64,000 nt of DNA from Spartobacteria bacterium LR76 (lineage in GTDB: Bacteria; Verrucomicrobiota; Verrucomicrobiia; Chthoniobacterales; Terrimicrobiaceae): NCBI GenBank assembly GCA_003054655.1, contig QAYZ01000016.1, positions 558,001-622,000 of the forward strand, in the 5' to 3' direction. The position numbers and the translations under genes are program-made. Every line of letters starts with the position of its first letter. Positions within the stretch are counted from its first letter, which is position 1. This document shows, piece after piece, positions 1-64,000 of this stretch. The notes under the pieces were generated by a model. The model saw only the letters and a list, made by a program, of their open reading frames with translations. It ran no database searches and was not told the origin of the DNA.

Positions 1-2
1 CG

Positions 3-662
3 GTCTGGCGGGAACTGATAGCCAAATCGGGAAATGCCCGGGAGGCAGTAGTCCGACTGGCTGCGGCAGGCAATCTGCTCGATTCCGCGGCGAAGACCAA
101 TATCCAGCCGGAGGATATTCCCCGTCTGGCCTCGTTATGGACGCGTCCGTTGGTGGGCGATCCGCTCGATCTCTTCCGGCTTGCGGACCGGGCCTCGCGA
201 ATACTCTATCTGGCGGACAACGCAGGAGAGATTGTCTTTGATCGCTTGCTGATAGAAACCCTGCCCACGGAGAAAGTCACCCTGGCTGTGAGGGGTGGGC
301 CAGTCCTTAATGATGCGCTGATGGAAGACGCCGCCATGGCGGGCGTCTCAACGATCGCCAGAGTGGTGTCGAATGGCTCGGATGCGCCGGGAACCATTCT
401 GGAAGATTGCTCCGAGGAATTTCGCCTCCTCTTTGCGATGGCCGACCTTATTATCGCAAAAGGGCAGGGGAATTATGAAACATTAGCCGATGTCCGCGCA
501 CCGATAGTTTTCCTGTTTACCGTCAAATGCGAGATCATCGCCGACCGTTTCGGGCAGCCTGTCGGGAGCCTGGTCGCCACCAGAAGCCGAAACTGGCAGC
601 GCCCGCCCCATCCTGCCGGCGTCGCGAAAACTTATGAGAACCTACATCACCCGCATCCTTAA
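3..662 (+). CDS. DUF89 / ARMT1-like phosphatase domain protein, C-terminal part
   Basis: The reading frame is open from the left edge, so the N-terminus is missing. The visible ~219 residues carry the DUF89 hallmark YLADNAGEIVFDRLL, followed by a KGQGNYE loop and a TVKCEIIADRFG segment near the end. DUF89 proteins are metal-dependent damage-control phosphatases acting on sugar phosphates and related metabolites; the substrate here cannot be told. The last 29 bp overlap the next gene, so the two are probably co-transcribed and perhaps translationally coupled. Family assignment is firm, specific function is not. Confidence 0.85.
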   Translation, partial: VWRELIAKSGNAREAVVRLAAAGNLLDSAAKTNIQPEDIPRLASLWTRPLVGDPLDLFRLADRASRILYLADNAGEIVFDRLLIETLPTEKVTLAVRGGPVLNDALMEDAAMAGVSTIARVVSNGSDAPGTILEDCSEEFRLLFAMADLIIAKGQGNYETLADVRAPIVFLFTVKCEIIADRFGQPVGSLVATRSRNWQRPPHPAGVAKTYENLHHPHP

Positions 663-1029
663 TCTTCTGCTCTGGTTGACACTGTGCTTCCTTGCGGGCA
701 CGGGCTTCCTGCTAGCCTTTCGATTACCTCCGGGTTCCCGGGGAGGGGCCGGGCTGCAGGCTCTCGGGCTGGGACGGCATGGCTGGGGCGATCTGCACAC
801 CTGGAGCAGCTATGCCTTCCTGGCTTTGCTCCTGCTTCATCTGGTGATGCACTGGCGATGGATATGGAAGGTGGCGAGCCAACGCCGGTTCTTGCTGGTC
901 GGCGCGGGAGTGGGTGCGGGGGTTATGCTCCTTCTCTGGCTGACCTTTCTGCCTGTATCCGCACGTACGGATGATGCGGCCGGTGGCGGGCGTCATGGCC
1001 GATCAGCCTGGGCGAGTCAATCGCCTTGA
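634..1029 (+). CDS. DUF4405-type small membrane protein
   Basis: This 131-residue protein has three predicted membrane helices: residues about 5-27 (LLLWLTLCFLAGTGFLLAF), 50-68 and 86-106. Histidines lie in the HTWSSYAFLALLLLHLVMHW stretch. That arrangement matches DUF4405, a family resembling the heme-binding helices of cytochrome b561/formate dehydrogenase gamma subunits, so a heme or electron-transfer role is possible but unproven. The start lies inside the end of the DUF89 gene in another frame, which suggests coupled translation. No redox partner is encoded nearby in the window. Confidence 0.7.
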   Translation: MRTYITRILNLLLWLTLCFLAGTGFLLAFRLPPGSRGGAGLQALGLGRHGWGDLHTWSSYAFLALLLLHLVMHWRWIWKVASQRRFLLVGAGVGAGVMLLLWLTFLPVSARTDDAAGGGRHGRSAWASQSP

Positions 1030-1481
1030 TTCGGCGTTCCGGGCATCTCCATGAACTTGGCGGAAGCCCGGGCGGCAAGCTTGCCGGTCTGAACGACTTC
1101 AGCCCGGCATTGATAGACCCGGTGGCGGGTGTTTTCAATCCAGCCGCGCACCGTTATGCCGGTATCGACCCTGATACTATGGAGATAGCGGATCGTTAGT
1201 TCGGCGGTCACTCCGGCGATTCCCCGTGCGAACAATGCATGGACGATCGCGCTGTCCATCAACGTGGCAAGGATTCCGCCATGTATGCGATCTGGATAAC
1301 TGCGAAATGCCAGCGCAGGCTGCCATACGCCGACCGCGATACCTTCCGGATTGATCTCAAAACGGAGGTTGAGACCAGTGGGATTGTCCGTCCCGCAGGC
1401 GAAGCACTGTCGGTGGCTGCTGATGGGATGTTGTGGAAGGCCTGCTGCTGAGGAGCGGAGGATGGGAAGTTGGTCTTCCAT
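1017..1481 (-). CDS. PaaI-family hotdog thioesterase
   Basis: The 154-aa product has the PaaI-like hotdog pattern: an N-terminal CFACG/NPTGLNLRF segment (often CxxCG in this group), then HGGILATLMDSAI around residues 67-79, which is the helix and active-site region, and a TAELTIRYL strand. Members hydrolyse acyl-CoA thioesters. I chose the ATG at 1481 because the longer frame upstream is low-complexity and runs into the divergent gene; an ATG at 1496 is also possible. The 3' end overlaps the DUF4405 gene tail-to-tail by 13 bp. The substrate is unknown. Confidence 0.75.
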   Translation of the reverse strand: MEDQLPILRSSAAGLPQHPISSHRQCFACGTDNPTGLNLRFEINPEGIAVGVWQPALAFRSYPDRIHGGILATLMDSAIVHALFARGIAGVTAELTIRYLHSIRVDTGITVRGWIENTRHRVYQCRAEVVQTGKLAARASAKFMEMPGTPNQGD

Positions 1482-1626
1482 GATGGTAATAAGCATATGC
1501 GCAAAACGAGGCTGGTCAATCGCGCGTGCTTTTCCGGGAGGCGAAAGGGTCTGGCGAGTGATAGGAAATGCATCGCCGGGCAGATTGACATGGGGGCTAA
1601 TAGAGCTTATGCCCAGCATGACTCTT

Positions 1627-1905
1627 ATGCCTCGCCCTCCGTGTCCGCGAAATATCGCCCATGCGCCTCCTGCCACATACTTCAAACCGGCAGGCATTCC
1701 CCTGCGTGAGATCCGGGAGATTCGACTGGCGGCGGATGAACTCGAGGCCATGCGGCTGGCTGATTACGAGGGTTTGTATAATGTCGCAGCCGCCGAGAGA
1801 ATGGGAGTGTCGCGACAGACCTTTGACCGCATTGTCAATCGGGCTAGAAAGAAAGTCGCGGAGGCTCTGGTCAACGGCCTGGCTTTACGGGTCGAGGGGG
1901 TGTGA
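1627..1905 (+). CDS. UPF0251 / DUF134 helix-turn-helix protein
   Basis: The product is 92 aa and starts MPRPPCPRNIA, the typical opening of UPF0251 proteins, followed by the FKPAGIPLREI segment. A sigma-70 region-4-like helix-turn-helix lies at about residues 54-69 (AAAERMGVSRQTFDRI). DUF134 proteins are predicted DNA-binding proteins, often found beside dinitrogenase-cofactor or metal-related genes; no such partner is visible here. An ATG nine bases upstream (1618) is an alternative start. The gene is divergent from the thioesterase. Confidence 0.85.
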   Translation: MPRPPCPRNIAHAPPATYFKPAGIPLREIREIRLAADELEAMRLADYEGLYNVAAAERMGVSRQTFDRIVNRARKKVAEALVNGLALRVEGV

Positions 1906-1975
1906 AGGAAATACGCCGGTTCGTCCCGGCTCTCCCTGGCTTTCGGCGAGAGGATGATGTATTGCTGGTGGCGAT

Positions 1976-2191
1976 ATGCCATACGTCAACCTTCAGATCA
2001 CCAAAGGGGCGACCCGGGAGCAAAAGCAGCGACTCGTGGCGGATTTCACGGCGAGCCTGGTGAATACCCTGGGCAAAAAGCCCGAGCACATCCACATCGT
2101 CATCGAGGAAATCCTCGAGGAAAACTGGGGATTTGCGGGCATGCTTACGGACGACTTTCGCGCAAAGGAGCGTAATGCCCCGCAGGGATAG
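1976..2191 (+). CDS. 4-oxalocrotonate tautomerase family protein
   Basis: This 71-aa protein begins MPYVNLQITKG, placing Pro2 as the N-terminal catalytic base after removal of Met1, as in the tautomerase superfamily. The motif around VNTLGKKPEHIHIVIEE matches the 4-OT/YwhB subgroup. Family members are usually about 60 residues, so this one has a short C-terminal extension. These enzymes interconvert enol and keto forms of small acids; the physiological substrate cannot be read from sequence. It lies 70 bp after the DUF134 gene on the same strand. Confidence 0.85.
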   Translation: MPYVNLQITKGATREQKQRLVADFTASLVNTLGKKPEHIHIVIEEILEENWGFAGMLTDDFRAKERNAPQG

Positions 2192-2267
2192 AAGGAGCGA
2201 GTGAAATCCCAGGCAATCTGGCCACGGCTGGAAGCAATTCCGCGACCCGTGGCGGCGGCGTGCGCGG

Positions 2268-2768
2268 TTATCCGGCGATCTTGTATTTGGCTCGCAAACT
2301 CGCGGACACCTCGTTCGCATCATAGACCGTGCCGGCGAGATTGGAGGCGGGAGGAGTCTTGAAGCAGACGATCTTTAGCGCAGATCCCGGTCGGTAAACC
2401 GAGGCGGCCTGGTTGTAGGACTGGGTGCTTGAGGTCATTCCGCCGGTCGGCCCGTAGGTTCCCGTGGCGTAGGAGTTGGCCCACTGGTCGACCTCCGCCG
2501 TGCGGCTGATGTCCTGTTTGCTCAAGACCGTGAAATATCGGAACCCATACTCCTGCGCCGTCTCGGCGGCTTTCAACAACGCATAGTCATCGACGATCTT
2601 GTCGGTTGCGTAACTGTTCGCCTGAAAGTTCACGCGGAACGAATCCGCCGCCAGGCGATCCACCGACCAGCCCCCGGCACCTGTCTTCGGGCCATAGTAA
2701 AGAGACGTGGAGCAGCCAGCAAAGATGAACGCGGTCAGCAGGGCGGAAAGGAATCGGGGTTTCATCAT
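2268..2768 (-). CDS. CC0125/CC1285-type lipoprotein
   Basis: A 166-aa secreted protein. Residues 1-18 form a lipoprotein signal peptide with a lipobox at FAGC (Cys19). The mature part has the pattern YYGPKTGAGGWSVDRL, VNFQANSYAT and YALLKAAETAQEYGFRYFTVL, which is characteristic of the CC0125/CC1285 lipoprotein family. Function is unknown in the family. It is transcribed convergently to the tautomerase gene. A start one codon downstream (second Met) is equally plausible. Confidence 0.75.
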   Translation of the reverse strand: MMKPRFLSALLTAFIFAGCSTSLYYGPKTGAGGWSVDRLAADSFRVNFQANSYATDKIVDDYALLKAAETAQEYGFRYFTVLSKQDISRTAEVDQWANSYATGTYGPTGGMTSSTQSYNQAASVYRPGSALKIVCFKTPPASNLAGTVYDANEVSASLRAKYKIAG

Positions 2769-3025
2769 GGTATCAACTTTTCAGCGCATGCGTGGCGGGA
2801 AGCTCTGGAGGGCGCGGCGCGCCAGATCGACTTCATTTCGGCATGGCTGGATTTGTTTCGTGCGATTCCCACAAGTGCTGTCGACAACCTTATAGGCGGA
2901 TGCGCTCCGGGATTCAAGAGACCTTCCGGGGAGCAGGTGTCTTCACGGCTGGAAAACTCTATGAAAACATGAGATGGTTCACCTTTTCCAAACTTTCGGC
3001 GGCAACGCGCGAAAGGGGCCAAACC

Positions 3026-3257
3026 ATGGACGACGCTCTCGCACTCAACCCTCGTCCTTCCATGCTCAGTCACCTGCAGGAGTTGGAGAGAATGTACGCG
3101 GGGAGACAAAGCCAAGGCGAGGGTCGCGCAGGAGCGTTATTTGAAAACCATTGGTGCTTCCGCACGGGACACTCCGACCTTTACCAAGGCCGAGAGAAGA
3201 CTGCTGATCGGTTCATCTCTTCCTGCTTCTAAAAACAACCAGACCTCTTTAACCTAA
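3026..3257 (+). pseudogene. Short ORF with an apparent +1 frameshift
   Basis: An ATG at 3026 (GAAAGGGG about 8 nt upstream) opens a frame reading MDDALALNPRPSMLSHLQEL. Coding character in that frame fades at a run of four G at 3100-3103. One frame over, a sensible sequence continues (DKAKARVAQERYLKTIG, then FTKAERRLLIGSS) to a stop at 3255-3257. Removing one G joins them into a 76-residue protein. This could be a real frameshift, a homopolymer error or coincidence. I do not recognise the protein. Confidence 0.35.
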
Positions 3258-3434
3258 TTTCCCTCCACCTCTCTCTGGGACTGTACATCTAGGCGGTGGG
3301 TGGACCCGATAAGAGGATCTCACGTCTTTTCTTTTTTTTCGAAGAAGGTACTCCGACGCAAAAGGGCAGCAGTGTCGCAGTTAGGGTTCTGCGCACTGCT
3401 GCCTTTGTGAGTCAGATGAATCCGATCCCGGACC
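3258..3434. other. Intergenic region with T-rich tract and hairpin
   Basis: This stretch has no convincing gene. It contains a T-rich tract around 3329-3339 and then the long hairpin listed separately at 3364-3403. The 257 bases at 2769-3025 upstream of the short ORF likewise show nothing I can support. Confidence 0.5.
3364..3403 (-). terminator. Strong hairpin, likely terminator of the PEP-CTERM gene
   Basis: GGCAGCAGTG pairs perfectly with CACTGCTGCC, and an inner CGCAG/CTGCG pair extends the stem across an 8-base loop. On the minus strand it lies about 30 bp past the stop of the PEP-CTERM gene and is followed by CTTTTGCG, a modest T-run. It could also stop transcription from the left. Confidence 0.65.
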
Positions 3435-5357
3435 TTACGCCGCCTGCTTTCTGCGGCGGAAGATCGTCGTAACGAGGATGCCGCCCAAGGCGAGCGCCCA
3501 GACGGAGGGTTCGGGAATCACGGCGATCTGGTTGAGGCCTTGGTAGTTGTAGTCGATCGAGTATCCAGCCTGCAGTCCGGTTACGCTGGCAAAGGTCGTG
3601 CCGATGAGCGAGGTGTAGCTGGCGATGATGTAGGCTCCGTCGTCGAGCGTGCCGACTGCGGTGAAGTTCACTGCGGCGTTCGTGATGTCCAGGCCAGCGG
3701 CGACGATCTTGCCTGCGGCTCCGGCACCCGCGGCGTCGAGGGTGAAGGTGAACGGCTGGGCGGACAGCATCGCAAAGCTCGACTGGGCGGCTGTATTGAG
3801 CACGCCGGCGCTGCCGAGCGTGACGCTCGGGGTTCCGCCGAGCGAGGCCGACGCTCCGAGGATGAGCGTGCCGCCGCTGATCGTGGTGGCACCCTGGATC
3901 GCGTTGGCGCTGGTCAGTCGCAGTACGCCGCTCGTGACCTCCAGCTTGCCGATGGCGCGGTTGGAGGTGAGGGTCGCCGGGTTGGCGGACGTGGCCGTGC
4001 CGGAGTAGCGGAAGGTCGAGCCCGCCTCGATCGTGCCCGTGCCGCCGAGATCGTTGGCGCTCGAGTTTGCACCCGTGGCCGTGAGGACGACGCCGGAGCG
4101 GATGTTGGTGGTTACGCCGCTGGTATTGAAGTTAAAGGAGCCTGCCTTGAACGTGCTGCCCGTGGTGCCTTTGACTTCCCAGACCGTGTTGGTCACACCC
4201 GAGGTTGCGCTTGCGTTGGGAGTCCACTTGCCGAAGTTTGATGCTGCGGAGGCGTCAAAGGTATAGCCATTCAGGTCGATGGCGTAGTTTACCTGGCCCG
4301 ACTGGTGTTTGTCCGAGTAACCCGCTGCTGCCGGGGCAACCGCACCGCTCGTCACCGTCAGGTTCGATCCCAGCTTTAACGTGCTGGCACTGTCTGTAGT
4401 AGCGGACTCCTCGTCGATCAAGGTGATCGCTCCGATTCCGTTGCCTGCGGCTGTGCTGGTGATCTGTTTGACCCCGTAAGCCTGGGCACCGTTGCCGCGA
4501 ATCAAGACGGAGCCAAGGGTGTTTGAGGTGGTGAGGGTGGAGCCAGAAAGCCCTCCATTGCCGAGTTGAAGGATAATCTTTCCGGAATCAAATGACGTGG
4601 CATTTAGCACGATGGTGGCCCCCCAGAGGTTCAACTGAGCTCCGATCTGAGCAGCGGAAATCGTGCCTCCTGAGATATTGACGTTGTTGGAGATGTCGAT
4701 GCGGCTTCCCCAGGTGATCCCGGAGGAGTTGTCGATATAGATCGACCCCGAGGTCATCGTGAGTCCGTTCTGGATCACCAGACCGTTTGCGACATTGGAA
4801 GTGTTTCCACCGCTGTTATTCATGGTCGGCAGGATCGTCAGATTGCCTCCGGCGATCGTCAGCGTCCCCGACAGCGTCGGGCTGTAGACGGTGCTGGAGC
4901 TGGAAACACGATATGCCGCCGAGTACAACTGGCCTCCGCTGTTTAGCGTGATGTTGGAGTTGGTCAGCGTAAAGGCTCCCGCGGTCGGGTTGAGATAGAT
5001 GCGCTCCGTACCGGCGCTCGCTCCGAGCGAGATGTTATTGGTGACATTGAGAGAGCGCTGGATCTCGAGGACGTTGATCGCTCCTGCGGTCGCCTGATTG
5101 ACGTTCAGTGTTCCCAATGCTCCGGTTGCGCCTGCGTCATAGACGATCGTTCGCGTTCCCGTGGTGACGTCGTTCAGCACTGCTGTGTCGCCGGATACTG
5201 GAGCCGTGGCGGGATTCCAATCCGCGGCGGTGGACCAGTTGCCACCGGTATCGCCGAGATTCCAGGTGTAGGTCGCTGCATTCGACGCAGAGGTGGCGAG
5301 CATAGCCACGCATGCAGCCGCGGCCATTTTCTTCAGTGGGAGGAGTGACGGATTCAT
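3435..5357 (-). CDS. PEP-CTERM surface protein with autotransporter-type beta-strand repeats
   Basis: The 640-aa product starts with a signal peptide (basic LKKM, hydrophobic AAAACVAMLATSASNA). The body is Ser/Thr/Gly/Asn-rich and repetitive (GGTLILGASASLGG, LTSANAIQGATTISGG), typical of autotransporter-associated beta-strand repeats. The C-terminus is a PEP-CTERM sorting signal: PEP near residue 615, a hydrophobic helix, then RRRK. Such proteins are exported and processed by an exosortase. I prefer the ATG at 5357 to the TTG at 5396. A copy of the locus-wide 15-bp element lies 52 bp upstream, so it is probably co-regulated with the sugar genes. A role at the cell surface in polysaccharide capture is inference. 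Confidence 0.8.
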   Translation of the reverse strand: MNPSLLPLKKMAAAACVAMLATSASNAATYTWNLGDTGGNWSTAADWNPATAPVSGDTAVLNDVTTGTRTIVYDAGATGALGTLNVNQATAGAINVLEIQRSLNVTNNISLGASAGTERIYLNPTAGAFTLTNSNITLNSGGQLYSAAYRVSSSSTVYSPTLSGTLTIAGGNLTILPTMNNSGGNTSNVANGLVIQNGLTMTSGSIYIDNSSGITWGSRIDISNNVNISGGTISAAQIGAQLNLWGATIVLNATSFDSGKIILQLGNGGLSGSTLTTSNTLGSVLIRGNGAQAYGVKQITSTAAGNGIGAITLIDEESATTDSASTLKLGSNLTVTSGAVAPAAAGYSDKHQSGQVNYAIDLNGYTFDASAASNFGKWTPNASATSGVTNTVWEVKGTTGSTFKAGSFNFNTSGVTTNIRSGVVLTATGANSSANDLGGTGTIEAGSTFRYSGTATSANPATLTSNRAIGKLEVTSGVLRLTSANAIQGATTISGGTLILGASASLGGTPSVTLGSAGVLNTAAQSSFAMLSAQPFTFTLDAAGAGAAGKIVAAGLDITNAAVNFTAVGTLDDGAYIIASYTSLIGTTFASVTGLQAGYSIDYNYQGLNQIAVIPEPSVWALALGGILVTTIFRRRKQAA

Positions 5358-5392
5358 CTTGAATAGGATTTCTAGGGGCGTAACTGCGGAGT

Positions 5393-5423
5393 TCAAATCC
5401 GAAGCAGAGTTTCTCAGTTAAGT
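5393..5423 (-). promoter_or_regulatory. Regulatory element copy A with downstream -10-like hexamer
   Basis: Read on the minus strand, 5409-5423 matches GCTTAACTGAGAAAG at 13 of 15 positions. Seventeen bases after TTAACT comes ATTTGA (5393-5398), the same spacing seen at copies B, C and E. It precedes the PEP-CTERM gene. Confidence 0.55.
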
Positions 5424-5449
5424 AGCGTTTGGGTGGTGTGATGGCTGAG

Positions 5450-7240
5450 TTAGGAACGACGGAGACGCAGGAGGCCGGAAGGGCCGACCTTGAGCGCGTG
5501 AAGGCCCGGGGTGAGCGCGACCTGGCTGGACACCACAGGGCGGCCGAGGACATCGTATTCCTCGACGTCATAGCTTCCCGAGTCGGTGTCGAGTTCCACC
5601 AGCACGCGGCTCCAGGGCGTGGCGTTGACCAGCCAGAGTTCTCCCGGGAGACGGTTGCCTAATGGTGCGGCGATATTTGCGTAGATGGCTCCGATCCAGC
5701 TCGATGCGCCGCGCGCAAGGACGAAGGGATAGAACTGCTCCGGGTGGAAGGGCTGGAAATCGCCATCCAGCAGCACCTCGCGATGTTCTCGCCAGAAGCC
5801 GAGCCAGAAGGCGAGCATCTGCCGATGGTCCTCCGGGATCTCGTCGATGCGCACGGAGACCTGGGGGACCGAAAAGAGGATGTTCAGCAGTTGTAGAGCC
5901 GCCGAGGCGACGGGCTCGTGATTGGACCACATGAGCATGTCGGAGTGGACGGCGGTGTTGCCCGCGAGCAGGCGGACGTCGACGATGCGCACGCGGTTGG
6001 TCAGGGCGTCATTCGGGCAGTCATGCGCGCGGAACATGTTGCCGTAGTTGCGCATGAGCGGGCCGACATAGCTCTGCCGAAACTCGATCAGGATGTCGGG
6101 CTTGATGCGGCGCAGCCGGATGTTCACGTCCCGCATGAGGCGGTCCACCGCGTCGGGCACGGAGACGATATCGCGCCCCTCCACGCCGTCTGTGTAGCTG
6201 GTGGCCGAGGGGGCGAAGCTATCGACAAAGTCCAGCTTCAAGCCATCGAGATCCCACTCGCGGATGGCATTTTCATAAAGGCCGATGAGGAATTCCCTGA
6301 CTTCGGGAAACCTCGGGTCCAGCACAGCCGCCTGGAAGTAATCCTGCTCGACGAGGAACTTCCCCCGAAAGCGCTGATAGGCCGGGCTTTTGAAGCCGAT
6401 GAATGGCACGGAGTACCAGAGCAGGCACTTCATTCCGAGCGCGTGGATGCGCGCCACATGCGCCGCCATGTCGGGGAACTTCCCGCAGTAAACCTCCCAC
6501 TCTCCGCAGTAGGCGTAGCCGCCAGCGTTGTCCGCCGTCTGCCAGCCATCGTCGATGATCACGGCGTCGCAGCCGAGTTCCCGGGAAAGGCGGCACTGCT
6601 CCTCCACCGCGGCATCCGTCATCTCCTGGTGAAAGCTGTACCAGGTGGAATACATCGGCCAGCGGGCGGCATCGGGGACGGGCGAGGGGGCGATGCCCGG
6701 CATGCCGGCCCACCACTCCTGCACCTCGCGGAGGCTCTGATGAAACGGCGCGGGCCGCAGATCGATGCGGATCGTCGCTCGGTAATGCCGCAGCGGCGCA
6801 GTCGGCTGGGAGAAGAAAAGCACATGACACGCGAAGGTGCCGGTTGCCTCATGAACGGATGCGGTGGACTCGATATGCTCCAGCACTTCCGAGCAGGCAA
6901 AGGTCATCCGGTTTCCGCCATCGGCGCCGTAGAGGCAGATGACGGGAGCATGGGAGGTGGCCTTGGATTTCACCGTGATCTCCCACGGCAGCGTGAGGCC
7001 GCGCTTCATGTCGGAGGCGGAACACCATACACCGATGGTGTCGACGATCGGGCGCCGCCAGGAGAGCTTCAGTGGCGTGGGCGACCAGTTGGCATCGGCG
7101 AAGATTTCCAAGTGGACGAGCGAGAGACCGGGCGAAATCTCCTCAGCGGTCAGCGACACGGCGGGAGTGCTTTGCTCTCCTTCGAGACGCAGGTGAAGGG
7201 AACCGATTTCTACAGAAGCCAGGGAAGATGGGTGAGGCAT
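5450..7240 (-). CDS. GH36-type alpha-galactosidase (melibiase-like)
   Basis: The 596-aa protein has a beta-sandwich N-terminal part and a TIM-barrel domain with GH36/melibiase landmarks: WYSFHQ, IIDDGWQ at about 228-234, and LDGLKLDFVDSF with the likely nucleophile Asp near 337. The probable acid/base lies in HDCPND near 407-411. No signal peptide is evident, so it should act in the cytoplasm on imported galactosides. The ATG at 7240 fits better than a GTG at 7270. It is divergent from the transporter operon, with element copies B and C between them. The exact alpha-linked substrate is not determined. Confidence 0.8.
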   Translation of the reverse strand: MPHPSSLASVEIGSLHLRLEGEQSTPAVSLTAEEISPGLSLVHLEIFADANWSPTPLKLSWRRPIVDTIGVWCSASDMKRGLTLPWEITVKSKATSHAPVICLYGADGGNRMTFACSEVLEHIESTASVHEATGTFACHVLFFSQPTAPLRHYRATIRIDLRPAPFHQSLREVQEWWAGMPGIAPSPVPDAARWPMYSTWYSFHQEMTDAAVEEQCRLSRELGCDAVIIDDGWQTADNAGGYAYCGEWEVYCGKFPDMAAHVARIHALGMKCLLWYSVPFIGFKSPAYQRFRGKFLVEQDYFQAAVLDPRFPEVREFLIGLYENAIREWDLDGLKLDFVDSFAPSATSYTDGVEGRDIVSVPDAVDRLMRDVNIRLRRIKPDILIEFRQSYVGPLMRNYGNMFRAHDCPNDALTNRVRIVDVRLLAGNTAVHSDMLMWSNHEPVASAALQLLNILFSVPQVSVRIDEIPEDHRQMLAFWLGFWREHREVLLDGDFQPFHPEQFYPFVLARGASSWIGAIYANIAAPLGNRLPGELWLVNATPWSRVLVELDTDSGSYDVEEYDVLGRPVVSSQVALTPGLHALKVGPSGLLRLRRS

Positions 7241-7293
7241 TTGGGGAATGAATCGTGAATGCCTCGTCACCCTCGGGGATTGCGCTGCGCGCG

Positions 7294-7324
7294 TCTAATC
7301 CCGACCCCACTTTCTCACTTAAGC
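7294..7324 (-). promoter_or_regulatory. Regulatory element copy B
   Basis: On the minus strand 7310-7324 reads GCTTAAGTGAGAAAG, one mismatch from consensus. A hexamer ATTAGA lies 17 bases past TTAAGT. It points toward the GH36 gene and faces copy C about 40 bp away. Confidence 0.6.
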
Positions 7325-7362
7325 AATCGCGGGATGAGCGCCCGGGCGGCCCGCTAATTAAG

Positions 7363-7393
7363 GCTTAACTGAGAAAGCCAATCGATTCATTGA
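7363..7393 (+). promoter_or_regulatory. Regulatory element copy C
   Basis: 7363-7377 is an exact GCTTAACTGAGAAAG. CATTGA follows 17 bases after TTAACT. It points toward the transporter-dehydrogenase-GH42 operon and is inverted relative to copy B. Confidence 0.6.
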
Positions 7394-7494
7394 GAGTGGA
7401 GGAGATTTCAGCAAACTTTCCGGGAGTTTCCCATGAGTCCCGGAATTGCCATCAACCCTCCCGGCAGCCGAAGCCGGTTGTCCATCGCTGTAAA

Positions 7495-8955
7495 ATGACC
7501 GAGGCAGCCAGGGAGGATGCGAAAGCATCGTCGGTCGCCTCGGAGGAGGATGGGCGCCTTACGATCGGGACGCTGCGTTACACCAAGGCGGGGCTGCTCG
7601 TGTTGTTCCTGTATCTTTTGTGGGGCGACTTTTGCTTCACGCTCATGGAGACCGTGGTGCCGAGCATCCTGCCGCTGAAGTTCAATAGCATCGGCGCGCC
7701 GAACTGGGCGGTGGGCCTGGCGGTGGTGACGATCCCCAATGCTCTGAGCATGGCGATCAACCCGTGGTTCAGCTTTAAGAGCGACCGCTTCCGGAGCAAG
7801 TGGGGGCGGCGCATTCCCTTTCTCGCGGGGGCCACGCCGCTGCTCGTGTTTTCGCTGATCTTGCTGGGCTTCGTGGAACCCCTGGGCCGGTGGGTGTCGG
7901 CGAAGGTTGCGGGAGGCGTGGTCTCCGAGACGACCGTGCTCATGCTGCTCATGACGTTTTTCATGATCAGCTTCTCGTTCTTCAACATCTTCGTCTCCAC
8001 GTCCTATTACTGCCTCTTCAATGACGTGGTGCCGCGGGCTTACCTGACGCGCTTCATGTCGCTTTTCCGCATGGTTGGGCTGGGCGCGAATGCGGCGTAC
8101 AATTTCTTCCTCCTCCAGTATGCCAACTCCCACATGCGCGAGATCTTTGTCGGTTCGGGGCTGCTTTACCTGATCACGTTTGCCGTCGTGTGCTGGAAGG
8201 TTCGCGAGGGCAGCTATCCGCCGCCACCGCCCAATGTCGACCACCAGACCGGCGCGCTTTCGTCCATCCGCACGTACCTGCGCGAGTGCTTCACGCATCG
8301 CTTTTACTGGTTTCTCTTTCTCAGCAGTGCCTGCGTCGCGATGACCTGGGTCACGGGAACCTACTCGCTGCTCTATCAGACGAAGTACCTCGGGGTCGAC
8401 ATCGGCTTTGTCGGCAAGGTCAGCGCGGCGAGCGGCATCCTGGGAATCCTCCTGCTCTATCCAGCGGCGAGCCTGGCGGATCGCATCCATCCGCTCCGCG
8501 TGCTGCTGCTCGCCGCCATCCTCCAGACGGGTATCGGCACTCTGAGCATCGCCTATGCGATGACCCGTCCGCTGATGTCGATCGAGACGGTGACGACGAT
8601 CTTTCTCATCATGACGGTGCTCTGGCTGCCGGTGACGGCGCTGTACGGAGCCGCCGAACTGCCCGCCTTCATGCGGCTGTTTCCTCTGGATCGCTACGCG
8701 CAGTTTGGATCAGCCAATGCTCTCATTCGGTCGCTCGGTCTCATCGTGGGCGGAGTAACCTGCGGCGCGTTTCTGGATTTTGCCAAAAAATTCCATCCCG
8801 TTCCGGAGTATGCCTTCCGGTTCCTTCCGGTCTGGACCTTTGTCTTTCAGGCGGGCATCGCAGTGTTTCTCCTCCTGGTCTACCGCGAGTGGAAGCGCCT
8901 GGGCATGCGGGACAACATCGCTCCCGAGTCTCTGGCCCGGCATCACTCTCTATGA
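7495..8955 (+). CDS. MFS sugar transporter (GPH/SLC45-like)
   Basis: The product is 486 aa with about 12 membrane helices. After the first helix it has ETVVPSILPLKF, then a cytoplasmic SDRFRSKWGRRIPF loop, the major-facilitator signature between helices 2 and 3 as found in glycoside-pentoside-hexuronide and sucrose (SLC45-like) carriers. It most likely imports the oligosaccharide cut by the adjacent GH36 and GH42 enzymes. The start is uncertain: the ATG at 7495 lacks a clear ribosome site, and an upstream TTG at 7390 overlaps the regulatory element. The stop overlaps the next start (ATGA). Confidence 0.8.
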   Translation: MTEAAREDAKASSVASEEDGRLTIGTLRYTKAGLLVLFLYLLWGDFCFTLMETVVPSILPLKFNSIGAPNWAVGLAVVTIPNALSMAINPWFSFKSDRFRSKWGRRIPFLAGATPLLVFSLILLGFVEPLGRWVSAKVAGGVVSETTVLMLLMTFFMISFSFFNIFVSTSYYCLFNDVVPRAYLTRFMSLFRMVGLGANAAYNFFLLQYANSHMREIFVGSGLLYLITFAVVCWKVREGSYPPPPPNVDHQTGALSSIRTYLRECFTHRFYWFLFLSSACVAMTWVTGTYSLLYQTKYLGVDIGFVGKVSAASGILGILLLYPAASLADRIHPLRVLLLAAILQTGIGTLSIAYAMTRPLMSIETVTTIFLIMTVLWLPVTALYGAAELPAFMRLFPLDRYAQFGSANALIRSLGLIVGGVTCGAFLDFAKKFHPVPEYAFRFLPVWTFVFQAGIAVFLLLVYREWKRLGMRDNIAPESLARHHSL

Positions 8956-9944
8956 AACCATCCGCGATCTTCCTTCTCGATGAGGAGAACTGGCACACCG
9001 TCTACGGGCCGGAGGAACGATCACGCCTGTCGAGCCTGCTGCATCAGCCCCTGCGGTTCTTCACGCGGGAATCCATCCGCCAGGCCGGGGACGCCCTGTT
9101 CGACGCCGACATCATTTTTTCCGGATGGGGCATGCCTGTTTGCGACCGGGAGTTTCTGGACGCCGCCCCGAATCTCAAGGCGATCTTTTACGCAGCGGGC
9201 AGCACGAACCCATTTGCGACCGAGGCGCTATGGGAACGCGAGATCATCGTGAGCACGGCAAATCCCGCCCTGGCGATCACGGTGGCCGAGTTTGTCCTCG
9301 CCCAGATCCTGCTCAGCCAGAAACGGACGTGGCAGCTCATGCGCGAGGCGCGCGAAAGCCGCATCTGCCGCCGCCGGATCGGCCCGGGAAATTACTTCAG
9401 CACGATCGGCCTGATCTCGCTGGGCACGATCGCCCGGCATCTCCTGAAGCTCCTCGGCAGCTTTTGCTTCAATGTCGTCGCCTACGATCCGTTTGTTTCC
9501 CACGAGGAGGCTCACCGGCTCGGCGTCGAAAAGGTCTCGCTGGACGAGCTTTTCCAGGTTTCCGATGTGGTCTCGCTGCACACGCCGCTCCTGCCGGAGA
9601 CGATCGGCATGATCAAGGAGCACCACTTCGAGCTGATGAAGCATGGCGCCACCTTCATCAATACGGCGCGCGGCGCGATCGTCGACGAGGCGGGAATGAT
9701 CGCCGCGCTGCGCGTGCGGAACGACCTCTGCGCCGTACTGGATGTGACGGAGAGCGAGCCTCCCGCGCAGTCCTCCGCATTGTACGAATTGCCCAATGTC
9801 TTTCTCACGCCCCATATCGCGGGTGCGCTGGGCGCGGAGTGCCGACGGCTCGGCGCGATGGCCGTGGACGAGTACGAGCGGTATCTCAATGGCGATCCGC
9901 TGCAAGGACTCGTCACCGGTTCCTCATTCGCCAGCCACGTTTAA
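8952..9944 (+). CDS. D-isomer-specific 2-hydroxyacid dehydrogenase
   Basis: The protein is 330 aa, the normal length for the family. The NAD-binding Rossmann segment is at about 153-161 (GLISLGTIA). The catalytic residues appear in place: Arg240 in NTARG, Glu269 in TESEP and His288 in TPHIAG. The ATG overlaps the transporter stop in an ATGA junction, so translation is probably coupled. Such enzymes oxidise or reduce 2-hydroxy acids with NAD(P); in a galactoside operon it may handle a sugar acid, but that is inference. Confidence 0.85.
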   Translation: MKPSAIFLLDEENWHTVYGPEERSRLSSLLHQPLRFFTRESIRQAGDALFDADIIFSGWGMPVCDREFLDAAPNLKAIFYAAGSTNPFATEALWEREIIVSTANPALAITVAEFVLAQILLSQKRTWQLMREARESRICRRRIGPGNYFSTIGLISLGTIARHLLKLLGSFCFNVVAYDPFVSHEEAHRLGVEKVSLDELFQVSDVVSLHTPLLPETIGMIKEHHFELMKHGATFINTARGAIVDEAGMIAALRVRNDLCAVLDVTESEPPAQSSALYELPNVFLTPHIAGALGAECRRLGAMAVDEYERYLNGDPLQGLVTGSSFASHV

Positions 9945-9968
9945 CCGCGGTACGGCTTTCCGATCTTT

Positions 9969-12041
9969 ATGAGCGCCCGCTCTCTTCTCTTCCCTCATTT
10001 CGCGAAAATCCTGCACGGGGGAGACTACAATCCCGACCAGTGGCTCCATGCGCCGGAGGTCATCGACGAAGACTTTCGCCTCATGCCGCTGGCGGGGTGC
10101 AATACCTTCTCGGTCGGAATCTTCAGTTGGACCAGCTACGAACGGCAGGAGGGTGTCTTCACCTTCGACTGGCTGGACGACATCATGGACCGCATGGCCA
10201 AAGCGGGCAATCGTGTGGTATTGGCTACTCCCAGCGGGGCCAAGCCGGCCTGGATGGCAAAGAAGTATCCCGAGATTCGTCGTGTGAATGCCTCCGGCGT
10301 GCGCGAGCCGCAGTGGCATCGCCAGAATCACTGCTGGGCGTCGCGCGTCTATCGGGAAAAGGTCGCGATTATCAACACCAGGCTGGCCGAGCGCTATGCG
10401 AGCCACCCCGCGCTGGCCATGTGGCATGTCTCCAATGAGCTCGGCAATGACGATCTCTTCGGCCAGTGTTATTGCCCGCTCTGCCTCGCGGAGTGGCAGC
10501 GCTGGCTGGAGCGCCGCTACGGTTCGCTGGAAAATCTCAACCGCGCGTGGTGGGCCAGCTTCTGGAGTCATGAGTTCACCGCCTGGGACGAGATCGACCC
10601 TCGCGACTGGAGCATGGACGGGCTCTCGGTGGACTGGATGCGGTTTCGCAACTGGCAGATCAAGGATTGGTATGAATTCGAAGCCGCAACGCTGCGGCCT
10701 ATCACGCCCGCCATCCCGATCACCACGAATTTCATGGGCCTCCTGCCGTACATCAACTACGCGGAACTCGCGCGCAGTGTCGATGTCATCGCTGATGACC
10801 AGTACCCGGCCTACGACCTCGACGATCCGGAGATGGTGGATTCGGCCGTGAAGATCAGCTTCAAGGACGACGTGTACCGGTGCTTCAAACCGGATCGCCC
10901 GTGGATGCTGATGGAGAGCTGCCCGGACGCCCCGCAGTGGAAGCCGATCATGCGGCCCAAGCCCGCCGAGGTGCACCAGCTTGAGATGCTTCAGGCGCTC
11001 GGGCACGGGGCCGAGGGCACCTGCTATTTCCAATGGCGCAAGGGCCTCGGCAGCCGCGAAAAACTCCACGGAGCGGTCGTGGATCATTCCGGGCGGGAAG
11101 ACAGCCGCGTCTTTCGCAGCGTCGTCTCGCTCGCTGAGAAATACGAAAAGCTCACGCCGATCCTGGGATCGACCATCACGGCCGAGGTCGGGCTGGTTTA
11201 CGACTGGGAGGCTCGCTGGGGGCTGGAAAACTCCGAGGGCGCGGCAGGGAGGAACTGGGATTACGAATCCGTCGCCTATGCGAACTACCGCCCCTTCTGG
11301 GAGCAGGGTGTCGCGGTCGACATCTTTGCGAGCGAGGCGGAGTTTTCGCCGTACAAGCTGCTCATCCTCCCGCAGCTCTGGATGTTGAAACCCGGGGTGG
11401 CAACTCGCCTCCGGGCCTTTGTCGAGGGCGGTGGCGTATTGGTATCTACCGGCTACCTGGGCATCTGCAATGAAAGTAATCTCTGCTTCCCCGGCGGCTG
11501 GCCCGGCGACGGCCTGATGGATCTCTTTGGGATCTGGAATGAAGAATACGATACGCTCCCGGATAAACGCCCCGTCCCGCTCGCGGTCGAGGCTGGCCAT
11601 CCGCTGGCGAAACAGGCCGCAATGCTTGCCGGTAAGGAAGTGTGCGCCAGCCTGCATGCTAATGGGGCCGAAGTCGTCGCGCGCTATGTCGATGGCCGGT
11701 TCCAGGGCGCTCCGGCCATCACGGTGAAGCGTCACGGTCGCGGCGAGGCGTGCTATGTCGGCTCCCGGCTCGACCTGGAGTCCCTCCGGGTCCTGGCCCG
11801 TGATTTCACGCGACGGCTGGAACTGACGAAGCCCTTCCCGGCTGAGATTCCCGTCGGCGTGGCCGTGCAGCAGCGCATCGACGACACGCAGCGGTTTGTC
11901 TTCCTGGAGAACTTCACTCCCCATCCGCAGGTCGTCGACCTCGGCGGGGTGACTGCCAGCGACATGATCTCCGGGGAAACCCGCATGGGTCTCCTGACTC
12001 TCTCGCCCGCGCAATCCACCGTCCTCGCGATCCCGAGATAG
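9969..12041 (+). CDS. GH42 beta-galactosidase
   Basis: The 690-aa length and domain order fit GH42: an N-terminal TIM barrel (GGDYNPDQW at about 17-25), a trimerisation domain and a C-terminal beta domain. The acid/base is Glu157 in WHVSNELG and the nucleophile Glu316 in MLMESCP. Cys122 with Cys168, Cys170 and Cys173 matches the zinc site known from the Thermus A4 enzyme. No signal peptide is seen. It is third in the operon, 24 bp after the dehydrogenase. It should release beta-linked galactose from imported oligosaccharides. Confidence 0.9.
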   Translation: MSARSLLFPHFAKILHGGDYNPDQWLHAPEVIDEDFRLMPLAGCNTFSVGIFSWTSYERQEGVFTFDWLDDIMDRMAKAGNRVVLATPSGAKPAWMAKKYPEIRRVNASGVREPQWHRQNHCWASRVYREKVAIINTRLAERYASHPALAMWHVSNELGNDDLFGQCYCPLCLAEWQRWLERRYGSLENLNRAWWASFWSHEFTAWDEIDPRDWSMDGLSVDWMRFRNWQIKDWYEFEAATLRPITPAIPITTNFMGLLPYINYAELARSVDVIADDQYPAYDLDDPEMVDSAVKISFKDDVYRCFKPDRPWMLMESCPDAPQWKPIMRPKPAEVHQLEMLQALGHGAEGTCYFQWRKGLGSREKLHGAVVDHSGREDSRVFRSVVSLAEKYEKLTPILGSTITAEVGLVYDWEARWGLENSEGAAGRNWDYESVAYANYRPFWEQGVAVDIFASEAEFSPYKLLILPQLWMLKPGVATRLRAFVEGGGVLVSTGYLGICNESNLCFPGGWPGDGLMDLFGIWNEEYDTLPDKRPVPLAVEAGHPLAKQAAMLAGKEVCASLHANGAEVVARYVDGRFQGAPAITVKRHGRGEACYVGSRLDLESLRVLARDFTRRLELTKPFPAEIPVGVAVQQRIDDTQRFVFLENFTPHPQVVDLGGVTASDMISGETRMGLLTLSPAQSTVLAIPR

Positions 12042-12048
12042 CTTTCCC

Positions 12049-12222
12049 GTGAGGGATGGGGCAATCGTGCTTCCTCACGATGTCCGCGTGACCACGGTCA
12101 ATTCGGTGGCTAATACCATCGACGGGCTGGGGGCTAAAGGGTTCCCATTCGTCACGGTTTCCGAGTTGATCGCGATGGACCGCCCGAAGGCCGCCACCCG
12201 CCAGCGCAAACCGCCTCCTTAA
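12049..12222 (+). pseudogene. Polysaccharide deacetylase (NodB-type) C-terminal remnant
   Basis: Just after the GH42 stop, an open stretch of 57 codons reads DGAIVLPHDVRVTTVNS, then GLGAKGFPFVTVSELIA before its stop. This is the closing part of the NodB/polysaccharide deacetylase fold (the HD-containing strand, then the FVTVSEL strand). The N-terminal and catalytic parts are absent. It is likely the scar of a deletion in the carbohydrate locus. Confidence 0.6.
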
Positions 12223-12522
12223 CTGCCGGCAAGCCGTAAGCCCCTGTCGAGCCTGTTGCGTCACGGCGAACGCCCATTTTCACATCCGGGGATCACAGTC
12301 GTCATCTTTCCTGCAAAATCCGGCAAGTACGAAACTTAGCAGCGCTTTACCATGGACTGCGACATGGGACTGATCGTTGTCTATCAGGACGATGTCATCG
12401 CATATTTCGACATCACGGATGGCGGGGTAACTGATTTGGGGATAATCAGTTGATTTAGCTATTGGTCGGAGCCTTGCGATCCGCGCGCAGTCCGCTCTTG
12501 CAGGGAGGGAGCGGGTTCTTTA
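12223..12522. other. Intergenic region upstream of lacI
   Basis: No gene is convincing here. A 33-codon frame (12352-12453) has no recognisable features. An inverted repeat AACTGAT / ATCAGTT (12429-12435 and 12445-12451, nine bases apart) may be part of the lacI control region; its AACTGA arms resemble the core of the 15-bp element. Confidence 0.4.
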
Positions 12523-12537
12523 CTTTCTCAGTTAATG
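12523..12537 (-). promoter_or_regulatory. Regulatory element copy D over the lacI start codon
   Basis: CTTTCTCAGTTAATG matches the reverse-complement consensus at 13 of 15 positions and includes the lacI start codon. Its orientation is opposite to lacI, which suits autorepression more than a promoter role. Confidence 0.5.
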
Positions 12538-13620
12538 CCTCCCCGTGTGACCCAGCGCGATATCGCGCGTGAAGCTGGTATTTCCCATGTGGCTGTCTCC
12601 CTGGCCCTGCGTGATCACCACTCGATCTCCAAGGAAACCAAGGATCGGGTGAGGGAAATCGCGCAGAGGATCGGCTATAGTCCGGACCCTCTCCTCTTTA
12701 GCCTTTCCGCCTACCGGAAGGCTAACAGGCCGGCAGCCTATCATAGCAATCTCGCCTGGCTGAACACCTATGCCAATCCCAAGGAACTCTATATCGGGGA
12801 TTTTTGCGAATACTTTGCCGGGGCCCGGCAAAGATGCATTGAGCTGGGATACGTTCTTGAGGAGATTCGCATGGCCGATTTTGATCATAACGCCGCCCGC
12901 GTTCGCCGCGTATTGCGCAACCGGGGTATCAAGGGAATCCTGCTCGCTCCGGCGGAGGCTCCTGATGCCGAGCTGGATCTCGACTTGTCGAGCTTCTCCG
13001 CGGTGCGGTTTGGCTACAGTTTCAAATCCCCGGTCCTTCACACCGTCTCCAATGCGCAGTTTCGTACCGCATCCCTGGCCGTCGAGCATCTCCTGGAGTT
13101 AGGGTACCAGCGGATAGGGATGTTCATTAGTGAGGATCTGAATATCCGCACGGGGGGGAACTTCATGGGGGGCTTTAACGCGTCACTCCACAAGATCCCA
13201 AAGGAAAGGTGGATCCCTCCATACCGCCAAATGCAGATGGGGGACCGGTCTGAGGTCCGGCGGTGGCTGGACCGGTGCAAGGTGGACTGCGTGATCAGCC
13301 ATGGCTTCTGGCTCCTGATGGTCTTGATGGAGCTCGGCGTGCGGATTCCCGAGGATATCGGCTACGTCGATCTCGCTCTGAACGCGAATGAGGCCAAAGT
13401 CAGTGGAATGCGGCAGAATTCCTTCATGGTCGGTGCCATGGCGGTCGATCAACTCAATGGCCTGATGATTCATGGCGAGTTGGGCGTGCCCAAGGTGCCA
13501 ATGCATATATATGTCGAGGGCGAATGGTTCGAGGGCACGACCGTCAGGCAGCAGCCAGAGCGGAAGCCCAGCCCGGGGAAAAAACCGCCTCGATCCCCAA
13601 AATCGACCAGGCTTAACTGA
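12535..13620 (+). CDS. LacI/GalR-family transcriptional regulator
   Basis: This 361-aa protein has an N-terminal LacI helix-turn-helix (about residues 6-25, TQRDIAREAGISHVAVSLAL) and a periplasmic-binding-protein-like effector domain (IKGILLAPAEAP, LGYQRIGMFISED, IPEDIGYVDL). The C-terminal 25 residues are basic and Pro-rich, an unusual tail. It sits inside the sugar locus. Element copy D overlaps its start and copy E contains its stop codon, so it is the best candidate for the protein that binds the element. The effector is unknown, probably a galactoside. Confidence 0.88.
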   Translation: MPPRVTQRDIAREAGISHVAVSLALRDHHSISKETKDRVREIAQRIGYSPDPLLFSLSAYRKANRPAAYHSNLAWLNTYANPKELYIGDFCEYFAGARQRCIELGYVLEEIRMADFDHNAARVRRVLRNRGIKGILLAPAEAPDAELDLDLSSFSAVRFGYSFKSPVLHTVSNAQFRTASLAVEHLLELGYQRIGMFISEDLNIRTGGNFMGGFNASLHKIPKERWIPPYRQMQMGDRSEVRRWLDRCKVDCVISHGFWLLMVLMELGVRIPEDIGYVDLALNANEAKVSGMRQNSFMVGAMAVDQLNGLMIHGELGVPKVPMHIYVEGEWFEGTTVRQQPERKPSPGKKPPRSPKSTRLN

Positions 13621-13641
13621 GAAAGCAGGTTCACTGATTGA
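13611..13641 (+). promoter_or_regulatory. Regulatory element copy E
   Basis: 13611-13625 is an exact GCTTAACTGAGAAAG that includes the lacI stop codon. GATTGA follows 17 bases after TTAACT. It points toward the secreted lectin-like protein and the heparinase-type lyase. Confidence 0.6.
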
Positions 13642-13714
13642 GAACCCTTCTTCGTGATGGTTAGGTGAAATCGCGATGCATAGTCGCCATGGTCCCTCCA
13701 CCTCATTTCTCCTC

Positions 13715-14461
13715 ATGAAAAGTTCACCCAAACTCTTGTTTCAAACGACGATTCTCGTTTCGGGTCTCCTGGCTGCCAGCTTTCCCGGCCTCGCGGCGGA
13801 CGATCTGAATGTCATTTATTCCACGGGATTCGAGCGGCCGGATTACACGCCCAAGGATCAACTCAAGGATGAGCGGTTCTTCGATCGCTGGTACGGCAGC
13901 GGCGACGGTGGTTCCTGCATCGTGAAGATCACGGACGAGGAGGCGCATGAGGGGGCGCAGAGCCTGATGATGGAGGACCGGACCAGCACCGGGGTTCCCT
14001 TCGTGGGGAGAAACATGTCCGAGATGATCACCAATGCGGAGGTCTCCGTGGCGGTCAAGCTAGTGGCGCCAGATACCGCCTGGCGCATGGATTTCCGTAA
14101 CGATGAAGCCATCACTTTCATGGTCGCTCATGGCTGGAATCCGGAATGGAATGAGAGCGGACTCATCGTCCGAACCGAGAAAAACATGGGGCACGCCACG
14201 CCGGAGGATTTCATCAAGGGAATTTCTGATTCCGAGATCGGCTATAATCCGACGGAGTGGAACGTCATTTCCTGCCGCTTCGACGACAAGACGAAGACAT
14301 TCTCCCTTTCCGTCAACGGCAAGGTCGTGCTCGCAATCGAGAAGGACGACCGGGTCGACTGGAAGTTCAATCGCTTTTACCTCGCGACCGGCTGGGGATC
14401 GGGAGACACCCCGCAGTTGAAAGCCTGGTTTGATGATCTCGTGATCGCGGGCAAACCCTAA
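13715..14461 (+). CDS. Secreted concanavalin-A-like (lectin/glucanase-fold) protein
   Basis: The 248-aa product has a signal peptide (KSSPKL, hydrophobic TTILVSGLLAASFPGLAA). The mature protein has a jelly-roll-like pattern: STGFERPDY, HEGAQSLMMEDRT, VSVAVKLVAPDTAWRMDF, FSLSVNGKVVLAIE and a closing WFDDLVIAG strand. This is typical of ConA-like carbohydrate-binding or lyase folds. I see no catalytic motif I can name. It lies behind element copy E and ahead of the heparinase-type lyase, so it probably works outside the cytoplasm on the same polysaccharide. An ATG at 13676 would add a 13-residue extension that breaks the signal peptide. Confidence 0.6.
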   Translation: MKSSPKLLFQTTILVSGLLAASFPGLAADDLNVIYSTGFERPDYTPKDQLKDERFFDRWYGSGDGGSCIVKITDEEAHEGAQSLMMEDRTSTGVPFVGRNMSEMITNAEVSVAVKLVAPDTAWRMDFRNDEAITFMVAHGWNPEWNESGLIVRTEKNMGHATPEDFIKGISDSEIGYNPTEWNVISCRFDDKTKTFSLSVNGKVVLAIEKDDRVDWKFNRFYLATGWGSGDTPQLKAWFDDLVIAGKP

Positions 14462-14515
14462 GCAACACACATAGCTGACCCTTCCCAACAGACATTTCCT
14501 ATCGGGTTCCCATCC

Positions 14516-16729
14516 ATGCGCGATTCTTGTTCTGGCATCCTATTGAGCAGCCGCGCCGTCCTTGCCTTGGGCGGAGCCGTCCTCCTCCAGCTTTGCCTTC
14601 CGGGCTGCGACAGTCATTCCAATGTGGTCTCCCCGGAGAAAAATGCGGATGCCTTAGCGGCTTCTCCGAGTCCTGCCGCCGTGAGCTTTCGCGAGCCATC
14701 GCCGTTGGAAAAAGACCTGTTTTCCGCCCTGGACCTGACCACTCCCAGCCTGGCTCCGGTGCGGGATGCTGTGGGACGGGGAGACTATGACAGCGCCACG
14801 AAGGCATTTGCCGGCTATTTGCGTCAGCGAACGAATGTTACGTGGACGGTGAAACCGGCGGCAAAGACCAGGCCCGACTTGAAGGTCGCGAACGATGCCG
14901 TTGCTGGAACGCTCCAGGGAGGTAATGTCCAGCTCTCTCACACCTTTCCGGATGGCAAGGTCGACTGGTTCTGCGATCCCACGGGCACTTCGCCGGAGAA
15001 TCCCAAGAATAACGAGTGGCAATGGCAGTTGAACCGCATGATGTTCTGGGACGCGTTGGGTGACGCGTACGCCGTGACCAAGGATGAGAAATACGCCCGC
15101 ACTTTTGCTGATCATTTGCGCTCGTGGACCGCGCAATGCCCGGTGCCGGATGTGATCCAGGTACAGGCCGGGTCCGCCTGGCGGCCCATCGAGGCGGGGC
15201 TGCGCATGGCTAATGCCTGGCCTGCGGCCTATCAGCGCTTCCTTCAGTCTCCCTCCGTGACCGATGCCGATCTGGTGACGTATGCCCACTCGGTGCTCGA
15301 TCACGGTCGCTACCTGCGGAAGTTTGCGGCCAAGGAGGATGGCAACCACCTCACCATGGGAATGTCCGGCCTGTATTCGGCAGGGGCGTTTTTCCCCGAG
15401 TTCAAGGAGTCTGCAGACTGGCGCAAGTTTGCCGTCGACACCCTGGCGAGGGATGCCGCCGTCCAGTTCCTGCCCGATGGCGGGCAGTTTGAGCTCACGC
15501 CGGGCTATCATAATGTCGCGCTGGATAATTTTCTTAAGATCGCCGAGGTGGCGAAGATGACCGGACGGGCTGATGATATCCCGCCAGTCTACTGGGCGAT
15601 GGCCGAAAAGGCCTATGATTACAATCTGGCGCTGATGACTCCGGATCGCCTCCTCCCGTGCTTCAACGACTCGTGGCCGCTTAGCGCCGGATACATTTAT
15701 TCCCGTGCATCGGCTCTCTTTCCGGATCGGAAAGACTTCCAGTGGGCTTTGACCAATGGCGACCAGGGCGCACCGCCGGCCTTCACCTCAAAGTTCCTCG
15801 ACTGGACCGGCTACGCCATCATGCGTTCCGGCTGGGAGCGGAATGCTAACTATCTCGTCTTCGACATAGGCCCGGCCGGCCATGGGCATATCCATCAGGA
15901 TAAACTCGGCGTCGTGCTGTGGGCCTGGGGCCGCCGCTTGCTCATGGACGTGGGCGGGGGGAGCTACGAAAAGAGCAAGTGGCGCGCCTGGTCGATCTCC
16001 ACGGCGGCGCAGAATTGCGTGTTGATCGATGGCCTGTCGCAGAACATCGCGGAAGAGTGGAAACCGGGCGGCCATTCGAAAGACGCTCGCTATGTTTCCC
16101 AGCAGCCCATCGACGCGGGCTGGATCAGCACGCCGGAGTACGACTACGCCAAGGGGACTTACGACGGGGAGTTCACCGATCCGCCGGATAAAAACGCCAT
16201 CTTCTTTTACCCCAGGAAGAGCAAGGGTAAGATCGCCACGCAGATCCGCGAGGTTTTCTTCCTGAAGCCCGACATCTATGTCATCCGCGACACCGCAGTG
16301 CCGAATGACGACCAGCCTCACACCGCCCAGGCTCGGTGGCATCTCGCCAGCGTCAAGACCGCCTTTGACGCGGCCACCGGCGCGGTTGTCACGCAGGACC
16401 CGGGGAAGGCAAATCTCGCCGTCATCCCGCTGCTGCGCAATGGCCTGGAGGTCCGGACCGCCTCCGCCCAGGAGGAGCCGGAAATCCTCGGCTGGGATGT
16501 GCGCAAGGATCAGACGCCCGCCCGCATTTCCGCCACCACAATCCTGCAGACCCGCCAGGCCACGGGACGCCAGGAGTTCCTCACTCTGCTCCTGCCCATC
16601 AAGCCCGGCGCGGAAAACCCGGTAGAACGTATTTCAGAGACTGCCCCGTTTGAGATTCGTCTCAAGGATGGCCGCCGTTTTCAAGTCATCGCGGAGACTG
16701 GCTCTCCGCTGAAAGTCGTCGCCTTCTAG
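14516..16729 (+). CDS. Heparinase II/III-family polysaccharide lyase, lipoprotein
   Basis: The 737-aa product begins with a lipoprotein signal ending in CLPGC (Cys31). The middle is an alpha/alpha-toroid domain with GNHLTMG (Asn277, His278) and FELTPGYHN (Tyr331), positions matching the catalytic Asn/His and Tyr of PL15/PL17-type lyases. A C-terminal heparinase II/III beta domain follows, with GHGHIHQD (His456, 458, 460). These enzymes cleave uronic-acid polysaccharides by beta-elimination. It is probably anchored outside the cytoplasm and initiates breakdown before uptake. The actual polysaccharide (alginate-, heparin- or other uronan-like) is unknown. Confidence 0.8.
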   Translation: MRDSCSGILLSSRAVLALGGAVLLQLCLPGCDSHSNVVSPEKNADALAASPSPAAVSFREPSPLEKDLFSALDLTTPSLAPVRDAVGRGDYDSATKAFAGYLRQRTNVTWTVKPAAKTRPDLKVANDAVAGTLQGGNVQLSHTFPDGKVDWFCDPTGTSPENPKNNEWQWQLNRMMFWDALGDAYAVTKDEKYARTFADHLRSWTAQCPVPDVIQVQAGSAWRPIEAGLRMANAWPAAYQRFLQSPSVTDADLVTYAHSVLDHGRYLRKFAAKEDGNHLTMGMSGLYSAGAFFPEFKESADWRKFAVDTLARDAAVQFLPDGGQFELTPGYHNVALDNFLKIAEVAKMTGRADDIPPVYWAMAEKAYDYNLALMTPDRLLPCFNDSWPLSAGYIYSRASALFPDRKDFQWALTNGDQGAPPAFTSKFLDWTGYAIMRSGWERNANYLVFDIGPAGHGHIHQDKLGVVLWAWGRRLLMDVGGGSYEKSKWRAWSISTAAQNCVLIDGLSQNIAEEWKPGGHSKDARYVSQQPIDAGWISTPEYDYAKGTYDGEFTDPPDKNAIFFYPRKSKGKIATQIREVFFLKPDIYVIRDTAVPNDDQPHTAQARWHLASVKTAFDAATGAVVTQDPGKANLAVIPLLRNGLEVRTASAQEEPEILGWDVRKDQTPARISATTILQTRQATGRQEFLTLLLPIKPGAENPVERISETAPFEIRLKDGRRFQVIAETGSPLKVVAF

Positions 16730-16752
16730 CCATCCAACCCGCATCGATCACC

Positions 16753-17205
16753 ATGAAAGTTCTCCACACTTTGCATCATCGAGCCGCCTTCAGCCTGGTC
16801 GAGGTCACCATGGCCATCGGGATCGTGTCCTTTGCCATTCTGTCGGTCCTCGGCACGATGTCGGTGGGCCTGAGCACCGTGCGTGATGCCAAGAAGGAGA
16901 CCACCAGCGCCCAGATCGCCTCCCAGATCGGCTCCGGGATGTCCCAGACGCCATTTACCAATCTCGCTGCGTTTGCGACCAACGGGCCGTACTTCTTCGA
17001 CGATAGCGGCAGGCAGATCGACAGCGTCCAGACGGCCGCTTTCAGCGCGAAGGTGGAGTCGGTCAGCACAGCCTATCCCGGTGCGCCGAGCGACGTCCTG
17101 ACGACCTCCGCCAGCAAGTGGCGCATCACGGTTTCCAGCCTCCGCCCGGGAACCACCAACGCCATTTCGTCCTCCCGGTTTTCCCTTTTGGTTCCCAAAT
17201 CCTGA
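16753..17205 (+). CDS. Verru_Chthon cassette protein B (GspI/PilV-like pseudopilin)
   Basis: A 150-aa prepilin-like protein. The prepilin peptidase site is RAA/FSLVEVTM with Phe13 as +1 and Glu17 as +5, followed by a hydrophobic helix (MAIGIVSFAILSVLGTMSVG). The short globular part (ISSSRFSLLVPKS at the end) resembles the minor pseudopilin GspI or PilV. It is the first gene of the Verru_Chthon cassette, a four-gene set known from Chthoniobacter and Verrucomicrobium whose function is not established. The next gene begins nine bases after this stop. Confidence 0.8.
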   Translation: MKVLHTLHHRAAFSLVEVTMAIGIVSFAILSVLGTMSVGLSTVRDAKKETTSAQIASQIGSGMSQTPFTNLAAFATNGPYFFDDSGRQIDSVQTAAFSAKVESVSTAYPGAPSDVLTTSASKWRITVSSLRPGTTNAISSSRFSLLVPKS

Positions 17206-17213
17206 TCTCTGTC

Positions 17214-18227
17214 ATGTGTGCGCGCGTCGATCGAGATCCGGCGGCGGGGGAGGGCCTCATCCGTGCAAGGAGAGCTGCTGCCTTCACGCTCATCGAGATC
17301 CTGGTGGCCGTGACGGTGTTTCTCCTCCTGCTGGGCATCCTCTTCTCGGTGATCGGTCAGGCGGGCTCCGCTTGGCAGCGCACCCGCAGCGACGCCGACG
17401 CCTATCAGTCCGCCCGCTTCGCCTTCAATCTCATCTCGCGCACGCTGAGCCAGGCACGGATGAATGTTTACACCGACTACGACAACCCTTCCAAGCCGAC
17501 CTCCTACCGGCGCAAGTCGGACCTGAACTTCGTCATCACCGCCCCGCCCGGGACGGACTTCGGACAAGGCAACGCCGTCTTCTTCCAGGCCCCGGTAAAT
17601 CGTACGCTGGACTCGGCCAATCTGGGAGGCCTGCCCGGGTTGCTCAACACGGTCGGCTACTATGTCACCTACGGAAAGAATCCCAATCTCCCGCCTTTCC
17701 TCCAGAGCTTTGACCGGAATCGCTTTCGCCTCATGCAACTGCTCACGCCCGCGGAAGAGATGAAGGCAATATTGACCGCTCCAGCTTCCGGGGATTGGTA
17801 TCAGAAGCAGCTCTCGAACTCGACCGTGATCGCAGACAACGTGGTCTGCATCATCTTCTGGCCCCGCCTCTCCAGCGAGGAGGACCCCGAGGGGGACACC
17901 CTGACCGCCGTCGCCAACAACGCCTATCGGTACGACTCGCGAGATGGCGCCAGCGCTTCTCCCCAGCCCATCACCGCCAATCAACAGCCTCCCCTGGTCG
18001 AGGTGGCTCTCGTCGCGATCGACAAGACCGTCGCCGGTCGTCTGCCCGACTCCGCCACGCCGCCCTCCGAGGTGACCACCGCGCTTTCCGGGCTTTTTTC
18101 CCAGGCGAACGCGACGAATTTCTCCGCGGATCTCGCCAAACTGGAGAAGAGCCTCAACGACAAAAATCTCTCCTGCCGCATATTTCGCACTACAGTGCAG
18201 CTCAAGGAATCGAGGTGGAGCAGATGA
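17214..18227 (+). CDS. Verru_Chthon cassette protein C (GspJ/PilW-like pseudopilin)
   Basis: A 337-aa protein with prepilin site RAAA/FTLIEILVAV (Phe24 as +1, Glu28 as +5). A hydrophobic helix and then SARFAFNLISRTLSQARMN follow, the pattern of GspJ/PilW. It is larger than typical GspJ, matching cassette protein C. I chose the ATG at 17214 because the longer frame overlaps gene B out of phase. The stop overlaps the start of D (ATGA). Confidence 0.8.
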   Translation: MCARVDRDPAAGEGLIRARRAAAFTLIEILVAVTVFLLLLGILFSVIGQAGSAWQRTRSDADAYQSARFAFNLISRTLSQARMNVYTDYDNPSKPTSYRRKSDLNFVITAPPGTDFGQGNAVFFQAPVNRTLDSANLGGLPGLLNTVGYYVTYGKNPNLPPFLQSFDRNRFRLMQLLTPAEEMKAILTAPASGDWYQKQLSNSTVIADNVVCIIFWPRLSSEEDPEGDTLTAVANNAYRYDSRDGASASPQPITANQQPPLVEVALVAIDKTVAGRLPDSATPPSEVTTALSGLFSQANATNFSADLAKLEKSLNDKNLSCRIFRTTVQLKESRWSR

Positions 18228-18823
18228 ACCGGTCTGCCTCATTCAGAGCATTCAGCCTGGTCGAGCTGCTGCTTGTCGTTGCGATCATTGGCATACTGCT
18301 CGTACTGACTGTTCCCTCGCTGACCAACGTTTCGCGCAGCATGTCGTTATCGCGATCCGGCCAGAGTCTGGCCGATGCCATCGTCCTCGCCCAGCAGCAG
18401 GCCGCGACGCTGAATCGCCGCGCCAGCGTGCGATTGATCAAGCTGCCGGATGAGGCGGGAAATGTTGCTTATCGCGGGGTTCAGCCCTGGATCGTCAAGG
18501 ACGACGCCGGGACTCTGGCGCCACTGTCGAGGGTGATTTCCTTTTCCTCCGGCATCGTAATCACAGCCGAGCCGAGCTTGTCGCCGATCCTGCAATCTCC
18601 CCCGTCCACCAATGGCACGATGCCGGTCTCGGGCAAGACGCGCGATTATGTCTCTTTTACCGTCCTGGCTAATGGCGGACTAGAGAATGTCACCTCGACG
18701 AATTCCTTCCTGACACTGGTGCACGAAAACGACTCCGCCAAAAGCGCCTCCGCGAGACCGGCGAATTTTTTCACCGTCAACATCAATCCCGTGACCGGAG
18801 AGGTCAGTACCTTTCAGCCCTGA
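18224..18823 (+). CDS. Verru_Chthon cassette protein D (GspH/FimT-like pseudopilin)
   Basis: The 199-aa product has the prepilin site FRA/FSLVELLLV (Phe10 as +1, Glu14 as +5) and a GspH/FimT-like segment, SLADAIVLAQQQAATLNRR. A good ribosome site (GAGGTGGAG) lies just upstream of the ATG, which overlaps the stop of C by ATGA. Its own stop overlaps the start of A (TGATG). These overlaps argue for tightly coupled production of all four cassette proteins in fixed ratio. Confidence 0.82.
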   Translation: MNRSASFRAFSLVELLLVVAIIGILLVLTVPSLTNVSRSMSLSRSGQSLADAIVLAQQQAATLNRRASVRLIKLPDEAGNVAYRGVQPWIVKDDAGTLAPLSRVISFSSGIVITAEPSLSPILQSPPSTNGTMPVSGKTRDYVSFTVLANGGLENVTSTNSFLTLVHENDSAKSASARPANFFTVNINPVTGEVSTFQP

Positions 18824-21800
18824 TGAATACGATGTCCCGTGCCCGCTCTCTGCGGATGGCAAATGGAGGTGCCGCTCTCGTCATCGTCCTGGCCATCCTC
18901 GTGCTCGTGGCAGGCTTTTCCGTGGCCCTGCTCAATCTCGCCGTCACGCAGCGCCAGTCGGCCGCGACCTTCCTCGCCAACTCCAAGACCCGGCAGCTCG
19001 GTGACACGGCTGTGGGCATCGTCCAGGCCCAGATCAATCACGCCACCACCCAGGGCGCGACCGTCGCCTGGGCCTCCCAGCCCGGCATGGTGCGGACCTA
19101 CACGACCAGCGGAAATCTCGACAAAGCGTACAAACTCTACTCGGCAACATCCCTCACAGAGACCAACCCGGCCTCGCTGGTCAATGATCTGCCGCCGGGA
19201 GACTGGGCCTCGTCTCCAGCTCTGTGGACAGATATCAACGCGCCCGTGGTCGTCGGTGGCAGGAGTGTCTATCCGATCGTGGACCCCGGCATCCTCGACC
19301 TGCCCACCAACTCCGTCCCGCTCGGGTTTTCCATCACCAGCGCGCCGGGATCGACCAGCAGCCAGCGCGCGCCCATGCCGGTAAAGTGGCTTTACATCCT
19401 GGAGGATGGCCAGATCGTGGCACCCATAGGATCAGGCAATAGCGTTACGGTCGCCGGAGCCACCGCGCAGAACCCCGTCGTGGGGCGGATCGCATTCTGG
19501 ACCGACGATGAAAGCTGCAAGGTCAACCTCAACACCGCCGGCGCGGGCAGCCTCTGGGATACCCCGCGATTTTACTCCACCGAGGAGGTGAACTTTGCGA
19601 ACAGCCAGCCGCTCAATGGAGAGTTTCAGCGTTATCCCGGCCACCCGGCGATGACCAGCCTGAGCGCGGTCTTTCCCGATCTCACCGACCAGCAGATCCT
19701 CTCCTCAATCACTCCCCGGTACCAGTGGGGCGGCTCGCAGCAGGGGGCCGTCAATACGTATGACAAGACCGACGCGTTGAATGGCGGGGTACTGGCGAGC
19801 GCTCCGCTCTACACCGACACGGATGAGATCGCCTTCAAGTCCAGCTACACCGATCGCTCGCTGAACAGCCTGTTCTCCCGGTCGGTGATCGAAAGAACGC
19901 GTTTCTTCCTGACCACCGACAGCCATTCGCCGGAGGTCAATCTCTTCAACCTGCCCCGCGTTTCCTGTTGGCCTGTCGCTACGGCTTCAGACAAGCGGAC
20001 GGCCTTTGACCAGGTCATCGCGCTGGCCGCCAGCATCGGATCATATCCCTACTACTTTCAGCGAGCAAACGCCCTGAGCCCCACGGAGGACTACTCCTCC
20101 ATCCAGCGAAACAAGGATCTCTTCGGTTATCTCCAGTACCTGACGAGCCAAAAGATCCCCGGCTTCGGAGTGAAGCTGGCCGACAAGTTCGGAGCCGATA
20201 ACGACCAGATCCTGACCGAGGTATGGGACTACATCCGGAGTACGAATCTCTACGACACCCGGCTGGCTGTCGGGAAGCAGTTCACCGCCGAGCCGGGCGC
20301 GCAGGGCAATGGCTATGGCTACGTCGTGCCGCTGGAGACCGGTAATGCCTCGGACCCCAATCGCGGGTTTGGCCGCAGCCTCACGCTGACAAAACTCGCC
20401 TTTGTCTTCATCTGCACTGCCGACCCGGTCGACACCCAGTCGGGTCAGGACCATCCCTATGCCGATGGCATGCTGCACAGCAACGATCCGACAAAGAACA
20501 AGACGCTTGGGAACACGGCGTTGACGAGCACCCAGCGCCGCGTGCAGATGATGATCCTCCCGCAGTTTTTCTCTCCATCGATGGGTAATGTCTGGATGTC
20601 TCCCAAGAATGTCCGCGTAACGATCGCCGGGCTGAACAACCTGACTCTGGCAGGCACCCCCCTGTTCTCGGCCTCCTCGGCCTCGTCGACTACCACGGAG
20701 ATGAGGTTTAACTCCGGCTGGCACCGCCGTTCGCTCGGCGGCACCTTCGACTACCGCGCCGTTTTCGGGGGATCGACCGGCTACACCCAGTCCGATCCCG
20801 GCATTCTCGACACCCCGAACTATCCTCTCTTTGCCTATCCCTGGATCAGCAAGTTTGTCACCGTGCCGGTTCCCAATCCCGGCACCGCCAGCCCGGGCGC
20901 GATGACCTTTGGCACAGGGCCGCTCACCGTGACCCTCCAAACCTCCACCGACGGAACGAACTGGACCACCTCGCAGGTGATCACCATCACTCCTCCGGCG
21001 TCATCGAGCATTCCCATTCCCAATCTCGTGCGGGTCGGGACCGGAGCCAGCGGCAGCGGCACAGGAGCCACCGCCGCCACGCCCGCGCAAACGTGGTGGG
21101 CCTTTAGCTATACCAGCCCTTGGACGGGAGGAACGAGCGGCCGCCTCGCCAACCTGATCGGCAATCCCGGGTACTACAAAATCTCGGGAGGCGTGCCGGT
21201 TGTATCCTATACGGATAGCGCCGTGTCCGGCACTGTGTTTCGCGAGGCGGAGGATAGCGTCTACTATACCGATGTCGTCCGCGAGATGGGCCTCGTCCAT
21301 GGCGATGCGCGCCTGGTGGCGGGATTGCGCAACGTCCCCTCCGAGGCATTCTCCCCCTTGGGAAACTGGTCCTCGACTGCTCCCGCCGATGCACTGATGC
21401 ACACACTGTCGGCCGGTTTGCCCAAGGCCATGTACGTCCCCGGAGGGAGTCAATTCCGGCGTCATTTTGTCACGACGAGTCCCGCTCTCGACGAATCCGT
21501 GGGAGCAGGCGGTCAGTTCGCTCCCGATTTTCGCAGCGATGCCTCCACGGCCATTCTCAATGCCGTCAATACCTCCGGCGATTTTGACAATGGCCTGGCC
21601 TTCTGGCCCGATGGGGCTTTCATTAACAAGCCGGATGAGGGCAACATCTATTCCTCTGGCGGTTCGCGGCCGTACTTTGATAGCTCCGAGTACGAAAAGT
21701 TGAATTCCGTGGGCTTCTTCAGCCCGAATCGCATCATGCCCGGGCCGGGCATGTTTGGCTCCCTGCCGACCCATCTCCGGCGTTATCAGGCCGACGCGGC

Positions 21801-22638
21801 CAACCCCGAGAAATACGCCTGGCGTACCCTGCTCTTTCGCAAGCAGCCATCGCACCCCAACGCCGTCACCGTGGACTCCAACGGCATCCCCACCTCGGCT
21901 CCCGACCATCTGCTCATGGATCTCTTCTGGATGCCGACGGTCGAGCCTTACGCCATCAGCGAACCGTTTACCTCGGATGGAAAGGTCAATATGAACTACC
22001 AGATTCAGCCCTTCACCTATATCAAGCGGGCTACTGGTCTTTACGCCGTCCTGAAGGCGGAAAAAATCCCGGCTGTCGAGAATACCGATACGAACTATAC
22101 GAATTACAAGGCGCTTATGTTCAAGGGCACATCGTCCCCGCCGCCTGCCAGCGCGTCCTATCGTCTGGACCTGGATGTCCCCACCACACTGAGCCAGTTT
22201 GACACGCGCTTTGCCGCGACCAGTGGGAGGCTTTTTCTTTCCCCGAGCGAACTGTGCGACCTCTGGCTGGTGCCGCAAGGCCAGTCGCTTGGCACGATGG
22301 AAACCTTCTGGAAAAGTCGCAACCTTACGGGCGACAACATGCGCGAACGTCCCTACACAACGATCATCCCGCGCCTCACGACCAAGTCGAATACCTTTAC
22401 CGTATACTATCGCGTCCAAAGCCTGCGCCAGCCACGCAGCGCCGCGGGCGGCACCTGGAGCGACGCGACCGGAACCGTAAGCGGCGAATACCGCGGCTCC
22501 GCCACCATCCAGCGCTTCATCGACCTGAATAACACCACGCTGCTGCAAACCGACTTTGCCACCAGCACCGCAAACAGACCCACGCTCGACACCTTCTATC
22601 GCTGGCGGGTGCTGAGCAGCAAGCAGTTCGCCCCCTGA
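18823..22638 (+). CDS. Verru_Chthon cassette protein A (giant GspK/PilX-like protein)
   Basis: A 1271-aa protein with one N-terminal membrane helix (ALVIVLAILVLVAGFSVALL) after a basic, Gly-containing leader, as in GspK/PilX, and without Glu at +5. Residues 228-237 read DDESCKVNLN, close to the D-E-x-G-(K/R)-(I/V)-N-L-N motif of GspK. The rest is a very long Ser/Thr/Gly-rich extracytoplasmic region of unknown fold. GspK is normally about 300-350 aa, so this is several times longer. Size and position match cassette protein A. It probably caps a pseudopilus-like fibre, or is displayed by one; that is inference. Confidence 0.82.
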   Translation: MNTMSRARSLRMANGGAALVIVLAILVLVAGFSVALLNLAVTQRQSAATFLANSKTRQLGDTAVGIVQAQINHATTQGATVAWASQPGMVRTYTTSGNLDKAYKLYSATSLTETNPASLVNDLPPGDWASSPALWTDINAPVVVGGRSVYPIVDPGILDLPTNSVPLGFSITSAPGSTSSQRAPMPVKWLYILEDGQIVAPIGSGNSVTVAGATAQNPVVGRIAFWTDDESCKVNLNTAGAGSLWDTPRFYSTEEVNFANSQPLNGEFQRYPGHPAMTSLSAVFPDLTDQQILSSITPRYQWGGSQQGAVNTYDKTDALNGGVLASAPLYTDTDEIAFKSSYTDRSLNSLFSRSVIERTRFFLTTDSHSPEVNLFNLPRVSCWPVATASDKRTAFDQVIALAASIGSYPYYFQRANALSPTEDYSSIQRNKDLFGYLQYLTSQKIPGFGVKLADKFGADNDQILTEVWDYIRSTNLYDTRLAVGKQFTAEPGAQGNGYGYVVPLETGNASDPNRGFGRSLTLTKLAFVFICTADPVDTQSGQDHPYADGMLHSNDPTKNKTLGNTALTSTQRRVQMMILPQFFSPSMGNVWMSPKNVRVTIAGLNNLTLAGTPLFSASSASSTTTEMRFNSGWHRRSLGGTFDYRAVFGGSTGYTQSDPGILDTPNYPLFAYPWISKFVTVPVPNPGTASPGAMTFGTGPLTVTLQTSTDGTNWTTSQVITITPPASSSIPIPNLVRVGTGASGSGTGATAATPAQTWWAFSYTSPWTGGTSGRLANLIGNPGYYKISGGVPVVSYTDSAVSGTVFREAEDSVYYTDVVREMGLVHGDARLVAGLRNVPSEAFSPLGNWSSTAPADALMHTLSAGLPKAMYVPGGSQFRRHFVTTSPALDESVGAGGQFAPDFRSDASTAILNAVNTSGDFDNGLAFWPDGAFINKPDEGNIYSSGGSRPYFDSSEYEKLNSVGFFSPNRIMPGPGMFGSLPTHLRRYQADAANPEKYAWRTLLFRKQPSHPNAVTVDSNGIPTSAPDHLLMDLFWMPTVEPYAISEPFTSDGKVNMNYQIQPFTYIKRATGLYAVLKAEKIPAVENTDTNYTNYKALMFKGTSSPPPASASYRLDLDVPTTLSQFDTRFAATSGRLFLSPSELCDLWLVPQGQSLGTMETFWKSRNLTGDNMRERPYTTIIPRLTTKSNTFTVYYRVQSLRQPRSAAGGTWSDATGTVSGEYRGSATIQRFIDLNNTTLLQTDFATSTANRPTLDTFYRWRVLSSKQFAP

Positions 22639-23006
22639 TTTATTTCGTCAGAGCCCCATGGGCGAAACCGACCAGGTGAAATACATGGAGGCTTTGTCGG
22701 AGAGCGATTCCAGCCCATCGCGGATCAGATTCAAGGCACCTGCTGCGGCAAAGCACTTTCGAACCTCTCGTGTGCCTGGCCAAGACCTTCCACCACTGGA
22801 GGGAGGCCCTCGTCACCATGTGGCGATTTACCAGAAACAACGGCATCACCGAAGGGTTCCACCGCAAGATGAAACTCATCCAAAGACGAGCCTACGGCTT
22901 CAAAAACTTCCACAACTACCGCTTGCGCCTCATCGCCCAATGCGGTGAACCCCAAACATCAACAAATGACCTCATCCCCATTTTTTGGCGGAGAGCCTCG
23001 TGGGCT
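22639..23006 (+). pseudogene. ISL3-family transposase C-terminal remnant
   Basis: From about 22770 a frame reads LAKTFHHWREALVTMWRF, then NNGITEGFHRKMKLIQRRAY and GFKNFHNYRLRLIAQCG. This is the conserved C-terminal end of ISL3 transposases, including the catalytic Glu region (TEGFHRKMK). The N-terminal two thirds are missing. Similar short sequences, AGAGCCCCATGGGC near 22652 and AGAGCCTCGTGGGC near 22992, bracket the fragment and may be relics of element ends. The frame runs on without a proper stop into the tRNA. Confidence 0.7.
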
Positions 23007-23034
23007 GGTCGCCACTCAGAAATGAGTGGCGACC
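23007..23034. terminator. Perfect 12-bp inverted repeat abutting tRNA-Glu
   Basis: GGTCGCCACTCA and TGAGTGGCGACC pair perfectly around a GAAA loop. The right arm includes the last bases of the tRNA acceptor stem. Transcribed from the tRNA strand it would form a hairpin right at the tRNA 3' end, acting as terminator or processing signal; it could also be an insertion scar. Confidence 0.45.
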
Positions 23035-23102
23035 CTAACGGGATTCGAACCCGTGTTACCGCCGTGAAAGGGCGGTGTCCTAGGCCACTGGACGATAGGG
23101 TC
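23030..23102 (-). tRNA. tRNA-Glu (UUC)
   Basis: The minus strand folds as a 73-nt tRNA. The acceptor stem is GACCCTA/TAGGGTC with discriminator G, the anticodon loop is CCTTTCACG with anticodon TTC, and the T-arm ACGGG-TTCGAAT-CCCGT is canonical. CCA is not encoded. The ISL3 remnant lies just downstream and a transporter gene of different composition upstream. Confidence 0.95.
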
Positions 23103-23239
23103 GTGCAGGACGGGTGAAAATGGGGGAGAATCGTTCTGGAGGCAAGGAATTTTTATTCGGGAATCATCGAAAACTTCTTCCGTCCTTCCTGTGGAGACCG
23201 GGCGTGACAGGAGGTTGGTGGCGTGCATGATGCGCCGAA

Positions 23240-24529
23240 ATGCATCCCGTTTACTGGAAGATCTGCTGGCGCCTGCTGCCGATTCTTGTGGGGTGCTTTC
23301 TCGTCAATTACCTCGATCGGATCAACGTAAGTTTTGCTGCGCTCACCATGTCTGCGGATCTTGGGTTGAGCGATGCCGCCTATGGGTTTGGGGCCGGGAT
23401 TTTTTTCCTTGGGTATTTTCTTTTTGAGGTGCCGAGCAACCTTGCCCTCTACAAGGTGGGGCCTCGCGTATGGTTTGCGCGCATCGTGTTGAGCTGGGGC
23501 GCGGTGTCTGCCGCGACGGCCCTGGTGCGAGACCCCTGGCATTTCTATCTTGTCCGGTTCCTGCTCGGGGTGGCGGAGGCGGGATTTTTCCCGGGGGTCA
23601 TGTTGTACATCACGTGGTGGTTTCCGGCGGAACTGAGGGCAAGGATTGTCGGATTATTTCTACTGGCTGTGCCGGTGGCCGGAATCCTAGGAGGGCCGGT
23701 TTCGGGTTGGATACTCGAGAGGTTCGCCGAGTTTGGCGGCTTGAGGGGATGGCAGTGGCTGTTTCTCCTTGAGAGTGCTCCCTGCCTTTTCTTGACGGTT
23801 TGGGTCTGGCGGAGTCTTCCTGATCGTCCCCGGGATGCTCGCTGGCTCACGGCGTCGGAGAAAATGCTCGTCGAGAGTGTTATTTCGTTCGAGGAAGAGT
23901 CGAAGCAACGGCTGGGTGCTCCTGATACGATGTGGGGTGCGTTTCGGCGGCCGATTGTCTGGAAGCTCTGTGCGACGTATTTTTGTTCGGCGATGGGGCT
24001 TTATGGATTGTCGTTCTGGATGCCGCAGATCATCCGTGAGTTTGGAGTGAAGACTCCTCTCGAGATCGGCTTGTACTCAATGATCCCGTGGGCGGTTGCG
24101 GCGGTGGTGATGCTTATGGTCGGGGCAAATTCCGATCGCACTGGGGAGAGGCGCTGGCATGCGATTATCTCCTCCCTCGTCGCTGCGGCCGGGTTCTCGA
24201 TCTGTCTGCTTACTCGTAATCCCTTCCTGGATATGGCGGGCATATCGATCGCTGCTGCGGGTGTGATGGCGATCGACGCGGTGCAGTGGGCGATGCCTGC
24301 GGCGGCTCTCAATGCCACAGCGGCGGCAGCGGGAGTCGCTTTGATCAACTCCTTTGGCAATCTGGGCGGTTTTTTCAGCCCGACGCTTATCGGGTTCATC
24401 TCGCAGAAGACTGGCAGTCCGGAACTGGGCCAATCCGTCACCATCGCGGCCATGGTCCTTGCCGCGGGCATCATTTTTGTCTGCCGCTCCCTTCAGCCTC
24501 CGAGGTTGTCGGGAAAAGAATTGGCGTAG
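23240..24529 (+). CDS. MFS transporter, anion:cation symporter (ACS) family
   Basis: The 429-aa protein has 12 predicted helices. It carries ACS-family marks: NYLDRINVSFAALTM after helix 1, FLGYFLFEVPSNLAL in helix 2, then VRFLLGVAEAGFFPGVMLYI and WWFPAELRAR. Family members move organic anions such as tartrate, hexuronates or phthalate by proton symport. Third codon positions look less GC-rich than in nearby genes (many TTT, GGG and GTT codons), hinting at separate origin beside the tRNA. It ends 49 bp before hemB. The substrate is unknown. Confidence 0.82.
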   Translation: MHPVYWKICWRLLPILVGCFLVNYLDRINVSFAALTMSADLGLSDAAYGFGAGIFFLGYFLFEVPSNLALYKVGPRVWFARIVLSWGAVSAATALVRDPWHFYLVRFLLGVAEAGFFPGVMLYITWWFPAELRARIVGLFLLAVPVAGILGGPVSGWILERFAEFGGLRGWQWLFLLESAPCLFLTVWVWRSLPDRPRDARWLTASEKMLVESVISFEEESKQRLGAPDTMWGAFRRPIVWKLCATYFCSAMGLYGLSFWMPQIIREFGVKTPLEIGLYSMIPWAVAAVVMLMVGANSDRTGERRWHAIISSLVAAAGFSICLLTRNPFLDMAGISIAAAGVMAIDAVQWAMPAAALNATAAAAGVALINSFGNLGGFFSPTLIGFISQKTGSPELGQSVTIAAMVLAAGIIFVCRSLQPPRLSGKELA

Positions 24530-24578
24530 GGTGGGAGAGGGGGCGATACTCGCTCTTTCGACCATCCTGGCAGCTAGA

Positions 24579-25568
24579 ATGAATCTACCCATCCGTCCCC
24601 GCCGACTTCGTCGCACCGCTTCCATCCGTCGCATGGTTCGCGAAACCGTGCTCACCCCGGACTCGTTCATCTACCCGTTGTTCGTTCACGCCGGAGCAGA
24701 GGCGGTGGAGATCGCGTCGATGCCGGGAGTCCGGCGCCTTTCGGTGGCGGGCCTGGTGAAAGAGTGCGAGGCCGCCTGGGCTGTGGGTATTCCCGCGGTG
24801 GCGATATTTCCGGCCATCGCGCCGGATTTGAAAGATGCCTGGGGGACGCATGGACTCGATGCAGGCAATGTGCTTTTTGAGGCCGTCAGGCAGGTGAAAA
24901 AGGCCCTTCCCGAGCTGACCATCGTTACCGACGTGGCGCTCGATCCCTATACGAGCCATGGTCATGATGGCGTACTGAGCTCCGATGAAAAGGAGGTGGT
25001 CAATGACGAGACCGTAGAGGTTTTGTGCCAGCTCGCTGTCAAGGAAGCCGAGGCGGGGGCGGATATCGTGGCTCCATCCGACATGATGGATGGCCGGGTG
25101 GGGGCGATCCGTGCCGCTCTCGACGCGGCGGGATTTGAGAGGACCATCATTCTTTCCTACGCCGCGAAGTACGCCTCCGCCTACTACGGTCCATTTCGCG
25201 ATGCCGTGGGGAGCAAGATCGGGAAAGACGCCATCAGCAAGGCCACCTATCAGATGGACCCGGCCAACGTGATGGAGGCCATACGCGAGATCGCTCTGGA
25301 TGAAGCCGAGGGAGCCGACATGGTCATGGTGAAACCGGCTGGTGCCTACCTCGATATCATTCGTGCCGTCCGCGACGTGACCGATCTGCCTCTCGCCGCC
25401 TATCAGGTGAGCGGAGAATATTCCCAGATCCATGCCGGGGCGAAACTCGGCTGGCTCGACTATGAACGCACCCGCGACGAGTCGCTGCTCGCGATCAAGC
25501 GCGCGGGTGCCGATCTGATCCTGACGTACTTTGCCCGCGAGGTCGCGGAGAAGCTCGCCCGGGCCTAG
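24579..25568 (+). CDS. hemB: Delta-aminolevulinic acid dehydratase (porphobilinogen synthase)
   Basis: The 329-aa enzyme condenses two 5-aminolevulinate molecules to porphobilinogen in tetrapyrrole synthesis. The active-site lysines are visible as Lys197 (SYAAKYASAYYGPF) and Lys252 (MVMVKPAGAYLD). The metal-site segment reads TDVALDPYTSHGHDG, with Ala120, Asp122 and Asp130 where zinc enzymes have cysteines. This is the magnesium-type, zinc-independent form. The ATG at 24579 opens the conserved PIRPRRLRR start. It ends tail-to-tail with the ATPase gene, sharing CTAG. Confidence 0.96.
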   Translation: MNLPIRPRRLRRTASIRRMVRETVLTPDSFIYPLFVHAGAEAVEIASMPGVRRLSVAGLVKECEAAWAVGIPAVAIFPAIAPDLKDAWGTHGLDAGNVLFEAVRQVKKALPELTIVTDVALDPYTSHGHDGVLSSDEKEVVNDETVEVLCQLAVKEAEAGADIVAPSDMMDGRVGAIRAALDAAGFERTIILSYAAKYASAYYGPFRDAVGSKIGKDAISKATYQMDPANVMEAIREIALDEAEGADMVMVKPAGAYLDIIRAVRDVTDLPLAAYQVSGEYSQIHAGAKLGWLDYERTRDESLLAIKRAGADLILTYFAREVAEKLARA

Positions 25569-27259
25569 GTGTACTTGACGACTTCCTCGATGGTGGTGAG
25601 GCCGTCGTAGATCGAGCGCAGACCGTCCTCGCGGAGGGTGGTCATGCCGAGTTCGATGGCCTTTTGCCGCATCACGACGCCGGGGGCGCGGTCGTTGATC
25701 ATCTCACGGAGCGGGTCGCTGATTTTCAGCAGCTCGTAGATGCCTTTACGGCCCTTGTAACCGGTGTTGTTGCAAACGTCGCAGCCTTTACCGAAGTAGA
25801 AGTTCTTGTCGCCGATGTCGTGTACCGACAAGCCGAGCGACTGAAGCACTTGCTCGGTCGGTTCATACGGCGTACGGCACGTGGTGCAGATGCGGCGAAT
25901 GAGTCGCTGGGCGAGCACGCACTCGAGCGAGGCCGAGATGAGGAACGGCTCGACGCCCATGTCCATGAGACGGGTCACAGCACCAGTCGAGTCATTCGTA
26001 TGGAGCGTCGTAAAGACGAGGTGACCTGTGAGCGAGGCCTGGATGGCGATCTGGGCCGTCTCGGTATCTCGAGTCTCTCCCACGAGGATGCGGTCCGGGT
26101 CCTGACGAAGGAAGGCGCGCAGGATGCGGCCAAAGGTCATGCCGATGGCTTCATTGATCGGAACCTGGATGATGCCGTCGATTTCATACTCCACCGGGTC
26201 CTCTGCGGTGAGGAGCTTGGTGTCGATCGTGTTGATCTTGCGCAGGCAGGAGTAGAGCGTCGTCGTCTTGCCGGAGCCGGTCGGGCCCGTGACGATGAAG
26301 ATGCCGTTCGGCTTTTCGATGACCTCGAGGATGTAGTTGTAGATGTACTCGGGCATGCCGAGGCTCTCGAGATCGAGGTTCACGCTGGAACGATCGAGCA
26401 CGCGGAGCACCACGCTTTCGCCAAAGGCTGTGGGCAGAGTCGATACACGAAGGTCGATCTGCTTGCCGTTCACCACACGCTGGATGCGGCCGTCCTGAGG
26501 GAGGCGGCGCTCGGCGATGTTCAGATTGGCCATGACCTTGACGCGTGAGATGACGGGCAGGGCCAGGTGGCGCGGCGGCGGATCCATCTCGTAAAGCGCG
26601 CCGTCCACGCGGTAGCGGATTTTGAACTCCGCCTCGAAGGGCTCGAAGTGAATGTCACTCGCGCGGGCTGCGATGGCCTTGTCGAGGATCAGGTCGACGA
26701 AGCGGATGATCGGCGCGGCATTGGCCTCCTGGGCGGCTGCCTGGGCATTGAACTCCTCTTCATTGCCTTCGCGAAGCGTAAGCTCTGCCGAGTCTCCGAG
26801 CTGCGAGAGGACGTCGTCGAGGCTGGTCGCCTCGGAGCCATAATACTCGTCGATCATCGCCCGTACCTTGGACGGCGGAGCGACCATGAGATGAATCTCC
26901 CGACCGAGGGCAAAGCGCAGGTCCTCGACCGCCTGGGCATTCATCGGATCGACGAGCACGATGTAGATCGTGTTTTGCGATGCTCCGATGGGCATCGCGC
27001 CGTGCAGACGGGCCAGGCCGCCGGGAATGAGGTGCAGGATCTCCGAGGCCCCGTCGAAGTGGGCCAGATCGGCGACTTCTGTACCGAGCGAATCGGCGAT
27101 CACCTGGTAAAACTGGGCTTCATTGAGCAGGCCGCTCTCGATCATCACCGTTTCGATCGGGCGATCCGTGGTGGCGACTTCCTGCACAAAGGAGTGGCCT
27201 GTTTCCGGACTCAGGTAGCCGGCCTCGACGAAGATGTCTGTGACTTGTTTGGCGTCCAT
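25565..27259 (-). CDS. GspE/PilB-type secretion or pilus assembly ATPase (copy 2)
   Basis: The 564-aa hexameric ATPase has an N-terminal MshEN/GspE-N region, then a RASDIHFEPFE N2 motif and Walker A GPTGSGKTTT near residue 330. It also has the Asp box (TAEDPVEYEIDGI), Walker B (DPDRILVGETRD), a His box (TGHLVFTTLHTND) and a tetracysteine zinc motif (CTTC, CDVC). It powers assembly of type II secretion pseudopili or type IV pili. Its ATG follows one base after the stop of the paralogue upstream. It may energise the Verru_Chthon pseudopilins encoded ~3 kb away, which is inference. Confidence 0.92.
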   Translation of the reverse strand: MDAKQVTDIFVEAGYLSPETGHSFVQEVATTDRPIETVMIESGLLNEAQFYQVIADSLGTEVADLAHFDGASEILHLIPGGLARLHGAMPIGASQNTIYIVLVDPMNAQAVEDLRFALGREIHLMVAPPSKVRAMIDEYYGSEATSLDDVLSQLGDSAELTLREGNEEEFNAQAAAQEANAAPIIRFVDLILDKAIAARASDIHFEPFEAEFKIRYRVDGALYEMDPPPRHLALPVISRVKVMANLNIAERRLPQDGRIQRVVNGKQIDLRVSTLPTAFGESVVLRVLDRSSVNLDLESLGMPEYIYNYILEVIEKPNGIFIVTGPTGSGKTTTLYSCLRKINTIDTKLLTAEDPVEYEIDGIIQVPINEAIGMTFGRILRAFLRQDPDRILVGETRDTETAQIAIQASLTGHLVFTTLHTNDSTGAVTRLMDMGVEPFLISASLECVLAQRLIRRICTTCRTPYEPTEQVLQSLGLSVHDIGDKNFYFGKGCDVCNNTGYKGRKGIYELLKISDPLREMINDRAPGVVMRQKAIELGMTTLREDGLRSIYDGLTTIEEVVKYT

Positions 27260-27260
27260 G

Positions 27261-28931
27261 TTAGTCGGAATCTGTCATGGTGGTGGTGATGACCTCCTCG
27301 GCGGTGGTCATGCCGGAGAGGACCTTGCGAATACCGTCCTCGCGGAGAGTGCGCATCCCGAGTTCGCGGGCACGGGCGCGGAGCTGGACCGTCGTCGCGT
27401 TGTTGATGATCATGTGCCGGACTTCGTCATCGATCTGGAAGAGCTCAAAGATGCCGCGCCGCCCCTTGTAGCCCTTGCCGCGGCAGGACTCGCAACCGTG
27501 CGGTTTCATGACGGAGGAGCCGGTGAGCTGGCCGGAATCGATGCGGAGAGTGCGGGCTTCGTACTCGGTCAATTCGGTCGGCTGCTTGCAGTTCGGGCAC
27601 AGGCGGCGGACGAGCCGCTGGGCGAGAGCTGCACGCACGGAGCTGGAGACGAGGAACGGCTTGATGCCGATGTCGACGAGACGGGCAATGGCGCCCGGAG
27701 CGTCGTTTGTGTGGAGCGTAGAGAGCACGAGGTGGCCCGTGAGACTGGCGTTGATGGCGATGCTCGCCGTCTCCATGTCACGGATCTCACCGATCATGAT
27801 GATGTTTGGTGCCTGACGCAGGATGGAGCGCAGAGCAGCCGGGAAGGTCATGCCGATTTCGGCATTCACCGGTACCTGGTTGATGCCGCTGAGCTGGTAC
27901 TCGACCGGATCCTCGACCGTGATGATCTTGCGGTCCGGCTTGTTCATGTAGTGCAGCGACGCATAGAGCGTCGTTGTCTTGCCAGATCCGGTCGGGCCGG
28001 TGACGAGCAGGATGCCGTCGGGCAGGTTGATCAGCCGTTCAAACTTGAGCTGATCGTCGGAGAGGAAGCCGAGGTCGGGCAGACCCAGCATGAGCGAGGT
28101 CTTGTCCAGGATACGCATGACGATGCTTTCGCCATGGACTGTCGGAATGCTGGATACGCGCAGGTCGAGCGCCTTCTGGCCGAGCTTCACCTGGATGCGA
28201 CCGTCCTGCGGGATGCGCTTTTCCGCGATACTCATCGAGCCGGACATGATCTTGAGACGGCTGATGATGGCGGAGTGAAGCTTCTTTGGCGGACTCTGCA
28301 TCTCCTGGAGCACGCCGTCGATGCGGAAGCGCACCCGGAACTTCGTCTCCAGCGGCTCGAGATGAATATCGGAGGCCCGGTTGTTGTAGGCCTCGAGGAG
28401 CAGCATCGACACCATCTTGATGATCGGTGCGTCGCCCTCCGTCGTCTCGATATCTCCCGAGTCTCCCAGGAACATCGTGTCTTCCTGGCCCGCATTCTCA
28501 TCGCCGGTCCCGTAGAAATCCTGGATCGCCTTGGAAATCGCATCGGGCGTGGCGCAGACGTACTCGACATCGCGGTTGAGGACGAAAGACAGATCATCCA
28601 TCGTCTGCATGTCCAGCGGATCGCTGACGGCGACCACGAGCGTATCCTCATGCAATGCGATAGGCACTGCGCGATAGCGGCGGGCATCGTCGACTTTCAC
28701 GATTTCAAGGACGTCCGGAGGCGGAGCGACGGCAGACAGGTCGACAAATTCCATCCCGTTCTGGGCGGCCAGAGTCCGGGTGATGTCTTCCTGGGTGAGG
28801 ACTCCGGCTTCGACGAGAGCTTTGAGCACGTTTCCGTCGTTCGCATTGGCGCGGGCGTCCTCGAGCTGACTGCCGGTGATCAGGCCGACATCCTGGAGAA
28901 TCTCAACGATGTAATCTTCGTTATGGGCCAC
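27261..28931 (-). CDS. GspE/PilB-type secretion or pilus assembly ATPase (copy 1)
   Basis: The 556-aa product is a clear paralogue of the next gene with the same motif order: RASDIHLEPLE, Walker A GPTGSGKTTTLYASL at about 315-330, TVEDPVEYQLSGI, APNIIMIGEIRD, GHLVLSTLHTND, and a CPNC/CESC zinc site. The start is GTG (28931). The two ATPase genes are separated by one base and must be co-transcribed. The usual PilT and PilC/GspF partners are not present next to them. Confidence 0.92.
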   Translation of the reverse strand: MAHNEDYIVEILQDVGLITGSQLEDARANANDGNVLKALVEAGVLTQEDITRTLAAQNGMEFVDLSAVAPPPDVLEIVKVDDARRYRAVPIALHEDTLVVAVSDPLDMQTMDDLSFVLNRDVEYVCATPDAISKAIQDFYGTGDENAGQEDTMFLGDSGDIETTEGDAPIIKMVSMLLLEAYNNRASDIHLEPLETKFRVRFRIDGVLQEMQSPPKKLHSAIISRLKIMSGSMSIAEKRIPQDGRIQVKLGQKALDLRVSSIPTVHGESIVMRILDKTSLMLGLPDLGFLSDDQLKFERLINLPDGILLVTGPTGSGKTTTLYASLHYMNKPDRKIITVEDPVEYQLSGINQVPVNAEIGMTFPAALRSILRQAPNIIMIGEIRDMETASIAINASLTGHLVLSTLHTNDAPGAIARLVDIGIKPFLVSSSVRAALAQRLVRRLCPNCKQPTELTEYEARTLRIDSGQLTGSSVMKPHGCESCRGKGYKGRRGIFELFQIDDEVRHMIINNATTVQLRARARELGMRTLREDGIRKVLSGMTTAEEVITTTMTDSD

Positions 28932-29051
28932 GGTGTGGGAGGGTGTCAGAGGAGGTTAGGGGCAAAGGTCCAAAATCACCGCGATGGCTTGCAGGGTCAA
29001 TGAACTTTTGCAGGATTGCGCCTCTTTCTTGTTGTTGGTAGGATCGTGCGG

Positions 29052-29675
29052 GTGTCCCTCAAATACAGAACCTACCTGATCTTTGGCGCTCCCGGCAGTG
29101 GCAAAGGCACTCAAGGCCGCACGCTTGGCTCGATCCCACGTTTTTTTCATTGCGCCTGTGGCGATGTTTTTCGCTCGATCGATACCCGCACGCCGCTCGG
29201 CAAGGCCTTCATAGAATACTCCAGTCGTGGTGAACTGGTGCCGGACGAGATCACCGTCCAGCTCTGGCGCGTACGCATCGAGCAGTGCGTCGATGCTCAT
29301 GAGTTCAAGCCCGACATTGACTTCCTCGTACTCGACGGCATTCCCCGCAATGTTCGCCAGGCAGAGCTGCTCGAGCCTTTCCTCGACGTGCGGACGATTT
29401 TTCATTTGAGCTGCCCCGATCGCGACAAACTGGTCGCCCGCTTGAAGAAACGCGCCATCAAGGACAACCGTCTCGACGATGCCAATGAAGAGGTCATCCG
29501 GCGGCGTCTCAAGACCTACGAGGAGGAGTCCAAGCCGGTGCTCGATCACTACGGATCGGATCTCATCGTGAATATCGACGCGATGGAGCCTCCGATCATT
29601 GTGTTGAACAAGATCCTCTCCGAGATCGTATCCAGCCGGCATAGCCCGGCCGAGTTCACCGAGCGGGGAAACTGA
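29052..29675 (+). CDS. Adenylate kinase-like nucleoside monophosphate kinase
   Basis: The 207-aa protein has the P-loop GAPGSGKGTQG near its N-terminus, a GDVFR segment for NMP binding, FLVLDGIPRNVRQAE (the DG(F/I)PR motif) and a C-terminal RRRLKTYEEESKPVLDHY segment. It lacks a long zinc-binding LID. It transfers phosphate between ATP and a nucleoside monophosphate, probably AMP; whether it is the main adenylate kinase is not known. GTG at 29052 with AGGA eight bases upstream is the best start. It is divergent from the ATPase pair. Confidence 0.8.
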   Translation: MSLKYRTYLIFGAPGSGKGTQGRTLGSIPRFFHCACGDVFRSIDTRTPLGKAFIEYSSRGELVPDEITVQLWRVRIEQCVDAHEFKPDIDFLVLDGIPRNVRQAELLEPFLDVRTIFHLSCPDRDKLVARLKKRAIKDNRLDDANEEVIRRRLKTYEEESKPVLDHYGSDLIVNIDAMEPPIIVLNKILSEIVSSRHSPAEFTERGN

Positions 29676-29741
29676 ACGAACCTCGGAAGAGAGCAAGATA
29701 AACGCTTGTTTGGGCGCTCCCAAAGCGGCATTCACACAGCA

Positions 29742-30689
29742 ATGTCGCAGTTGAGAATTGTCTTCATGGGCACCGGCGAGATCGGCGTGCCCTCGCTTCG
29801 TGCGCTGGTCGCCGCAGGGCATGAGGTGGTGGCGGTCTATACCCAGCCGGACCGGCCCGCCGGTCGGGACATGAAGCTGAGGCCTTCCCCGGTCAAACTT
29901 GCCGCGCAGCAGCTTGGGCTGCCGGTTCTTCAGCCGGAAAGGATTCGTCACGCGGCAGAGGTGGAGCAGTTGAAGGCGTTTCAGCCCGATCTTGCGATCG
30001 TCGTCGCTTACGGCCAGATCCTTCCCAAGTCTGTGCTGGAAACCCCAAGGCATGGCTGCTGGAACATTCACGCATCTCTGCTCCCGAGACATCGGGGAGC
30101 GGCACCTATTCAGGCGGTAATTTTAGCCGGAGATGCGCAAAGCGGGGTGACGATCATGCAGATGGATGAGGGGCTGGATACCGGGCCGATCCTCATACAG
30201 GAGGCATTTGATCTGCATCGCCACGAAACGGGTGGCTCGTTGCATGACCGGCTCGGCGAACAGGCCCCGGGCTTGCTCATGCGGGCAGTGGCGGAGTTTC
30301 AGGCGGGAACCCTCCAGCCGACCCCGCAGGATTCCGCGCTTTCCACCTATGCGCCGAAGCTCTCCCGGGAAAATGGCCGCATCGACTGGACGCTAAGCGC
30401 CGTGGAGATCGACCGGCAGATCCGGGCCTTCACCCCCTGGCCGGGAGCGTTTACGGCCATCGACCAAGGCGGGCAACCCGTGGTGTTAAAAATTCACCGT
30501 TCCGCTTTGGCCAGAAAACTCCGGGGCGAACCGGGTACGGTCCTCAAAGCGGACCGGAGAGGGATCCTGGTGGCGGCGGGCGAGGGCGGGATACTGCTTC
30601 TCCAGGTCCAGGCACCGGGAGGGAAGCGGCTTGCGGCTCACCAATATTTGCTGGGCCACCCGTTGCCGGTCGGGAGCCGCCTCGGCTAA
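29742..30689 (+). CDS. fmt: Methionyl-tRNA formyltransferase
   Basis: The 315-aa enzyme formylates initiator Met-tRNA using 10-formyl-THF. Visible are the N-terminal RIVFMGTGEIGVPSL, the catalytic NIHASLLPRHRGAAPIQ segment with its Asn/His pair, and the Asp in TIMQMDEGLDTGP. The C-terminal anticodon-arm domain contains RAFTPWPGAFT. ATG at 29742 matches the family start. It precedes pyrH by 73 bp on the same strand. Confidence 0.95.
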   Translation: MSQLRIVFMGTGEIGVPSLRALVAAGHEVVAVYTQPDRPAGRDMKLRPSPVKLAAQQLGLPVLQPERIRHAAEVEQLKAFQPDLAIVVAYGQILPKSVLETPRHGCWNIHASLLPRHRGAAPIQAVILAGDAQSGVTIMQMDEGLDTGPILIQEAFDLHRHETGGSLHDRLGEQAPGLLMRAVAEFQAGTLQPTPQDSALSTYAPKLSRENGRIDWTLSAVEIDRQIRAFTPWPGAFTAIDQGGQPVVLKIHRSALARKLRGEPGTVLKADRRGILVAAGEGGILLLQVQAPGGKRLAAHQYLLGHPLPVGSRLG

Positions 30690-30762
30690 GGCGTAATCCG
30701 CACGGGCGTACATACATTTGCCTTCCCTTGCCGCCTCGGATGCGTTTTTATCCGCGCAGTCC

Positions 30763-31494
30763 ATGTCCACCAATCCTCGCTACAAGCGTGTTGTTTTAAA
30801 AGTCAGCGGCGAGGCACTCCGGGAGCCCGGAAGCCGCGACAACATCTCACCTCAGATCGTCCAGTCGATCGCCTCGCAAATTCGCGAGGTTAAAGAACTT
30901 GGCGTCGAACTCGCCATCGTCATCGGAGGGGGGAATATCTGGCGCGGCCTCGCAGCCAGCCATCGCGGGATGAACCGCGCCACCGCCGACTACATGGGCA
31001 TGCTCGCCACGGTCATCAATGGTCTCGCTCTCATGAGCGCCCTGGAGGATCTGGGGGTCACGGTGCGAGTGCAGACAGCCATCGAGATGAACAACGTGGC
31101 CGAGCCATTCATCCTTCGCCGGGCCACCCGCCACCTCGAGCTGGGACACATCGTGATTTTCGTCGCAGGCACCGGCAACCCGTTTTTCTCCACCGACACG
31201 ACGGCGGCGCTGCGTGCGAACGAGATCGGCGCAGAGGTCATCCTCAAGGCCACCAAGGTCGACGGCATCTACGACCGCGATCCCATGTTGCACAAGGATG
31301 CCGTGCGCTTCGACCACATCACCTACGGAGAGGCTCTGTCCCGCCGCCTTCAGGTGATGGATTCCACCGCTTTTAGCCTTTGCATGGACAATCGGATGCC
31401 CATCATCGTATTGGACATGAACAAGCCCGACAATATCCGCCAGGCCGTCCTCGGCGTGAACGTCGGCACCCTAGTCTCCGATAAACAAGTATGA
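30763..31494 (+). CDS. pyrH: UMP kinase
   Basis: The 243-aa amino-acid-kinase-fold enzyme phosphorylates UMP. Typical motifs are [12 protein letters not shown] at the start, [11 protein letters not shown], the [11 protein letters not shown] phosphate loop and [13 protein letters not shown]. The ATG at 30763 is preferred over an upstream start at 30718. Its stop overlaps frr by ATGA, the common bacterial pyrH-frr arrangement; rpsB and tsf are not adjacent here. Confidence 0.96.
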
Positions 31495-32051
31495 GTCTCG
31501 AAGAAGCCATTTTTGAATCAGAAACCGGCATGGACAAAGCCGTGGAGTTCATGCTCCACGAGTTCGCAGCCATCCGCACCGGCAAGGCATCTCCCGCCTT
31601 GGTCGAAAATCTCGATGTTGATGCCTACGGCAGCCAGATGAAGCTGAAGCAGCTCGCTCTCATCTCTGCGCCGGAGCCGCGTTTGCTCGTCATCCAGCCA
31701 TTTGACGCATCGACGGTCCGCGACATCGAGCGCGCCATCAATGAATCCAAGATCGGCATCACCCCGGCGGTTGACGGGAAGCTGATTCGCATCCCGATCC
31801 CGGAGCTTTCCGAGGAGCGCCGCCGCGACCTGGCCAAGACAGTCAAGTCGCTGGCCGAGGATGCCCGCGTCCGTGTCCGCGCCTGTCGCCGCGAGGCAAT
31901 GGAAGCGGCCAAGAAGCTGCAGAAGGATGGCAAGCTGACGGAAGACGATCTCCGCGTCGCCGAGGCAGACATCCAGAAGATGACCGATAAATACGTGGCT
32001 TCCGTCGACAAGCATGTCGAGACGAAGGAAGCCGAGTTGATGAAGATCTGA
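31491..32051 (+). CDS. frr: Ribosome recycling factor
   Basis: A 186-aa protein of normal length for RRF, with [38 protein letters not shown] and [20 protein letters not shown]. It splits post-termination ribosomes together with EF-G. Translation is coupled to pyrH through an ATGA overlap, and its stop overlaps the next gene by TGATG. Confidence 0.97.
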
Positions 32052-32530
32052 TGAAGCGCGTACTCCTCGCTCTTGCCGCATTGGTGGCGCTGGCTGCTCC
32101 GGTCTCTGCCGAAGTCGTGCGTCCTGCGCCTTTGATCCAATGGATTGACTCCACCGGGAAGGCCCAGAGCACGGCGTCCTTCAAGGGGCAGCCCATCGTG
32201 ATCGTCATTGCGCCATCGCCGAGGAGCTGGGCTTTCCGCGCCCAGGTGGGACAGTTGCAAAAGATGTACCAGCGCTTTGCCGCCGAGAAGATCATCTGCG
32301 TGGCCGCTTTCACCCAGGAGCCTGGGCTCATCCGGTCCAATATCCCCTTCGCCGTGGCCTCGGATGGACCGCGTGCGGGGTATGATTTCCAGGCGGGACC
32401 CAAGATCACGGTAGCCGTGATCGGCCGGGATGGTAATCTCGACTATTCGGGCAACCGTGTCGTACCTGCCCAGCGGATTTTCGATATCGTTCGCAATTCC
32501 TACGACGTGCAGCAGTCCATGCGCCGTTGA
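32051..32530 (+). CDS. Secreted thioredoxin-fold-like hypothetical protein
   Basis: The 159-aa product has a signal peptide (KRVLLALAALVALAAPVSA). The mature part looks peroxiredoxin/thioredoxin-like (STASFKGQPIVIVIAPSPRSW, then QLQKMYQRFAAEKIICVAAF) but has no CxxC; only one cysteine remains. It is co-transcribed with frr (TGATG overlap) and followed by a strong terminator. Function is unknown; a structural or chaperone role is possible. Confidence 0.55.
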   Translation: MKRVLLALAALVALAAPVSAEVVRPAPLIQWIDSTGKAQSTASFKGQPIVIVIAPSPRSWAFRAQVGQLQKMYQRFAAEKIICVAAFTQEPGLIRSNIPFAVASDGPRAGYDFQAGPKITVAVIGRDGNLDYSGNRVVPAQRIFDIVRNSYDVQQSMRR

Positions 32531-32540
32531 TATCCTTTAG

Positions 32541-32567
32541 GGAAGCGCTGATTTAGACAGCGCTTCC
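32541..32567. terminator. Bidirectional hairpin between frr operon and PBP gene
   Basis: GGAAGCGCTG pairs perfectly with CAGCGCTTCC around loop ATTTAGA, and ATCCT/AGGAT flanks extend the stem. It lies between convergent genes, 10 bp after the operon's last stop, though it lacks a long T-run. Confidence 0.75.
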
Positions 32568-32625
32568 TTAGGATGGATCAGATTCCACCTGCAGCCATTG
32601 CTCGGCGGCTATATCTCAATCCGCC

Positions 32626-34533
32626 CTATCGGCCCGCCTCGATGATATCGACCCAGATGGGGAGGGCGAGTTCCGCGCCCGTTCCGCCCGGCATGATTTT
32701 CTCCGGGGCGTCAAATCCCACCCACACGCCGCAGGTCATCTGGTCGTCAAAGCCGAGGAACCAGGCGTCCTGGTAATCATTGGTCGTTCCGGTTTTCCCG
32801 GCGGCCCGATGTCTCAGCCCCAAGGCTCGCGAGCGAGCTGCCGTCCCTCGGATGAGGACATCCTCCATGATGGCCGAGGTCATGCGTGCAGAAGACTCCG
32901 ACAGCACGGGTACGCTTGCCTTGGTCGCCCGGTAGATCACGGTGTTGTCGGCATCGACGATTTTATCGATGAGATATGGCTGAAGCTTGGTCCCGCCGGT
33001 GGCAAAGACAGTATAGGCTGCGGTCATATCCTTGAGTGTGGCCTCAAAGGAACCGAGGCAGATCGAAGGGTAGCGTGGCGGGTTGGCGGCTATACCGGCG
33101 CGGATGATGCAGTTTGCGATGTTGTCGAACCCGGCGATTTTGCCGATCCGTACCGACATGGTGTTGCGGGAAAGTACCAGTCCATCGGCTGCCGGAAGCA
33201 ATCCGCGGTAGGTGTTGTCGGAGTTTGAGGGATTGTATTTACGAAATGCGGCAGGCAAATCTCCCGGCCCGAGCCGGTTGTCATTGATCGGGTCGCCGGG
33301 GTGGAGTCCCGCCTCGAACGCCTTCGCGTAGACGAAGGGCTTGATCGACGAGCCGACCTGGCGCTGGCCGAGGATGGCTCGGTTGAATTTGCTGTACTCG
33401 TAGTCCCTGCCGCCGACGATGGCCCGTATGCCGCCGCTGCGATTGTCCACGGCTAGGGCTGCCGCCTGGAGAAAAGGCGAGGCGGCGAGGCTGGCGATTT
33501 CTTCGTTTGTCAGAGCGCGAAACGCCTTATGTTTGAATGCGGAATCCTTCTCGATTTCGCCAAGCCGTTGCTTGACCGCTCTCTCCGCGGCCTTTTGCAG
33601 GTCGCTGTCGATCGTGGTGTAAATCTTGAGACCGCCCTCGTCGAGTTGGTCCTGATCGATGACAAGCTGCAGGTCTCTTACGATGGCGTCCATTGCCCAG
33701 TTTTCCTGCGGGGTGGAGCGGGGCCGGGGACCGGCAACGACCTTGGTGGCGAGGGCCGTCTGATACTGCGCCTGGTCGATGTACCCGAGCTTCAGCATGC
33801 GGCCCAGTACCGTATTGCGCTCACGTGTGGCCCGCTCCGGGTCGTTGAAAGGAGAGAATCGATTGGGGCTGCGGATCAGCCCCGCCAAAAGCGCAGCCTC
33901 TGCGACCGTCATGCGGGAGGCGGGCTTGCCGAAATAGGCCTGGCTTGCGGTCTCGACTCCGTAATACCCGCTGCCGAAATAGATCCGGTTCATATAAGCC
34001 TCGAGGATCTGTTCTTTCGTCAATTCGGTCTCGATGCGGTAGGAAAGCGCCGCCTCGATCATCTTGCGATGGAAGTTTTTTCCCCCCAGGGGAAAGCTAT
34101 TGCGTGCGAGCTGCTGGGTCAGGGTGCTGGCCCCTTCCTTCAGCCGGAAGCCGCCGAGGAAGTTTCGCACCACAGCCCGGGCGATTCCCAGCGGGTCGAT
34201 GCCATGATGATAATAGAAACGCGTGTCTTCCCGCGCCAGGAGCGCATTGACGAAATCATTCGATATCTTGTCGAACGGCACGACGATGCGATTCTCTCCC
34301 GCCAGACGGCTGTAAAACTTGCCGTCCCTGTCGTATACAGCCGAACGTTGCCGCATATCGCTGATCGTGCGGAGGTCGAAGGTCAGCGCCCATGCGTAAT
34401 ACCCCAGCAAAACCACGGCGGCGAGGAGCAGCAAAAGCACGCCGGACTTGACTCCCAGCCAGAATAATCCGCCCAGACAGCCCTTCTTTTTCTTCGGGGG
34501 AGTTTTCTTGGATGGACGACGGGATTTCGACAC
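32626..34533 (-). CDS. Class A penicillin-binding protein (PBP1A-type)
   Basis: The 635-aa bifunctional peptidoglycan synthase has a basic cytoplasmic tail and one membrane helix (about 25-50). A GT51 glycosyltransferase domain follows (AREDTRFYYHHGID, STLTQQLARN, EAYMNRIYFG). The transpeptidase domain carries SSIK in the SxxK position, SRN and KTGTT. It polymerises and cross-links peptidoglycan at the membrane. The protein ends shortly after the transpeptidase domain. The adjacent trmD gene is divergent. Confidence 0.93.
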   Translation of the reverse strand: MSKSRRPSKKTPPKKKKGCLGGLFWLGVKSGVLLLLLAAVVLLGYYAWALTFDLRTISDMRQRSAVYDRDGKFYSRLAGENRIVVPFDKISNDFVNALLAREDTRFYYHHGIDPLGIARAVVRNFLGGFRLKEGASTLTQQLARNSFPLGGKNFHRKMIEAALSYRIETELTKEQILEAYMNRIYFGSGYYGVETASQAYFGKPASRMTVAEAALLAGLIRSPNRFSPFNDPERATRERNTVLGRMLKLGYIDQAQYQTALATKVVAGPRPRSTPQENWAMDAIVRDLQLVIDQDQLDEGGLKIYTTIDSDLQKAAERAVKQRLGEIEKDSAFKHKAFRALTNEEIASLAASPFLQAAALAVDNRSGGIRAIVGGRDYEYSKFNRAILGQRQVGSSIKPFVYAKAFEAGLHPGDPINDNRLGPGDLPAAFRKYNPSNSDNTYRGLLPAADGLVLSRNTMSVRIGKIAGFDNIANCIIRAGIAANPPRYPSICLGSFEATLKDMTAAYTVFATGGTKLQPYLIDKIVDADNTVIYRATKASVPVLSESSARMTSAIMEDVLIRGTAARSRALGLRHRAAGKTGTTNDYQDAWFLGFDDQMTCGVWVGFDAPEKIMPGGTGAELALPIWVDIIEAGR

Positions 34534-34581
34534 GGGCTTGCAGGACGCTCGGGATTATAAGAGGAATCATGCCCTTCTGCC

Positions 34582-35250
34582 TTGAAAATCCAAATACTTA
34601 CGATTTTTCCTGCCATGTGCCGCGGTCTCCTTGAGGGAAGCATCCTCAAGCGTGCCCAGGACAAGGGCCTTGCCGAGCTTGAGGCGATCGACTTGCGCCA
34701 GTGGGCGATCGACAAGCATCGCACCACGGACGACACGCCCTACGGCGGCGGACCGGGCATGGTGATGAAGGTCGAGCCAATCTACCGGGCGCTGGAAGAG
34801 CTTCGTACTCCAGAGACCAAGGTCGTGCTCATGACCCCGCAGGGGCGTCCTTTTCAGCAGCGTATCGCGGAGGAGTACCGCGAGGTTTCGCATATCATCA
34901 TGATCTGCGGTCATTACGAAGGGGTCGACCAGCGGGTGGCCGATCATCTGGTCGATGATGAAATCTCCATCGGCGACTATGTTCTGACCAATGGCGCACT
35001 GGCGGCTCTGGTGGTCACCGATGCCATCGTCCGCCTCATCCCGGGCGTGCTCGGAGATGCCGATAGCGCGGTGCAGGATTCCTTTTCCACGGGAGTGCTG
35101 GATCATCCGCATTATACTCGGCCTGAGGTATTTAATGGATGGAGTGTGCCGGATGTGCTCATGTCGGGAAATCACGCGGCTATCGAAAGATGGCGGCGGC
35201 AGCGTGCGTTGGACCTGACCCGCGAGCGCCGTCCCGACCTTCTTGATTGA
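34582..35250 (+). CDS. trmD: tRNA (guanine-N1)-methyltransferase
   Basis: This 222-aa SPOUT methyltransferase makes m1G37 in tRNAs. Conserved are the start [40 protein letters not shown] (knot) and [15 protein letters not shown]. The start is TTG at 34582, since the family N-terminus begins exactly there and the nearby ATG is out of frame. TrmD usually sits with rpsP-rimM-rplS; here it stands alone, 52 bp before the citramalate synthase gene. Confidence 0.95.
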
Positions 35251-35302
35251 GGCCGGGCATTGCGTCCAGCCGATCGGTATCATATACTGGTCGTCTTTTC
35301 CA

Positions 35303-36865
35303 ATGAGCCAGAAAACCGTCTCGATCTACGATACCACGCTGCGTGATGGCACGCAGGGCACCGGAATCTCCTTCTCGGTGCTGGACAAGATTCGGGTTGC
35401 CGAGCGACTCGACGCCTTTGGTATTGATTACATTGAGGGAGGCTGGCCGGGTTCCAATCCCCGCGACGCGGCTTTTTTTGAGGAGGCTGCGAAGCATACC
35501 TGGAAGCACGCCAGGATCGCAGCTTTCGGCATGACGCGGCGCGGCCGCATCAGCGTGGAGGAGGACTCCCAGGTGCGTATGCTCCTGGCCGCCGAGACGC
35601 CCGTCGTCACCATCGTCGGCAAGACGTGGCCCTTGCACGTCACCGAGGTTTTTGGGGTTTGTCTCGAGGAGAATCTCGCCATGATCGCGGATACCGTGAA
35701 GTTCCTCAAGGCCCATGGCCGGGAGGTCTTTTACGACGCCGAGCACTTTTTCGACAGCTACCGCGAAGACCCAGCCTACTCCCTCGCCACGATCAAGGCG
35801 GCGAAGGATGCCGGAGCGGATCTCGTGATCCTTTGTGATACGAATGGCGGTTCGTTGCCGGGGTTCGTCGGCGAGGTCACCCGCACTGCGATCGCGCATC
35901 TCGGAACCTCCGTGGGCATCCATACTCACAACGACAGCGGACTCGGAGTGGCCAACGCCCTCGCGGCAGTCGAGGCAGGTGCTTCCCAGGTGCAGGGAAC
36001 GGTCAACGGCTACGGCGAGCGCGTGGGGAACTGCAACCTCGTCACCGTCATCCCGACCCTGCAGCTCAAGTACAACCTCCCGGTGGTGCCCGACCTCTCC
36101 CAAATGCGGGATGTGTCGGTCTTTGTCGATGAACTCGCCAATGTCCCGCACGATATCCGTGCGCCCTATGTCGGTTCGGCGGCATTCACCCACAAGGGCG
36201 GTCTGCACGTGCACGCCGTGCAGAAGCTGGCACGCACCTACGAGCACATCGATCCCAGCCTGGTCGGCAACCGTCAGACCATCGTGGTCTCCGACATGTC
36301 GGGACAGACCAACGTGCTCATGAGAGCCAAGGCGCTCGGCTTCGAACTTGAGAAAGGCTCCGCCCAGGTTTCGGAAATCCTCACCAAGATCAAGGCGGCG
36401 GAGAACGAAGGGTACGAATTTGAAGCCGCCGAAGGCTCGTTCAATCTCCTGATCCGCAAGGCGCTCGGTCTGTACCGCCCGCTCTTCGACCTCAAGGAGT
36501 ACCACTGCAATTATCGCAACCTTGGCGCGAATGGCACCGATCTTTGCGAGGCCACGGTCAAGCTGATCGTCGGCGGTGTGCCGGAGTATACCGTGGCGGA
36601 GGGCGATGGTCCGGTGAACGCTCTCGATGCGGCGTTGCGCAAGGCGCTGCGCCCGTTCTATCCATGGATCGATACGCTGCGCCTGACCGATTACAAGGTG
36701 CGCATCGTCGATGGCGCTCGCGGTACGGCCGCTCGCACCCGCGTGCTCATTGAATCCACGGACGGGAATACCAACTGGGGTACGGTCGGCGTGTCCGACA
36801 ATATCATCCAGGCCAGTTGGGAGGCTCTCGTGGACAGCTACGAGTTCTTCAGCGCTGGCCGCTAG
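35303..36865 (+). CDS. cimA: Citramalate synthase
   Basis: The 520-aa enzyme belongs to the HMG-CoA-lyase/LeuA superfamily: SIYDTTLRDGTQG at the N-terminus, HTHNDSGLGVANALAAVEAG with metal-binding His residues, and NGYGERVGNCNL. A C-terminal LeuA-type allosteric domain follows (DYKVRIVDGARGTAARTRV). Length and the GTG(I/V)SFSV variant point to CimA of the pyruvate route to isoleucine, not to 2-isopropylmalate synthase. It converts pyruvate and acetyl-CoA to (R)-citramalate. The stop shares CTAG with the opposing gene. Confidence 0.9.
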   Translation: MSQKTVSIYDTTLRDGTQGTGISFSVLDKIRVAERLDAFGIDYIEGGWPGSNPRDAAFFEEAAKHTWKHARIAAFGMTRRGRISVEEDSQVRMLLAAETPVVTIVGKTWPLHVTEVFGVCLEENLAMIADTVKFLKAHGREVFYDAEHFFDSYREDPAYSLATIKAAKDAGADLVILCDTNGGSLPGFVGEVTRTAIAHLGTSVGIHTHNDSGLGVANALAAVEAGASQVQGTVNGYGERVGNCNLVTVIPTLQLKYNLPVVPDLSQMRDVSVFVDELANVPHDIRAPYVGSAAFTHKGGLHVHAVQKLARTYEHIDPSLVGNRQTIVVSDMSGQTNVLMRAKALGFELEKGSAQVSEILTKIKAAENEGYEFEAAEGSFNLLIRKALGLYRPLFDLKEYHCNYRNLGANGTDLCEATVKLIVGGVPEYTVAEGDGPVNALDAALRKALRPFYPWIDTLRLTDYKVRIVDGARGTAARTRVLIESTDGNTNWGTVGVSDNIIQASWEALVDSYEFFSAGR

Positions 36866-37791
36866 GGCAGCCGATCCCGACCGCTCGGGCCATGGAGATA
36901 CGACGTCTCCGGCCCGATCGGAACGATGCGGGTGGGGTTGATGTCATCATGCGTCACGTAATAGTGACGCTTGATGTGATCGAGGTTCACCGTTTCCGCG
37001 ATGCCGGGCCATTGGTAAAGGTCACGCAGATAGCCGGAGAGATTCGGGTAATCCACGATCCGGCGAAGGTTGCACTTGAAATGCCCATGGTACACCGGAT
37101 CGAACCGGATGAGCGTGCAGAATGCTCGCCAGTCGCTCTCGACCGGATGGTTCGTGATGAGGAAGCGACGCGCCGACAAGATGGCATCGAGTTCGTCGAG
37201 CATCTCAAAGAGCCGGTTGGCGGCGCGTTCATACGCCCTTTGAGAGGTCGCAAATCCTGCGAGGTAGACGCCGTTGTTCACCTTCTCGTAAATCGAGCTG
37301 CTCAGAGCTTCCTGACGCCCGGAGTGAGCGGACGGAAAGAGATCGACATCCCGGGTGTGAAAGGGACGGAACGCCTCGGCAAACATTCGGCAAATATCAT
37401 CCTCCGAGTTATTGACGATGCGCGATGTCTTCCGATCCCAGAGGACAGGAACTGTCACTCTCCCATCAAAGGAGGCATCACTGGCATGGTAGGCCTCGGC
37501 AAGGAAGGAGAAGCCATTGACCGGGTCGGCTTCTCCGGGCGGGCGAAACGCCCATCCCCGCTCATCACGGATGGGATCGACGATGCTGCAGGAGATCGCC
37601 GCCTCAAGACCCAGCAGCTTCCGGACGATGAGAGTGCGGTGCGCCCACGGACAGGCGAGGGACACGTAGAGGTGGTAGCGCCCGCTTTCCGGCTCGTACT
37701 CCTTTCCCGGAGCGACGACTTCGCGAAATGCATCGGCTTGTCTCTGAAACTCGCCGTCTGTTGACTGTTCCTTGGGAAACTGTGCCATCAT
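36862..37791 (-). CDS. Glutathionyl-hydroquinone reductase (Xi-class GST, YqjG/EcM4 family)
   Basis: The 309-aa protein shows the family features: RYHLYVSLACPWAHRTLIVR with the catalytic Cys, PVLWDRKTSRIVNNSEDDICRM, and YEKVNNGVYLAGFATSQ in the helical domain. These enzymes reduce glutathionylated hydroquinones. Two adjacent ATGs (37791 and 37788) could start it. The 5' neighbour on the same strand is a small unknown protein. Confidence 0.9.
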   Translation of the reverse strand: MMAQFPKEQSTDGEFQRQADAFREVVAPGKEYEPESGRYHLYVSLACPWAHRTLIVRKLLGLEAAISCSIVDPIRDERGWAFRPPGEADPVNGFSFLAEAYHASDASFDGRVTVPVLWDRKTSRIVNNSEDDICRMFAEAFRPFHTRDVDLFPSAHSGRQEALSSSIYEKVNNGVYLAGFATSQRAYERAANRLFEMLDELDAILSARRFLITNHPVESDWRAFCTLIRFDPVYHGHFKCNLRRIVDYPNLSGYLRDLYQWPGIAETVNLDHIKRHYYVTHDDINPTRIVPIGPETSYLHGPSGRDRLP

Positions 37792-37877
37792 CGTATGAGA
37801 GTTGAGTGCTTTCTTGCGACCGGGGATTCTCAACTGACAGTTTGCGGGTAATGTGGCAAGGATTTCTCCGCCGCCGT

Positions 37878-38216
37878 TTACCCGAGCTTCTCGGGGAGGG
37901 TGGGGCTTGGCTCCTCGCCGTTCAGGTGAAGGTCGAATGCCTCAACCCTCTGGCGAACGGTTTCCACGTCGAAGGAACCTGTCTCCAGCGTCTCCTCATA
38001 GAGATCAAGAAGCGTCAGAAAATCTTCATAAATCCGCCAGACAGTGCCTGTCTCCCCGCGGTGGGTTTCTACCAAAGCCTCAAGCTTATCGCGATATGCC
38101 TCGAAATCGTGATGATGCTTGGCGAGATAACGAATATGCTCTGTGAGGGCGAATGGATCTTTTTCCCTGATATCGCCAATGCCGACCAAAATGGGGTATT
38201 CGGTATGCGTGATCAT
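37878..38216 (-). CDS. Small hypothetical protein
   Basis: A 112-aa acidic soluble protein that I do not recognise. It opens with YPILVGIGDIREKDPFALTE, has a His-rich AKHHHDFEAYRDKLEALVE helix, and ends ERAFDLHL-like into a Pro-rich tail. It starts with ATG at 38216, lies between two divergently oriented neighbours and reads as coding by third-position bias. No signal peptide or membrane helix is visible. Confidence 0.5.
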   Translation of the reverse strand: MITHTEYPILVGIGDIREKDPFALTEHIRYLAKHHHDFEAYRDKLEALVETHRGETGTVWRIYEDFLTLLDLYEETLETGSFDVETVRQRVEAFDLHLNGEEPSPTLPEKLG

Positions 38217-38294
38217 GAAAAGGAATCGAAAAACATCAAAGATCTGCGCGGGTCTATGGGGCCAGCCTCTTGAGCGCGCGCGAAGTATCCCACG

Positions 38295-39287
38295 ATGAGC
38301 AGGGTTTTATCGAGTGCGGGCAAGGCAAAGGGGAGCAACTCCACGGCAGTGCTCATTGTGAACGAAGCGGCAGGAAAACAGGACGGTGGAGATCGTCTGG
38401 ACGAACTTAAAGCGCGCCTCGCTCCCCGTTTTCCCGGTATCGATGTCCGGGTGATTACTCCGGATTTGCCGGCCGATCAGATCGCCGCGGAGGCGATGGA
38501 GCGCGGGGTCTCGCATCTGCTTGTCGGGGGAGGCGACGGCACGGTGAGTGTGGTGGCACGGACCATAGTGCGCCGTCCCGTCACCTTGGGAATCATTCCG
38601 CTCGGCACCTATAACAATATCGCCAGGTCGCTGAACATCCCGCCGGACATAGAAGCAGCCTGCCGCATCATCTGCGAAGGAAAAGAGCGCCCCGTCGATG
38701 TCGGGATTGCTAATGATGATCGGTACTTCTTCGAGGCCGCCGGGGCGGGACTCGATGCCGCGCTGTTTCCCCTGGGAGAGGAAATCAAGACCGGGCGGTG
38801 GGGCCGGATCTTGCAATTTGCCCGGCTGACCATGAACTACAGCGTCCAGCGCATGAGGCTGGAGTTTGATTCATCAGTGGCAGCGGCGCTTCCCAGGGAA
38901 AGACGGCGCAAGTTCTCCTCCTCCCGCCTGTCTGGAAATTCGCTGGTGATGCGCGCTTTGCTCGTCGCTGTCGCCAATGGCCCCTATTACGGCAGCGGCT
39001 TTGCCGTCGCCCCCGGGGCCCGGCTCAACGACGGCAAGCTCACCGTGGCCGTATTTCGCCGATTCTCCAAATACGAACTGATACGACACTTCATCTCCAT
39101 CAGCCAGGGGCGCAGGCATTTCTGCCCGAAGCTGGAACTCTTTTCCGCGCGCCGGGTGAAGATATCCGCATTTCGCAAGCTGCCGGTGCATCTGGATGGG
39201 ATGCCTTATGGAAACGCACCCATACGGCTGGAGGCGGTGCCGGATGCCCTCCGCGTGATCGCGCCGGAGAAGGAGCCTGTCGCCTGA
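38295..39287 (+). CDS. Diacylglycerol/lipid kinase family protein
   Basis: The 330-aa protein has the DAGK catalytic domain: TAVLIVNEAAGK near the start, HLLVGGGDGTVSVV (GGDGT ATP site) around 75-88, and LGIIPLGTYNNIARSL with the PxGTxNxxA pattern. A C-terminal YegS-like beta domain follows (PGARLNDGKLTV, PVHLDGMPYG). It phosphorylates a lipid hydroxyl, probably diacylglycerol or a related lipid; the substrate is not certain. Confidence 0.85.
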   Translation: MSRVLSSAGKAKGSNSTAVLIVNEAAGKQDGGDRLDELKARLAPRFPGIDVRVITPDLPADQIAAEAMERGVSHLLVGGGDGTVSVVARTIVRRPVTLGIIPLGTYNNIARSLNIPPDIEAACRIICEGKERPVDVGIANDDRYFFEAAGAGLDAALFPLGEEIKTGRWGRILQFARLTMNYSVQRMRLEFDSSVAAALPRERRRKFSSSRLSGNSLVMRALLVAVANGPYYGSGFAVAPGARLNDGKLTVAVFRRFSKYELIRHFISISQGRRHFCPKLELFSARRVKISAFRKLPVHLDGMPYGNAPIRLEAVPDALRVIAPEKEPVA

Positions 39288-39384
39288 CGCGAGCCAGGGA
39301 TGCCTGAGCGTGTTGCCGAGCCTTTGCTCAGGTCGTCCCCTGATGGCCTTCGCTCTTGCTGCAATCATGAGCAAGGCGTTTAGT

Positions 39385-41718
39385 ATGAGCTATTATCCGA
39401 TGGGACTTACCAACCGATTCTTTGCGTTCGGTATCGCCGTGCTATCGGTAGCATTGGCGGCATTGATCAGATGGGCGCTTATCCTGCCCATGCTGGGAGA
39501 TCGCTCGCCCTATGCGGTGTTTCTCTGCGCCGTGATCATCTCCGCATGGCTCGGAGGGCTGTATCCAGGTTTGCTTGCCATGGGGTTGTCCCTTATTTGC
39601 GGGTGGGCCTTCCTTTCTTCCGATGCACGATCCGGGGATCTGGCGACGATGGTGATCACCGTTTTTTTTGTCATCATCGGGCTCCTGGTTTCCCTCGTCT
39701 GCGAGTCTCTCCATCGCAGCCGGAGGCGGGCGGAGCAGGCGAAGACGGAGATCGCCGATGGACAGGCTCGGATCGAGGCGGCGGAGGCGAGACAGCGGGA
39801 GATCCTCGATGCCATTCCGCATCTGATCTGGAAGTCTTCTGCGGAGGGGGAGATTTCCTATATCAATCGCCGCTGGATTGAGTCGCTGAACTTGCCGTTG
39901 GAAGAGACGAGAAACTACGGATGGACGAAGGTAATTCATCCGGAGGAGGCCGACTTGGTCCGGCAAGGCTGGGAAGAGGCACGTGCCGCGGAACGTGAGT
40001 TTCACATGGTTTTCCGGATCAAGCTGGGCAACGGGGTGTATCGCTGGCACGAGGTGCGGGTGCAGCCGTCCCGCGATTCCTCAGGAGCCTTGGTCGGTTG
40101 GTTCGGCAGCGCTACGGATATAGAGGATTCTCATAATCTGAACGAATCCTTGCGTGCCAGCGAAGAGCGGTTTCGGCGGCTGGCCGATCAGGCACCAGTC
40201 TTGATCTGGATGAGCGACGCATCCAAGGCGACGACTTGGTTTAACAAACCCTGGCTGGAGTTTACAGGACGTTCGCTGGAGCAGGAGATCGGGAACGGCT
40301 GGGCGGAGTGCGTGCATCCTGATGATTACGCGTATTGTGTGGAAACTTACTCGGCGAATTTCGAGGCGCGCCGGTCTTTTGAGATGGACTACCGCCTGCG
40401 TCGAAACGATGGCGTCTATCGCTGGGTGATGGATCGCGGGATTCCGATTTTCAGCCACGAGGGGATCTTTCTTGGGTACATGGGCAGTTGCATCGACATC
40501 AACGAACGCAAGGAGGCGGAGGAACAGGGCGACGCACTGCTGAAAATGGAGCAGGCTGCCCGGGTGCAGGCCGAGCGCACGGCTTTGTTGAAGGACGAGT
40601 TTCTGGCCACGGTCAGCCACGAAATGCGCACGCCCCTTACAGCCATGCTGGGCTGGGTGCAACTCTTGCGAAGCGGCAGTCTGCCGGCGGAGACCGTGCC
40701 GCAGGCCCTGGAGACCATCGAGCGCAACGCCCGGGCCCAGGCCAAGCTGATCGATGACCTGCTCGACATGAGCCGCATTCTTTCCGGGAGGCTGCGTCTG
40801 GATGTCCAGACGGTTAATATCGTGGAGGTGGTGGAGGCGGCTCTTGATGCGGCGGAGCCCGGTGCTGCCGCCAAGAAGATCCGCATGGTGCGTGTGCTTG
40901 ATCCGTTGGCCGGACCGGTCACAGGCGACCCGATGCGGCTGCAGCAGATTGTCTGGAATCTCCTGAGCAACGCGGTGAAGTTCACTCCGACCAACGGAAA
41001 AATCACCACCACGCTCGAACGGATCAACTCCCACCTGGAAATCTCCGTGAGCGATTCCGGCGAGGGTATCCTTCCCGAGTTTCTTCCTCACGTCTTTGAT
41101 CGCTTCCGCCAGCAGGATTCCTCCACCATGCGCAAGCACCAGGGGCTTGGATTGGGGCTGTCCATCGTCAAGCAGCTCGTGGAGTTGCATGGCGGCTCGG
41201 TGCGTGCGACCAGTCCTGGTCAGGGGCTGGGTGCCACGTTTGTCGTCTCCCTGCCGATGGCCGCCGCATACAAGGAAGTGAGGGAAAAGGAGGTTGCCGT
41301 GCCGGTTGAGCCTCCTGCCGCCAGCGAAGGTGTGCCGACCTTGCTGGGGACCCGGGTGCTCGTGGTCGATGATGACGGTGATGCGAGGGAACTCCTCCGT
41401 TCGATCCTAGCTCAGTGCGGCGCGAGTGTCCGCACGGCGGGTTCCGCCTCCGAGGCCTTGAGCCAGATGGACTCCCGCGTGCCGGATGTCCTGGTCAGCG
41501 ACATCGGCATGCCGGGTCAGGATGGGTATGGTCTGATCCGTGAGGTGCGGATGAGGCCGAGGGAGAAGGGTGGGCACGTCCCTGCTCTGGCGCTTACCGC
41601 CTTTGCCCGGTCGGATGATCGCCGCCGGGCCATCAGCGCCGGATTTCACATGCATCTCGCCAAACCGGTGGAACCCGCCGAGCTGGTGACCGTGGTCGCC
41701 AGCCTGGCCCGGCGTTGA
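39385..41718 (+). CDS. Hybrid sensor histidine kinase (membrane, PAS-PAS-HK-receiver)
   Basis: The ~777-aa protein starts with four hydrophobic helices resembling the DUF4118/KdpD membrane module. Two PAS domains (IPHLIWKSSAEGEISYINR and VLIWMSDASKATTWFN) follow. Then come HisKA (TVSHEMRTPLTAMLGW, phosphorylated His), HATPase (WNLLSNAVKFT, GLGLGLSIVK) and a C-terminal receiver with DDDGDARELL, DVLVSDIGMPG and a KP pair. The start at 39385 has AAGG eight bases upstream. It directly precedes the trehalose operon and may sense osmotic or redox state, which is inference. Confidence 0.9.
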   Translation: MSYYPMGLTNRFFAFGIAVLSVALAALIRWALILPMLGDRSPYAVFLCAVIISAWLGGLYPGLLAMGLSLICGWAFLSSDARSGDLATMVITVFFVIIGLLVSLVCESLHRSRRRAEQAKTEIADGQARIEAAEARQREILDAIPHLIWKSSAEGEISYINRRWIESLNLPLEETRNYGWTKVIHPEEADLVRQGWEEARAAEREFHMVFRIKLGNGVYRWHEVRVQPSRDSSGALVGWFGSATDIEDSHNLNESLRASEERFRRLADQAPVLIWMSDASKATTWFNKPWLEFTGRSLEQEIGNGWAECVHPDDYAYCVETYSANFEARRSFEMDYRLRRNDGVYRWVMDRGIPIFSHEGIFLGYMGSCIDINERKEAEEQGDALLKMEQAARVQAERTALLKDEFLATVSHEMRTPLTAMLGWVQLLRSGSLPAETVPQALETIERNARAQAKLIDDLLDMSRILSGRLRLDVQTVNIVEVVEAALDAAEPGAAAKKIRMVRVLDPLAGPVTGDPMRLQQIVWNLLSNAVKFTPTNGKITTTLERINSHLEISVSDSGEGILPEFLPHVFDRFRQQDSSTMRKHQGLGLGLSIVKQLVELHGGSVRATSPGQGLGATFVVSLPMAAAYKEVREKEVAVPVEPPAASEGVPTLLGTRVLVVDDDGDARELLRSILAQCGASVRTAGSASEALSQMDSRVPDVLVSDIGMPGQDGYGLIREVRMRPREKGGHVPALALTAFARSDDRRRAISAGFHMHLAKPVEPAELVTVVASLARR

Positions 41719-41893
41719 CGTCCAGGGAAGGCGGTTGCGACTTGCTCCCCTCCGCAAAGGCCAAGGGAAAAGGACGCAGCCGCCTCGCGAGAAACTCTCT
41801 GGGAATCCGTCGGATTCCTGCATAAAATTTGCTCTCGGGACGGATCGAGACACGCGGATGGGCTGGGAGCCGCGATTACCTTGGAACTTGCCG

Positions 41894-44800
41894 ATGCAGA
41901 ACGAGTCATCCGCCCAGTGGTACAAAGACGCAGTCATCTATGAACTGCATGTGAGATCCTTTGCTGACAGCTCAGGCGATGGAATCGGAGATTTCCGCGG
42001 GCTGACGGAGCGGCTGGGATATTTTGAGGAACTCGGTGTCACCGCGCTCTGGCTGCTTCCTTTCTATCCATCGCCGTTGCGTGACGATGGATACGACATT
42101 GCCGATTACATGGCGGTAAATCCCTCCTACGGCACGCTGGAGGATTTTCAGGAGCTTCTGGCCGAGGCGCACAAGCGTAACCTGAAAGTGATTACCGAAC
42201 TGGTCATCAACCACACCTCGGATCAGCATGCCTGGTTCCAACGAGCGAGGCGCGCGCCAGCCGGCTCACCGGAGCGAGACTTTTACGTCTGGAGTGAGAA
42301 CCCGCGGAAGTTCGAAGAGGCCCGCATCATCTTCAAGGACTTTGAATCTTCCAACTGGGCTTGGGACCCGATCGCCAAGGCCTACTACTGGCATCGCTTT
42401 TACTCCCATCAGCCCGATCTGAACTTTGATAATCCCCTGGTGCAACAGGCGGTCTTTGAAGTCCTGGATTTCTGGTTGAAGATGGGAGTGGACGGGCTGC
42501 GGCTGGATGCGATTCCGTACCTTTTTGAAAGGGAGGGCACTTCCTGCGAAAATCTGCCGGAGACGCATGCCTACCTGAGACAGCTCAGGAAGCATGTGGA
42601 TGAGAACTATGCGGGCCGCATGCTCCTGGCGGAGGCCAACCAATGGCCGGAGGACGCCGTGGCCTACTTTGGCCAGGGCGACGAGTGTCAGATGTCCTTT
42701 CACTTCCCGCTCATGCCACGGATCTTCATGAGCGTACAGATGGAGGATCGCTTCCCGATCATCGACATCCTGGAGCAGACCCCGGAGATTCCGACGGAGT
42801 GCCAGTGGGCGATTTTTCTCCGCAATCACGATGAGCTCACTCTGGAAATGGTGACCGATGAGGAGCGCGACTACATGTACCGCCTCTATGCGGAAGATCC
42901 CAGGGCGAGGATCAATCTCGGCATCCGCCGCCGCCTCGCTCCGCTACTCGATAACAACCGCCGGAAAATCGAGCTGGTGAATTCCCTTCTCCTTTCGCTT
43001 CCCGGCACCCCGATCATCTATTACGGCGACGAGATCGGGATGGGGGATAATTTTTATCTGGGAGATCGCAATGGCGTGCGCACCCCGATGCAATGGAGCG
43101 CAGATCGGAACGCCGGTTTTTCGCGCGCCAATCCACAGCAGCTCTTTCTGCCGGTCATCATCGATCCGGAGTTTCACTACGAGGCGGTGAACGTCGATGT
43201 ACACATGAAGAACCTGTCATCCCTCTTCTGGTGGATGAGGCGGGTCGTCGATGCCCGCAAGCGTCATCCCGCCTTCTCCCAGGGCACCCTGGAGTTTCTC
43301 CGACCGGACAACGCCAAAGTGCTGACCTTCCTGAGGCGGGATGCGGATGAGACGATCCTTGTCGTGGCGAATCTGTCGCGGTTTTCCCAGTGCCTGGAGC
43401 TGGATCTCTCGGAGTTCAAGGGCTCCCGGGCCGAAGAAATGTTCGGCGGAGGCGTCTTCTTTGAGATCAAGGACGCACCGGTCACCTTCACCATCGGCCC
43501 TCATGGGTTTTATTGGCTGCTCCTCAGGTCTTCCATGACCTCCAAGCCGGGCGCCGAGGCCGCAATCGTCCCTGAAATCTCTCTGGCAAGCGAATGGTCG
43601 GATGGACTGGTCGATCATCTCGAGACCGCCATCCTTCCCGGCTACCTGCCGTCCTGCCGGTGGTATGGGCAAAAGGACCGTGTGCTCCGACTGGCGAAGG
43701 TGCGGGAAAGTTTTGCCGATCCATCGGGAGAAAGCCGCATCATCCTTTTGGAGCTGACCTTTACGGATGGCGATCCGATGACGCAGATCCTGGCGCTGAC
43801 GATCGGCACAGAGGATGCCGGTGATGTCTCCACCAGCCCCGCGATGGTTGCCCGGTTCGCCGATGGCCGGGTGCTTTGGGATCTGCTCTATATGCCGGAG
43901 GGCAGGGGCAGGATTTGGGATATGCTGGCAGGCGAGCTCCGGTGGGGAGATTCCAGGCATCATCTGCGTGGCATCAAGGGGGACGGCATCTCGGGAAGTG
44001 CGCCTGCCTCCAGGGTGTTGGGCGGGGAGCAGTCCAATACCGGTCTCGCCTATGGTGATGAATGGATGTTTAAATTCTTCAGGATATTCACCGACGGGCC
44101 ACATCCGGATGCCGAAATCCTCCGGATCTTGTCCGAGCGAGGCTTCCCGTATTCGCCGCGCTTCGGCGGCGAGATCCGCTGCCGGTTGAATGATGAGGAG
44201 GGAGCGGCTGGCCTCCTGACTTCGTTTGTGAAGAACCAGGGCGATGGATGGAGCTACATGCTCGATGCGGTCGGGAGGTTTTTTGAGCAGGTTGTCTCTG
44301 TCGAGGTGCAGGAGGAGGCCACGGGCCAGTTTGACGAGATCATCGAGCAGGTCATTCCTCAGCGCGCCCGGCAACTCGGGCAGAGAACTGCGGCTTTGCA
44401 CGCGTGTCTGGCATCCGTCACCGAGCTGCCGGAGTTTGCCCCCGAGGCTGTTACAGGCCTTTATCAAAGGTCTCTTTACCAAACGATGCGGAGCCAGTTG
44501 CGCCGTACCGAGGTCATGGTGACGCGAAAGCTTCCCATGCTGGCGCACGACGTCCGCGAGGTCGCTGTCTCGTGGCTGGCCACGACTCCGCAGATTCTCG
44601 ACGCCTATCAGCAACTCCTTCGCCGCCGGGTGCATCTCAACAAGATCCGGGTCCATGGAGACTACCATCTCGGCCAGGTGCTTAATACCGGAAATGATTT
44701 CGTGATCCTGGATTTTGAGGGCGAGCCGCGGCGCAGCCTCGGGGAGCGGCGGCTGAAGAAGTGTTCTCTCGTCGATGTCGCGGGAATGCTCAGATCCTTT

Positions 44801-45103
44801 GATTATGCGGTACAGGTCTCGTTGAATCGGCAAAAGCCCGAGGACCGCCCGCGCCTGAAGCCGTGGGCTGGGAAATGGCTCGAGGTCGTGAGCTCCGCGT
44901 TCCTTGACGGCTATCGATGTGAGGCTGGGGAAGCTGCGTTTCTTCCAGCATCCGGCGAGGATTTTCAGTTCCTGCTGCTGCTCTTTCTTTTGGACAAATC
45001 GGTCTACGAAATCGGGTATGAACTGAACTACCGGCCGGACTTTCTCTCTGTGCCGATGGGCGCGGCGGAGAGACTCCTGGCCGGCAGGGAATCCAAGGAC
45101 TAA
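41894..45103 (+). CDS. Trehalose synthase / maltokinase fusion (TreS-Mak)
   Basis: A 1069-aa two-domain protein. The N-terminal ~550 residues are a GH13 trehalose synthase: WYKDAVIYELHVRSF, VDGLRLDAIPYLF (nucleophile Asp), LLAEANQWPED (Glu) and FLRNHDELTLEM (Asp). From about residue 560 comes a maltokinase domain (YLPSCRWYGQKDR, VHGDYHLGQVLN, FVILDFEGEP). Such fusions interconvert trehalose and maltose and phosphorylate maltose to maltose-1-phosphate. The ATG at 41894 opens right at the conserved domain. No GlgE gene is in the window. It is six bases from glgX. Confidence 0.93.
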   Translation: MQNESSAQWYKDAVIYELHVRSFADSSGDGIGDFRGLTERLGYFEELGVTALWLLPFYPSPLRDDGYDIADYMAVNPSYGTLEDFQELLAEAHKRNLKVITELVINHTSDQHAWFQRARRAPAGSPERDFYVWSENPRKFEEARIIFKDFESSNWAWDPIAKAYYWHRFYSHQPDLNFDNPLVQQAVFEVLDFWLKMGVDGLRLDAIPYLFEREGTSCENLPETHAYLRQLRKHVDENYAGRMLLAEANQWPEDAVAYFGQGDECQMSFHFPLMPRIFMSVQMEDRFPIIDILEQTPEIPTECQWAIFLRNHDELTLEMVTDEERDYMYRLYAEDPRARINLGIRRRLAPLLDNNRRKIELVNSLLLSLPGTPIIYYGDEIGMGDNFYLGDRNGVRTPMQWSADRNAGFSRANPQQLFLPVIIDPEFHYEAVNVDVHMKNLSSLFWWMRRVVDARKRHPAFSQGTLEFLRPDNAKVLTFLRRDADETILVVANLSRFSQCLELDLSEFKGSRAEEMFGGGVFFEIKDAPVTFTIGPHGFYWLLLRSSMTSKPGAEAAIVPEISLASEWSDGLVDHLETAILPGYLPSCRWYGQKDRVLRLAKVRESFADPSGESRIILLELTFTDGDPMTQILALTIGTEDAGDVSTSPAMVARFADGRVLWDLLYMPEGRGRIWDMLAGELRWGDSRHHLRGIKGDGISGSAPASRVLGGEQSNTGLAYGDEWMFKFFRIFTDGPHPDAEILRILSERGFPYSPRFGGEIRCRLNDEEGAAGLLTSFVKNQGDGWSYMLDAVGRFFEQVVSVEVQEEATGQFDEIIEQVIPQRARQLGQRTAALHACLASVTELPEFAPEAVTGLYQRSLYQTMRSQLRRTEVMVTRKLPMLAHDVREVAVSWLATTPQILDAYQQLLRRRVHLNKIRVHGDYHLGQVLNTGNDFVILDFEGEPRRSLGERRLKKCSLVDVAGMLRSFDYAVQVSLNRQKPEDRPRLKPWAGKWLEVVSSAFLDGYRCEAGEAAFLPASGEDFQFLLLLFLLDKSVYEIGYELNYRPDFLSVPMGAAERLLAGRESKD

Positions 45104-45109
45104 GCTTTT

Positions 45110-47290
45110 ATGGCAGATGATGCAAAACCGACTGTATGGATGGGGCGCTCGTATCCTCTCGGGGCTACGGTGACTCCGGAGGGAACAAACTTTGCGATCT
45201 TTTCCCAGAACGCAACCGGAGTGGAGCTCTGCCTTTTTAAGGAAAAGGACGACACGGAACCTTCGGCGAGAATAGCGATCACGGAGCGTACCGATGATGT
45301 CTGGCACTGCTTCCTGCCGGGAGTGGGCCACGGCCAGCTCTATGCCTACAGGGTTGCAGGCCCGTATGATCCTGCCGCCGGACATCGCTTCAATGACGCA
45401 AAGCTCCTCCTCGATCCGTACGCCAAGGCAATCGCTGGTCCCATCAAATGGTGCGATGAGATGTTTGCCTATCAGTTTGGCGGAGACGACGCTGATCTGA
45501 ATCCCGATACCCGCGACAATTCGGCGGGAGCGCCCAAGTCCGTCGTGGTTGCCAATGGCTTCGACTGGAATGGCGACCGGAAACTCGACACGCCGCTCGC
45601 CGAGTCCGTGATCTATGAAGTGCACGTGAAGGGATTTTCAAAGCTTTGCCCCGAGATTCCCGAAAACATCCGGGGAACCTATGCTGCACTCGGCAGCGAC
45701 TTTGCGATCGATTACTTCACCAGGCTTGGCGTCACTGCCATCGAATTGTTGCCCGTCCACCATTTCGTGAATGACGACTATCTGGAGAAAAAGGGACTGG
45801 CAAATTACTGGGGATATAACTCCATCGGGTACTTCGCACCTCATTGGGCTTATTCGGGTTCCGGTTGCCTCGGCGACCAGGTACGGGAGTTCAAGGAGAT
45901 GGTGAAACGTCTTCACGCCGCGGGGATCGAGGTCATCCTCGATGTCGTGTACAATCACACCGGGGAGGGAAATCACATGGGGCCCACCCTGTGTTTTCGC
46001 GGAGTGGACAATGCCTCGTACTACCGTCTGGTAAGCGACGACCGACGCTACTACATGGACTATACAGGCTGCGGAAATTCGCTCAACATGATGCATCCTC
46101 GCGTGCTCCAGCTCATCATGGACAGCCTGCGCTACTGGGTGCAGGAAATGCACATCGACGGGTTTCGTTTCGATCTCGCCTCGACCCTTGCCCGGGAACT
46201 TCACGAGGTGGACCGTTTGTCGGCATTCTTCGATATCATCCATCAGGACCCGGTAATCTCGCGGGTAAAGCTGATCGCGGAACCATGGGACGTCGGCGAA
46301 GGCGGATACCAGGTCGGGAACTTTCCGGTTCTCTGGGCGGAGTGGAACGGAAAGTACCGGGACTGCATTCGCAAGTATTGGAAGGGCGATGAGGGCAATA
46401 TCGGAGAATTTGCCTCCCGCCTCACTGGCAGTTCCGATCTGTACCAGAGCGATGGCAAGAGGCCATACGCGAGCATTAACTTCATCACCGCCCACGACGG
46501 ATTCACGATGAACGATCTCGTAAGCTATAATGATAAGCATAATGAGGCGAACCAGGAGGGCGGCTCTGACGGCGATAGTAATAATAATAGCTGGAATTGC
46601 GGAGCCGAGGGAGCAAGCGATGACCCAGGCGTCGTTGAACTGCGCCATCGCCAGTTGCGCAATTTCTTTTCCACACTCCTGCTCTCCCAGGGAGTGCCCA
46701 TGATCTCGGGAGGCGACGAGTTTGCCCGCACCCAGGACGGCAATAACAATGTGTACTGCCAGGATAACGAACTCTCCTGGTTCTCCTGGGAGAGGTCGGA
46801 TGAACAGAATCGCCTGACGGAGTTTGTGGCCAGGCTGATTCGGTTTCGGAAGACGCACCCGGTTTTTCGACGGCCAAAGTTCTTCCAGGGGAGGGCGATC
46901 CGCGGACTTGGGATCAAGGACATCATGTGGTTCAATCCCGACGGACACGAGATGTCTGATGAGGAATGGTCGGTGGGATACGCGCGCTCAATGGGGGTCT
47001 TGTTAAGCGGCCTCGGCCTCGACGTGCGTGATTTCAAGGGTGAGCCAATAGCGGACGACACCTTTGTCGTCCTGTTCAACGCCCATCACGAGCCGCTCGA
47101 TTTCAAACTGCCGCGACTCAAGAACAGCCGGGCGGGCTGGGAGATGATCCTGGATACGAACCTCCAGGAGGGATTTCTGTCCACCAAGACTCGTCACGGT
47201 GCTCATGCCTCGGTTTCTGTCGGAGCCCGCTCCGTCGTTGTCCTAAAGCATGGACTTACCCGCGAAAAGGCAGCCCGTCAGATACCATGA
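45110..47290 (+). CDS. glgX: Glycogen debranching enzyme (GlgX/TreX-type)
   Basis: The 726-aa GH13_11 protein has an N-terminal CBM48 domain (GATVTPEGTNFAIFSQNA). Its catalytic barrel carries ILDVVYNHTGEGN, IDGFRFDLASTL (nucleophile), KLIAEPWDVGEGGYQVG (acid/base) and ITAHDGFTMNDLVSYNDK. It removes alpha-1,6 branches from glycogen, feeding linear chains to TreY. Its stop overlaps treY by ATGA. Confidence 0.93.
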   Translation: MADDAKPTVWMGRSYPLGATVTPEGTNFAIFSQNATGVELCLFKEKDDTEPSARIAITERTDDVWHCFLPGVGHGQLYAYRVAGPYDPAAGHRFNDAKLLLDPYAKAIAGPIKWCDEMFAYQFGGDDADLNPDTRDNSAGAPKSVVVANGFDWNGDRKLDTPLAESVIYEVHVKGFSKLCPEIPENIRGTYAALGSDFAIDYFTRLGVTAIELLPVHHFVNDDYLEKKGLANYWGYNSIGYFAPHWAYSGSGCLGDQVREFKEMVKRLHAAGIEVILDVVYNHTGEGNHMGPTLCFRGVDNASYYRLVSDDRRYYMDYTGCGNSLNMMHPRVLQLIMDSLRYWVQEMHIDGFRFDLASTLARELHEVDRLSAFFDIIHQDPVISRVKLIAEPWDVGEGGYQVGNFPVLWAEWNGKYRDCIRKYWKGDEGNIGEFASRLTGSSDLYQSDGKRPYASINFITAHDGFTMNDLVSYNDKHNEANQEGGSDGDSNNNSWNCGAEGASDDPGVVELRHRQLRNFFSTLLLSQGVPMISGGDEFARTQDGNNNVYCQDNELSWFSWERSDEQNRLTEFVARLIRFRKTHPVFRRPKFFQGRAIRGLGIKDIMWFNPDGHEMSDEEWSVGYARSMGVLLSGLGLDVRDFKGEPIADDTFVVLFNAHHEPLDFKLPRLKNSRAGWEMILDTNLQEGFLSTKTRHGAHASVSVGARSVVVLKHGLTREKAARQIP

Positions 47291-50085
47291 GCGACTCGCA
47301 ACGCCTCCGCATTCCGTCGGCGACGTACCGGCTTCAGTTTCACGCAGGGTTTACATTTCGTGATGCCCTGGAGATCCTTGATTACCTGAAGGATCTGGGG
47401 ATCAGCGATGTCTATTGCTCACCGTATTTCCAGGCTTCTCCTGACAGCACCCATGGCTACGACGTGGCCGACCACAACCGCCTGAACCCGGCGGTAGGAA
47501 GTGCTTCGGACTTCCATGCCTTCAGCGAAGGGCTTAAAGCGCGTTCGATGGGCCAGGTCCTGGATTTTGTGCCAAATCACATGGGTATCGGTGAGTCGCT
47601 GAATACCTGGTGGCTGGAGACCTTGGAGGATGGTATTGCCTCTCCTTACGCACGATATTTCGACATCGACTGGCAGTCGGGCCGCGAGGCCCTCGCAGAC
47701 CGTGTCCTCCTGCCGATCCTGGGCGACCGATATGGGAAGGTGCTGGAGAATGATGAGTTTAAACTCACCTTTGAGGATGGCGCGTTCGTCCTGCACTATT
47801 ACGAAACCCGCCTGCCGATCAATACCCGCACTTATCCGCTGATCCTGCGGGCTGCACTCGGTCGGCTTGAGGGCGAGGATCTGGAGGCCCTGCGCGACGT
47901 GATTGCCATGTTCGGCGCGCTCGGTCGGGGCGATACTGAACCAGAGGCAAAAAAAGCGGCGAAGCAACGCCTGGCGGAAATAGCGGCAAGGGAGCCGATC
48001 GCACAAGCTATCAATTACGCGCTGAAGTCCTTCGAGGGCATCAAGGGCGATCCTTCCTCCTACGACGCACTACATGAAGTGCTGGAGGGACAATACTATA
48101 GGCTGAGCTACTGGCGGGTTGCCGCGGAGGAGATCAATTATCGTCGCTTCTTTGATATCAATACCCTGGCGGCGATACGGATTGAGATACCGGAGGTATT
48201 TGAGGCGGCGCATCAGCTTGTGTTTGATTTGATCTGCAAGGGGGCGGTGACGGGGTTGAGAATCGATCATATCGACGGTCTCTGGAATCCCCGGGAGTAT
48301 GTCCAAAGGCTGCAGGATCGGGTTCGTGATCTGACGAAGACCGAGGAACTCCAGCCTCTTTATCTCGTGGTGGAAAAGATACTGGAGGTCGCCCGCGAGG
48401 AACTGCCGGAAGGATGGCCGGTGCATGGCACCACGGGATATGAGTTTGCCAATCTGGCGGTGCAGGTGCTCACCGACGCGAGGAATGAGAAGGCTTTCAG
48501 CCGGCTCTATTCACGCTTCCTTGGCGAGGATTTGAGCTACCCCGATCTGGTTTATGCCAAGAAGAAGCTGGCTATGGAGATCCTCCTGCGGAGTGAGGTC
48601 ACTTCGCTGGGGCGGAGGTTGAATGACCTGTCGGAGCTGCACCGGGACTTCCGCGACCTGACCCTGGATACGCTGACCCATGCGGTTTCCGAGGTCATCG
48701 CCTGTTTTCCGGTCTACAGGACATACATCTCTGAGGATGGAGTTGTTTCGTCCCAAGATGAAAAGGTTATCCTGCGAGCCATCGTTGCGGCGCGGCGGCG
48801 GAATCCTTCGCTCGAGAAGGCGGTTTTGGATTTCCTGCGGGGCGTGCTCCTCCTCAAGCTTCCCGATCGCTTGACCGAGGAACAGCGCCGGGCGCATATC
48901 GAGTTTGTCATGCACTTTCAGCAGTGCAGCGGTCCCGTCATGGCCAAGGGGGTGGAGGACACGGCGTTCTATATTTACAACCGACTGGTCGCCCTCAATG
49001 AGGTGGGCGGCAATCCCGGCATGTTTGGCCTTTCCGTCGAGGAGTTTCACCGCGTGAATCGGGACCGGGCTGAGAAGTGGCCTCATTGTCTGCTCGCGAC
49101 ATCGACGCATGATACCAAGCGCAGCGAGGACGCAAGAATGCGGCTCGTGGCGCTCTCGGAGATCCCGGAGGATTGGAATGCTGCGATCCGTGCCTGGTCG
49201 CGCATGAATCGCAAGCATCACACAAAGATCGATGAGCGGAGCGCTCCCTCACCGAACGAGGAATATCTGCTCTATCAGGCTCTGGCTGGCGTCTGGCCGG
49301 TCGGGGGATGCGATGACGAAAATCGCGAGGAGCTGGTATCGCGCATTAAGCAGTACATGACCAAGGCTCTTAAAGAGGCCAAGGTCAACAGCAGTTGGAC
49401 CGAGCCGAACTCCGCTTGGGAAGAGGCGGTAGAGCAATTCATCTTCGCGATACTCGATCCCCAGCTTAGCGCGGAATTCCTGAGCAGCTTCTCGGGATTC
49501 GCTGCACGTCTTGCCCGGCTCGGAGCCTATAATTCAGTAGTCCAGGTTGTCCTGAAATGCACCGTGCCCGGCGTGCCGGATTTTTATCAGGGAACAGAAT
49601 TGATAGACCTCAGCCTGGTCGATCCGGACAATCGCCGACCGGTCGACTACGAACGGAGGCGGGAGATGTTAAGACGGGTGGCGGAGCAGTCTTGCGCCGA
49701 TCTTCTTCCGAGGATCGAGGATGGCGGTTTGAAACTCTTCGTTATTCAACGGCTTTTGCAGTTCCGCCGCGATCATGCCCGGTTCTTCGCCGATGCAGCC
49801 TATGAGCCGCTGACGGTCACCGGGCGTCTGAATCAAAGAATCATCGCGTATCAACGCTCGCATTCCTCAGGAACCCTCGTCATTTGCGTGCCGCGTTTTT
49901 TCGCCGCACTCGGGGAAACGCCCTGGGGTGCCGCATGGAGCGAAACCCACATCCACGGAGCAACCCCCGGCGAATGGCGCAACGTCCTTACCAATCAGGC
50001 CATCACGCTGGACGGCACTCTCGACGCGTCCACCGCCTTTGCCGACGCGCCGATCGCCGTGCTTTGGAAACCGGCGGAAGAGTAA
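47287..50085 (+). CDS. treY: Maltooligosyltrehalose synthase
   Basis: The 932-aa GH13_26 enzyme converts the reducing end of malto-oligosaccharides to a trehalosyl unit. It shows ATYRLQFHAGFTFRDA at the start, YCSPYFQASPDSTHGYDV, LRIDHIDGLWNP (nucleophile region), the VVEKIL acid/base strand and LATSTHDTKRSEDARMRL. TreZ, which would release trehalose, is not next to it. It is the last gene of the operon; the following response regulator is convergent. Confidence 0.95.
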   Translation: MSDSQRLRIPSATYRLQFHAGFTFRDALEILDYLKDLGISDVYCSPYFQASPDSTHGYDVADHNRLNPAVGSASDFHAFSEGLKARSMGQVLDFVPNHMGIGESLNTWWLETLEDGIASPYARYFDIDWQSGREALADRVLLPILGDRYGKVLENDEFKLTFEDGAFVLHYYETRLPINTRTYPLILRAALGRLEGEDLEALRDVIAMFGALGRGDTEPEAKKAAKQRLAEIAAREPIAQAINYALKSFEGIKGDPSSYDALHEVLEGQYYRLSYWRVAAEEINYRRFFDINTLAAIRIEIPEVFEAAHQLVFDLICKGAVTGLRIDHIDGLWNPREYVQRLQDRVRDLTKTEELQPLYLVVEKILEVAREELPEGWPVHGTTGYEFANLAVQVLTDARNEKAFSRLYSRFLGEDLSYPDLVYAKKKLAMEILLRSEVTSLGRRLNDLSELHRDFRDLTLDTLTHAVSEVIACFPVYRTYISEDGVVSSQDEKVILRAIVAARRRNPSLEKAVLDFLRGVLLLKLPDRLTEEQRRAHIEFVMHFQQCSGPVMAKGVEDTAFYIYNRLVALNEVGGNPGMFGLSVEEFHRVNRDRAEKWPHCLLATSTHDTKRSEDARMRLVALSEIPEDWNAAIRAWSRMNRKHHTKIDERSAPSPNEEYLLYQALAGVWPVGGCDDENREELVSRIKQYMTKALKEAKVNSSWTEPNSAWEEAVEQFIFAILDPQLSAEFLSSFSGFAARLARLGAYNSVVQVVLKCTVPGVPDFYQGTELIDLSLVDPDNRRPVDYERRREMLRRVAEQSCADLLPRIEDGGLKLFVIQRLLQFRRDHARFFADAAYEPLTVTGRLNQRIIAYQRSHSSGTLVICVPRFFAALGETPWGAAWSETHIHGATPGEWRNVLTNQAITLDGTLDASTAFADAPIAVLWKPAEE

Positions 50086-50090
50086 CGCGC

Positions 50091-50774
50091 TTACGCCTTT
50101 TCCTGCGCGACCCAGTCGATCGCAAATCGAACCATTTCACCCGCATCGCGGAAACCGAGCTTTTCCTTGATGTGGGCGCGATGCGTCTCGATTGTTTTCA
50201 CGCTCAGGTGCAGTTCCCCGGCGATCTCCTTGGTGCCGTAGCCCCGGCCGAGCAGCTCCAGCACCTCGAGTTCGCGATCGGAAAGCCGGTCGACCGGTGA
50301 TCCGCTGCCGCCTTCCGCAGTCTGGATTGCCTGGAAAATCAGGCGCTCGCTAAGACGCGGGCTGACGTAGATATCTCCCTTGAGGACCTTGCGCAGGGCA
50401 TCGAGGACATGCGTGAGGGCCTCGGCTTTCATGACATAGCCCAACGCCCCCGCCTTGAGCGCACGCAGCGCGTAGAGCGACTCATCATGCATGGAGAGCA
50501 TGAGGAGAGGGAGCTTGGGCTGCTCCGACTTCATAAGCTTGATCAACTCGATGCCATTCGTTCCGGGCAGGGAAATATCGAGGAGGGCGACGTCCGGCTT
50601 GAGGGTGCGCATCGCCTCCAGGGCGGAAGGCGAGGAGGAGGCCTCGCCGCAGACCTCCAAGTCCTGCTCCGCATTGATCAGCGCTGTGATGCCATGCCGG
50701 AATACCGGATGATCGTCCACGATCAACACCCGCCGCTTGGTTTCCGTGGTCTTGTCTGTTTTCGATTCACTCAT
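50091..50774 (-). CDS. NarL/FixJ-family response regulator
   Basis: The 227-aa protein has a receiver domain (VLIVDDHPVFRHGI, phospho-Asp in VALLDISLPGTNG, Lys in YVMKAEA) and a LuxR-type DNA-binding domain (LSDRELEVLELLGRGYGTKE, then LSVKTIETHRAHIKEKL). It overlaps the 3' end of the histidine kinase gene by eight bases, so the pair is co-expressed. Target genes are unknown. Confidence 0.93.
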   Translation of the reverse strand: MSESKTDKTTETKRRVLIVDDHPVFRHGITALINAEQDLEVCGEASSSPSALEAMRTLKPDVALLDISLPGTNGIELIKLMKSEQPKLPLLMLSMHDESLYALRALKAGALGYVMKAEALTHVLDALRKVLKGDIYVSPRLSERLIFQAIQTAEGGSGSPVDRLSDRELEVLELLGRGYGTKEIAGELHLSVKTIETHRAHIKEKLGFRDAGEMVRFAIDWVAQEKA

Positions 50775-51756
50775 GAGGATTGGGAAATGTACAGATCACC
50801 CGGGTCCCGCTGCCGGGTTTAAAATGAAAATCGACCTCGCCGCGCATGGCCTGCGCCCTGTAGCGCAGAGTGCGCACCGCAGTGCCATAGGGTTCTCTGG
50901 TCAACTCGCCCTCGGATTTTCCATCATCGAGAATTTCGAGGCAAATCGAATCGTTTTTCTCCGAGAGAGTGATGGTGAGATGTGAGGCCCCGGCTTGCTG
51001 AATCGCCGTGGTAACCGCCTCCTGTGCGATGCGGTACGCATTGCGTGCGGCAATGGAGTTTCGCACAAGGATGTTTTTTTTGCAGTGAAAGTCACACCGA
51101 ACGGAATGACCGGCTCGGACCGCAAGCTCCTGCAAGGCAGACATGAGTCCGGCGGAATCAAGCTCCACAGGATGGAGGCCCCGGGAGATATCCCGCGCCT
51201 GGGTGACGGAATCATTGATGAGCCTGGCCAGGTCGTGCAGCGCCGATGCGTGGGGCGATCCATCGCGATCCAGAGCGCCGGCGAGCGCCTTCGCCGCAAA
51301 CGCCGCACCGAGCAAATGCTGGCAGAGATGATCGTGAAGCTCCTGGCCGATTCGCCTCTGCTCCCTTTCTGTCGCTTCCAGAAGGGCGCGTTCGAGGAAT
51401 TTTTGCTCCGTGATATCTGCCGCCAGGATGAGCGTTTCGTCGCTGGCATCGGCGAGATGCATGAGCTTGAGCTCCACGGGTTCCCCGGATTTGCGAGTCG
51501 TTTCCACCTCCTGTTCCCGAGCGGGATCGGCGGCGGCGTCTCGCGCGCGATCCCAGTCCACAAAATTTCGGAGTGGTTTTCCCATGACCTCATGCGCATC
51601 CCAGCCGAAAATCGCGGCAGCGCCCTTGCTCCACTGCCGAATGGTATTCTCCCGGTCTACACTCAGGCGACCGATGGGCAGGGCATCGAGCAAAGGCTCG
51701 AACTCTTGCCCGCAGTCACCATCCGGATTTCTCAAGGCATCCTCTTCCGTGGCCAT
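50767..51756 (-). CDS. PAS-domain sensor histidine kinase (HisKA_3/NarX type)
   Basis: The 329-aa cytoplasmic kinase has one PAS domain (LLDALPIGRLSVDRENTIRQ, ending LILAADITEQK) and a HisKA_3 dimerisation helix with the phospho-His in RRIGQELHDHLCQHLLGAA. A divergent HATPase domain follows (YRIAQEAVTTAIQQAG, GSGTRVICTFP). No membrane helix is seen. It is the partner of the overlapping response regulator. ATG at 51756 is preferred to a TTG at 51792. Confidence 0.88.
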   Translation of the reverse strand: MATEEDALRNPDGDCGQEFEPLLDALPIGRLSVDRENTIRQWSKGAAAIFGWDAHEVMGKPLRNFVDWDRARDAAADPAREQEVETTRKSGEPVELKLMHLADASDETLILAADITEQKFLERALLEATEREQRRIGQELHDHLCQHLLGAAFAAKALAGALDRDGSPHASALHDLARLINDSVTQARDISRGLHPVELDSAGLMSALQELAVRAGHSVRCDFHCKKNILVRNSIAARNAYRIAQEAVTTAIQQAGASHLTITLSEKNDSICLEILDDGKSEGELTREPYGTAVRTLRYRAQAMRGEVDFHFKPGSGTRVICTFPNPHE

Positions 51757-51835
51757 CGCTACAAGAGCAACACGTCCCGGGAGGGATGACAAGCTTGACC
51801 ACCCGGCAAGGGGAGGGCGATTCCCGCTTCGTTCA

Positions 51836-52003
51836 TCAGGCGAGCGGAGGCCTTCCCCGGAAGATGAGCGAAATGATGAAGAGAATCAGGAAGAGGCCAA
51901 ACAGCACCTGGGCGATCCAGGCAGCCGAACCCGCTATACCGCTGAATCCGAGTGCTGCCGCTATCAGTGCCACGACCAAGAATGTGAGTGCCCAACTAAG
52001 CAT
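51836..52003 (-). CDS. DUF1328 small membrane protein (YtjA-type)
   Basis: A 55-aa protein with two membrane helices ([19 protein letters not shown] and [17 protein letters not shown]) joined by [11 protein letters not shown], the DUF1328 signature. The true start is the ATG at 52003. Members are often found near stress genes; function is unknown. Confidence 0.85.
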
Positions 52004-52120
52004 AGTTTTCCTTTCGTTTTGAATGGCATCGTCTGGAGGCGTCGGGCCGCGTGTGTCGCTGGTCGCCATCTCCAGGATACTGATGGTGCGCTCAGGTTCC
52101 GCCCTGAGTGAAATGGGGTG

Positions 52121-52510
52121 CTATCGCGAGGAGATCTCCGCCGCAGCTTCCTTGAGGACGGTATCGAGCTCGTCTGGACCGAAGGGCTTTACCAGATGAT
52201 GGCGATAGCCTGCGGAGAGGCTCTTTTCCTTGTCCGAGCGCATACCGTATCCGCTCATGGCGATGCCAAACGGAAGGGGGCCGGTCTCCTTGACACGACG
52301 CATGAGCTCCCAGCCATCGCCATCGGGCAGGCCGATGTCGGAGATCAGGACATCGACCGGGACGGACTTCAGATCCTCAAGAGCGGAGGTCATGTCGCGC
52401 GCGCTGCGCACAGAATGGCCGACCATGGCAAGATAATGGCCGAGATACTGGAGCGTATCCTCGTGGTTCTCGACGATAAAAATGGACAATGCACGGCCTC
52501 GATCTTCCAT
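52121..52510 (-). CDS. Stand-alone response regulator receiver
   Basis: A 129-aa single-domain receiver: IFIVENHEDTLQYL with the acidic pocket as Glu-Asn, phospho-Asp in VLISDIGLPDGDG, a switch residue in AMSGYG, and Lys in HLVKPF. No output domain is present. It resembles receivers that relay from hybrid kinases such as the one at 39385-41718; that partner is a guess. Confidence 0.82.
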   Translation of the reverse strand: MEDRGRALSIFIVENHEDTLQYLGHYLAMVGHSVRSARDMTSALEDLKSVPVDVLISDIGLPDGDGWELMRRVKETGPLPFGIAMSGYGMRSDKEKSLSAGYRHHLVKPFGPDELDTVLKEAAAEISSR

Positions 52511-52591
52511 GGCTCTCGCGGGATACTACGACCGGAATCGGGATGCTGCCAACGCAAAGATCGGATCAGGTGGGAAATACGAACGCGGCGG

Positions 52592-52957
52592 CTATTCGTC
52601 CCGGAAGGGCATGAGGTACTTCTCGGTTTTCACAATGACCTCCGCAGGCGCAAACGGGTAGGCGAGGTAATCGGTCGCACCGCTGTCAAAGGCCGCCGAG
52701 AGGGTTTCGGTGTCGTCGTCCCGTGCCACCACCAGGATATCCGTACCATCGACGGGCGGGATATCCCTGATCAGCGCGACTTCCTGAATGGAGTCCGTGA
52801 TCACGATGATCGGGGAATCAATCTCATGGAGCTTTTCCCGTTCGGTGATGACCAGCAGGCTGGAATAATGGTCCCGGAGGATTTTCTCGATCTGGCCAAG
52901 AATCTCTCCATCACGCATGAACAAGGCAATACGCGGCAGAAATGTCGTTGTTTCCAT
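52592..52957 (-). CDS. Degenerate receiver-like protein
   Basis: The 121-aa protein has the alternating beta/alpha layout of a receiver (PRIALFMRDGEILGQIEKIL, SPIIVITDSIQEV, GATDYLAYPFAPAEV). It lacks the paired acidic residues after strand 1 and has Tyr where the conserved Lys should be (AYPF instead of KPF). It is therefore probably a pseudo-receiver that acts without normal phosphorylation. Confidence 0.6.
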   Translation of the reverse strand: METTTFLPRIALFMRDGEILGQIEKILRDHYSSLLVITEREKLHEIDSPIIVITDSIQEVALIRDIPPVDGTDILVVARDDDTETLSAAFDSGATDYLAYPFAPAEVIVKTEKYLMPFRDE

Positions 52958-53088
52958 GACGGGGAATCGAACCTCCTTGAGGACCGGATGCCTCTTTGTG
53001 AGGGAGAGGTTTCCGTCTCGGGGGGAAATCCCGACTTCGGGAAAAAACGTGAGGGCCAGTTGACGGTGCGACTGCGTTTCTTATTGGT

Positions 53089-53523
53089 ATGAAGGAAAAG
53101 GAATCCAGGAAAGAAGGGCGGGTCAGGGATCTGGCCTCGGCGCACCCGTCTGCCATCGACGTGGCTTCCTCGGCGAAAGCAGCCGGGGAAAAGCTGAGAA
53201 GACTCAAGACAGAGAAGTTTCCCGTCGCCAAGGACAACAAGCTCGTGGGGCGAACAAATGACCCCAACCCTGATCGATCGGCGGCACGATTCGGACACGA
53301 TCCGGACTCCACGACGATAGGTGAGACGGGATTGAGCGAGGCGATTTACTGCTACGAGGATCAATCCCCCGATGAAGCAAAAAAGATCATGATGGATCAT
53401 GGCCTCGCTCACATGTCGGTGGTGGATCGTGATCTGCGGATCGTCGGGATCGTTTCTCTGAAGTCGCTAAAGGCACTCGAGGCCGGGAAGCCCTCGAAAC
53501 CTAAAAAACGAAAGGCGGCCTGA
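53089..53523 (+). CDS. CBS-domain protein
   Basis: A 144-aa basic protein with a partial CBS pair: EAIYCYEDQSPDEAKKIMMD, then AHMSVVDRDLRIVGIVSLKS. The N-terminal 60 residues are Lys/Arg-rich, and the C-terminus ends in a KPKKRKAA tail. CBS modules bind adenosyl ligands and are common in stress proteins. No partner enzyme is fused. Confidence 0.7.
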   Translation: MKEKESRKEGRVRDLASAHPSAIDVASSAKAAGEKLRRLKTEKFPVAKDNKLVGRTNDPNPDRSAARFGHDPDSTTIGETGLSEAIYCYEDQSPDEAKKIMMDHGLAHMSVVDRDLRIVGIVSLKSLKALEAGKPSKPKKRKAA

Positions 53524-53530
53524 GCCGCCT
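53513..53530 (+). terminator. Hairpin over the stop of the CBS gene
   Basis: AGGCGGC pairs with GCCGCCT around loop CTGA, which contains most of the stop codon. There is no T-run, so efficiency is uncertain. Confidence 0.45.
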
Positions 53531-53570
53531 CTCGTACGTGGTTTGGAATACCGGGTGGAGCTGGCAGTGG

Positions 53571-53912
53571 TCAGGCTGCCGGCCCTGTCGGCGAATCGAT
53601 TACCGGCTCATTCGCGCCTTCAACAAGAGGACGGGAATTGGCCTGCACCTGGGCGGCGATGAACTCATAGAGCTTGTAAGCGCCAAAAAGGAGCAAAGCG
53701 GGTTTGAGCAAAGCCAGGAAGATGCGGATCTTGAGCCGGACGATCAATCCGATGGGCAGGAAGTGCAGGACATACCCGATGAGGGCTGCGACCAGGACAG
53801 AAGCAAGCGGAGCGCTGCGAATCTGATCTTCACAGTCCTTGCAGGTGGCGTCGAGCGCCTTGCAGGCGTCTTGTACGCCCTTACCTAAAGTGTCATCGAT
53901 GGATGCGCTCAT
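53571..53912 (-). CDS. Small membrane protein, paired with a YqjD-like protein
   Basis: The 113-aa protein has Cys-rich KALDATCKDCEDQI before two hydrophobic stretches (APLASVLVAALIGYVLHFLPIG and IRIFLALLKPALLLFGAYKLY). It is encoded three bases after the YqjD-like gene, so the two are co-expressed. It may be a membrane partner like YqjE; I do not recognise the family with certainty. Confidence 0.6.
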   Translation of the reverse strand: MSASIDDTLGKGVQDACKALDATCKDCEDQIRSAPLASVLVAALIGYVLHFLPIGLIVRLKIRIFLALLKPALLLFGAYKLYEFIAAQVQANSRPLVEGANEPVIDSPTGPAA

Positions 53913-53915
53913 GAT

Positions 53916-54278
53916 TTACCACCATTTCAGTTTGCTGCCGAGGGCCTGGGCCTGCTCGACAATGTTGGACTGGGTCTCGGCGTAGCGCTGTTTCAGTTGG
54001 GGAATCTTGTCCCGCAACTCGGAGTACGCCGTATCGAGCAACTCCCGGGCTGCCTGGGCGGTGTCCTTTTCCTTCTCCTCTCGCTGGCTCAGGAGATAGC
54101 CGAACCCGAGGCCCAGGGCGAAGGCACCGGCGATGACCGGAATGGGGTTTTCCTTCACATACTTGCGGCTCGCCGCGTAGGCGCTCTTGGCTCCTTCGAC
54201 GCATTTGCAGGCCGGAGGCGGAGTCTCATCAAATTCAGTGGAAGTCGTGCCGATTTCTTCAGGTATGGGATTGCTCAT
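53916..54278 (-). CDS. YqjD/ElaB-like (DUF883-type) membrane-anchored protein
   Basis: The 120-aa protein has an acidic N-terminus, CKCVEGAKSAYAASRKYVKE, then a single helix (NPIPVIAGAFALGLGFGYLL) and a long coiled-coil-like C-terminal helix. A helix plus GxGxGxG-type anchor is typical of DUF883 proteins that tether ribosomes in stationary phase in E. coli, although there the anchor is C-terminal. The assignment is therefore tentative. Confidence 0.55.
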   Translation of the reverse strand: MSNPIPEEIGTTSTEFDETPPPACKCVEGAKSAYAASRKYVKENPIPVIAGAFALGLGFGYLLSQREEKEKDTAQAARELLDTAYSELRDKIPQLKQRYAETQSNIVEQAQALGSKLKWW

Positions 54279-54525
54279 GACGTTGGATGTCTCAGGTTGC
54301 TGATATAATCGGGCGCTGCACCCGTAGTGGTCGCCTGCGCTCGATGATGATTGGACTCACGATTCCTCATGGCGGAATTCGATTGCCACACATTAAACCC
54401 GATCCAGCCCTCTGACAACGACGAACTCTCCCGGCGACAGGGGGGGCGGGGATTCTCCCGGAACCTGAAATCAGGTGCAAAAATCCCCTTTTCGTCACGC
54501 CGGATTGCCGCTTTCATGTTCCTTT

Positions 54526-55707
54526 ATGACGAAAGCGGTTTTGGCCTTGGAAGACGGGACGATTTTTCGGGGCGAATCATTTGGCGCAAAGGTAAATCAA
54601 TCGGGGGAAATCTGTTTCAATACCTCCATGACCGGATATCAGGAGATCCTGACCGATCCGTCGTATCGCGGCCAGATCGTTGCCATGACGTACCCGCTCA
54701 TCGGCAACTACGGCATCAACTTCACCGACGTGGAGAGCGAGGTGCCTCACGTGCGCGGCTTTGTCATCGAGGAGCTCAGCGCCATTCCCAGCAACTGGCG
54801 CGCTCAAAGCACGCTTCCGGCATATTTGGAGAAATACGGCATCCCGGGCATTCAGGGCATCGACACGCGCGCTTTGACCCGGAAGCTTCGCACGGGCGGC
54901 GCGCTCCGGGCGGCGATCGTCGTGGGTGAGGTTTCCGACGAGGACGCCGTGCGCATGGCCCGGGAGGCCTCCTACGACGGCATCGATTTCGTTCAGGAGG
55001 TGACACCGTCTTCCCAGTACCAGTGGGACCCCAGCGCTCTTGAGAGCGGCAAATGGATTTGCGCCAAGGCCGAATATGCCCAGAAAGTCGTCGTCGACGG
55101 GCGGGGTAACATTTTTGAGGAACTGCCCCCGGCGGAGCACAAGGTCGTCGCCTACGATTTTGGCATGAAAAAGAACATCCTCCGCTCGCTGCGGCGGCAT
55201 GGTTTTGACGTGACGGTCGTGCCGGCCTCCACTCCGGCTTCCGAGGTATTGGCTCTGAACCCTGATGGCGTTTTCCTTTCGAATGGTCCGGGAGACCCGG
55301 CGGCGCTCGAGTATGCGCACGCCACCGTGCGGGAAATCGTCGGCAAGAAGCCGATTTTTGGCATCTGTCTCGGTCATCAGATTCTGGCGCTGGCCTTGGG
55401 GGGAAAGACTTTCAAGCTCAAGTTTGGACATCGCGGCGCAAACCAGCCCGTGCAGGATCTGCGCTCCGGCAAAGTCGCGATCACCTCGCAAAATCACGGC
55501 TACGCCGTCGACCCCGATTCTCTGCCCAGTGACGTCGAGGTGACACATGTGAACCTCAACGACGGGACTGTGGCGGGCTTGCGTCACAAGGAACAGCCGG
55601 CTTTCAGCGTTCAATATCACCCGGAGGCTTCACCTGGGCCGCACGACGCCTCGTATTTCTTTTCCGAGTTCGCCAAAGAGGTTGCCCGGTCCAAGAATTC
55701 CGCCTAG
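54526..55707 (+). CDS. carA: Carbamoyl-phosphate synthase small subunit
   Basis: The 393-aa glutaminase subunit supplies ammonia to CarB for arginine and pyrimidine synthesis. It has the N-terminal domain ([31 protein letters not shown]) and a class I amidotransferase domain. That domain carries [15 protein letters not shown] (nucleophilic Cys) and [11 protein letters not shown] (His and Glu). The ATG at 54526 gives the family N-terminus. carB is not adjacent; an FHA gene follows after nine bases. Confidence 0.96.
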
Positions 55708-55716
55708 TAGTACACC

Positions 55717-56229
55717 ATGCCCCAGATTCAGGTCTTTCTCTCGGACGAGAACAAGATTTCCCACGATCTTTCCGAAGACAAGATAACGGTAGGTCGATTG
55801 GCTGATAATTCGCTTCAGATCGATGATGGCTCCGTTTCCAGTCATCATGCGGAGCTCCTGTTTGAAAATGGCGAATATCATCTCCATGACCTTGGCTCGA
55901 CCAATGGCACCTTCGTCAACGAAGAGCAGGTGACCGATGCCATCTTGAAGCATGGGGACGAGATCCGCTTTGGCCGCATCCCGGCGGTTTATCAAGGCGA
56001 GGAGGAAAGCGGCGCATCCCAGCCGTTGCCTTCCAGCACCTCCAGCAAGGTGGCCGAGGTCGCCCAGCAGAGCGCTCGCCCGGCAAATTTTATCAGCACC
56101 TCTCCGATTCCCCGCCATGTCGAAAAGAAGGATGTCGTGGGCATTGCTCTCTACGCTCTCGCCGCATTGGCCTTCGTCGGAGCTGGTTTTGCCGCCTACT
56201 GCACCTTCGCGCTGGCCCCGGCCATCTAG
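55717..56229 (+). CDS. FHA-domain membrane protein
   Basis: The 170-aa protein has an FHA phosphothreonine-binding domain at residues about 23-90 (ITVGRLADNSLQI, SVSSHHAELLF, HDLGSTNGTFVNEE). A Ser/Pro-rich linker and a C-terminal membrane helix (ALYALAALAFVGAGFAAYC) follow. It likely docks phosphorylated partners at the membrane. No Ser/Thr kinase is nearby. It is nine bases after carA. Confidence 0.85.
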   Translation: MPQIQVFLSDENKISHDLSEDKITVGRLADNSLQIDDGSVSSHHAELLFENGEYHLHDLGSTNGTFVNEEQVTDAILKHGDEIRFGRIPAVYQGEEESGASQPLPSSTSSKVAEVAQQSARPANFISTSPIPRHVEKKDVVGIALYALAALAFVGAGFAAYCTFALAPAI

Positions 56230-56241
56230 GAGGTAGGGGAG

Positions 56242-56262
56242 CGAGCCGGACTTACCGGTTCG
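56242..56262. terminator. Hairpin between FHA and hpt genes
   Basis: CGAGCCGG and CCGGTTCG form an eight-pair stem with one G-T wobble around ACTTA. It overlaps the hpt stop codon and lies between convergent genes. No T-run follows. Confidence 0.4.
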
Positions 56263-56803
56263 CGTAGCGGACGATGGCGTCTGGTCCGAGCACGCCTACC
56301 AGCGGGAGATTGCGGTAGCGTTCGTTGTAGTCGAGTCCATAGCCGACGACGAAAGCATCCGGTATGTCGAATGCGACAAAATCCGCCTCCGCCTTTCTCG
56401 GCTGCTCGATCAGCTTGCGCAGGAGGACGCAGGATTTGAGGCTCAGGATCGTTTTATCCTGGGCAAAGTGATCGAGCACCGTTCGCAGGGTCGTGCCGGT
56501 ATCTAGGATGTCATCGAGCACGAGGACATGGCGGCCGGAAAGATCGGCCACCGGGGTTTGCCGAAAGGTTACAGTTCCCTTGCTCTGAGTGCCGTGATAG
56601 CTCGATACGGCGAGACAGTCGACCTGGAGGGGGAGCGGGATGCGACGCAGCAGGTCCGCCATGAATATCACGCTGCCGTTCAGCAGCGCCACGATGGTCA
56701 GGTCTTTTCCCTCGTATTCGGCCGTGATTTTGCGTGCCAGGACGTCGAGACGGCCCAGGATCGTTGCTTCGTCAAAAAGGATTTCCGAGATGTCTTTGAT
56801 CAT
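56252..56803 (-). CDS. hpt: Hypoxanthine phosphoribosyltransferase
   Basis: The 183-aa purine-salvage enzyme transfers PRPP phosphoribose to hypoxanthine or guanine. The PRPP-binding loop is VLVLDDILDTGTTLRTV, with SSYHGTQSKG in the flexible loop and VVGYGLDYNERYRNLP at the C-terminus. It follows the upstream secreted protein by two bases on the same strand, so they share a transcript. Confidence 0.94.
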   Translation of the reverse strand: MIKDISEILFDEATILGRLDVLARKITAEYEGKDLTIVALLNGSVIFMADLLRRIPLPLQVDCLAVSSYHGTQSKGTVTFRQTPVADLSGRHVLVLDDILDTGTTLRTVLDHFAQDKTILSLKSCVLLRKLIEQPRKAEADFVAFDIPDAFVVGYGLDYNERYRNLPLVGVLGPDAIVRYANR

Positions 56804-56805
56804 GA

Positions 56806-57417
56806 TTAGCGGTAGCGACCGACGGCAACGAACCTGCCATTGACGAAGGAAAACAGTTCGCGAGAAACAGGGTAGGGAGAGGCTTCATATTCCAGGATGA
56901 TCTCCTCGGCCATATCTCGGGAAACTTGGGAAAGCTTCGGAAATATGTAGATCACATGCCGGGACGGAATCGCGACCAGGACGTCAGGTCCGAGTTTCTT
57001 GTCGAACATCGTGGAAAACTCTGGAGCCAGCACTGCGGAAGCGGTGAGGGGGCTTTCCGACTGAATCATCGCATAGGCAATGACCCCATTCGCATCGCGG
57101 ATGTAACTGGGTTTCAGATCCTTGAGTACGGCGGAGGCGGCAGGTATGGCCTGGGCCATGATCTCTTTTCGCGTCACGCCGAGTTCCTTGATCTCGTTGC
57201 GCTTCAGCGGCTTGAGCTCTCCATTGACCATCCGGGCCGGAACCAGCACCGTACGTTCTGCCCCGGGAATCGGCCACTCGGCATCGTGAGGCTCGTAGCC
57301 AGGTTCCACGAGGAGCCGCCAGGGTTCATCCGCCTGCGCACTCATCACGGTAATGACGAGTATTGCGATAGTGGATTTGAGTTTTTGGAGAGGTCTGCTA
57401 CAGGGAGATTTGATCAT
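56806..57417 (-). CDS. Secreted hypothetical protein
   Basis: The 203-aa product has a signal peptide (IKSPCSRPLQKLKSTIAILV, ending SAQA). The mature part includes PIPGAERTVLVPARMVNG and KLGPDVLVAIPSRHVIYIFP, somewhat like DUF1444-type proteins, but I cannot name the family. Its ATG at 57417 shares CATG with the ruvA start on the other strand. The next gene on this strand is hpt, two bases away. Confidence 0.65.
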   Translation of the reverse strand: MIKSPCSRPLQKLKSTIAILVITVMSAQADEPWRLLVEPGYEPHDAEWPIPGAERTVLVPARMVNGELKPLKRNEIKELGVTRKEIMAQAIPAASAVLKDLKPSYIRDANGVIAYAMIQSESPLTASAVLAPEFSTMFDKKLGPDVLVAIPSRHVIYIFPKLSQVSRDMAEEIILEYEASPYPVSRELFSFVNGRFVAVGRYR

Positions 57418-58024
57418 GATCGCATTTCTGGAAGGCGAACTCGCCGAGGCCCTGCCTACGCACCTCGTTATCAATGTTCATGGAGTCGGCTATCACGTCA
57501 TGATTCCTCTATCAAGTTTTGAGAAGCTTCCCCAGGTGGGAGCCAGGACCCGCATCCTCACTCATCTTGTCGTAAGGGAGGACGCGCATGTGCTGTATGG
57601 GTTCTTCACCCCAGGGGAGAGAGATCTTTTCCGCTTGCTCGTGAATCACGTTACCGGAGTCGGACCCAAGATGGGACTGGCCGTCCTCAGCGGCATGAGC
57701 GTGGAGTCGTTCAAGGCCGCCGTGGTAGCGGGCGACATCGTCGCCATTTCCCGCATCAGCGGGGTAGGGAAGAAGACTGCCGAGCGCATCGTTCTGGAGC
57801 TAAAGGACAAGGTGGGCGTGGCAGCGGAATGGGAGGCGGCGAGTGCAGCCAATGCTCCCGGCCCGCGAGATCACGCCATCCACGATGCCGTTTTGGCGCT
57901 CATTTCGCTCGGCTACAAGCAAGTGGATGCCCACAAGGCCGTTAAACAGGTGCTCGACAAGACGCCGGGCGCATCCGGCGAGGCTGAGGAACTCATCCGG
58001 CAGGCTCTTCGTTATCTCATATGA
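57416..58024 (+). CDS. ruvA: Holliday junction DNA helicase subunit RuvA
   Basis: The 202-aa junction-binding protein starts IAFLEGELAEALPTHLVINV. It has helix-hairpin-helix motifs (NHVTGVGPKMGLAVLSGM, ISRISGVGKKTAERIVLEL) and a C-terminal RuvB-binding three-helix domain (DAVLALISLGYKQVDAHKAV). A ribosome site (GGGAG) lies eight bases upstream. ruvB and ruvC are not adjacent. Its stop overlaps the next gene (ATGA). Confidence 0.96.
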   Translation: MIAFLEGELAEALPTHLVINVHGVGYHVMIPLSSFEKLPQVGARTRILTHLVVREDAHVLYGFFTPGERDLFRLLVNHVTGVGPKMGLAVLSGMSVESFKAAVVAGDIVAISRISGVGKKTAERIVLELKDKVGVAAEWEAASAANAPGPRDHAIHDAVLALISLGYKQVDAHKAVKQVLDKTPGASGEAEELIRQALRYLI

Positions 58025-59334
58025 GTACGCTCGCCACGGCCCGGAGCATTCGGGATGCCCTGCCGCAGGGCGGGCTTTTTCATGAGAAATCGTGGAGGGT
58101 TTCGCCTTCCGCGTTTCCTCTGGATGAGACCTTTGTCGAGGAGCTGACCAAGCTGGGATATCGCCTCACCAAGTTTGTTCGCGCCTGCAATCAGCTCTAT
58201 CGCTTCAGCATCGCGGGAAAGCAGCCGTCCTGGATTGCCGACCTCCTCGAGCGAGGCAAACCAGCCGACCTGGTGGAGATTCAGCGCGAGAGGAGCTTTG
58301 CGATGGATACTCCGCGGGTCATTCGTCCCGACATCATCCTGACGGACGATGGGTTTATCATCGCGGAACTCGACAATGTCCCGGGTGGCATCGGCCTCAC
58401 GGCATGGCTGTCGGGCGTCTACGCGGGGCAGGGGGAAACAATTCTTGGCGGTCCGGAAGGAATGCTCGATGGATTTGCCTCGATCCTGCCGGGCGGCGAT
58501 ATCGTGGTCTCCGAGGAGGCTTCGACCTACCGCCCGGAGATGGAGTGGCTTTCGGCCCGGCTCAACAGCACGCGGAGCCAGATCGGCACCTGGCGGGTAG
58601 TCGAGGATGCACCTCGGGATGACTGGCAAAAGAATGTCTATCGGTTCTTTGAGCTGTTCGATCTCGCCAATGTCCGCTCATCGGCCCAACTCCGCGAAAA
58701 AGCCCTCGCGGGTGAGATTCACATCACTCCGCCGTTCAAGACCTACCTGGAGGAGAAGCTCTGGTTTGCCTTGTTCTGGCTGAAGCCGCTGGAGCAGTTC
58801 TGGCTGCGTGAGCTGGGCGAGAGGAACCTCCTGGCCCTGCGCAAGGTCATTCCCTACACATGGCTGGCGAATCCCGAACCTTTGCCGTTCCATGCCGTAC
58901 TGCCTCGCCTCGATGTACACTCCTGGGAGGACGTCGGCAAATTCAGCCAGAAGCAGCGCTCGCTCATCCTAAAGATCAGCGGATTCTCGGAAACCGCCTG
59001 GGGGTCGCGCGGAGTCGTGGTGGCGCAGGATCTGCCGCAGGCGCAGTGGCAGCAGGAATTACACGCCGCCCTCGCGGATTACGAAACTCACCCGCATATC
59101 ATCCAGCAATTCCATGCGGGACGGCTCGTGAATCACGATTACCTCGACGAAAACTCCGGGGAACTGCGCCGGATGCGAGGCCGCGTGCGCCTCTGCCCGT
59201 ACTACTTTGCCGGGGATACGGAAACGACGTGCGGGGGAGCCCTGGTTACCATCGTGCCGGATGACAAAAAACTCATCCACGGCATGACCGATGCCATTCT
59301 GGTTCCGGCTGCGATCGCGCCGCCTGCGCTTTAG
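58021..59334 (+). CDS. Unknown 437-aa protein coupled to ruvA
   Basis: The gene begins inside the ruvA stop (ATGA overlap), so it is translated from the same message. The product is soluble. Its RPDIILTDDGFIIAELDNVPGG segment near residues 103-124 is reminiscent of the substrate region of circularly permuted ATP-grasp enzymes (RPD...dG...E.N..P.G), and MRGRVRLCPYYF near the end also fits a ligase-type fold. I do not recognise the exact family. A link to DNA repair rests on position alone. Confidence 0.6.
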   Translation: MSTLATARSIRDALPQGGLFHEKSWRVSPSAFPLDETFVEELTKLGYRLTKFVRACNQLYRFSIAGKQPSWIADLLERGKPADLVEIQRERSFAMDTPRVIRPDIILTDDGFIIAELDNVPGGIGLTAWLSGVYAGQGETILGGPEGMLDGFASILPGGDIVVSEEASTYRPEMEWLSARLNSTRSQIGTWRVVEDAPRDDWQKNVYRFFELFDLANVRSSAQLREKALAGEIHITPPFKTYLEEKLWFALFWLKPLEQFWLRELGERNLLALRKVIPYTWLANPEPLPFHAVLPRLDVHSWEDVGKFSQKQRSLILKISGFSETAWGSRGVVVAQDLPQAQWQQELHAALADYETHPHIIQQFHAGRLVNHDYLDENSGELRRMRGRVRLCPYYFAGDTETTCGGALVTIVPDDKKLIHGMTDAILVPAAIAPPAL

Positions 59335-59336
59335 GT

Positions 59337-60485
59337 CTAGTCGTCGGCTTGGACGAGGAGCGCTGCGATTTCGTTGAGCGTCGCCGCGTTTTGTTTTAGG
59401 CAGGCATTGCCCATTGCCTGTATATCGGCGAGATTTTGTGGGGAAGCATCAAAGCCATTGCAGAAGAGTCCGGGTGGCATCGGAACGTCCACTACGTAGT
59501 ATTTTAGCCTTTCAGGACCCAGGGTGGCCTGCTCCGCCCGCATATTGCGTTGGGTGACTGCTATACTCCCGCTGGCGATGGTGGGGAACAATGTGCTGAT
59601 CCAGCGCATCTCATCCCAACGACTGATTGAAGCCGAGTTCTCATCGAGAGCGTATCCCCCCGTGCCAAGGTTGATCAGAATGATCTGCGCGTCCGGGGCA
59701 ATCTTGCGAACCCTTTGAAGGGCCAGCAGGGAGGGATCCATCTCCACAAGTCCCATATCCGCTATCATGGGGAGATTCTGGTTCTGGGATTTCAGAAAAA
59801 CCGGGGAGGAAATCCCTGGGAAATTTGTGCTCACATTAAGAATGTCAATGGCGGGAAACGCGTGCCATGGAGCCCTCCAATTCTCCATGGTCTCCGGCTG
59901 ACAGGTCGCCAGATTGAAACCCAAAAGCATGCAGGGTTTTTGAAGCTGGCCAAACGCGGTGGGTCCGAAAAGCTTCATTAAGAGAGCGTTCTTATGCTTG
60001 CTGCTATATTTTGGTCCCAGCAGGCCGTCGAGGGTGATTAGGACATTTTCTGTTGGCGGATTGAAAATGGAGGGAGCCTCCTCGGTGAACCTTTGTAAAA
60101 GTTCCTCAGCAGAATACAGCGGATCGCCGCAAGGTGATTGCAGCAGTACGCCGACGGCAACCACGCCGCCGATGGAAATGCCAGTGAAAAGATCGAAGAG
60201 CTCCAGCGCTGGCTTTCCCGTCCGGCTTTCGAGATCTGCAAGCGCCATCAGAGGGATGATTCCGCGGGCGCCTCCGCCATTGATTGATAAAATCCGGATG
60301 ACTTTTTTCTGAGATAAGTCGAGTGGCTTGGGAGGATCGGCTGAAGTGTTTTCCCAGAGCAGGATGGGGCGGCGATTCTGGTTCAGCGCATGTGACCAAA
60401 GAAAGCCTAGAGCGATCAATGCCGCGGCGATGACGAGGGTGGTAGAGAGCCTGGGGGGGGCGTCTTGGCACAGCCTTATTCTCAT
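59337..60485 (-). CDS. Patatin-like phospholipase
   Basis: The 382-aa protein has one N-terminal membrane helix (TTLVIAAALIALGFLW) and a patatin domain. The domain has the oxyanion loop SINGGGARGIIPL, the nucleophile elbow FTGISIGG (GxSxG) and the Asp of the dyad in MIADMGLVEMD, where DMG replaces the usual DGG/DGA. It should hydrolyse lipid acyl esters at the membrane. Base composition is visibly poorer in GC than flanking genes (for example runs such as GCTATATTTTGG), suggesting transfer. It faces the unknown 437-aa gene tail-to-tail. Confidence 0.82.
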   Translation of the reverse strand: MRIRLCQDAPPRLSTTLVIAAALIALGFLWSHALNQNRRPILLWENTSADPPKPLDLSQKKVIRILSINGGGARGIIPLMALADLESRTGKPALELFDLFTGISIGGVVAVGVLLQSPCGDPLYSAEELLQRFTEEAPSIFNPPTENVLITLDGLLGPKYSSKHKNALLMKLFGPTAFGQLQKPCMLLGFNLATCQPETMENWRAPWHAFPAIDILNVSTNFPGISSPVFLKSQNQNLPMIADMGLVEMDPSLLALQRVRKIAPDAQIILINLGTGGYALDENSASISRWDEMRWISTLFPTIASGSIAVTQRNMRAEQATLGPERLKYYVVDVPMPPGLFCNGFDASPQNLADIQAMGNACLKQNAATLNEIAALLVQADD

Positions 60486-61052
60486 AAGATAGGCTTTGCT
60501 TAGAGACTTTGCAAGATGAACCTTTGCAAATATAAGGAATTGATTGCCTGTGCAAGGGTGGCGACCCTAAGGGGTTGGAACTCTTGCTCTCCAGGCGCTG
60601 ACTGGTGCTGTGCTTTGTTTTCCGAATGGAATCGCAGCGATTTCCGCAGTTTGACACGGTGAAGTGAGCCGAACTTTGCTTGGGCGACTTAAGAGGTCGC
60701 CAGCAATGGGAGCAGTTTACACCTTTCGAGGACTGGGCCAGGAAGTCCCGGCTCAGGCCCCTGGGCAAAGAGCGGGGTTACAGCGGGTGGGTTTCAATGC
60801 GTCAGGCAAGACGATGCAACTGGTTGCTTAAATCCCTCGCAATAACTGCCGTATGTCAGGGGCGGCGTCCATATCAGGGTGCCAGTATCCGCCTGACTTT
60901 GTCCGTCAAGGCAGGAGGCCCTGATCGAAGGCCGGGAAGGGCAGCCGATGATCTATTCTCGCTGCAAAGCCGGGCAGGTCTCCTGTGCGTCAGGAAAATG
61001 AAGAAATTTTGTTTGCTACTCGGTGCAGAACAGCTAGTTTCCACACCTTCCC
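60486..61052. other. Long intergenic region upstream of rpmI
   Basis: No gene is supported in these ~570 bases. The left part is AT-rich with a repeated CTTTGCAA. At 60558-60590 a minus-strand stretch resembles the 3' end of a tRNA (see findings). A hairpin GGCGAC/GTCGCC lies at 60683-60701. The right part probably holds the rpmI-rplT promoter. infC, often first in this operon, is absent. Confidence 0.5.
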
Positions 61053-61262
61053 ATGCCAAAGCCAATCGCACGCAGCAAGACGCGCAAATCGGTTGCCAAG
61101 CGCTTCAAGGTCACCGCCAAAGGAAAGGTGATCCGTACGCGCAGCAGCCGTCGGCATTTGCTTGAGTGCAAGTCAGCGAAGCGGAAACGCAAGCTGTCTA
61201 AAGCCGCACTGGTGCACGACACCGATGTGGCCCGCATCAAGGCAAATCTGCCGTTTGCGTAA
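61053..61262 (+). CDS. rpmI: 50S ribosomal protein bL35
   Basis: The 69-aa protein is typical L35: PKPIARSKTRKSVAKRFK at the start, then GKVIRTRSSRRHL and a basic SAKRKRKLSKAALV segment. It is part of the large ribosomal subunit. It is first in rpmI-rplT-pheS-pheT here. A sequence ACAGCTAGTT stands about 20 bp before the start and again before rplT. Confidence 0.97.
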   Translation: MPKPIARSKTRKSVAKRFKVTAKGKVIRTRSSRRHLLECKSAKRKRKLSKAALVHDTDVARIKANLPFA

Positions 61263-61387
61263 GTAGCATCGATCCGATGGACTTCCCTGCCTCCGGGTGG
61301 GGATAACGGAACTGGTGAGTCCCCGGATCGCAAAATAAAACAGCTAGTTCCAAGGAGCTCGAGGTCTCACAGCCTCGGGAAGATAAA
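61263..61387 (+). promoter_or_regulatory. Structured spacer between rpmI and rplT
   Basis: CGATCCG (61270-61276) pairs with CGGATCG (61324-61330), and CGAGG/CCTCG forms a smaller hairpin just before rplT. L20 represses its own operon in other bacteria by binding leader RNA, so this may be a binding site; that is inference. Confidence 0.3.
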
Positions 61388-61765
61388 ATGCCACGTGCAA
61401 CAAACTCGCCCGCCAGCCGCGCACGCCGCAAGCGGGTCATTAAGGACGCCAAGGGTTACCGCGGTCGTCGTTCCAAGCTCTTCCGCTACGCCAAGGATGC
61501 GCGCATGAAGGCCAAATACTGGGCCTATCGTGACCGCAAGACCCGGAAGCGGAATATCCGCGCCCTGTGGATCACCCGTCTCAACGCCGCCGTGCGTGCA
61601 GAGGGCATCACCTACAGCCGCTTCATCGAAGGCCTCAAGGCCGCCGGCATCACGCTCGACCGCAAGGTCCTCGCTGATCTCGCCGTGACGGACGAGGCAA
61701 CCTTCAAGCAGATCGTCGCCCAGGCGAAGGCTGCTTACGACGCCAAGGCTCCGGCCGCCGCCTAG
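61388..61765 (+). CDS. rplT: 50S ribosomal protein bL20
   Basis: The 125-aa product has the expected [20 protein letters not shown] start, [17 protein letters not shown], and [18 protein letters not shown]. It is needed for early 50S assembly and acts as operon repressor in model species. The C-terminus ends in an Ala-rich tail. Confidence 0.97.
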
Positions 61766-61780
61766 TATTCAGGTTTTCGT

Positions 61781-61820
61781 GCAAAACCCAGACGAGCCAC
61801 GAGCCTGTCTGGGTTTTTGC
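61781..61820 (+). terminator. Intrinsic terminator or attenuator between rplT and pheS
   Basis: GCAAAACCCAGAC pairs with GTCTGGGTTTTTGC around a 13-base loop, and the 3' arm carries five T. It lies 15 bp after rplT and 20 bp before pheS, so it can end the ribosomal transcript or attenuate pheST. Confidence 0.7.
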
Positions 61821-61839
61821 GCGTCCTGATCATACGCAG

Positions 61840-62856
61840 ATGGAAGCGGAAATTGCTTCGTTACAGGCTGCGGCGCTGGCCGAGATCGAAACGGTAGGCG
61901 ACCGCAGTTCCCTCGACGCTTTCAAGGTCAAGTACCTTGGCAAGCAGGGGGAAATCACCAAACTCAGCGAGGGCATGCGCCACGTCGCCAAGGAGGACCG
62001 TCCTCGCTTTGGCAAGGCGCTCAATGAACTGCGCCAGAGCGTAACCTCCCGGGTGGAGGAGCGCGAGCAGGCCCTGGCATCCCAGGCTGATGCGGAAGCT
62101 CTTTCCCGCGTCGACATTTCTCTCCCCGGCATTCCGGCCGAGCAGGGTGCTTTGCACCCGCTGACTCATTTGCTCGACCGCGCCGTGCGTATCTTCCGCC
62201 GTCTCGGCTTTGCCGTCGCGGAAGGCCCGGATATCGAGGACGAGTGGCATTGCTTCGATGCCCTCAATACCCCGCCGGATCACCCCGCTCGCAACGAGCA
62301 GGATACCTTTTATCTCCCGGATGGCCGGTTGCTGCGTACGCACACCTCGACCGTACAGATTCGCGTCATGGAAAACCAGGCCCCGCCGGTGCGCATCGTC
62401 GCCCCGGGCGCGGCCTATCGCCGCGACGAGGTGGATGCCACCCATCTGGCCCAGTTTACCCAGATGGAGGGCCTCTACGTGGATCGCAACGTCTCGGTGG
62501 CCGATCTCAAGGGCACGACGGAGTATTTCTTCCGCCAACTCTTTGGTTCCGAGACCGAGGTGCGGTTCCGTCCGCATTTCTTCCCCTTTACCGAGCCAAG
62601 CTATGAGATCGACATCCGCGCCAAGTCCCTTGGCGGCAAGTGGATGGAACTCGCCGGTTGCGGCATGGTTGATCCTGCTGTCTTCGAGGCGATCTGCCAG
62701 AAGCGCGGTGACCGCGCCTTCGATCCCGATGTGGTCAGCGGCTTTGCCTTCGGGTTCGGCCTCGACCGCCTGGCGATGAACCTGGCGCAGGTGCCGGACA
62801 TTCGCATGCTCGTGGAAAACGACCTTCGCTTTCTCAAGCAGTTCTCTGCTCTATGA
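61840..62856 (+). CDS. pheS: Phenylalanyl-tRNA synthetase alpha subunit
   Basis: The 338-aa subunit has an N-terminal coiled coil and the class II catalytic core: HPLTHLLDRAVRIFRRLGF, TFYLPDGRLLRTHTSTVQIR (motif 2 region), FTQMEGLYVD and GFAFGFGLDRLAM (motif 3). It charges tRNA-Phe with the beta subunit. Its stop overlaps pheT by ATGA. Confidence 0.97.
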   Translation: MEAEIASLQAAALAEIETVGDRSSLDAFKVKYLGKQGEITKLSEGMRHVAKEDRPRFGKALNELRQSVTSRVEEREQALASQADAEALSRVDISLPGIPAEQGALHPLTHLLDRAVRIFRRLGFAVAEGPDIEDEWHCFDALNTPPDHPARNEQDTFYLPDGRLLRTHTSTVQIRVMENQAPPVRIVAPGAAYRRDEVDATHLAQFTQMEGLYVDRNVSVADLKGTTEYFFRQLFGSETEVRFRPHFFPFTEPSYEIDIRAKSLGGKWMELAGCGMVDPAVFEAICQKRGDRAFDPDVVSGFAFGFGLDRLAMNLAQVPDIRMLVENDLRFLKQFSAL

Positions 62857-64000
62857 ATATTTCTCTGAATTGGCTGCGTGAATTCGTCGACTGGACGGGC
62901 ACGCCCGAGGAACTCGCCACGCTCCTGACCCGTACGGGCCTGGAAGTCGGCAACATCGCGACGCGTGGGGCGGATTTCCCCAAGGTCGTCATCGCTCAGA
63001 TCCTCGAAGCAACCCAGCACCCGAATGCCGACCGCCTGAGCGTCTGCCGCGTCGATGATGGGTCCGGCCATCCGCGCCAGATCGTCTGCGGGGCGAAGAA
63101 CTTCAAGGTGGGCGACAAGGTGCCGCTCGCGCTTCCGGGTGCCGTTCTGCCCGGCGATTTCAAGATCAAGGTCGGCAAGCTCCGCGGAGTGGAGAGCGAA
63201 GGCATGCTGTGCAGCGCCAAGGAACTCTCTCTCGCCGCCGATGCGGATGGTCTGCTCATCCTGCCTGCCGATGCTCCGGTCGGTCAGCCCATTGCCACGC
63301 TTTTCCCGCCCGAAACGGCCTTCGAGATCGAGATCACGCCCAATCGCCCCGACTGGCTCAGCCATGTCGGCATCGCACGCGAGGTGGCGGCTTTCACGAA
63401 TCAGCCGCTCAAGTGGACCCGCCCGGCAGCGCCGCAGACGACGGAATACGCGGGTCGCATCGGCAATCTGGAGCGTTGCCCTTTCTACACGCTTCAGCGC
63501 ATCACGGGCGTCAAGGTAGGTCCGAGCCCGGACTGGCTGCGGCAGCGCCTGGAATCCGTGGGGCTTCGTTCCATCAACAACGTCGTCGACGTGACGAATT
63601 TCGTCATGCTGGAGATCGGCCAGCCGCTTCACGCCTTCGACGCAGCCAAGGTAAATGGCGATGTCCAGGTGCGCCTCGCCGGGGAAGGGGAGAAGTTCCT
63701 CGCCCTCGATGGACGCGAGTACACCCTGAGCGCCGACGACCTCGTGATTGCAGACTCCGCTCGTTCACTGGCTCTCGCTGGCGTGATGGGTGGCGAGGAA
63801 TCCGGCGTCACCGAGACGACGACGGAAATTCTCCTGGAAAGCGCGATTTTCCAAACCAGCGGTGTCCGCCGCACCGGTCGCCGCCTCGATCTGCACAGCG
63901 ACTCGAGTTATCGCTTCGAGCGCGGCATCGATCCGGCCGGCGTATTGGCTGCATCGGCTCGCGCCACGCAGCTCATTCTGGAACTGGCTGGGGGCACGGT
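62853..64000 (+). CDS. pheT: Phenylalanyl-tRNA synthetase beta subunit, 5' part
   Basis: The frame runs off the right edge after 382 codons; a full PheT is about 800 aa. Seen are ISLNWLREFVDWTGTPEE, the tRNA-binding EMAP-like domain (VVIAQILEATQHPNADRLSV, ESEGMLCSAKEL) and the B3/B4 editing domain (INNVVDVTNFVMLEIGQPLHAFD). The beginning of B5 follows (RRTGRRLDLHSDSSYRFERG). Confidence 0.96.
   Translation, partial: MNISLNWLREFVDWTGTPEELATLLTRTGLEVGNIATRGADFPKVVIAQILEATQHPNADRLSVCRVDDGSGHPRQIVCGAKNFKVGDKVPLALPGAVLPGDFKIKVGKLRGVESEGMLCSAKELSLAADADGLLILPADAPVGQPIATLFPPETAFEIEITPNRPDWLSHVGIAREVAAFTNQPLKWTRPAAPQTTEYAGRIGNLERCPFYTLQRITGVKVGPSPDWLRQRLESVGLRSINNVVDVTNFVMLEIGQPLHAFDAAKVNGDVQVRLAGEGEKFLALDGREYTLSADDLVIADSARSLALAGVMGGEESGVTETTTEILLESAIFQTSGVRRTGRRLDLHSDSSYRFERGIDPAGVLAASARATQLILELAGGT

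Follow-up and report, generated by a model that had tools for sequence, protein, structure and literature searches.

Four genes at 16753-22638 of the analysed window, a stretch of 64,000 nucleotides from Spartobacteria bacterium LR76, encode the proteins that NCBIfam calls Verru_Chthon A to D, model names that give no function, and raise the question of what such a cassette builds. No paper naming the cassette proteins (TIGR02600, TIGR02598, TIGR02599 and TIGR02596) was found in the literature searched. An initial annotation had mapped the four one-to-one onto the GspI-J-H-K tip of a type 2 secretion system (T2SS) pseudopilus. With modest confidence, we favour a reading in which such cassettes are alternative filament tips, each made together with a polysaccharide locus, the module of the giant K protein doing the recognition.

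The cassette and its copies

The cassette was recovered in full, as B, C, D and A match the NCBIfam Verru_Chthon models, with D (126 bits, cut-off 70) and A (881 bits, cut-off 332) above the cut-off, B just below it (49.5 bits against 51.4) and C below it (225 bits against 256.5). Genes were called heuristically, as longest open frames with GC3 bias and not by a trained gene finder. B, C and D carry the annotated prepilin cleavage sites with glutamate at +5 (RAA/FSLVE, AAA/FTLIE and FRA/FSLVE, respectively, cleavage marked by a slash), and residue -1 is alanine in all three. The Glu+5 site recurs in 24/24 rows listed for B, C and D type proteins of the same genome (8 cassettes); a further 97 rows were picked by the prepilin/Glu+5 motif and thus give no independent count. 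Overlaps were found at two of the three gene junctions (ATGA for C/D, TGATG for D/A), B and C being separated by 8 nt, and the fixed stoichiometry previously derived from them is unsupported because gene order varies: four complete orders were seen, and one cassette is split.

Table 1. Cassette genes, segments of protein A and upstream genes, in window coordinates.
Feature	Position	Strand	Evidence
GH42 beta-galactosidase	9969..12041	+	PF02449 E 6e-124
LacI-family regulator, upstream of putative operon	12535..13620	+	PF00356 E 3e-11
261-aa protein, signal-peptide-like start, no Pfam match at E 0.01	13676..14461	+	
Heparinase II/III-type polysaccharide lyase, 23 nt upstream of B	14516..16729	+	PF16889 E 9e-101, PF07940
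Gene B, GspI/PilV-type minor (pseudo)pilin, 150 aa	16753..17205	+	TIGR02598; hhalign; family profiles
Gene C, GspJ-type minor (pseudo)pilin, 337 aa	17214..18227	+	TIGR02599; AF2 model; hhalign GspJ
Gene D, GspH-type minor (pseudo)pilin, 199 aa	18224..18823	+	TIGR02596; Pfam GspH; TIGR01708
Gene A, giant GspK-type protein, 1271 aa	18823..22638	+	TIGR02600; AF2; GspK chains are best PDB rows
A residues 16-75, prepilin-type helix without Glu+5	18868..19047	+	hhalign with 20 canonical GspK, 60 columns, E 3e-7
A residues 228-237, DDESCKVNLN, first of the two N-x-N motifs, assigned by order to GspK motif 1	19504..19533	+	Invariant residues; profile prefers motif 2
A residues about 246-965, extra module between GspK-like ends, boundaries approximate	19558..21717	+	N-x-N spacing
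A residues about 966-1271, C-terminal GspK-like part	21718..22635	+	A' alignment at 996-1059
A residues 1053-1058, GKVNMN, GspK motif 2	21979..21996	+	66/67 A; A'-GspK alignment

The cassette is not a chance arrangement, since the genome holds 11 full-length A genes and, of 340 pattern matches from named genomes, 299 code for a relative (the best 79 loci were fetched). All four genes lie together in the window and in 43/54 named loci with more than 4 kb of flank on both sides, a count that includes a few near-duplicate loci. A second class, termed A', adds about ten cassettes to the same genome, 9/10 of them ordered D-B-C-A', which corresponds to H-I-J-K. Ten paralogous cassettes diversify together (r 0.44-0.74, p <=0.0042 in 6/6 Mantel tests), which can be explained by linkage alone. 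Across the phylum the A model was matched in 156/288 genomes, 8/288 over the cut-off, and these genomes were not counted as cassette members because the matches listed mostly cover the helix alone. At one locus of another genome, three giant helix-bearing proteins were observed in tandem with no B, C or D matches.

Against some 20 cassettes, the genome has a single GspG over the cut-off and a single prepilin peptidase gene, suggesting that the sets may serve as alternative tips for few machines; it also encodes five secretins and four GspF-like genes.

Protein A and GspK

Protein A had been described as GspK-like but about four times longer, and at 1271 aa it is indeed 4.2-fold the length of the genome's own GspK (304 aa). 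Its helix lacks Glu+5 as described (NGG/AALVI), and glutamate occupies this position in 0/67 A proteins, a set kept from 79 named and 11 own sequences (58 after redundancy removal). The DDESCKVNLN segment is likewise present, with D228, D229, N235 and N237 invariant in the 11 paralogues.

The predicted structure supports a GspK-type fold. Using an alignment with 54/66 references, AF2 returned a model with a pLDDT of 86.2 and a pTM of 0.90, and comparison of this A model by itself with 995 PDB chains placed two GspK chains first, 6utu_F (Z 8.9, rmsd 3.3, 194/238 residues aligned, spanning model positions 1-1197) and 3ci0_K (Z 8.2, rmsd 3.7, 226/280 residues), followed by a row at Z 4.6. These values come from a second look with VIA-align, for which the best Z of unrelated models is typically 7 to 8, and 6utu_F was taken as XcpX, that is GspK, by entry title, chain letter and length. 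Foldseek searches with the A model gave no match at E 0.001 against either the PDB or a viral library, and GspK was absent among the 50 PDB matches listed, perhaps because its parts lie far apart in the A sequence. Protein A had no match among PDB sequences, and it scored 17 bits with the GspK equivalog NF037980 (cut-off 130), a strict test for this phylum since the canonical GspK of the same genome, at 68 bits, falls short as well.

Compared directly with a GspK profile, A without its helix gave just a 9-column KVNLNTA match at a probability of 18%. This weak comparison is bridged by the A' class, which aligns with A at E 2.7e-15 in the N part and 7e-5 at motif 2, and with GspK over the motif 2 region at E 1.8e-7 (score 51.3; the highest of 30 column shuffles was 17.5) and, in the counterpart of A residues 996-1059, at E 6e-8 to 9e-7. 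The A' profile was built from 8/10 A' proteins, while the GspK set comprised the genome's own protein and those of 19 of 30 loci, the other 11 having given no clean reading. The spacing of the two N-x-N motifs is 728-965 in 64/67 A proteins versus 83-145 in 19/20 GspK. From these sequence comparisons, about 700 extra residues were likely inserted between GspK-like ends; the earlier proposal that residues 1-350 form the GspK unit is ruled out by the motif spacing and the A'-A alignment, GspK features being found at both ends of A. The exact insertion site is uncertain because the first N-x-N motif of A fits GspK motif 2 (score 31.8 for residues 221-240) better than motif 1 (18.4, maximum of 30 shuffles 15.1). 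The A' counterpart scores 9.2 with motif 1, not above its shuffles (highest 14.5). In a longer alignment of A' with GspK, the GspK motif 1 falls on a different A' stretch.

With these extra residues, the tip subunit would be a large head. Conservation is mostly low across residues 522-921, and a Pfam search of 11 A proteins gave neither a GspK nor a carbohydrate family match and no lectin or carbohydrate-binding domain in the module. Fold rows for the module, drawn from the whole-A model, are weak ones, C2/Ig-like sandwiches at Z <=4.6.

Proteins B, C and D

The proposed one-to-one mapping is supported by predicted fold for A and C, and by profile, less firmly, for B and D. For C, an AF2 model (pLDDT 89.8; alignment of 36 rows, named and window, of 65 found) supports a GspJ-type fold, as does an hhalign match to GspJ at E 4e-13. 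VIA-align, on which the fold match rests, gave ten rows at Z 9.2-10.8 before the next unrelated row at 5.2, eight being T2SS pseudopilins (3ci0_J at Z 9.7, XcpW 3nje at 9.2, EpsI:EpsJ and others) and two the Thermus pilin TTHA1219; Foldseek gave no match for C at E 0.001. Apart from 3ci0_J, 3ci0_K and 3nje, chain identities in the A and C fold rows were assigned by entry title, chain letter and length.

The B family appears to fit PilV/GspI best, with GspI as the best canonical match by hhalign and with PilV found in 25/30 and GspI in 20/30 members at E up to 1, mostly over the helix. Among non-cassette models the D family seems to fit GspH best (TIGR01708 in 31/31 members, Pfam GspH in 19/31 at E up to 1); for window D alone ComGC scores above GspH, and by hhalign the GspJ profile fits D better than the GspI profile. 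Profile comparison of B and D without their helices gave nothing above noise. Searches of PDB sequences returned no useful match for B, helix matches and one Cas10 chance match for C, and helix matches for D (best E 8e-10), with FimU beyond the helix at E 0.21.

Neighbouring genes and proposed function

Upstream of the window cassette lie a regulator and carbohydrate genes (Table 1), the heparinase II/III-type lyase being a likely lipoprotein from its lipobox LPGC, read by eye. Downstream of the cassette, two PilB-type ATPases and two other ORFs were observed. Of the genome's 50 LacI genes, at least one lies within 8 kb of 8/11 A cassettes (expected 2.2, p 0.00025) and within 5 kb of 7/11 (expected 1.7, p 0.0005; random placement on six contigs). 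Linkage is weaker for A' (5/10 within 8 kb, expected 2.0, p 0.03; 3/10 within 5 kb, p 0.18).

LacI, MFS, GH, PL and CBM domains are among the 25 commonest of 74 families next to the cassettes of this genome, and such neighbours are also among the 25 commonest of 101 families in other genomes; they are absent among the 25 commonest of 160 families in 12 random regions. As only the 25 commonest were listed each time, single matches may be hidden. The own-genome scan covered 97/101 proteins, and leaving out the four genes downstream in the window tilts it slightly towards carbohydrate genes. The control comprised just 12 regions of 18 kb, nine of them from the same contig (97 of 158 proteins, randomly drawn), and about two LacI genes were expected in them. 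In other genomes, 48/74 loci had enough flank and gave 182 proteins, reduced to 109 by hand, from which 97 were drawn (28 loci).

These data are consistent with each cassette encoding the full set of minor pilins for the tip of a type 4 filament, D acting as GspH, B as GspI, C as GspJ and A as GspK. Once the proteins had been processed by prepilin peptidase, I, J and K would build a staggered complex with K uppermost, which H would link to the major pilin of a machine that the sets share, so that assembly would drive the giant K module out through the secretin. Each set would be expressed with its polysaccharide locus, often under LacI-type control, and the most likely job of the K module would be to recognise that polysaccharide, a role comparable to those of PilY1 and the lectin pilin PilC at other tips. 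The homology of the parts is supported by sequence and fold comparison, and from this, co-occurrence, copy number and the linkage to LacI and carbohydrate genes we infer tip assembly, the machine used, surface exposure, co-expression and ligand.

The same tip set could instead select enzymes, the K module acting as a cargo-specific pseudopilus tip through which a shared T2SS secretes the neighbouring lyases, hydrolases and surface proteins. We regard this as doubtful. GspG, GspK, GspD, GspE and GspF genes do lie together in the genome (H, I, J, L and M were read there by eye), and lyases, lipoprotein-like ones among them, and PEP-CTERM/beta-repeat proteins are encoded near the cassettes. Substrate recognition and binding have been ascribed to the T2SS tip (PMC6211770), and in Verruconatronum the gene numbers place a PulG-like pseudopilin near alginate lyases (PMC13274419). 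The canonical T2SS, however, comes with a GspK of its own, many of the proteins encoded nearby are cytoplasmic or membrane types (LacI, MFS, GH130), and binding of enzymes to the tip is not known here.

A bolder version of the recognition reading, which we consider rather unlikely, has one machine with about 20 interchangeable, polysaccharide-specific tips. On sensing a sugar polymer the cell would produce the H-I-J-K set that fits it, and the giant K head would bind the polymer at the cell surface while retraction pulls it through the secretin into the periplasm. Such pilus-driven uptake would parallel the way competence pili take up DNA and might be related to the mucin loci of Akkermansia. 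It is quite improbable that the tip sets serve as general adhesins or additional primers of assembly, with an incidental polysaccharide link because carbohydrate loci are common in the genome: HIJK sets of different systems are described as interchangeable in filament priming (PMC9934059), and 50 LacI genes and few control regions leave room for coincidence, but the LacI linkage of A cassettes exceeds random placement and similar neighbours occur in other genomes. Least probable of all is a fixed envelope complex of former minor pilins outside any filament, which would suit the size of A, presumably very large for a secretin channel, and one own-genome A gene with no B, C or D nearby, but not the retained prepilin sites, helices, Glu+5 pattern and full H-I-J-K complement, nor the PilY1-bearing tip complex of M. 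xanthus, modelled to exit via PilQ (PMC7541494).

A family with placeholder names gains a testable identity, as probable minor-pilin tip sets with a giant K subunit, and a GspK-type protein is seen to accommodate some 700 additional residues. Newly seen here are 11 A and about ten A' sets in a genome with one GspG over the cut-off and few machines, most A cassettes lying beside LacI and many beside carbohydrate genes. Bacteroidota use SusCD pairs for polysaccharides; should the tips prove specific, filament tips would take their place in Verrucomicrobiota, and the way type 2 secretion or pilus systems choose substrates could be tested directly by tip swapping.

Comparison with known systems

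With GspH-I-J-K of the T2SS (XcpUVWX), the cassette shares four parts, prepilin sites, a K protein without Glu+5, the predicted GspJ and GspK folds and, in the A' class, the H-I-J-K gene order. Canonical K is described as capping the HIJK complex and lacking Glu5 (PMC9934059), whereas cassette K has four times the length, some 700 additional residues separating its GspK-like ends, and about 20 sets per genome lie apart from the T2SS operon, in variable order in the A class.

Three PilY1/minor-pilin clusters are reported for M. xanthus (PMC7541494). Its PilY1 with FimU, PilV, PilW and PilX resembles the cassettes in having several complete tip clusters in one genome, a large variable tip protein and a PilX that, like A, lacks Glu5; in contrast, the large protein is PilY1 and not the K pilin, the clusters number three versus about 20, and the excerpt of that paper considered here mentions no polysaccharide loci (PMC7541494). 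In S. sanguinis, PilA-B-C are described as tip minor pilins with a large recognition module, PilC binding glycans, which differs in being a recognisable lectin on a pilin from the internal extra part of A without a known carbohydrate module (PMC9934059). Finally, pilus-like genes in the mucin utilization loci of A. muciniphila, a member of the same phylum as the named relatives of the cassette, are reported to be needed for mucin accumulation (PMC12997984, PMC12418764), a system to which we liken the cassettes by description.

Results

The observation of the initial annotation on the Verru_Chthon cassette was confirmed: the four genes with their NCBIfam names (see table), the prepilin sites and the deviating helix of protein A. 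The prepilin sites of B, C and D all have Glu at +5 and Ala before the cleavage, and the prepilin-like helix of A lacks Glu at +5, as in 67 of 67 A proteins. C and D overlap by ATGA and D and A by TGATG, and a gap of 8 nt separates B from C. A search of mostly open-access literature returned no paper for Verru_Chthon or the four accession numbers, nor for Verrucomicrobi, type II secretion and GspK in combination.

Table. The cassette, its upstream genes and the N-x-N motifs of A
Feature	Position	Strand	Description
LacI regulator	12535-13620	same strand as cassette	upstream of cassette
Signal-bearing protein	13676-14461	same strand as cassette	upstream of cassette
Heparinase II/III-type lyase	14516-16729	same strand as cassette	upstream of cassette
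B	16753-17205	+	Verru_Chthon cassette protein B (NCBIfam), slightly under curated cut-off
C	17214-18227	+	Verru_Chthon cassette protein C (NCBIfam), slightly under curated cut-off
D	18224-18823	+	Verru_Chthon cassette protein D (NCBIfam), above curated cut-off
A	18823-22638	+	Verru_Chthon cassette protein A (NCBIfam), above curated cut-off
DDESCKVNLN	A residues 228-237		first N-x-N motif
GKVNMN	A residues 1053-1058		second N-x-N motif

The proposed one-to-one mapping of the cassette onto a GspI-J-H-K tip is supported, well for A and C by structure matches and as likely for B and D by profiles. In profile comparisons with canonical verrucomicrobial proteins, C best fits GspJ (E 4e-13, 205 columns) and B best fits GspI (E 5e-9, versus 2.5e-7 for GspJ); with the helices removed, neither B nor C gave anything significant. 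PilV is the GspI counterpart in pili, and the B family is matched by PilV (25 of 30), XpsI (24), ComGE (23) and GspI (20). The NCBIfam GspH model matches 31/31 D proteins with the best non-cassette E-value in that table (2.8e-11), four further pilin models likewise match all 31, and for the window D by itself the ComGC score exceeds that of GspH; Pfam GspH matches the globular part in 19/31. We infer from these profiles that B and D are likely GspI and GspH.

The AlphaFold2 model of A (residues 72-1271, alignment of 54 sequences) reached a pLDDT of 86.2 and a pTM of 0.90. Among 995 chains, VIA-align ranked 6utu_F of the XcpVWX complex first (Z 8.9, 194/238 residues, rmsd 3.3; assigned to XcpX, i.e. 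GspK, from its length) and the GspK chain 3ci0_K second (Z 8.2, 226/280 residues, rmsd 3.7), followed by a third chain at Z 4.6; as best Z scores of 7 to 8 are also frequent in models without a clear match, the evidence for a GspK fold lies in this gap together with the prior hypothesis. Foldseek alone found no significant match of the A model to structures. For the C model (pLDDT 89.8) the ten top rows, eight T2SS pseudopilin entries and two Thermus pilin entries, have Z scores of 9.2-10.8, and the next row 5.2. The assignments of A to GspK and C to GspJ are thus well supported.

The two N-x-N motifs are 728-965 residues apart in 64/67 A proteins versus 83-145 in 19/20 canonical GspK proteins. 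The same genome also holds about ten cassettes of a second class, with a giant GspK-like protein, here called A' (open frames of 1112-1415 codons), that is by sequence intermediate between the two. A' aligns with canonical GspK over the second motif and the segment preceding it (probability 93.8, E 1.8e-7; score 51.3, with no more than 17.5 reached by 30 column shuffles) and with A at E 2.7e-15 over residues 11-242 and at E 7e-5 over 996-1059. Because A' aligns with both, the C-terminal part of A can be firmly linked to GspK on alignment grounds, and likewise its N-terminal helix. It is less clear that the first motif of A corresponds to that of GspK, as its order suggests: in a restricted comparison it scored 18.4 against the first GspK motif (shuffle maximum 15.1) and 31.8 against the second, and its A' counterpart did not beat the shuffles against the first GspK motif. 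The GspK unit, initially placed at A residues 1-350, has accordingly been redrawn as two parts at opposite ends of A, the helix and the region of the second motif. Some 700 extra residues lie between them, the simplest placement being about 246-965; residues 522-921 are for the most part the least conserved. In three relatives from other genomes (G217 contigs 81 and 185, G125 contig 17) the matches to the A profile are concentrated at the two ends, in keeping with an exchangeable middle. At a further locus (L200:4610-18143), three genes in tandem, each about 1390 codons long, have a prepilin-like helix in common; neither hits to B, C or D nor the second-motif pattern were seen there.

Gene order was counted at 54 named loci flanked by more than 4 kb on each side, a few near-duplicates among them: 15 read BCDA, 10 BCAD, 10 ABCD and 8 DBCA, and 11 were incomplete. 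The A cassettes of this genome comprise five BCDA, three BCAD, one DBCA, one split by about 5 kb (L058:6107-17830; A and B share a strand, C and D lie on the opposite one, and three other genes intervene) and one full-length A standing alone as an orphan K tip (L061:8993-12784), where the 20 kb region examined gave no hits to B, C or D. Since the orders vary, the fixed stoichiometry earlier read from the overlaps was dropped; in the window they suggest translational coupling only. Nine of ten A' cassettes read D-B-C-A', which corresponds to H-I-J-K as found in this genome's canonical operon (G-H-I-J-K-L-M; H, I, J, L and M identified by eye); one of these has a 904-codon frame between C and the divergent giant K-like gene (L074:6302-9016). 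Across ten paralogous cassettes the A, B, C and D distance matrices correlate in 6/6 pairs (r 0.44-0.74, p ≤0.0042). The cassettes hence appear to diversify as units, which fits a complex; linkage alone could be the cause.

The genome encodes 11 full-length A proteins, nine more N-terminal-only matches and one extra found via the GspK model, beside one canonical-type GspK (64.7 bits), one prepilin peptidase gene, five secretins, four GspF-like genes and eight GspE-family matches. The GspG model gave 64 prepilin-like matches, one above cut-off; about 60 are further prepilin-like N-termini, cassette pilins counted in. A tandem pair of PilB/GspE-type ATPases, both carrying MshEN domains (25565-28931, minus strand), lies 3 kb downstream of the cassette, past an MFS gene, with no link to the cassette seen. 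Full A proteins over the cut-off occur in 8/288 sampled genomes of the phylum, and 156/288 contain a match of some kind at E 0.001. Many copies are present in other genomes too: by hand count, taking fragments of one gene as one, G217 has 21 and G066 has 12 over cut-off. Cultured carriers include Chthoniobacter flavus Ellin428 and Verrucomicrobium sp. BvORR034 (loci L151, L157). One relative of A sits on a contig labelled Betaproteobacteria (L180, BOG_genome_mining.10), by transfer or misbinning.

The more interesting part is the context, with about twenty tip sets, of which those with an A protein mostly have LacI and carbohydrate genes close by. In the window, genes for a GH42 enzyme and an MFS transporter are found still further upstream. 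With the 50 LacI genes of this genome and random placement on six contigs, a LacI gene lies within 8 kb of 8/11 A cassettes (2.2 expected, p 0.00025), with 7/11 at 5 kb (p 0.0005) and 8/11 at 12 kb (p 0.001); for A' the values are 5/10 at 8 kb (2.0 expected, p 0.03) and 3/10 at 5 kb (p 0.18). The 97 neighbours of A cassettes include LacI (10), MFS (5), CBM_4_9, PATR and PEP-CTERM (4 each), GH130 (3), and polysaccharide lyase, heparinase, GH28 and alginate lyase (2 each). Among the 25 families listed of 160 for 97 proteins from 12 random regions there was no LacI or GH family; nine of these regions are on one contig, and 0/50 LacI positions fell inside the 12, about two being expected. In other genomes, 97 neighbours at 28 loci include nine LacI, four GH130 and several further carbohydrate families. 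A separate window gene (3435-5396, minus strand) has a weak PATR repeat match and, by eye, a PEP-CTERM-like end (VIPEPS...RRRKQ), and may be a surface substrate.

Discussion

In known tips, K lacks Glu5 and caps the complex, HIJK sets prime filaments (PMC9934059), and the T2SS tip serves substrate recognition (PMC6211770). From this tip biology and the parts present, we infer that the cassettes encode alternative tips of a shared machine. The large head of A would then act in the manner of PilY1, to which we liken it; M. xanthus has three minor-pilin/PilY1 clusters (PMC7541494). A glycan would be our first choice of ligand, because of the locus content and the precedent of a glycan-binding PilC; the head could alternatively bind the enzymes of its locus.

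Two papers report that loci containing pilus-like genes take part in mucin use or accumulation by Akkermansia muciniphila (PMC12997984, PMC12418764). Pseudopilins are reported to be enriched in two Verrucomicrobiae populations (PMC12487129), and in Verruconatronum one pseudopilin, of which the genome has 67 homologues, bears a gene number near those of alginate lyases (PMC13274419).
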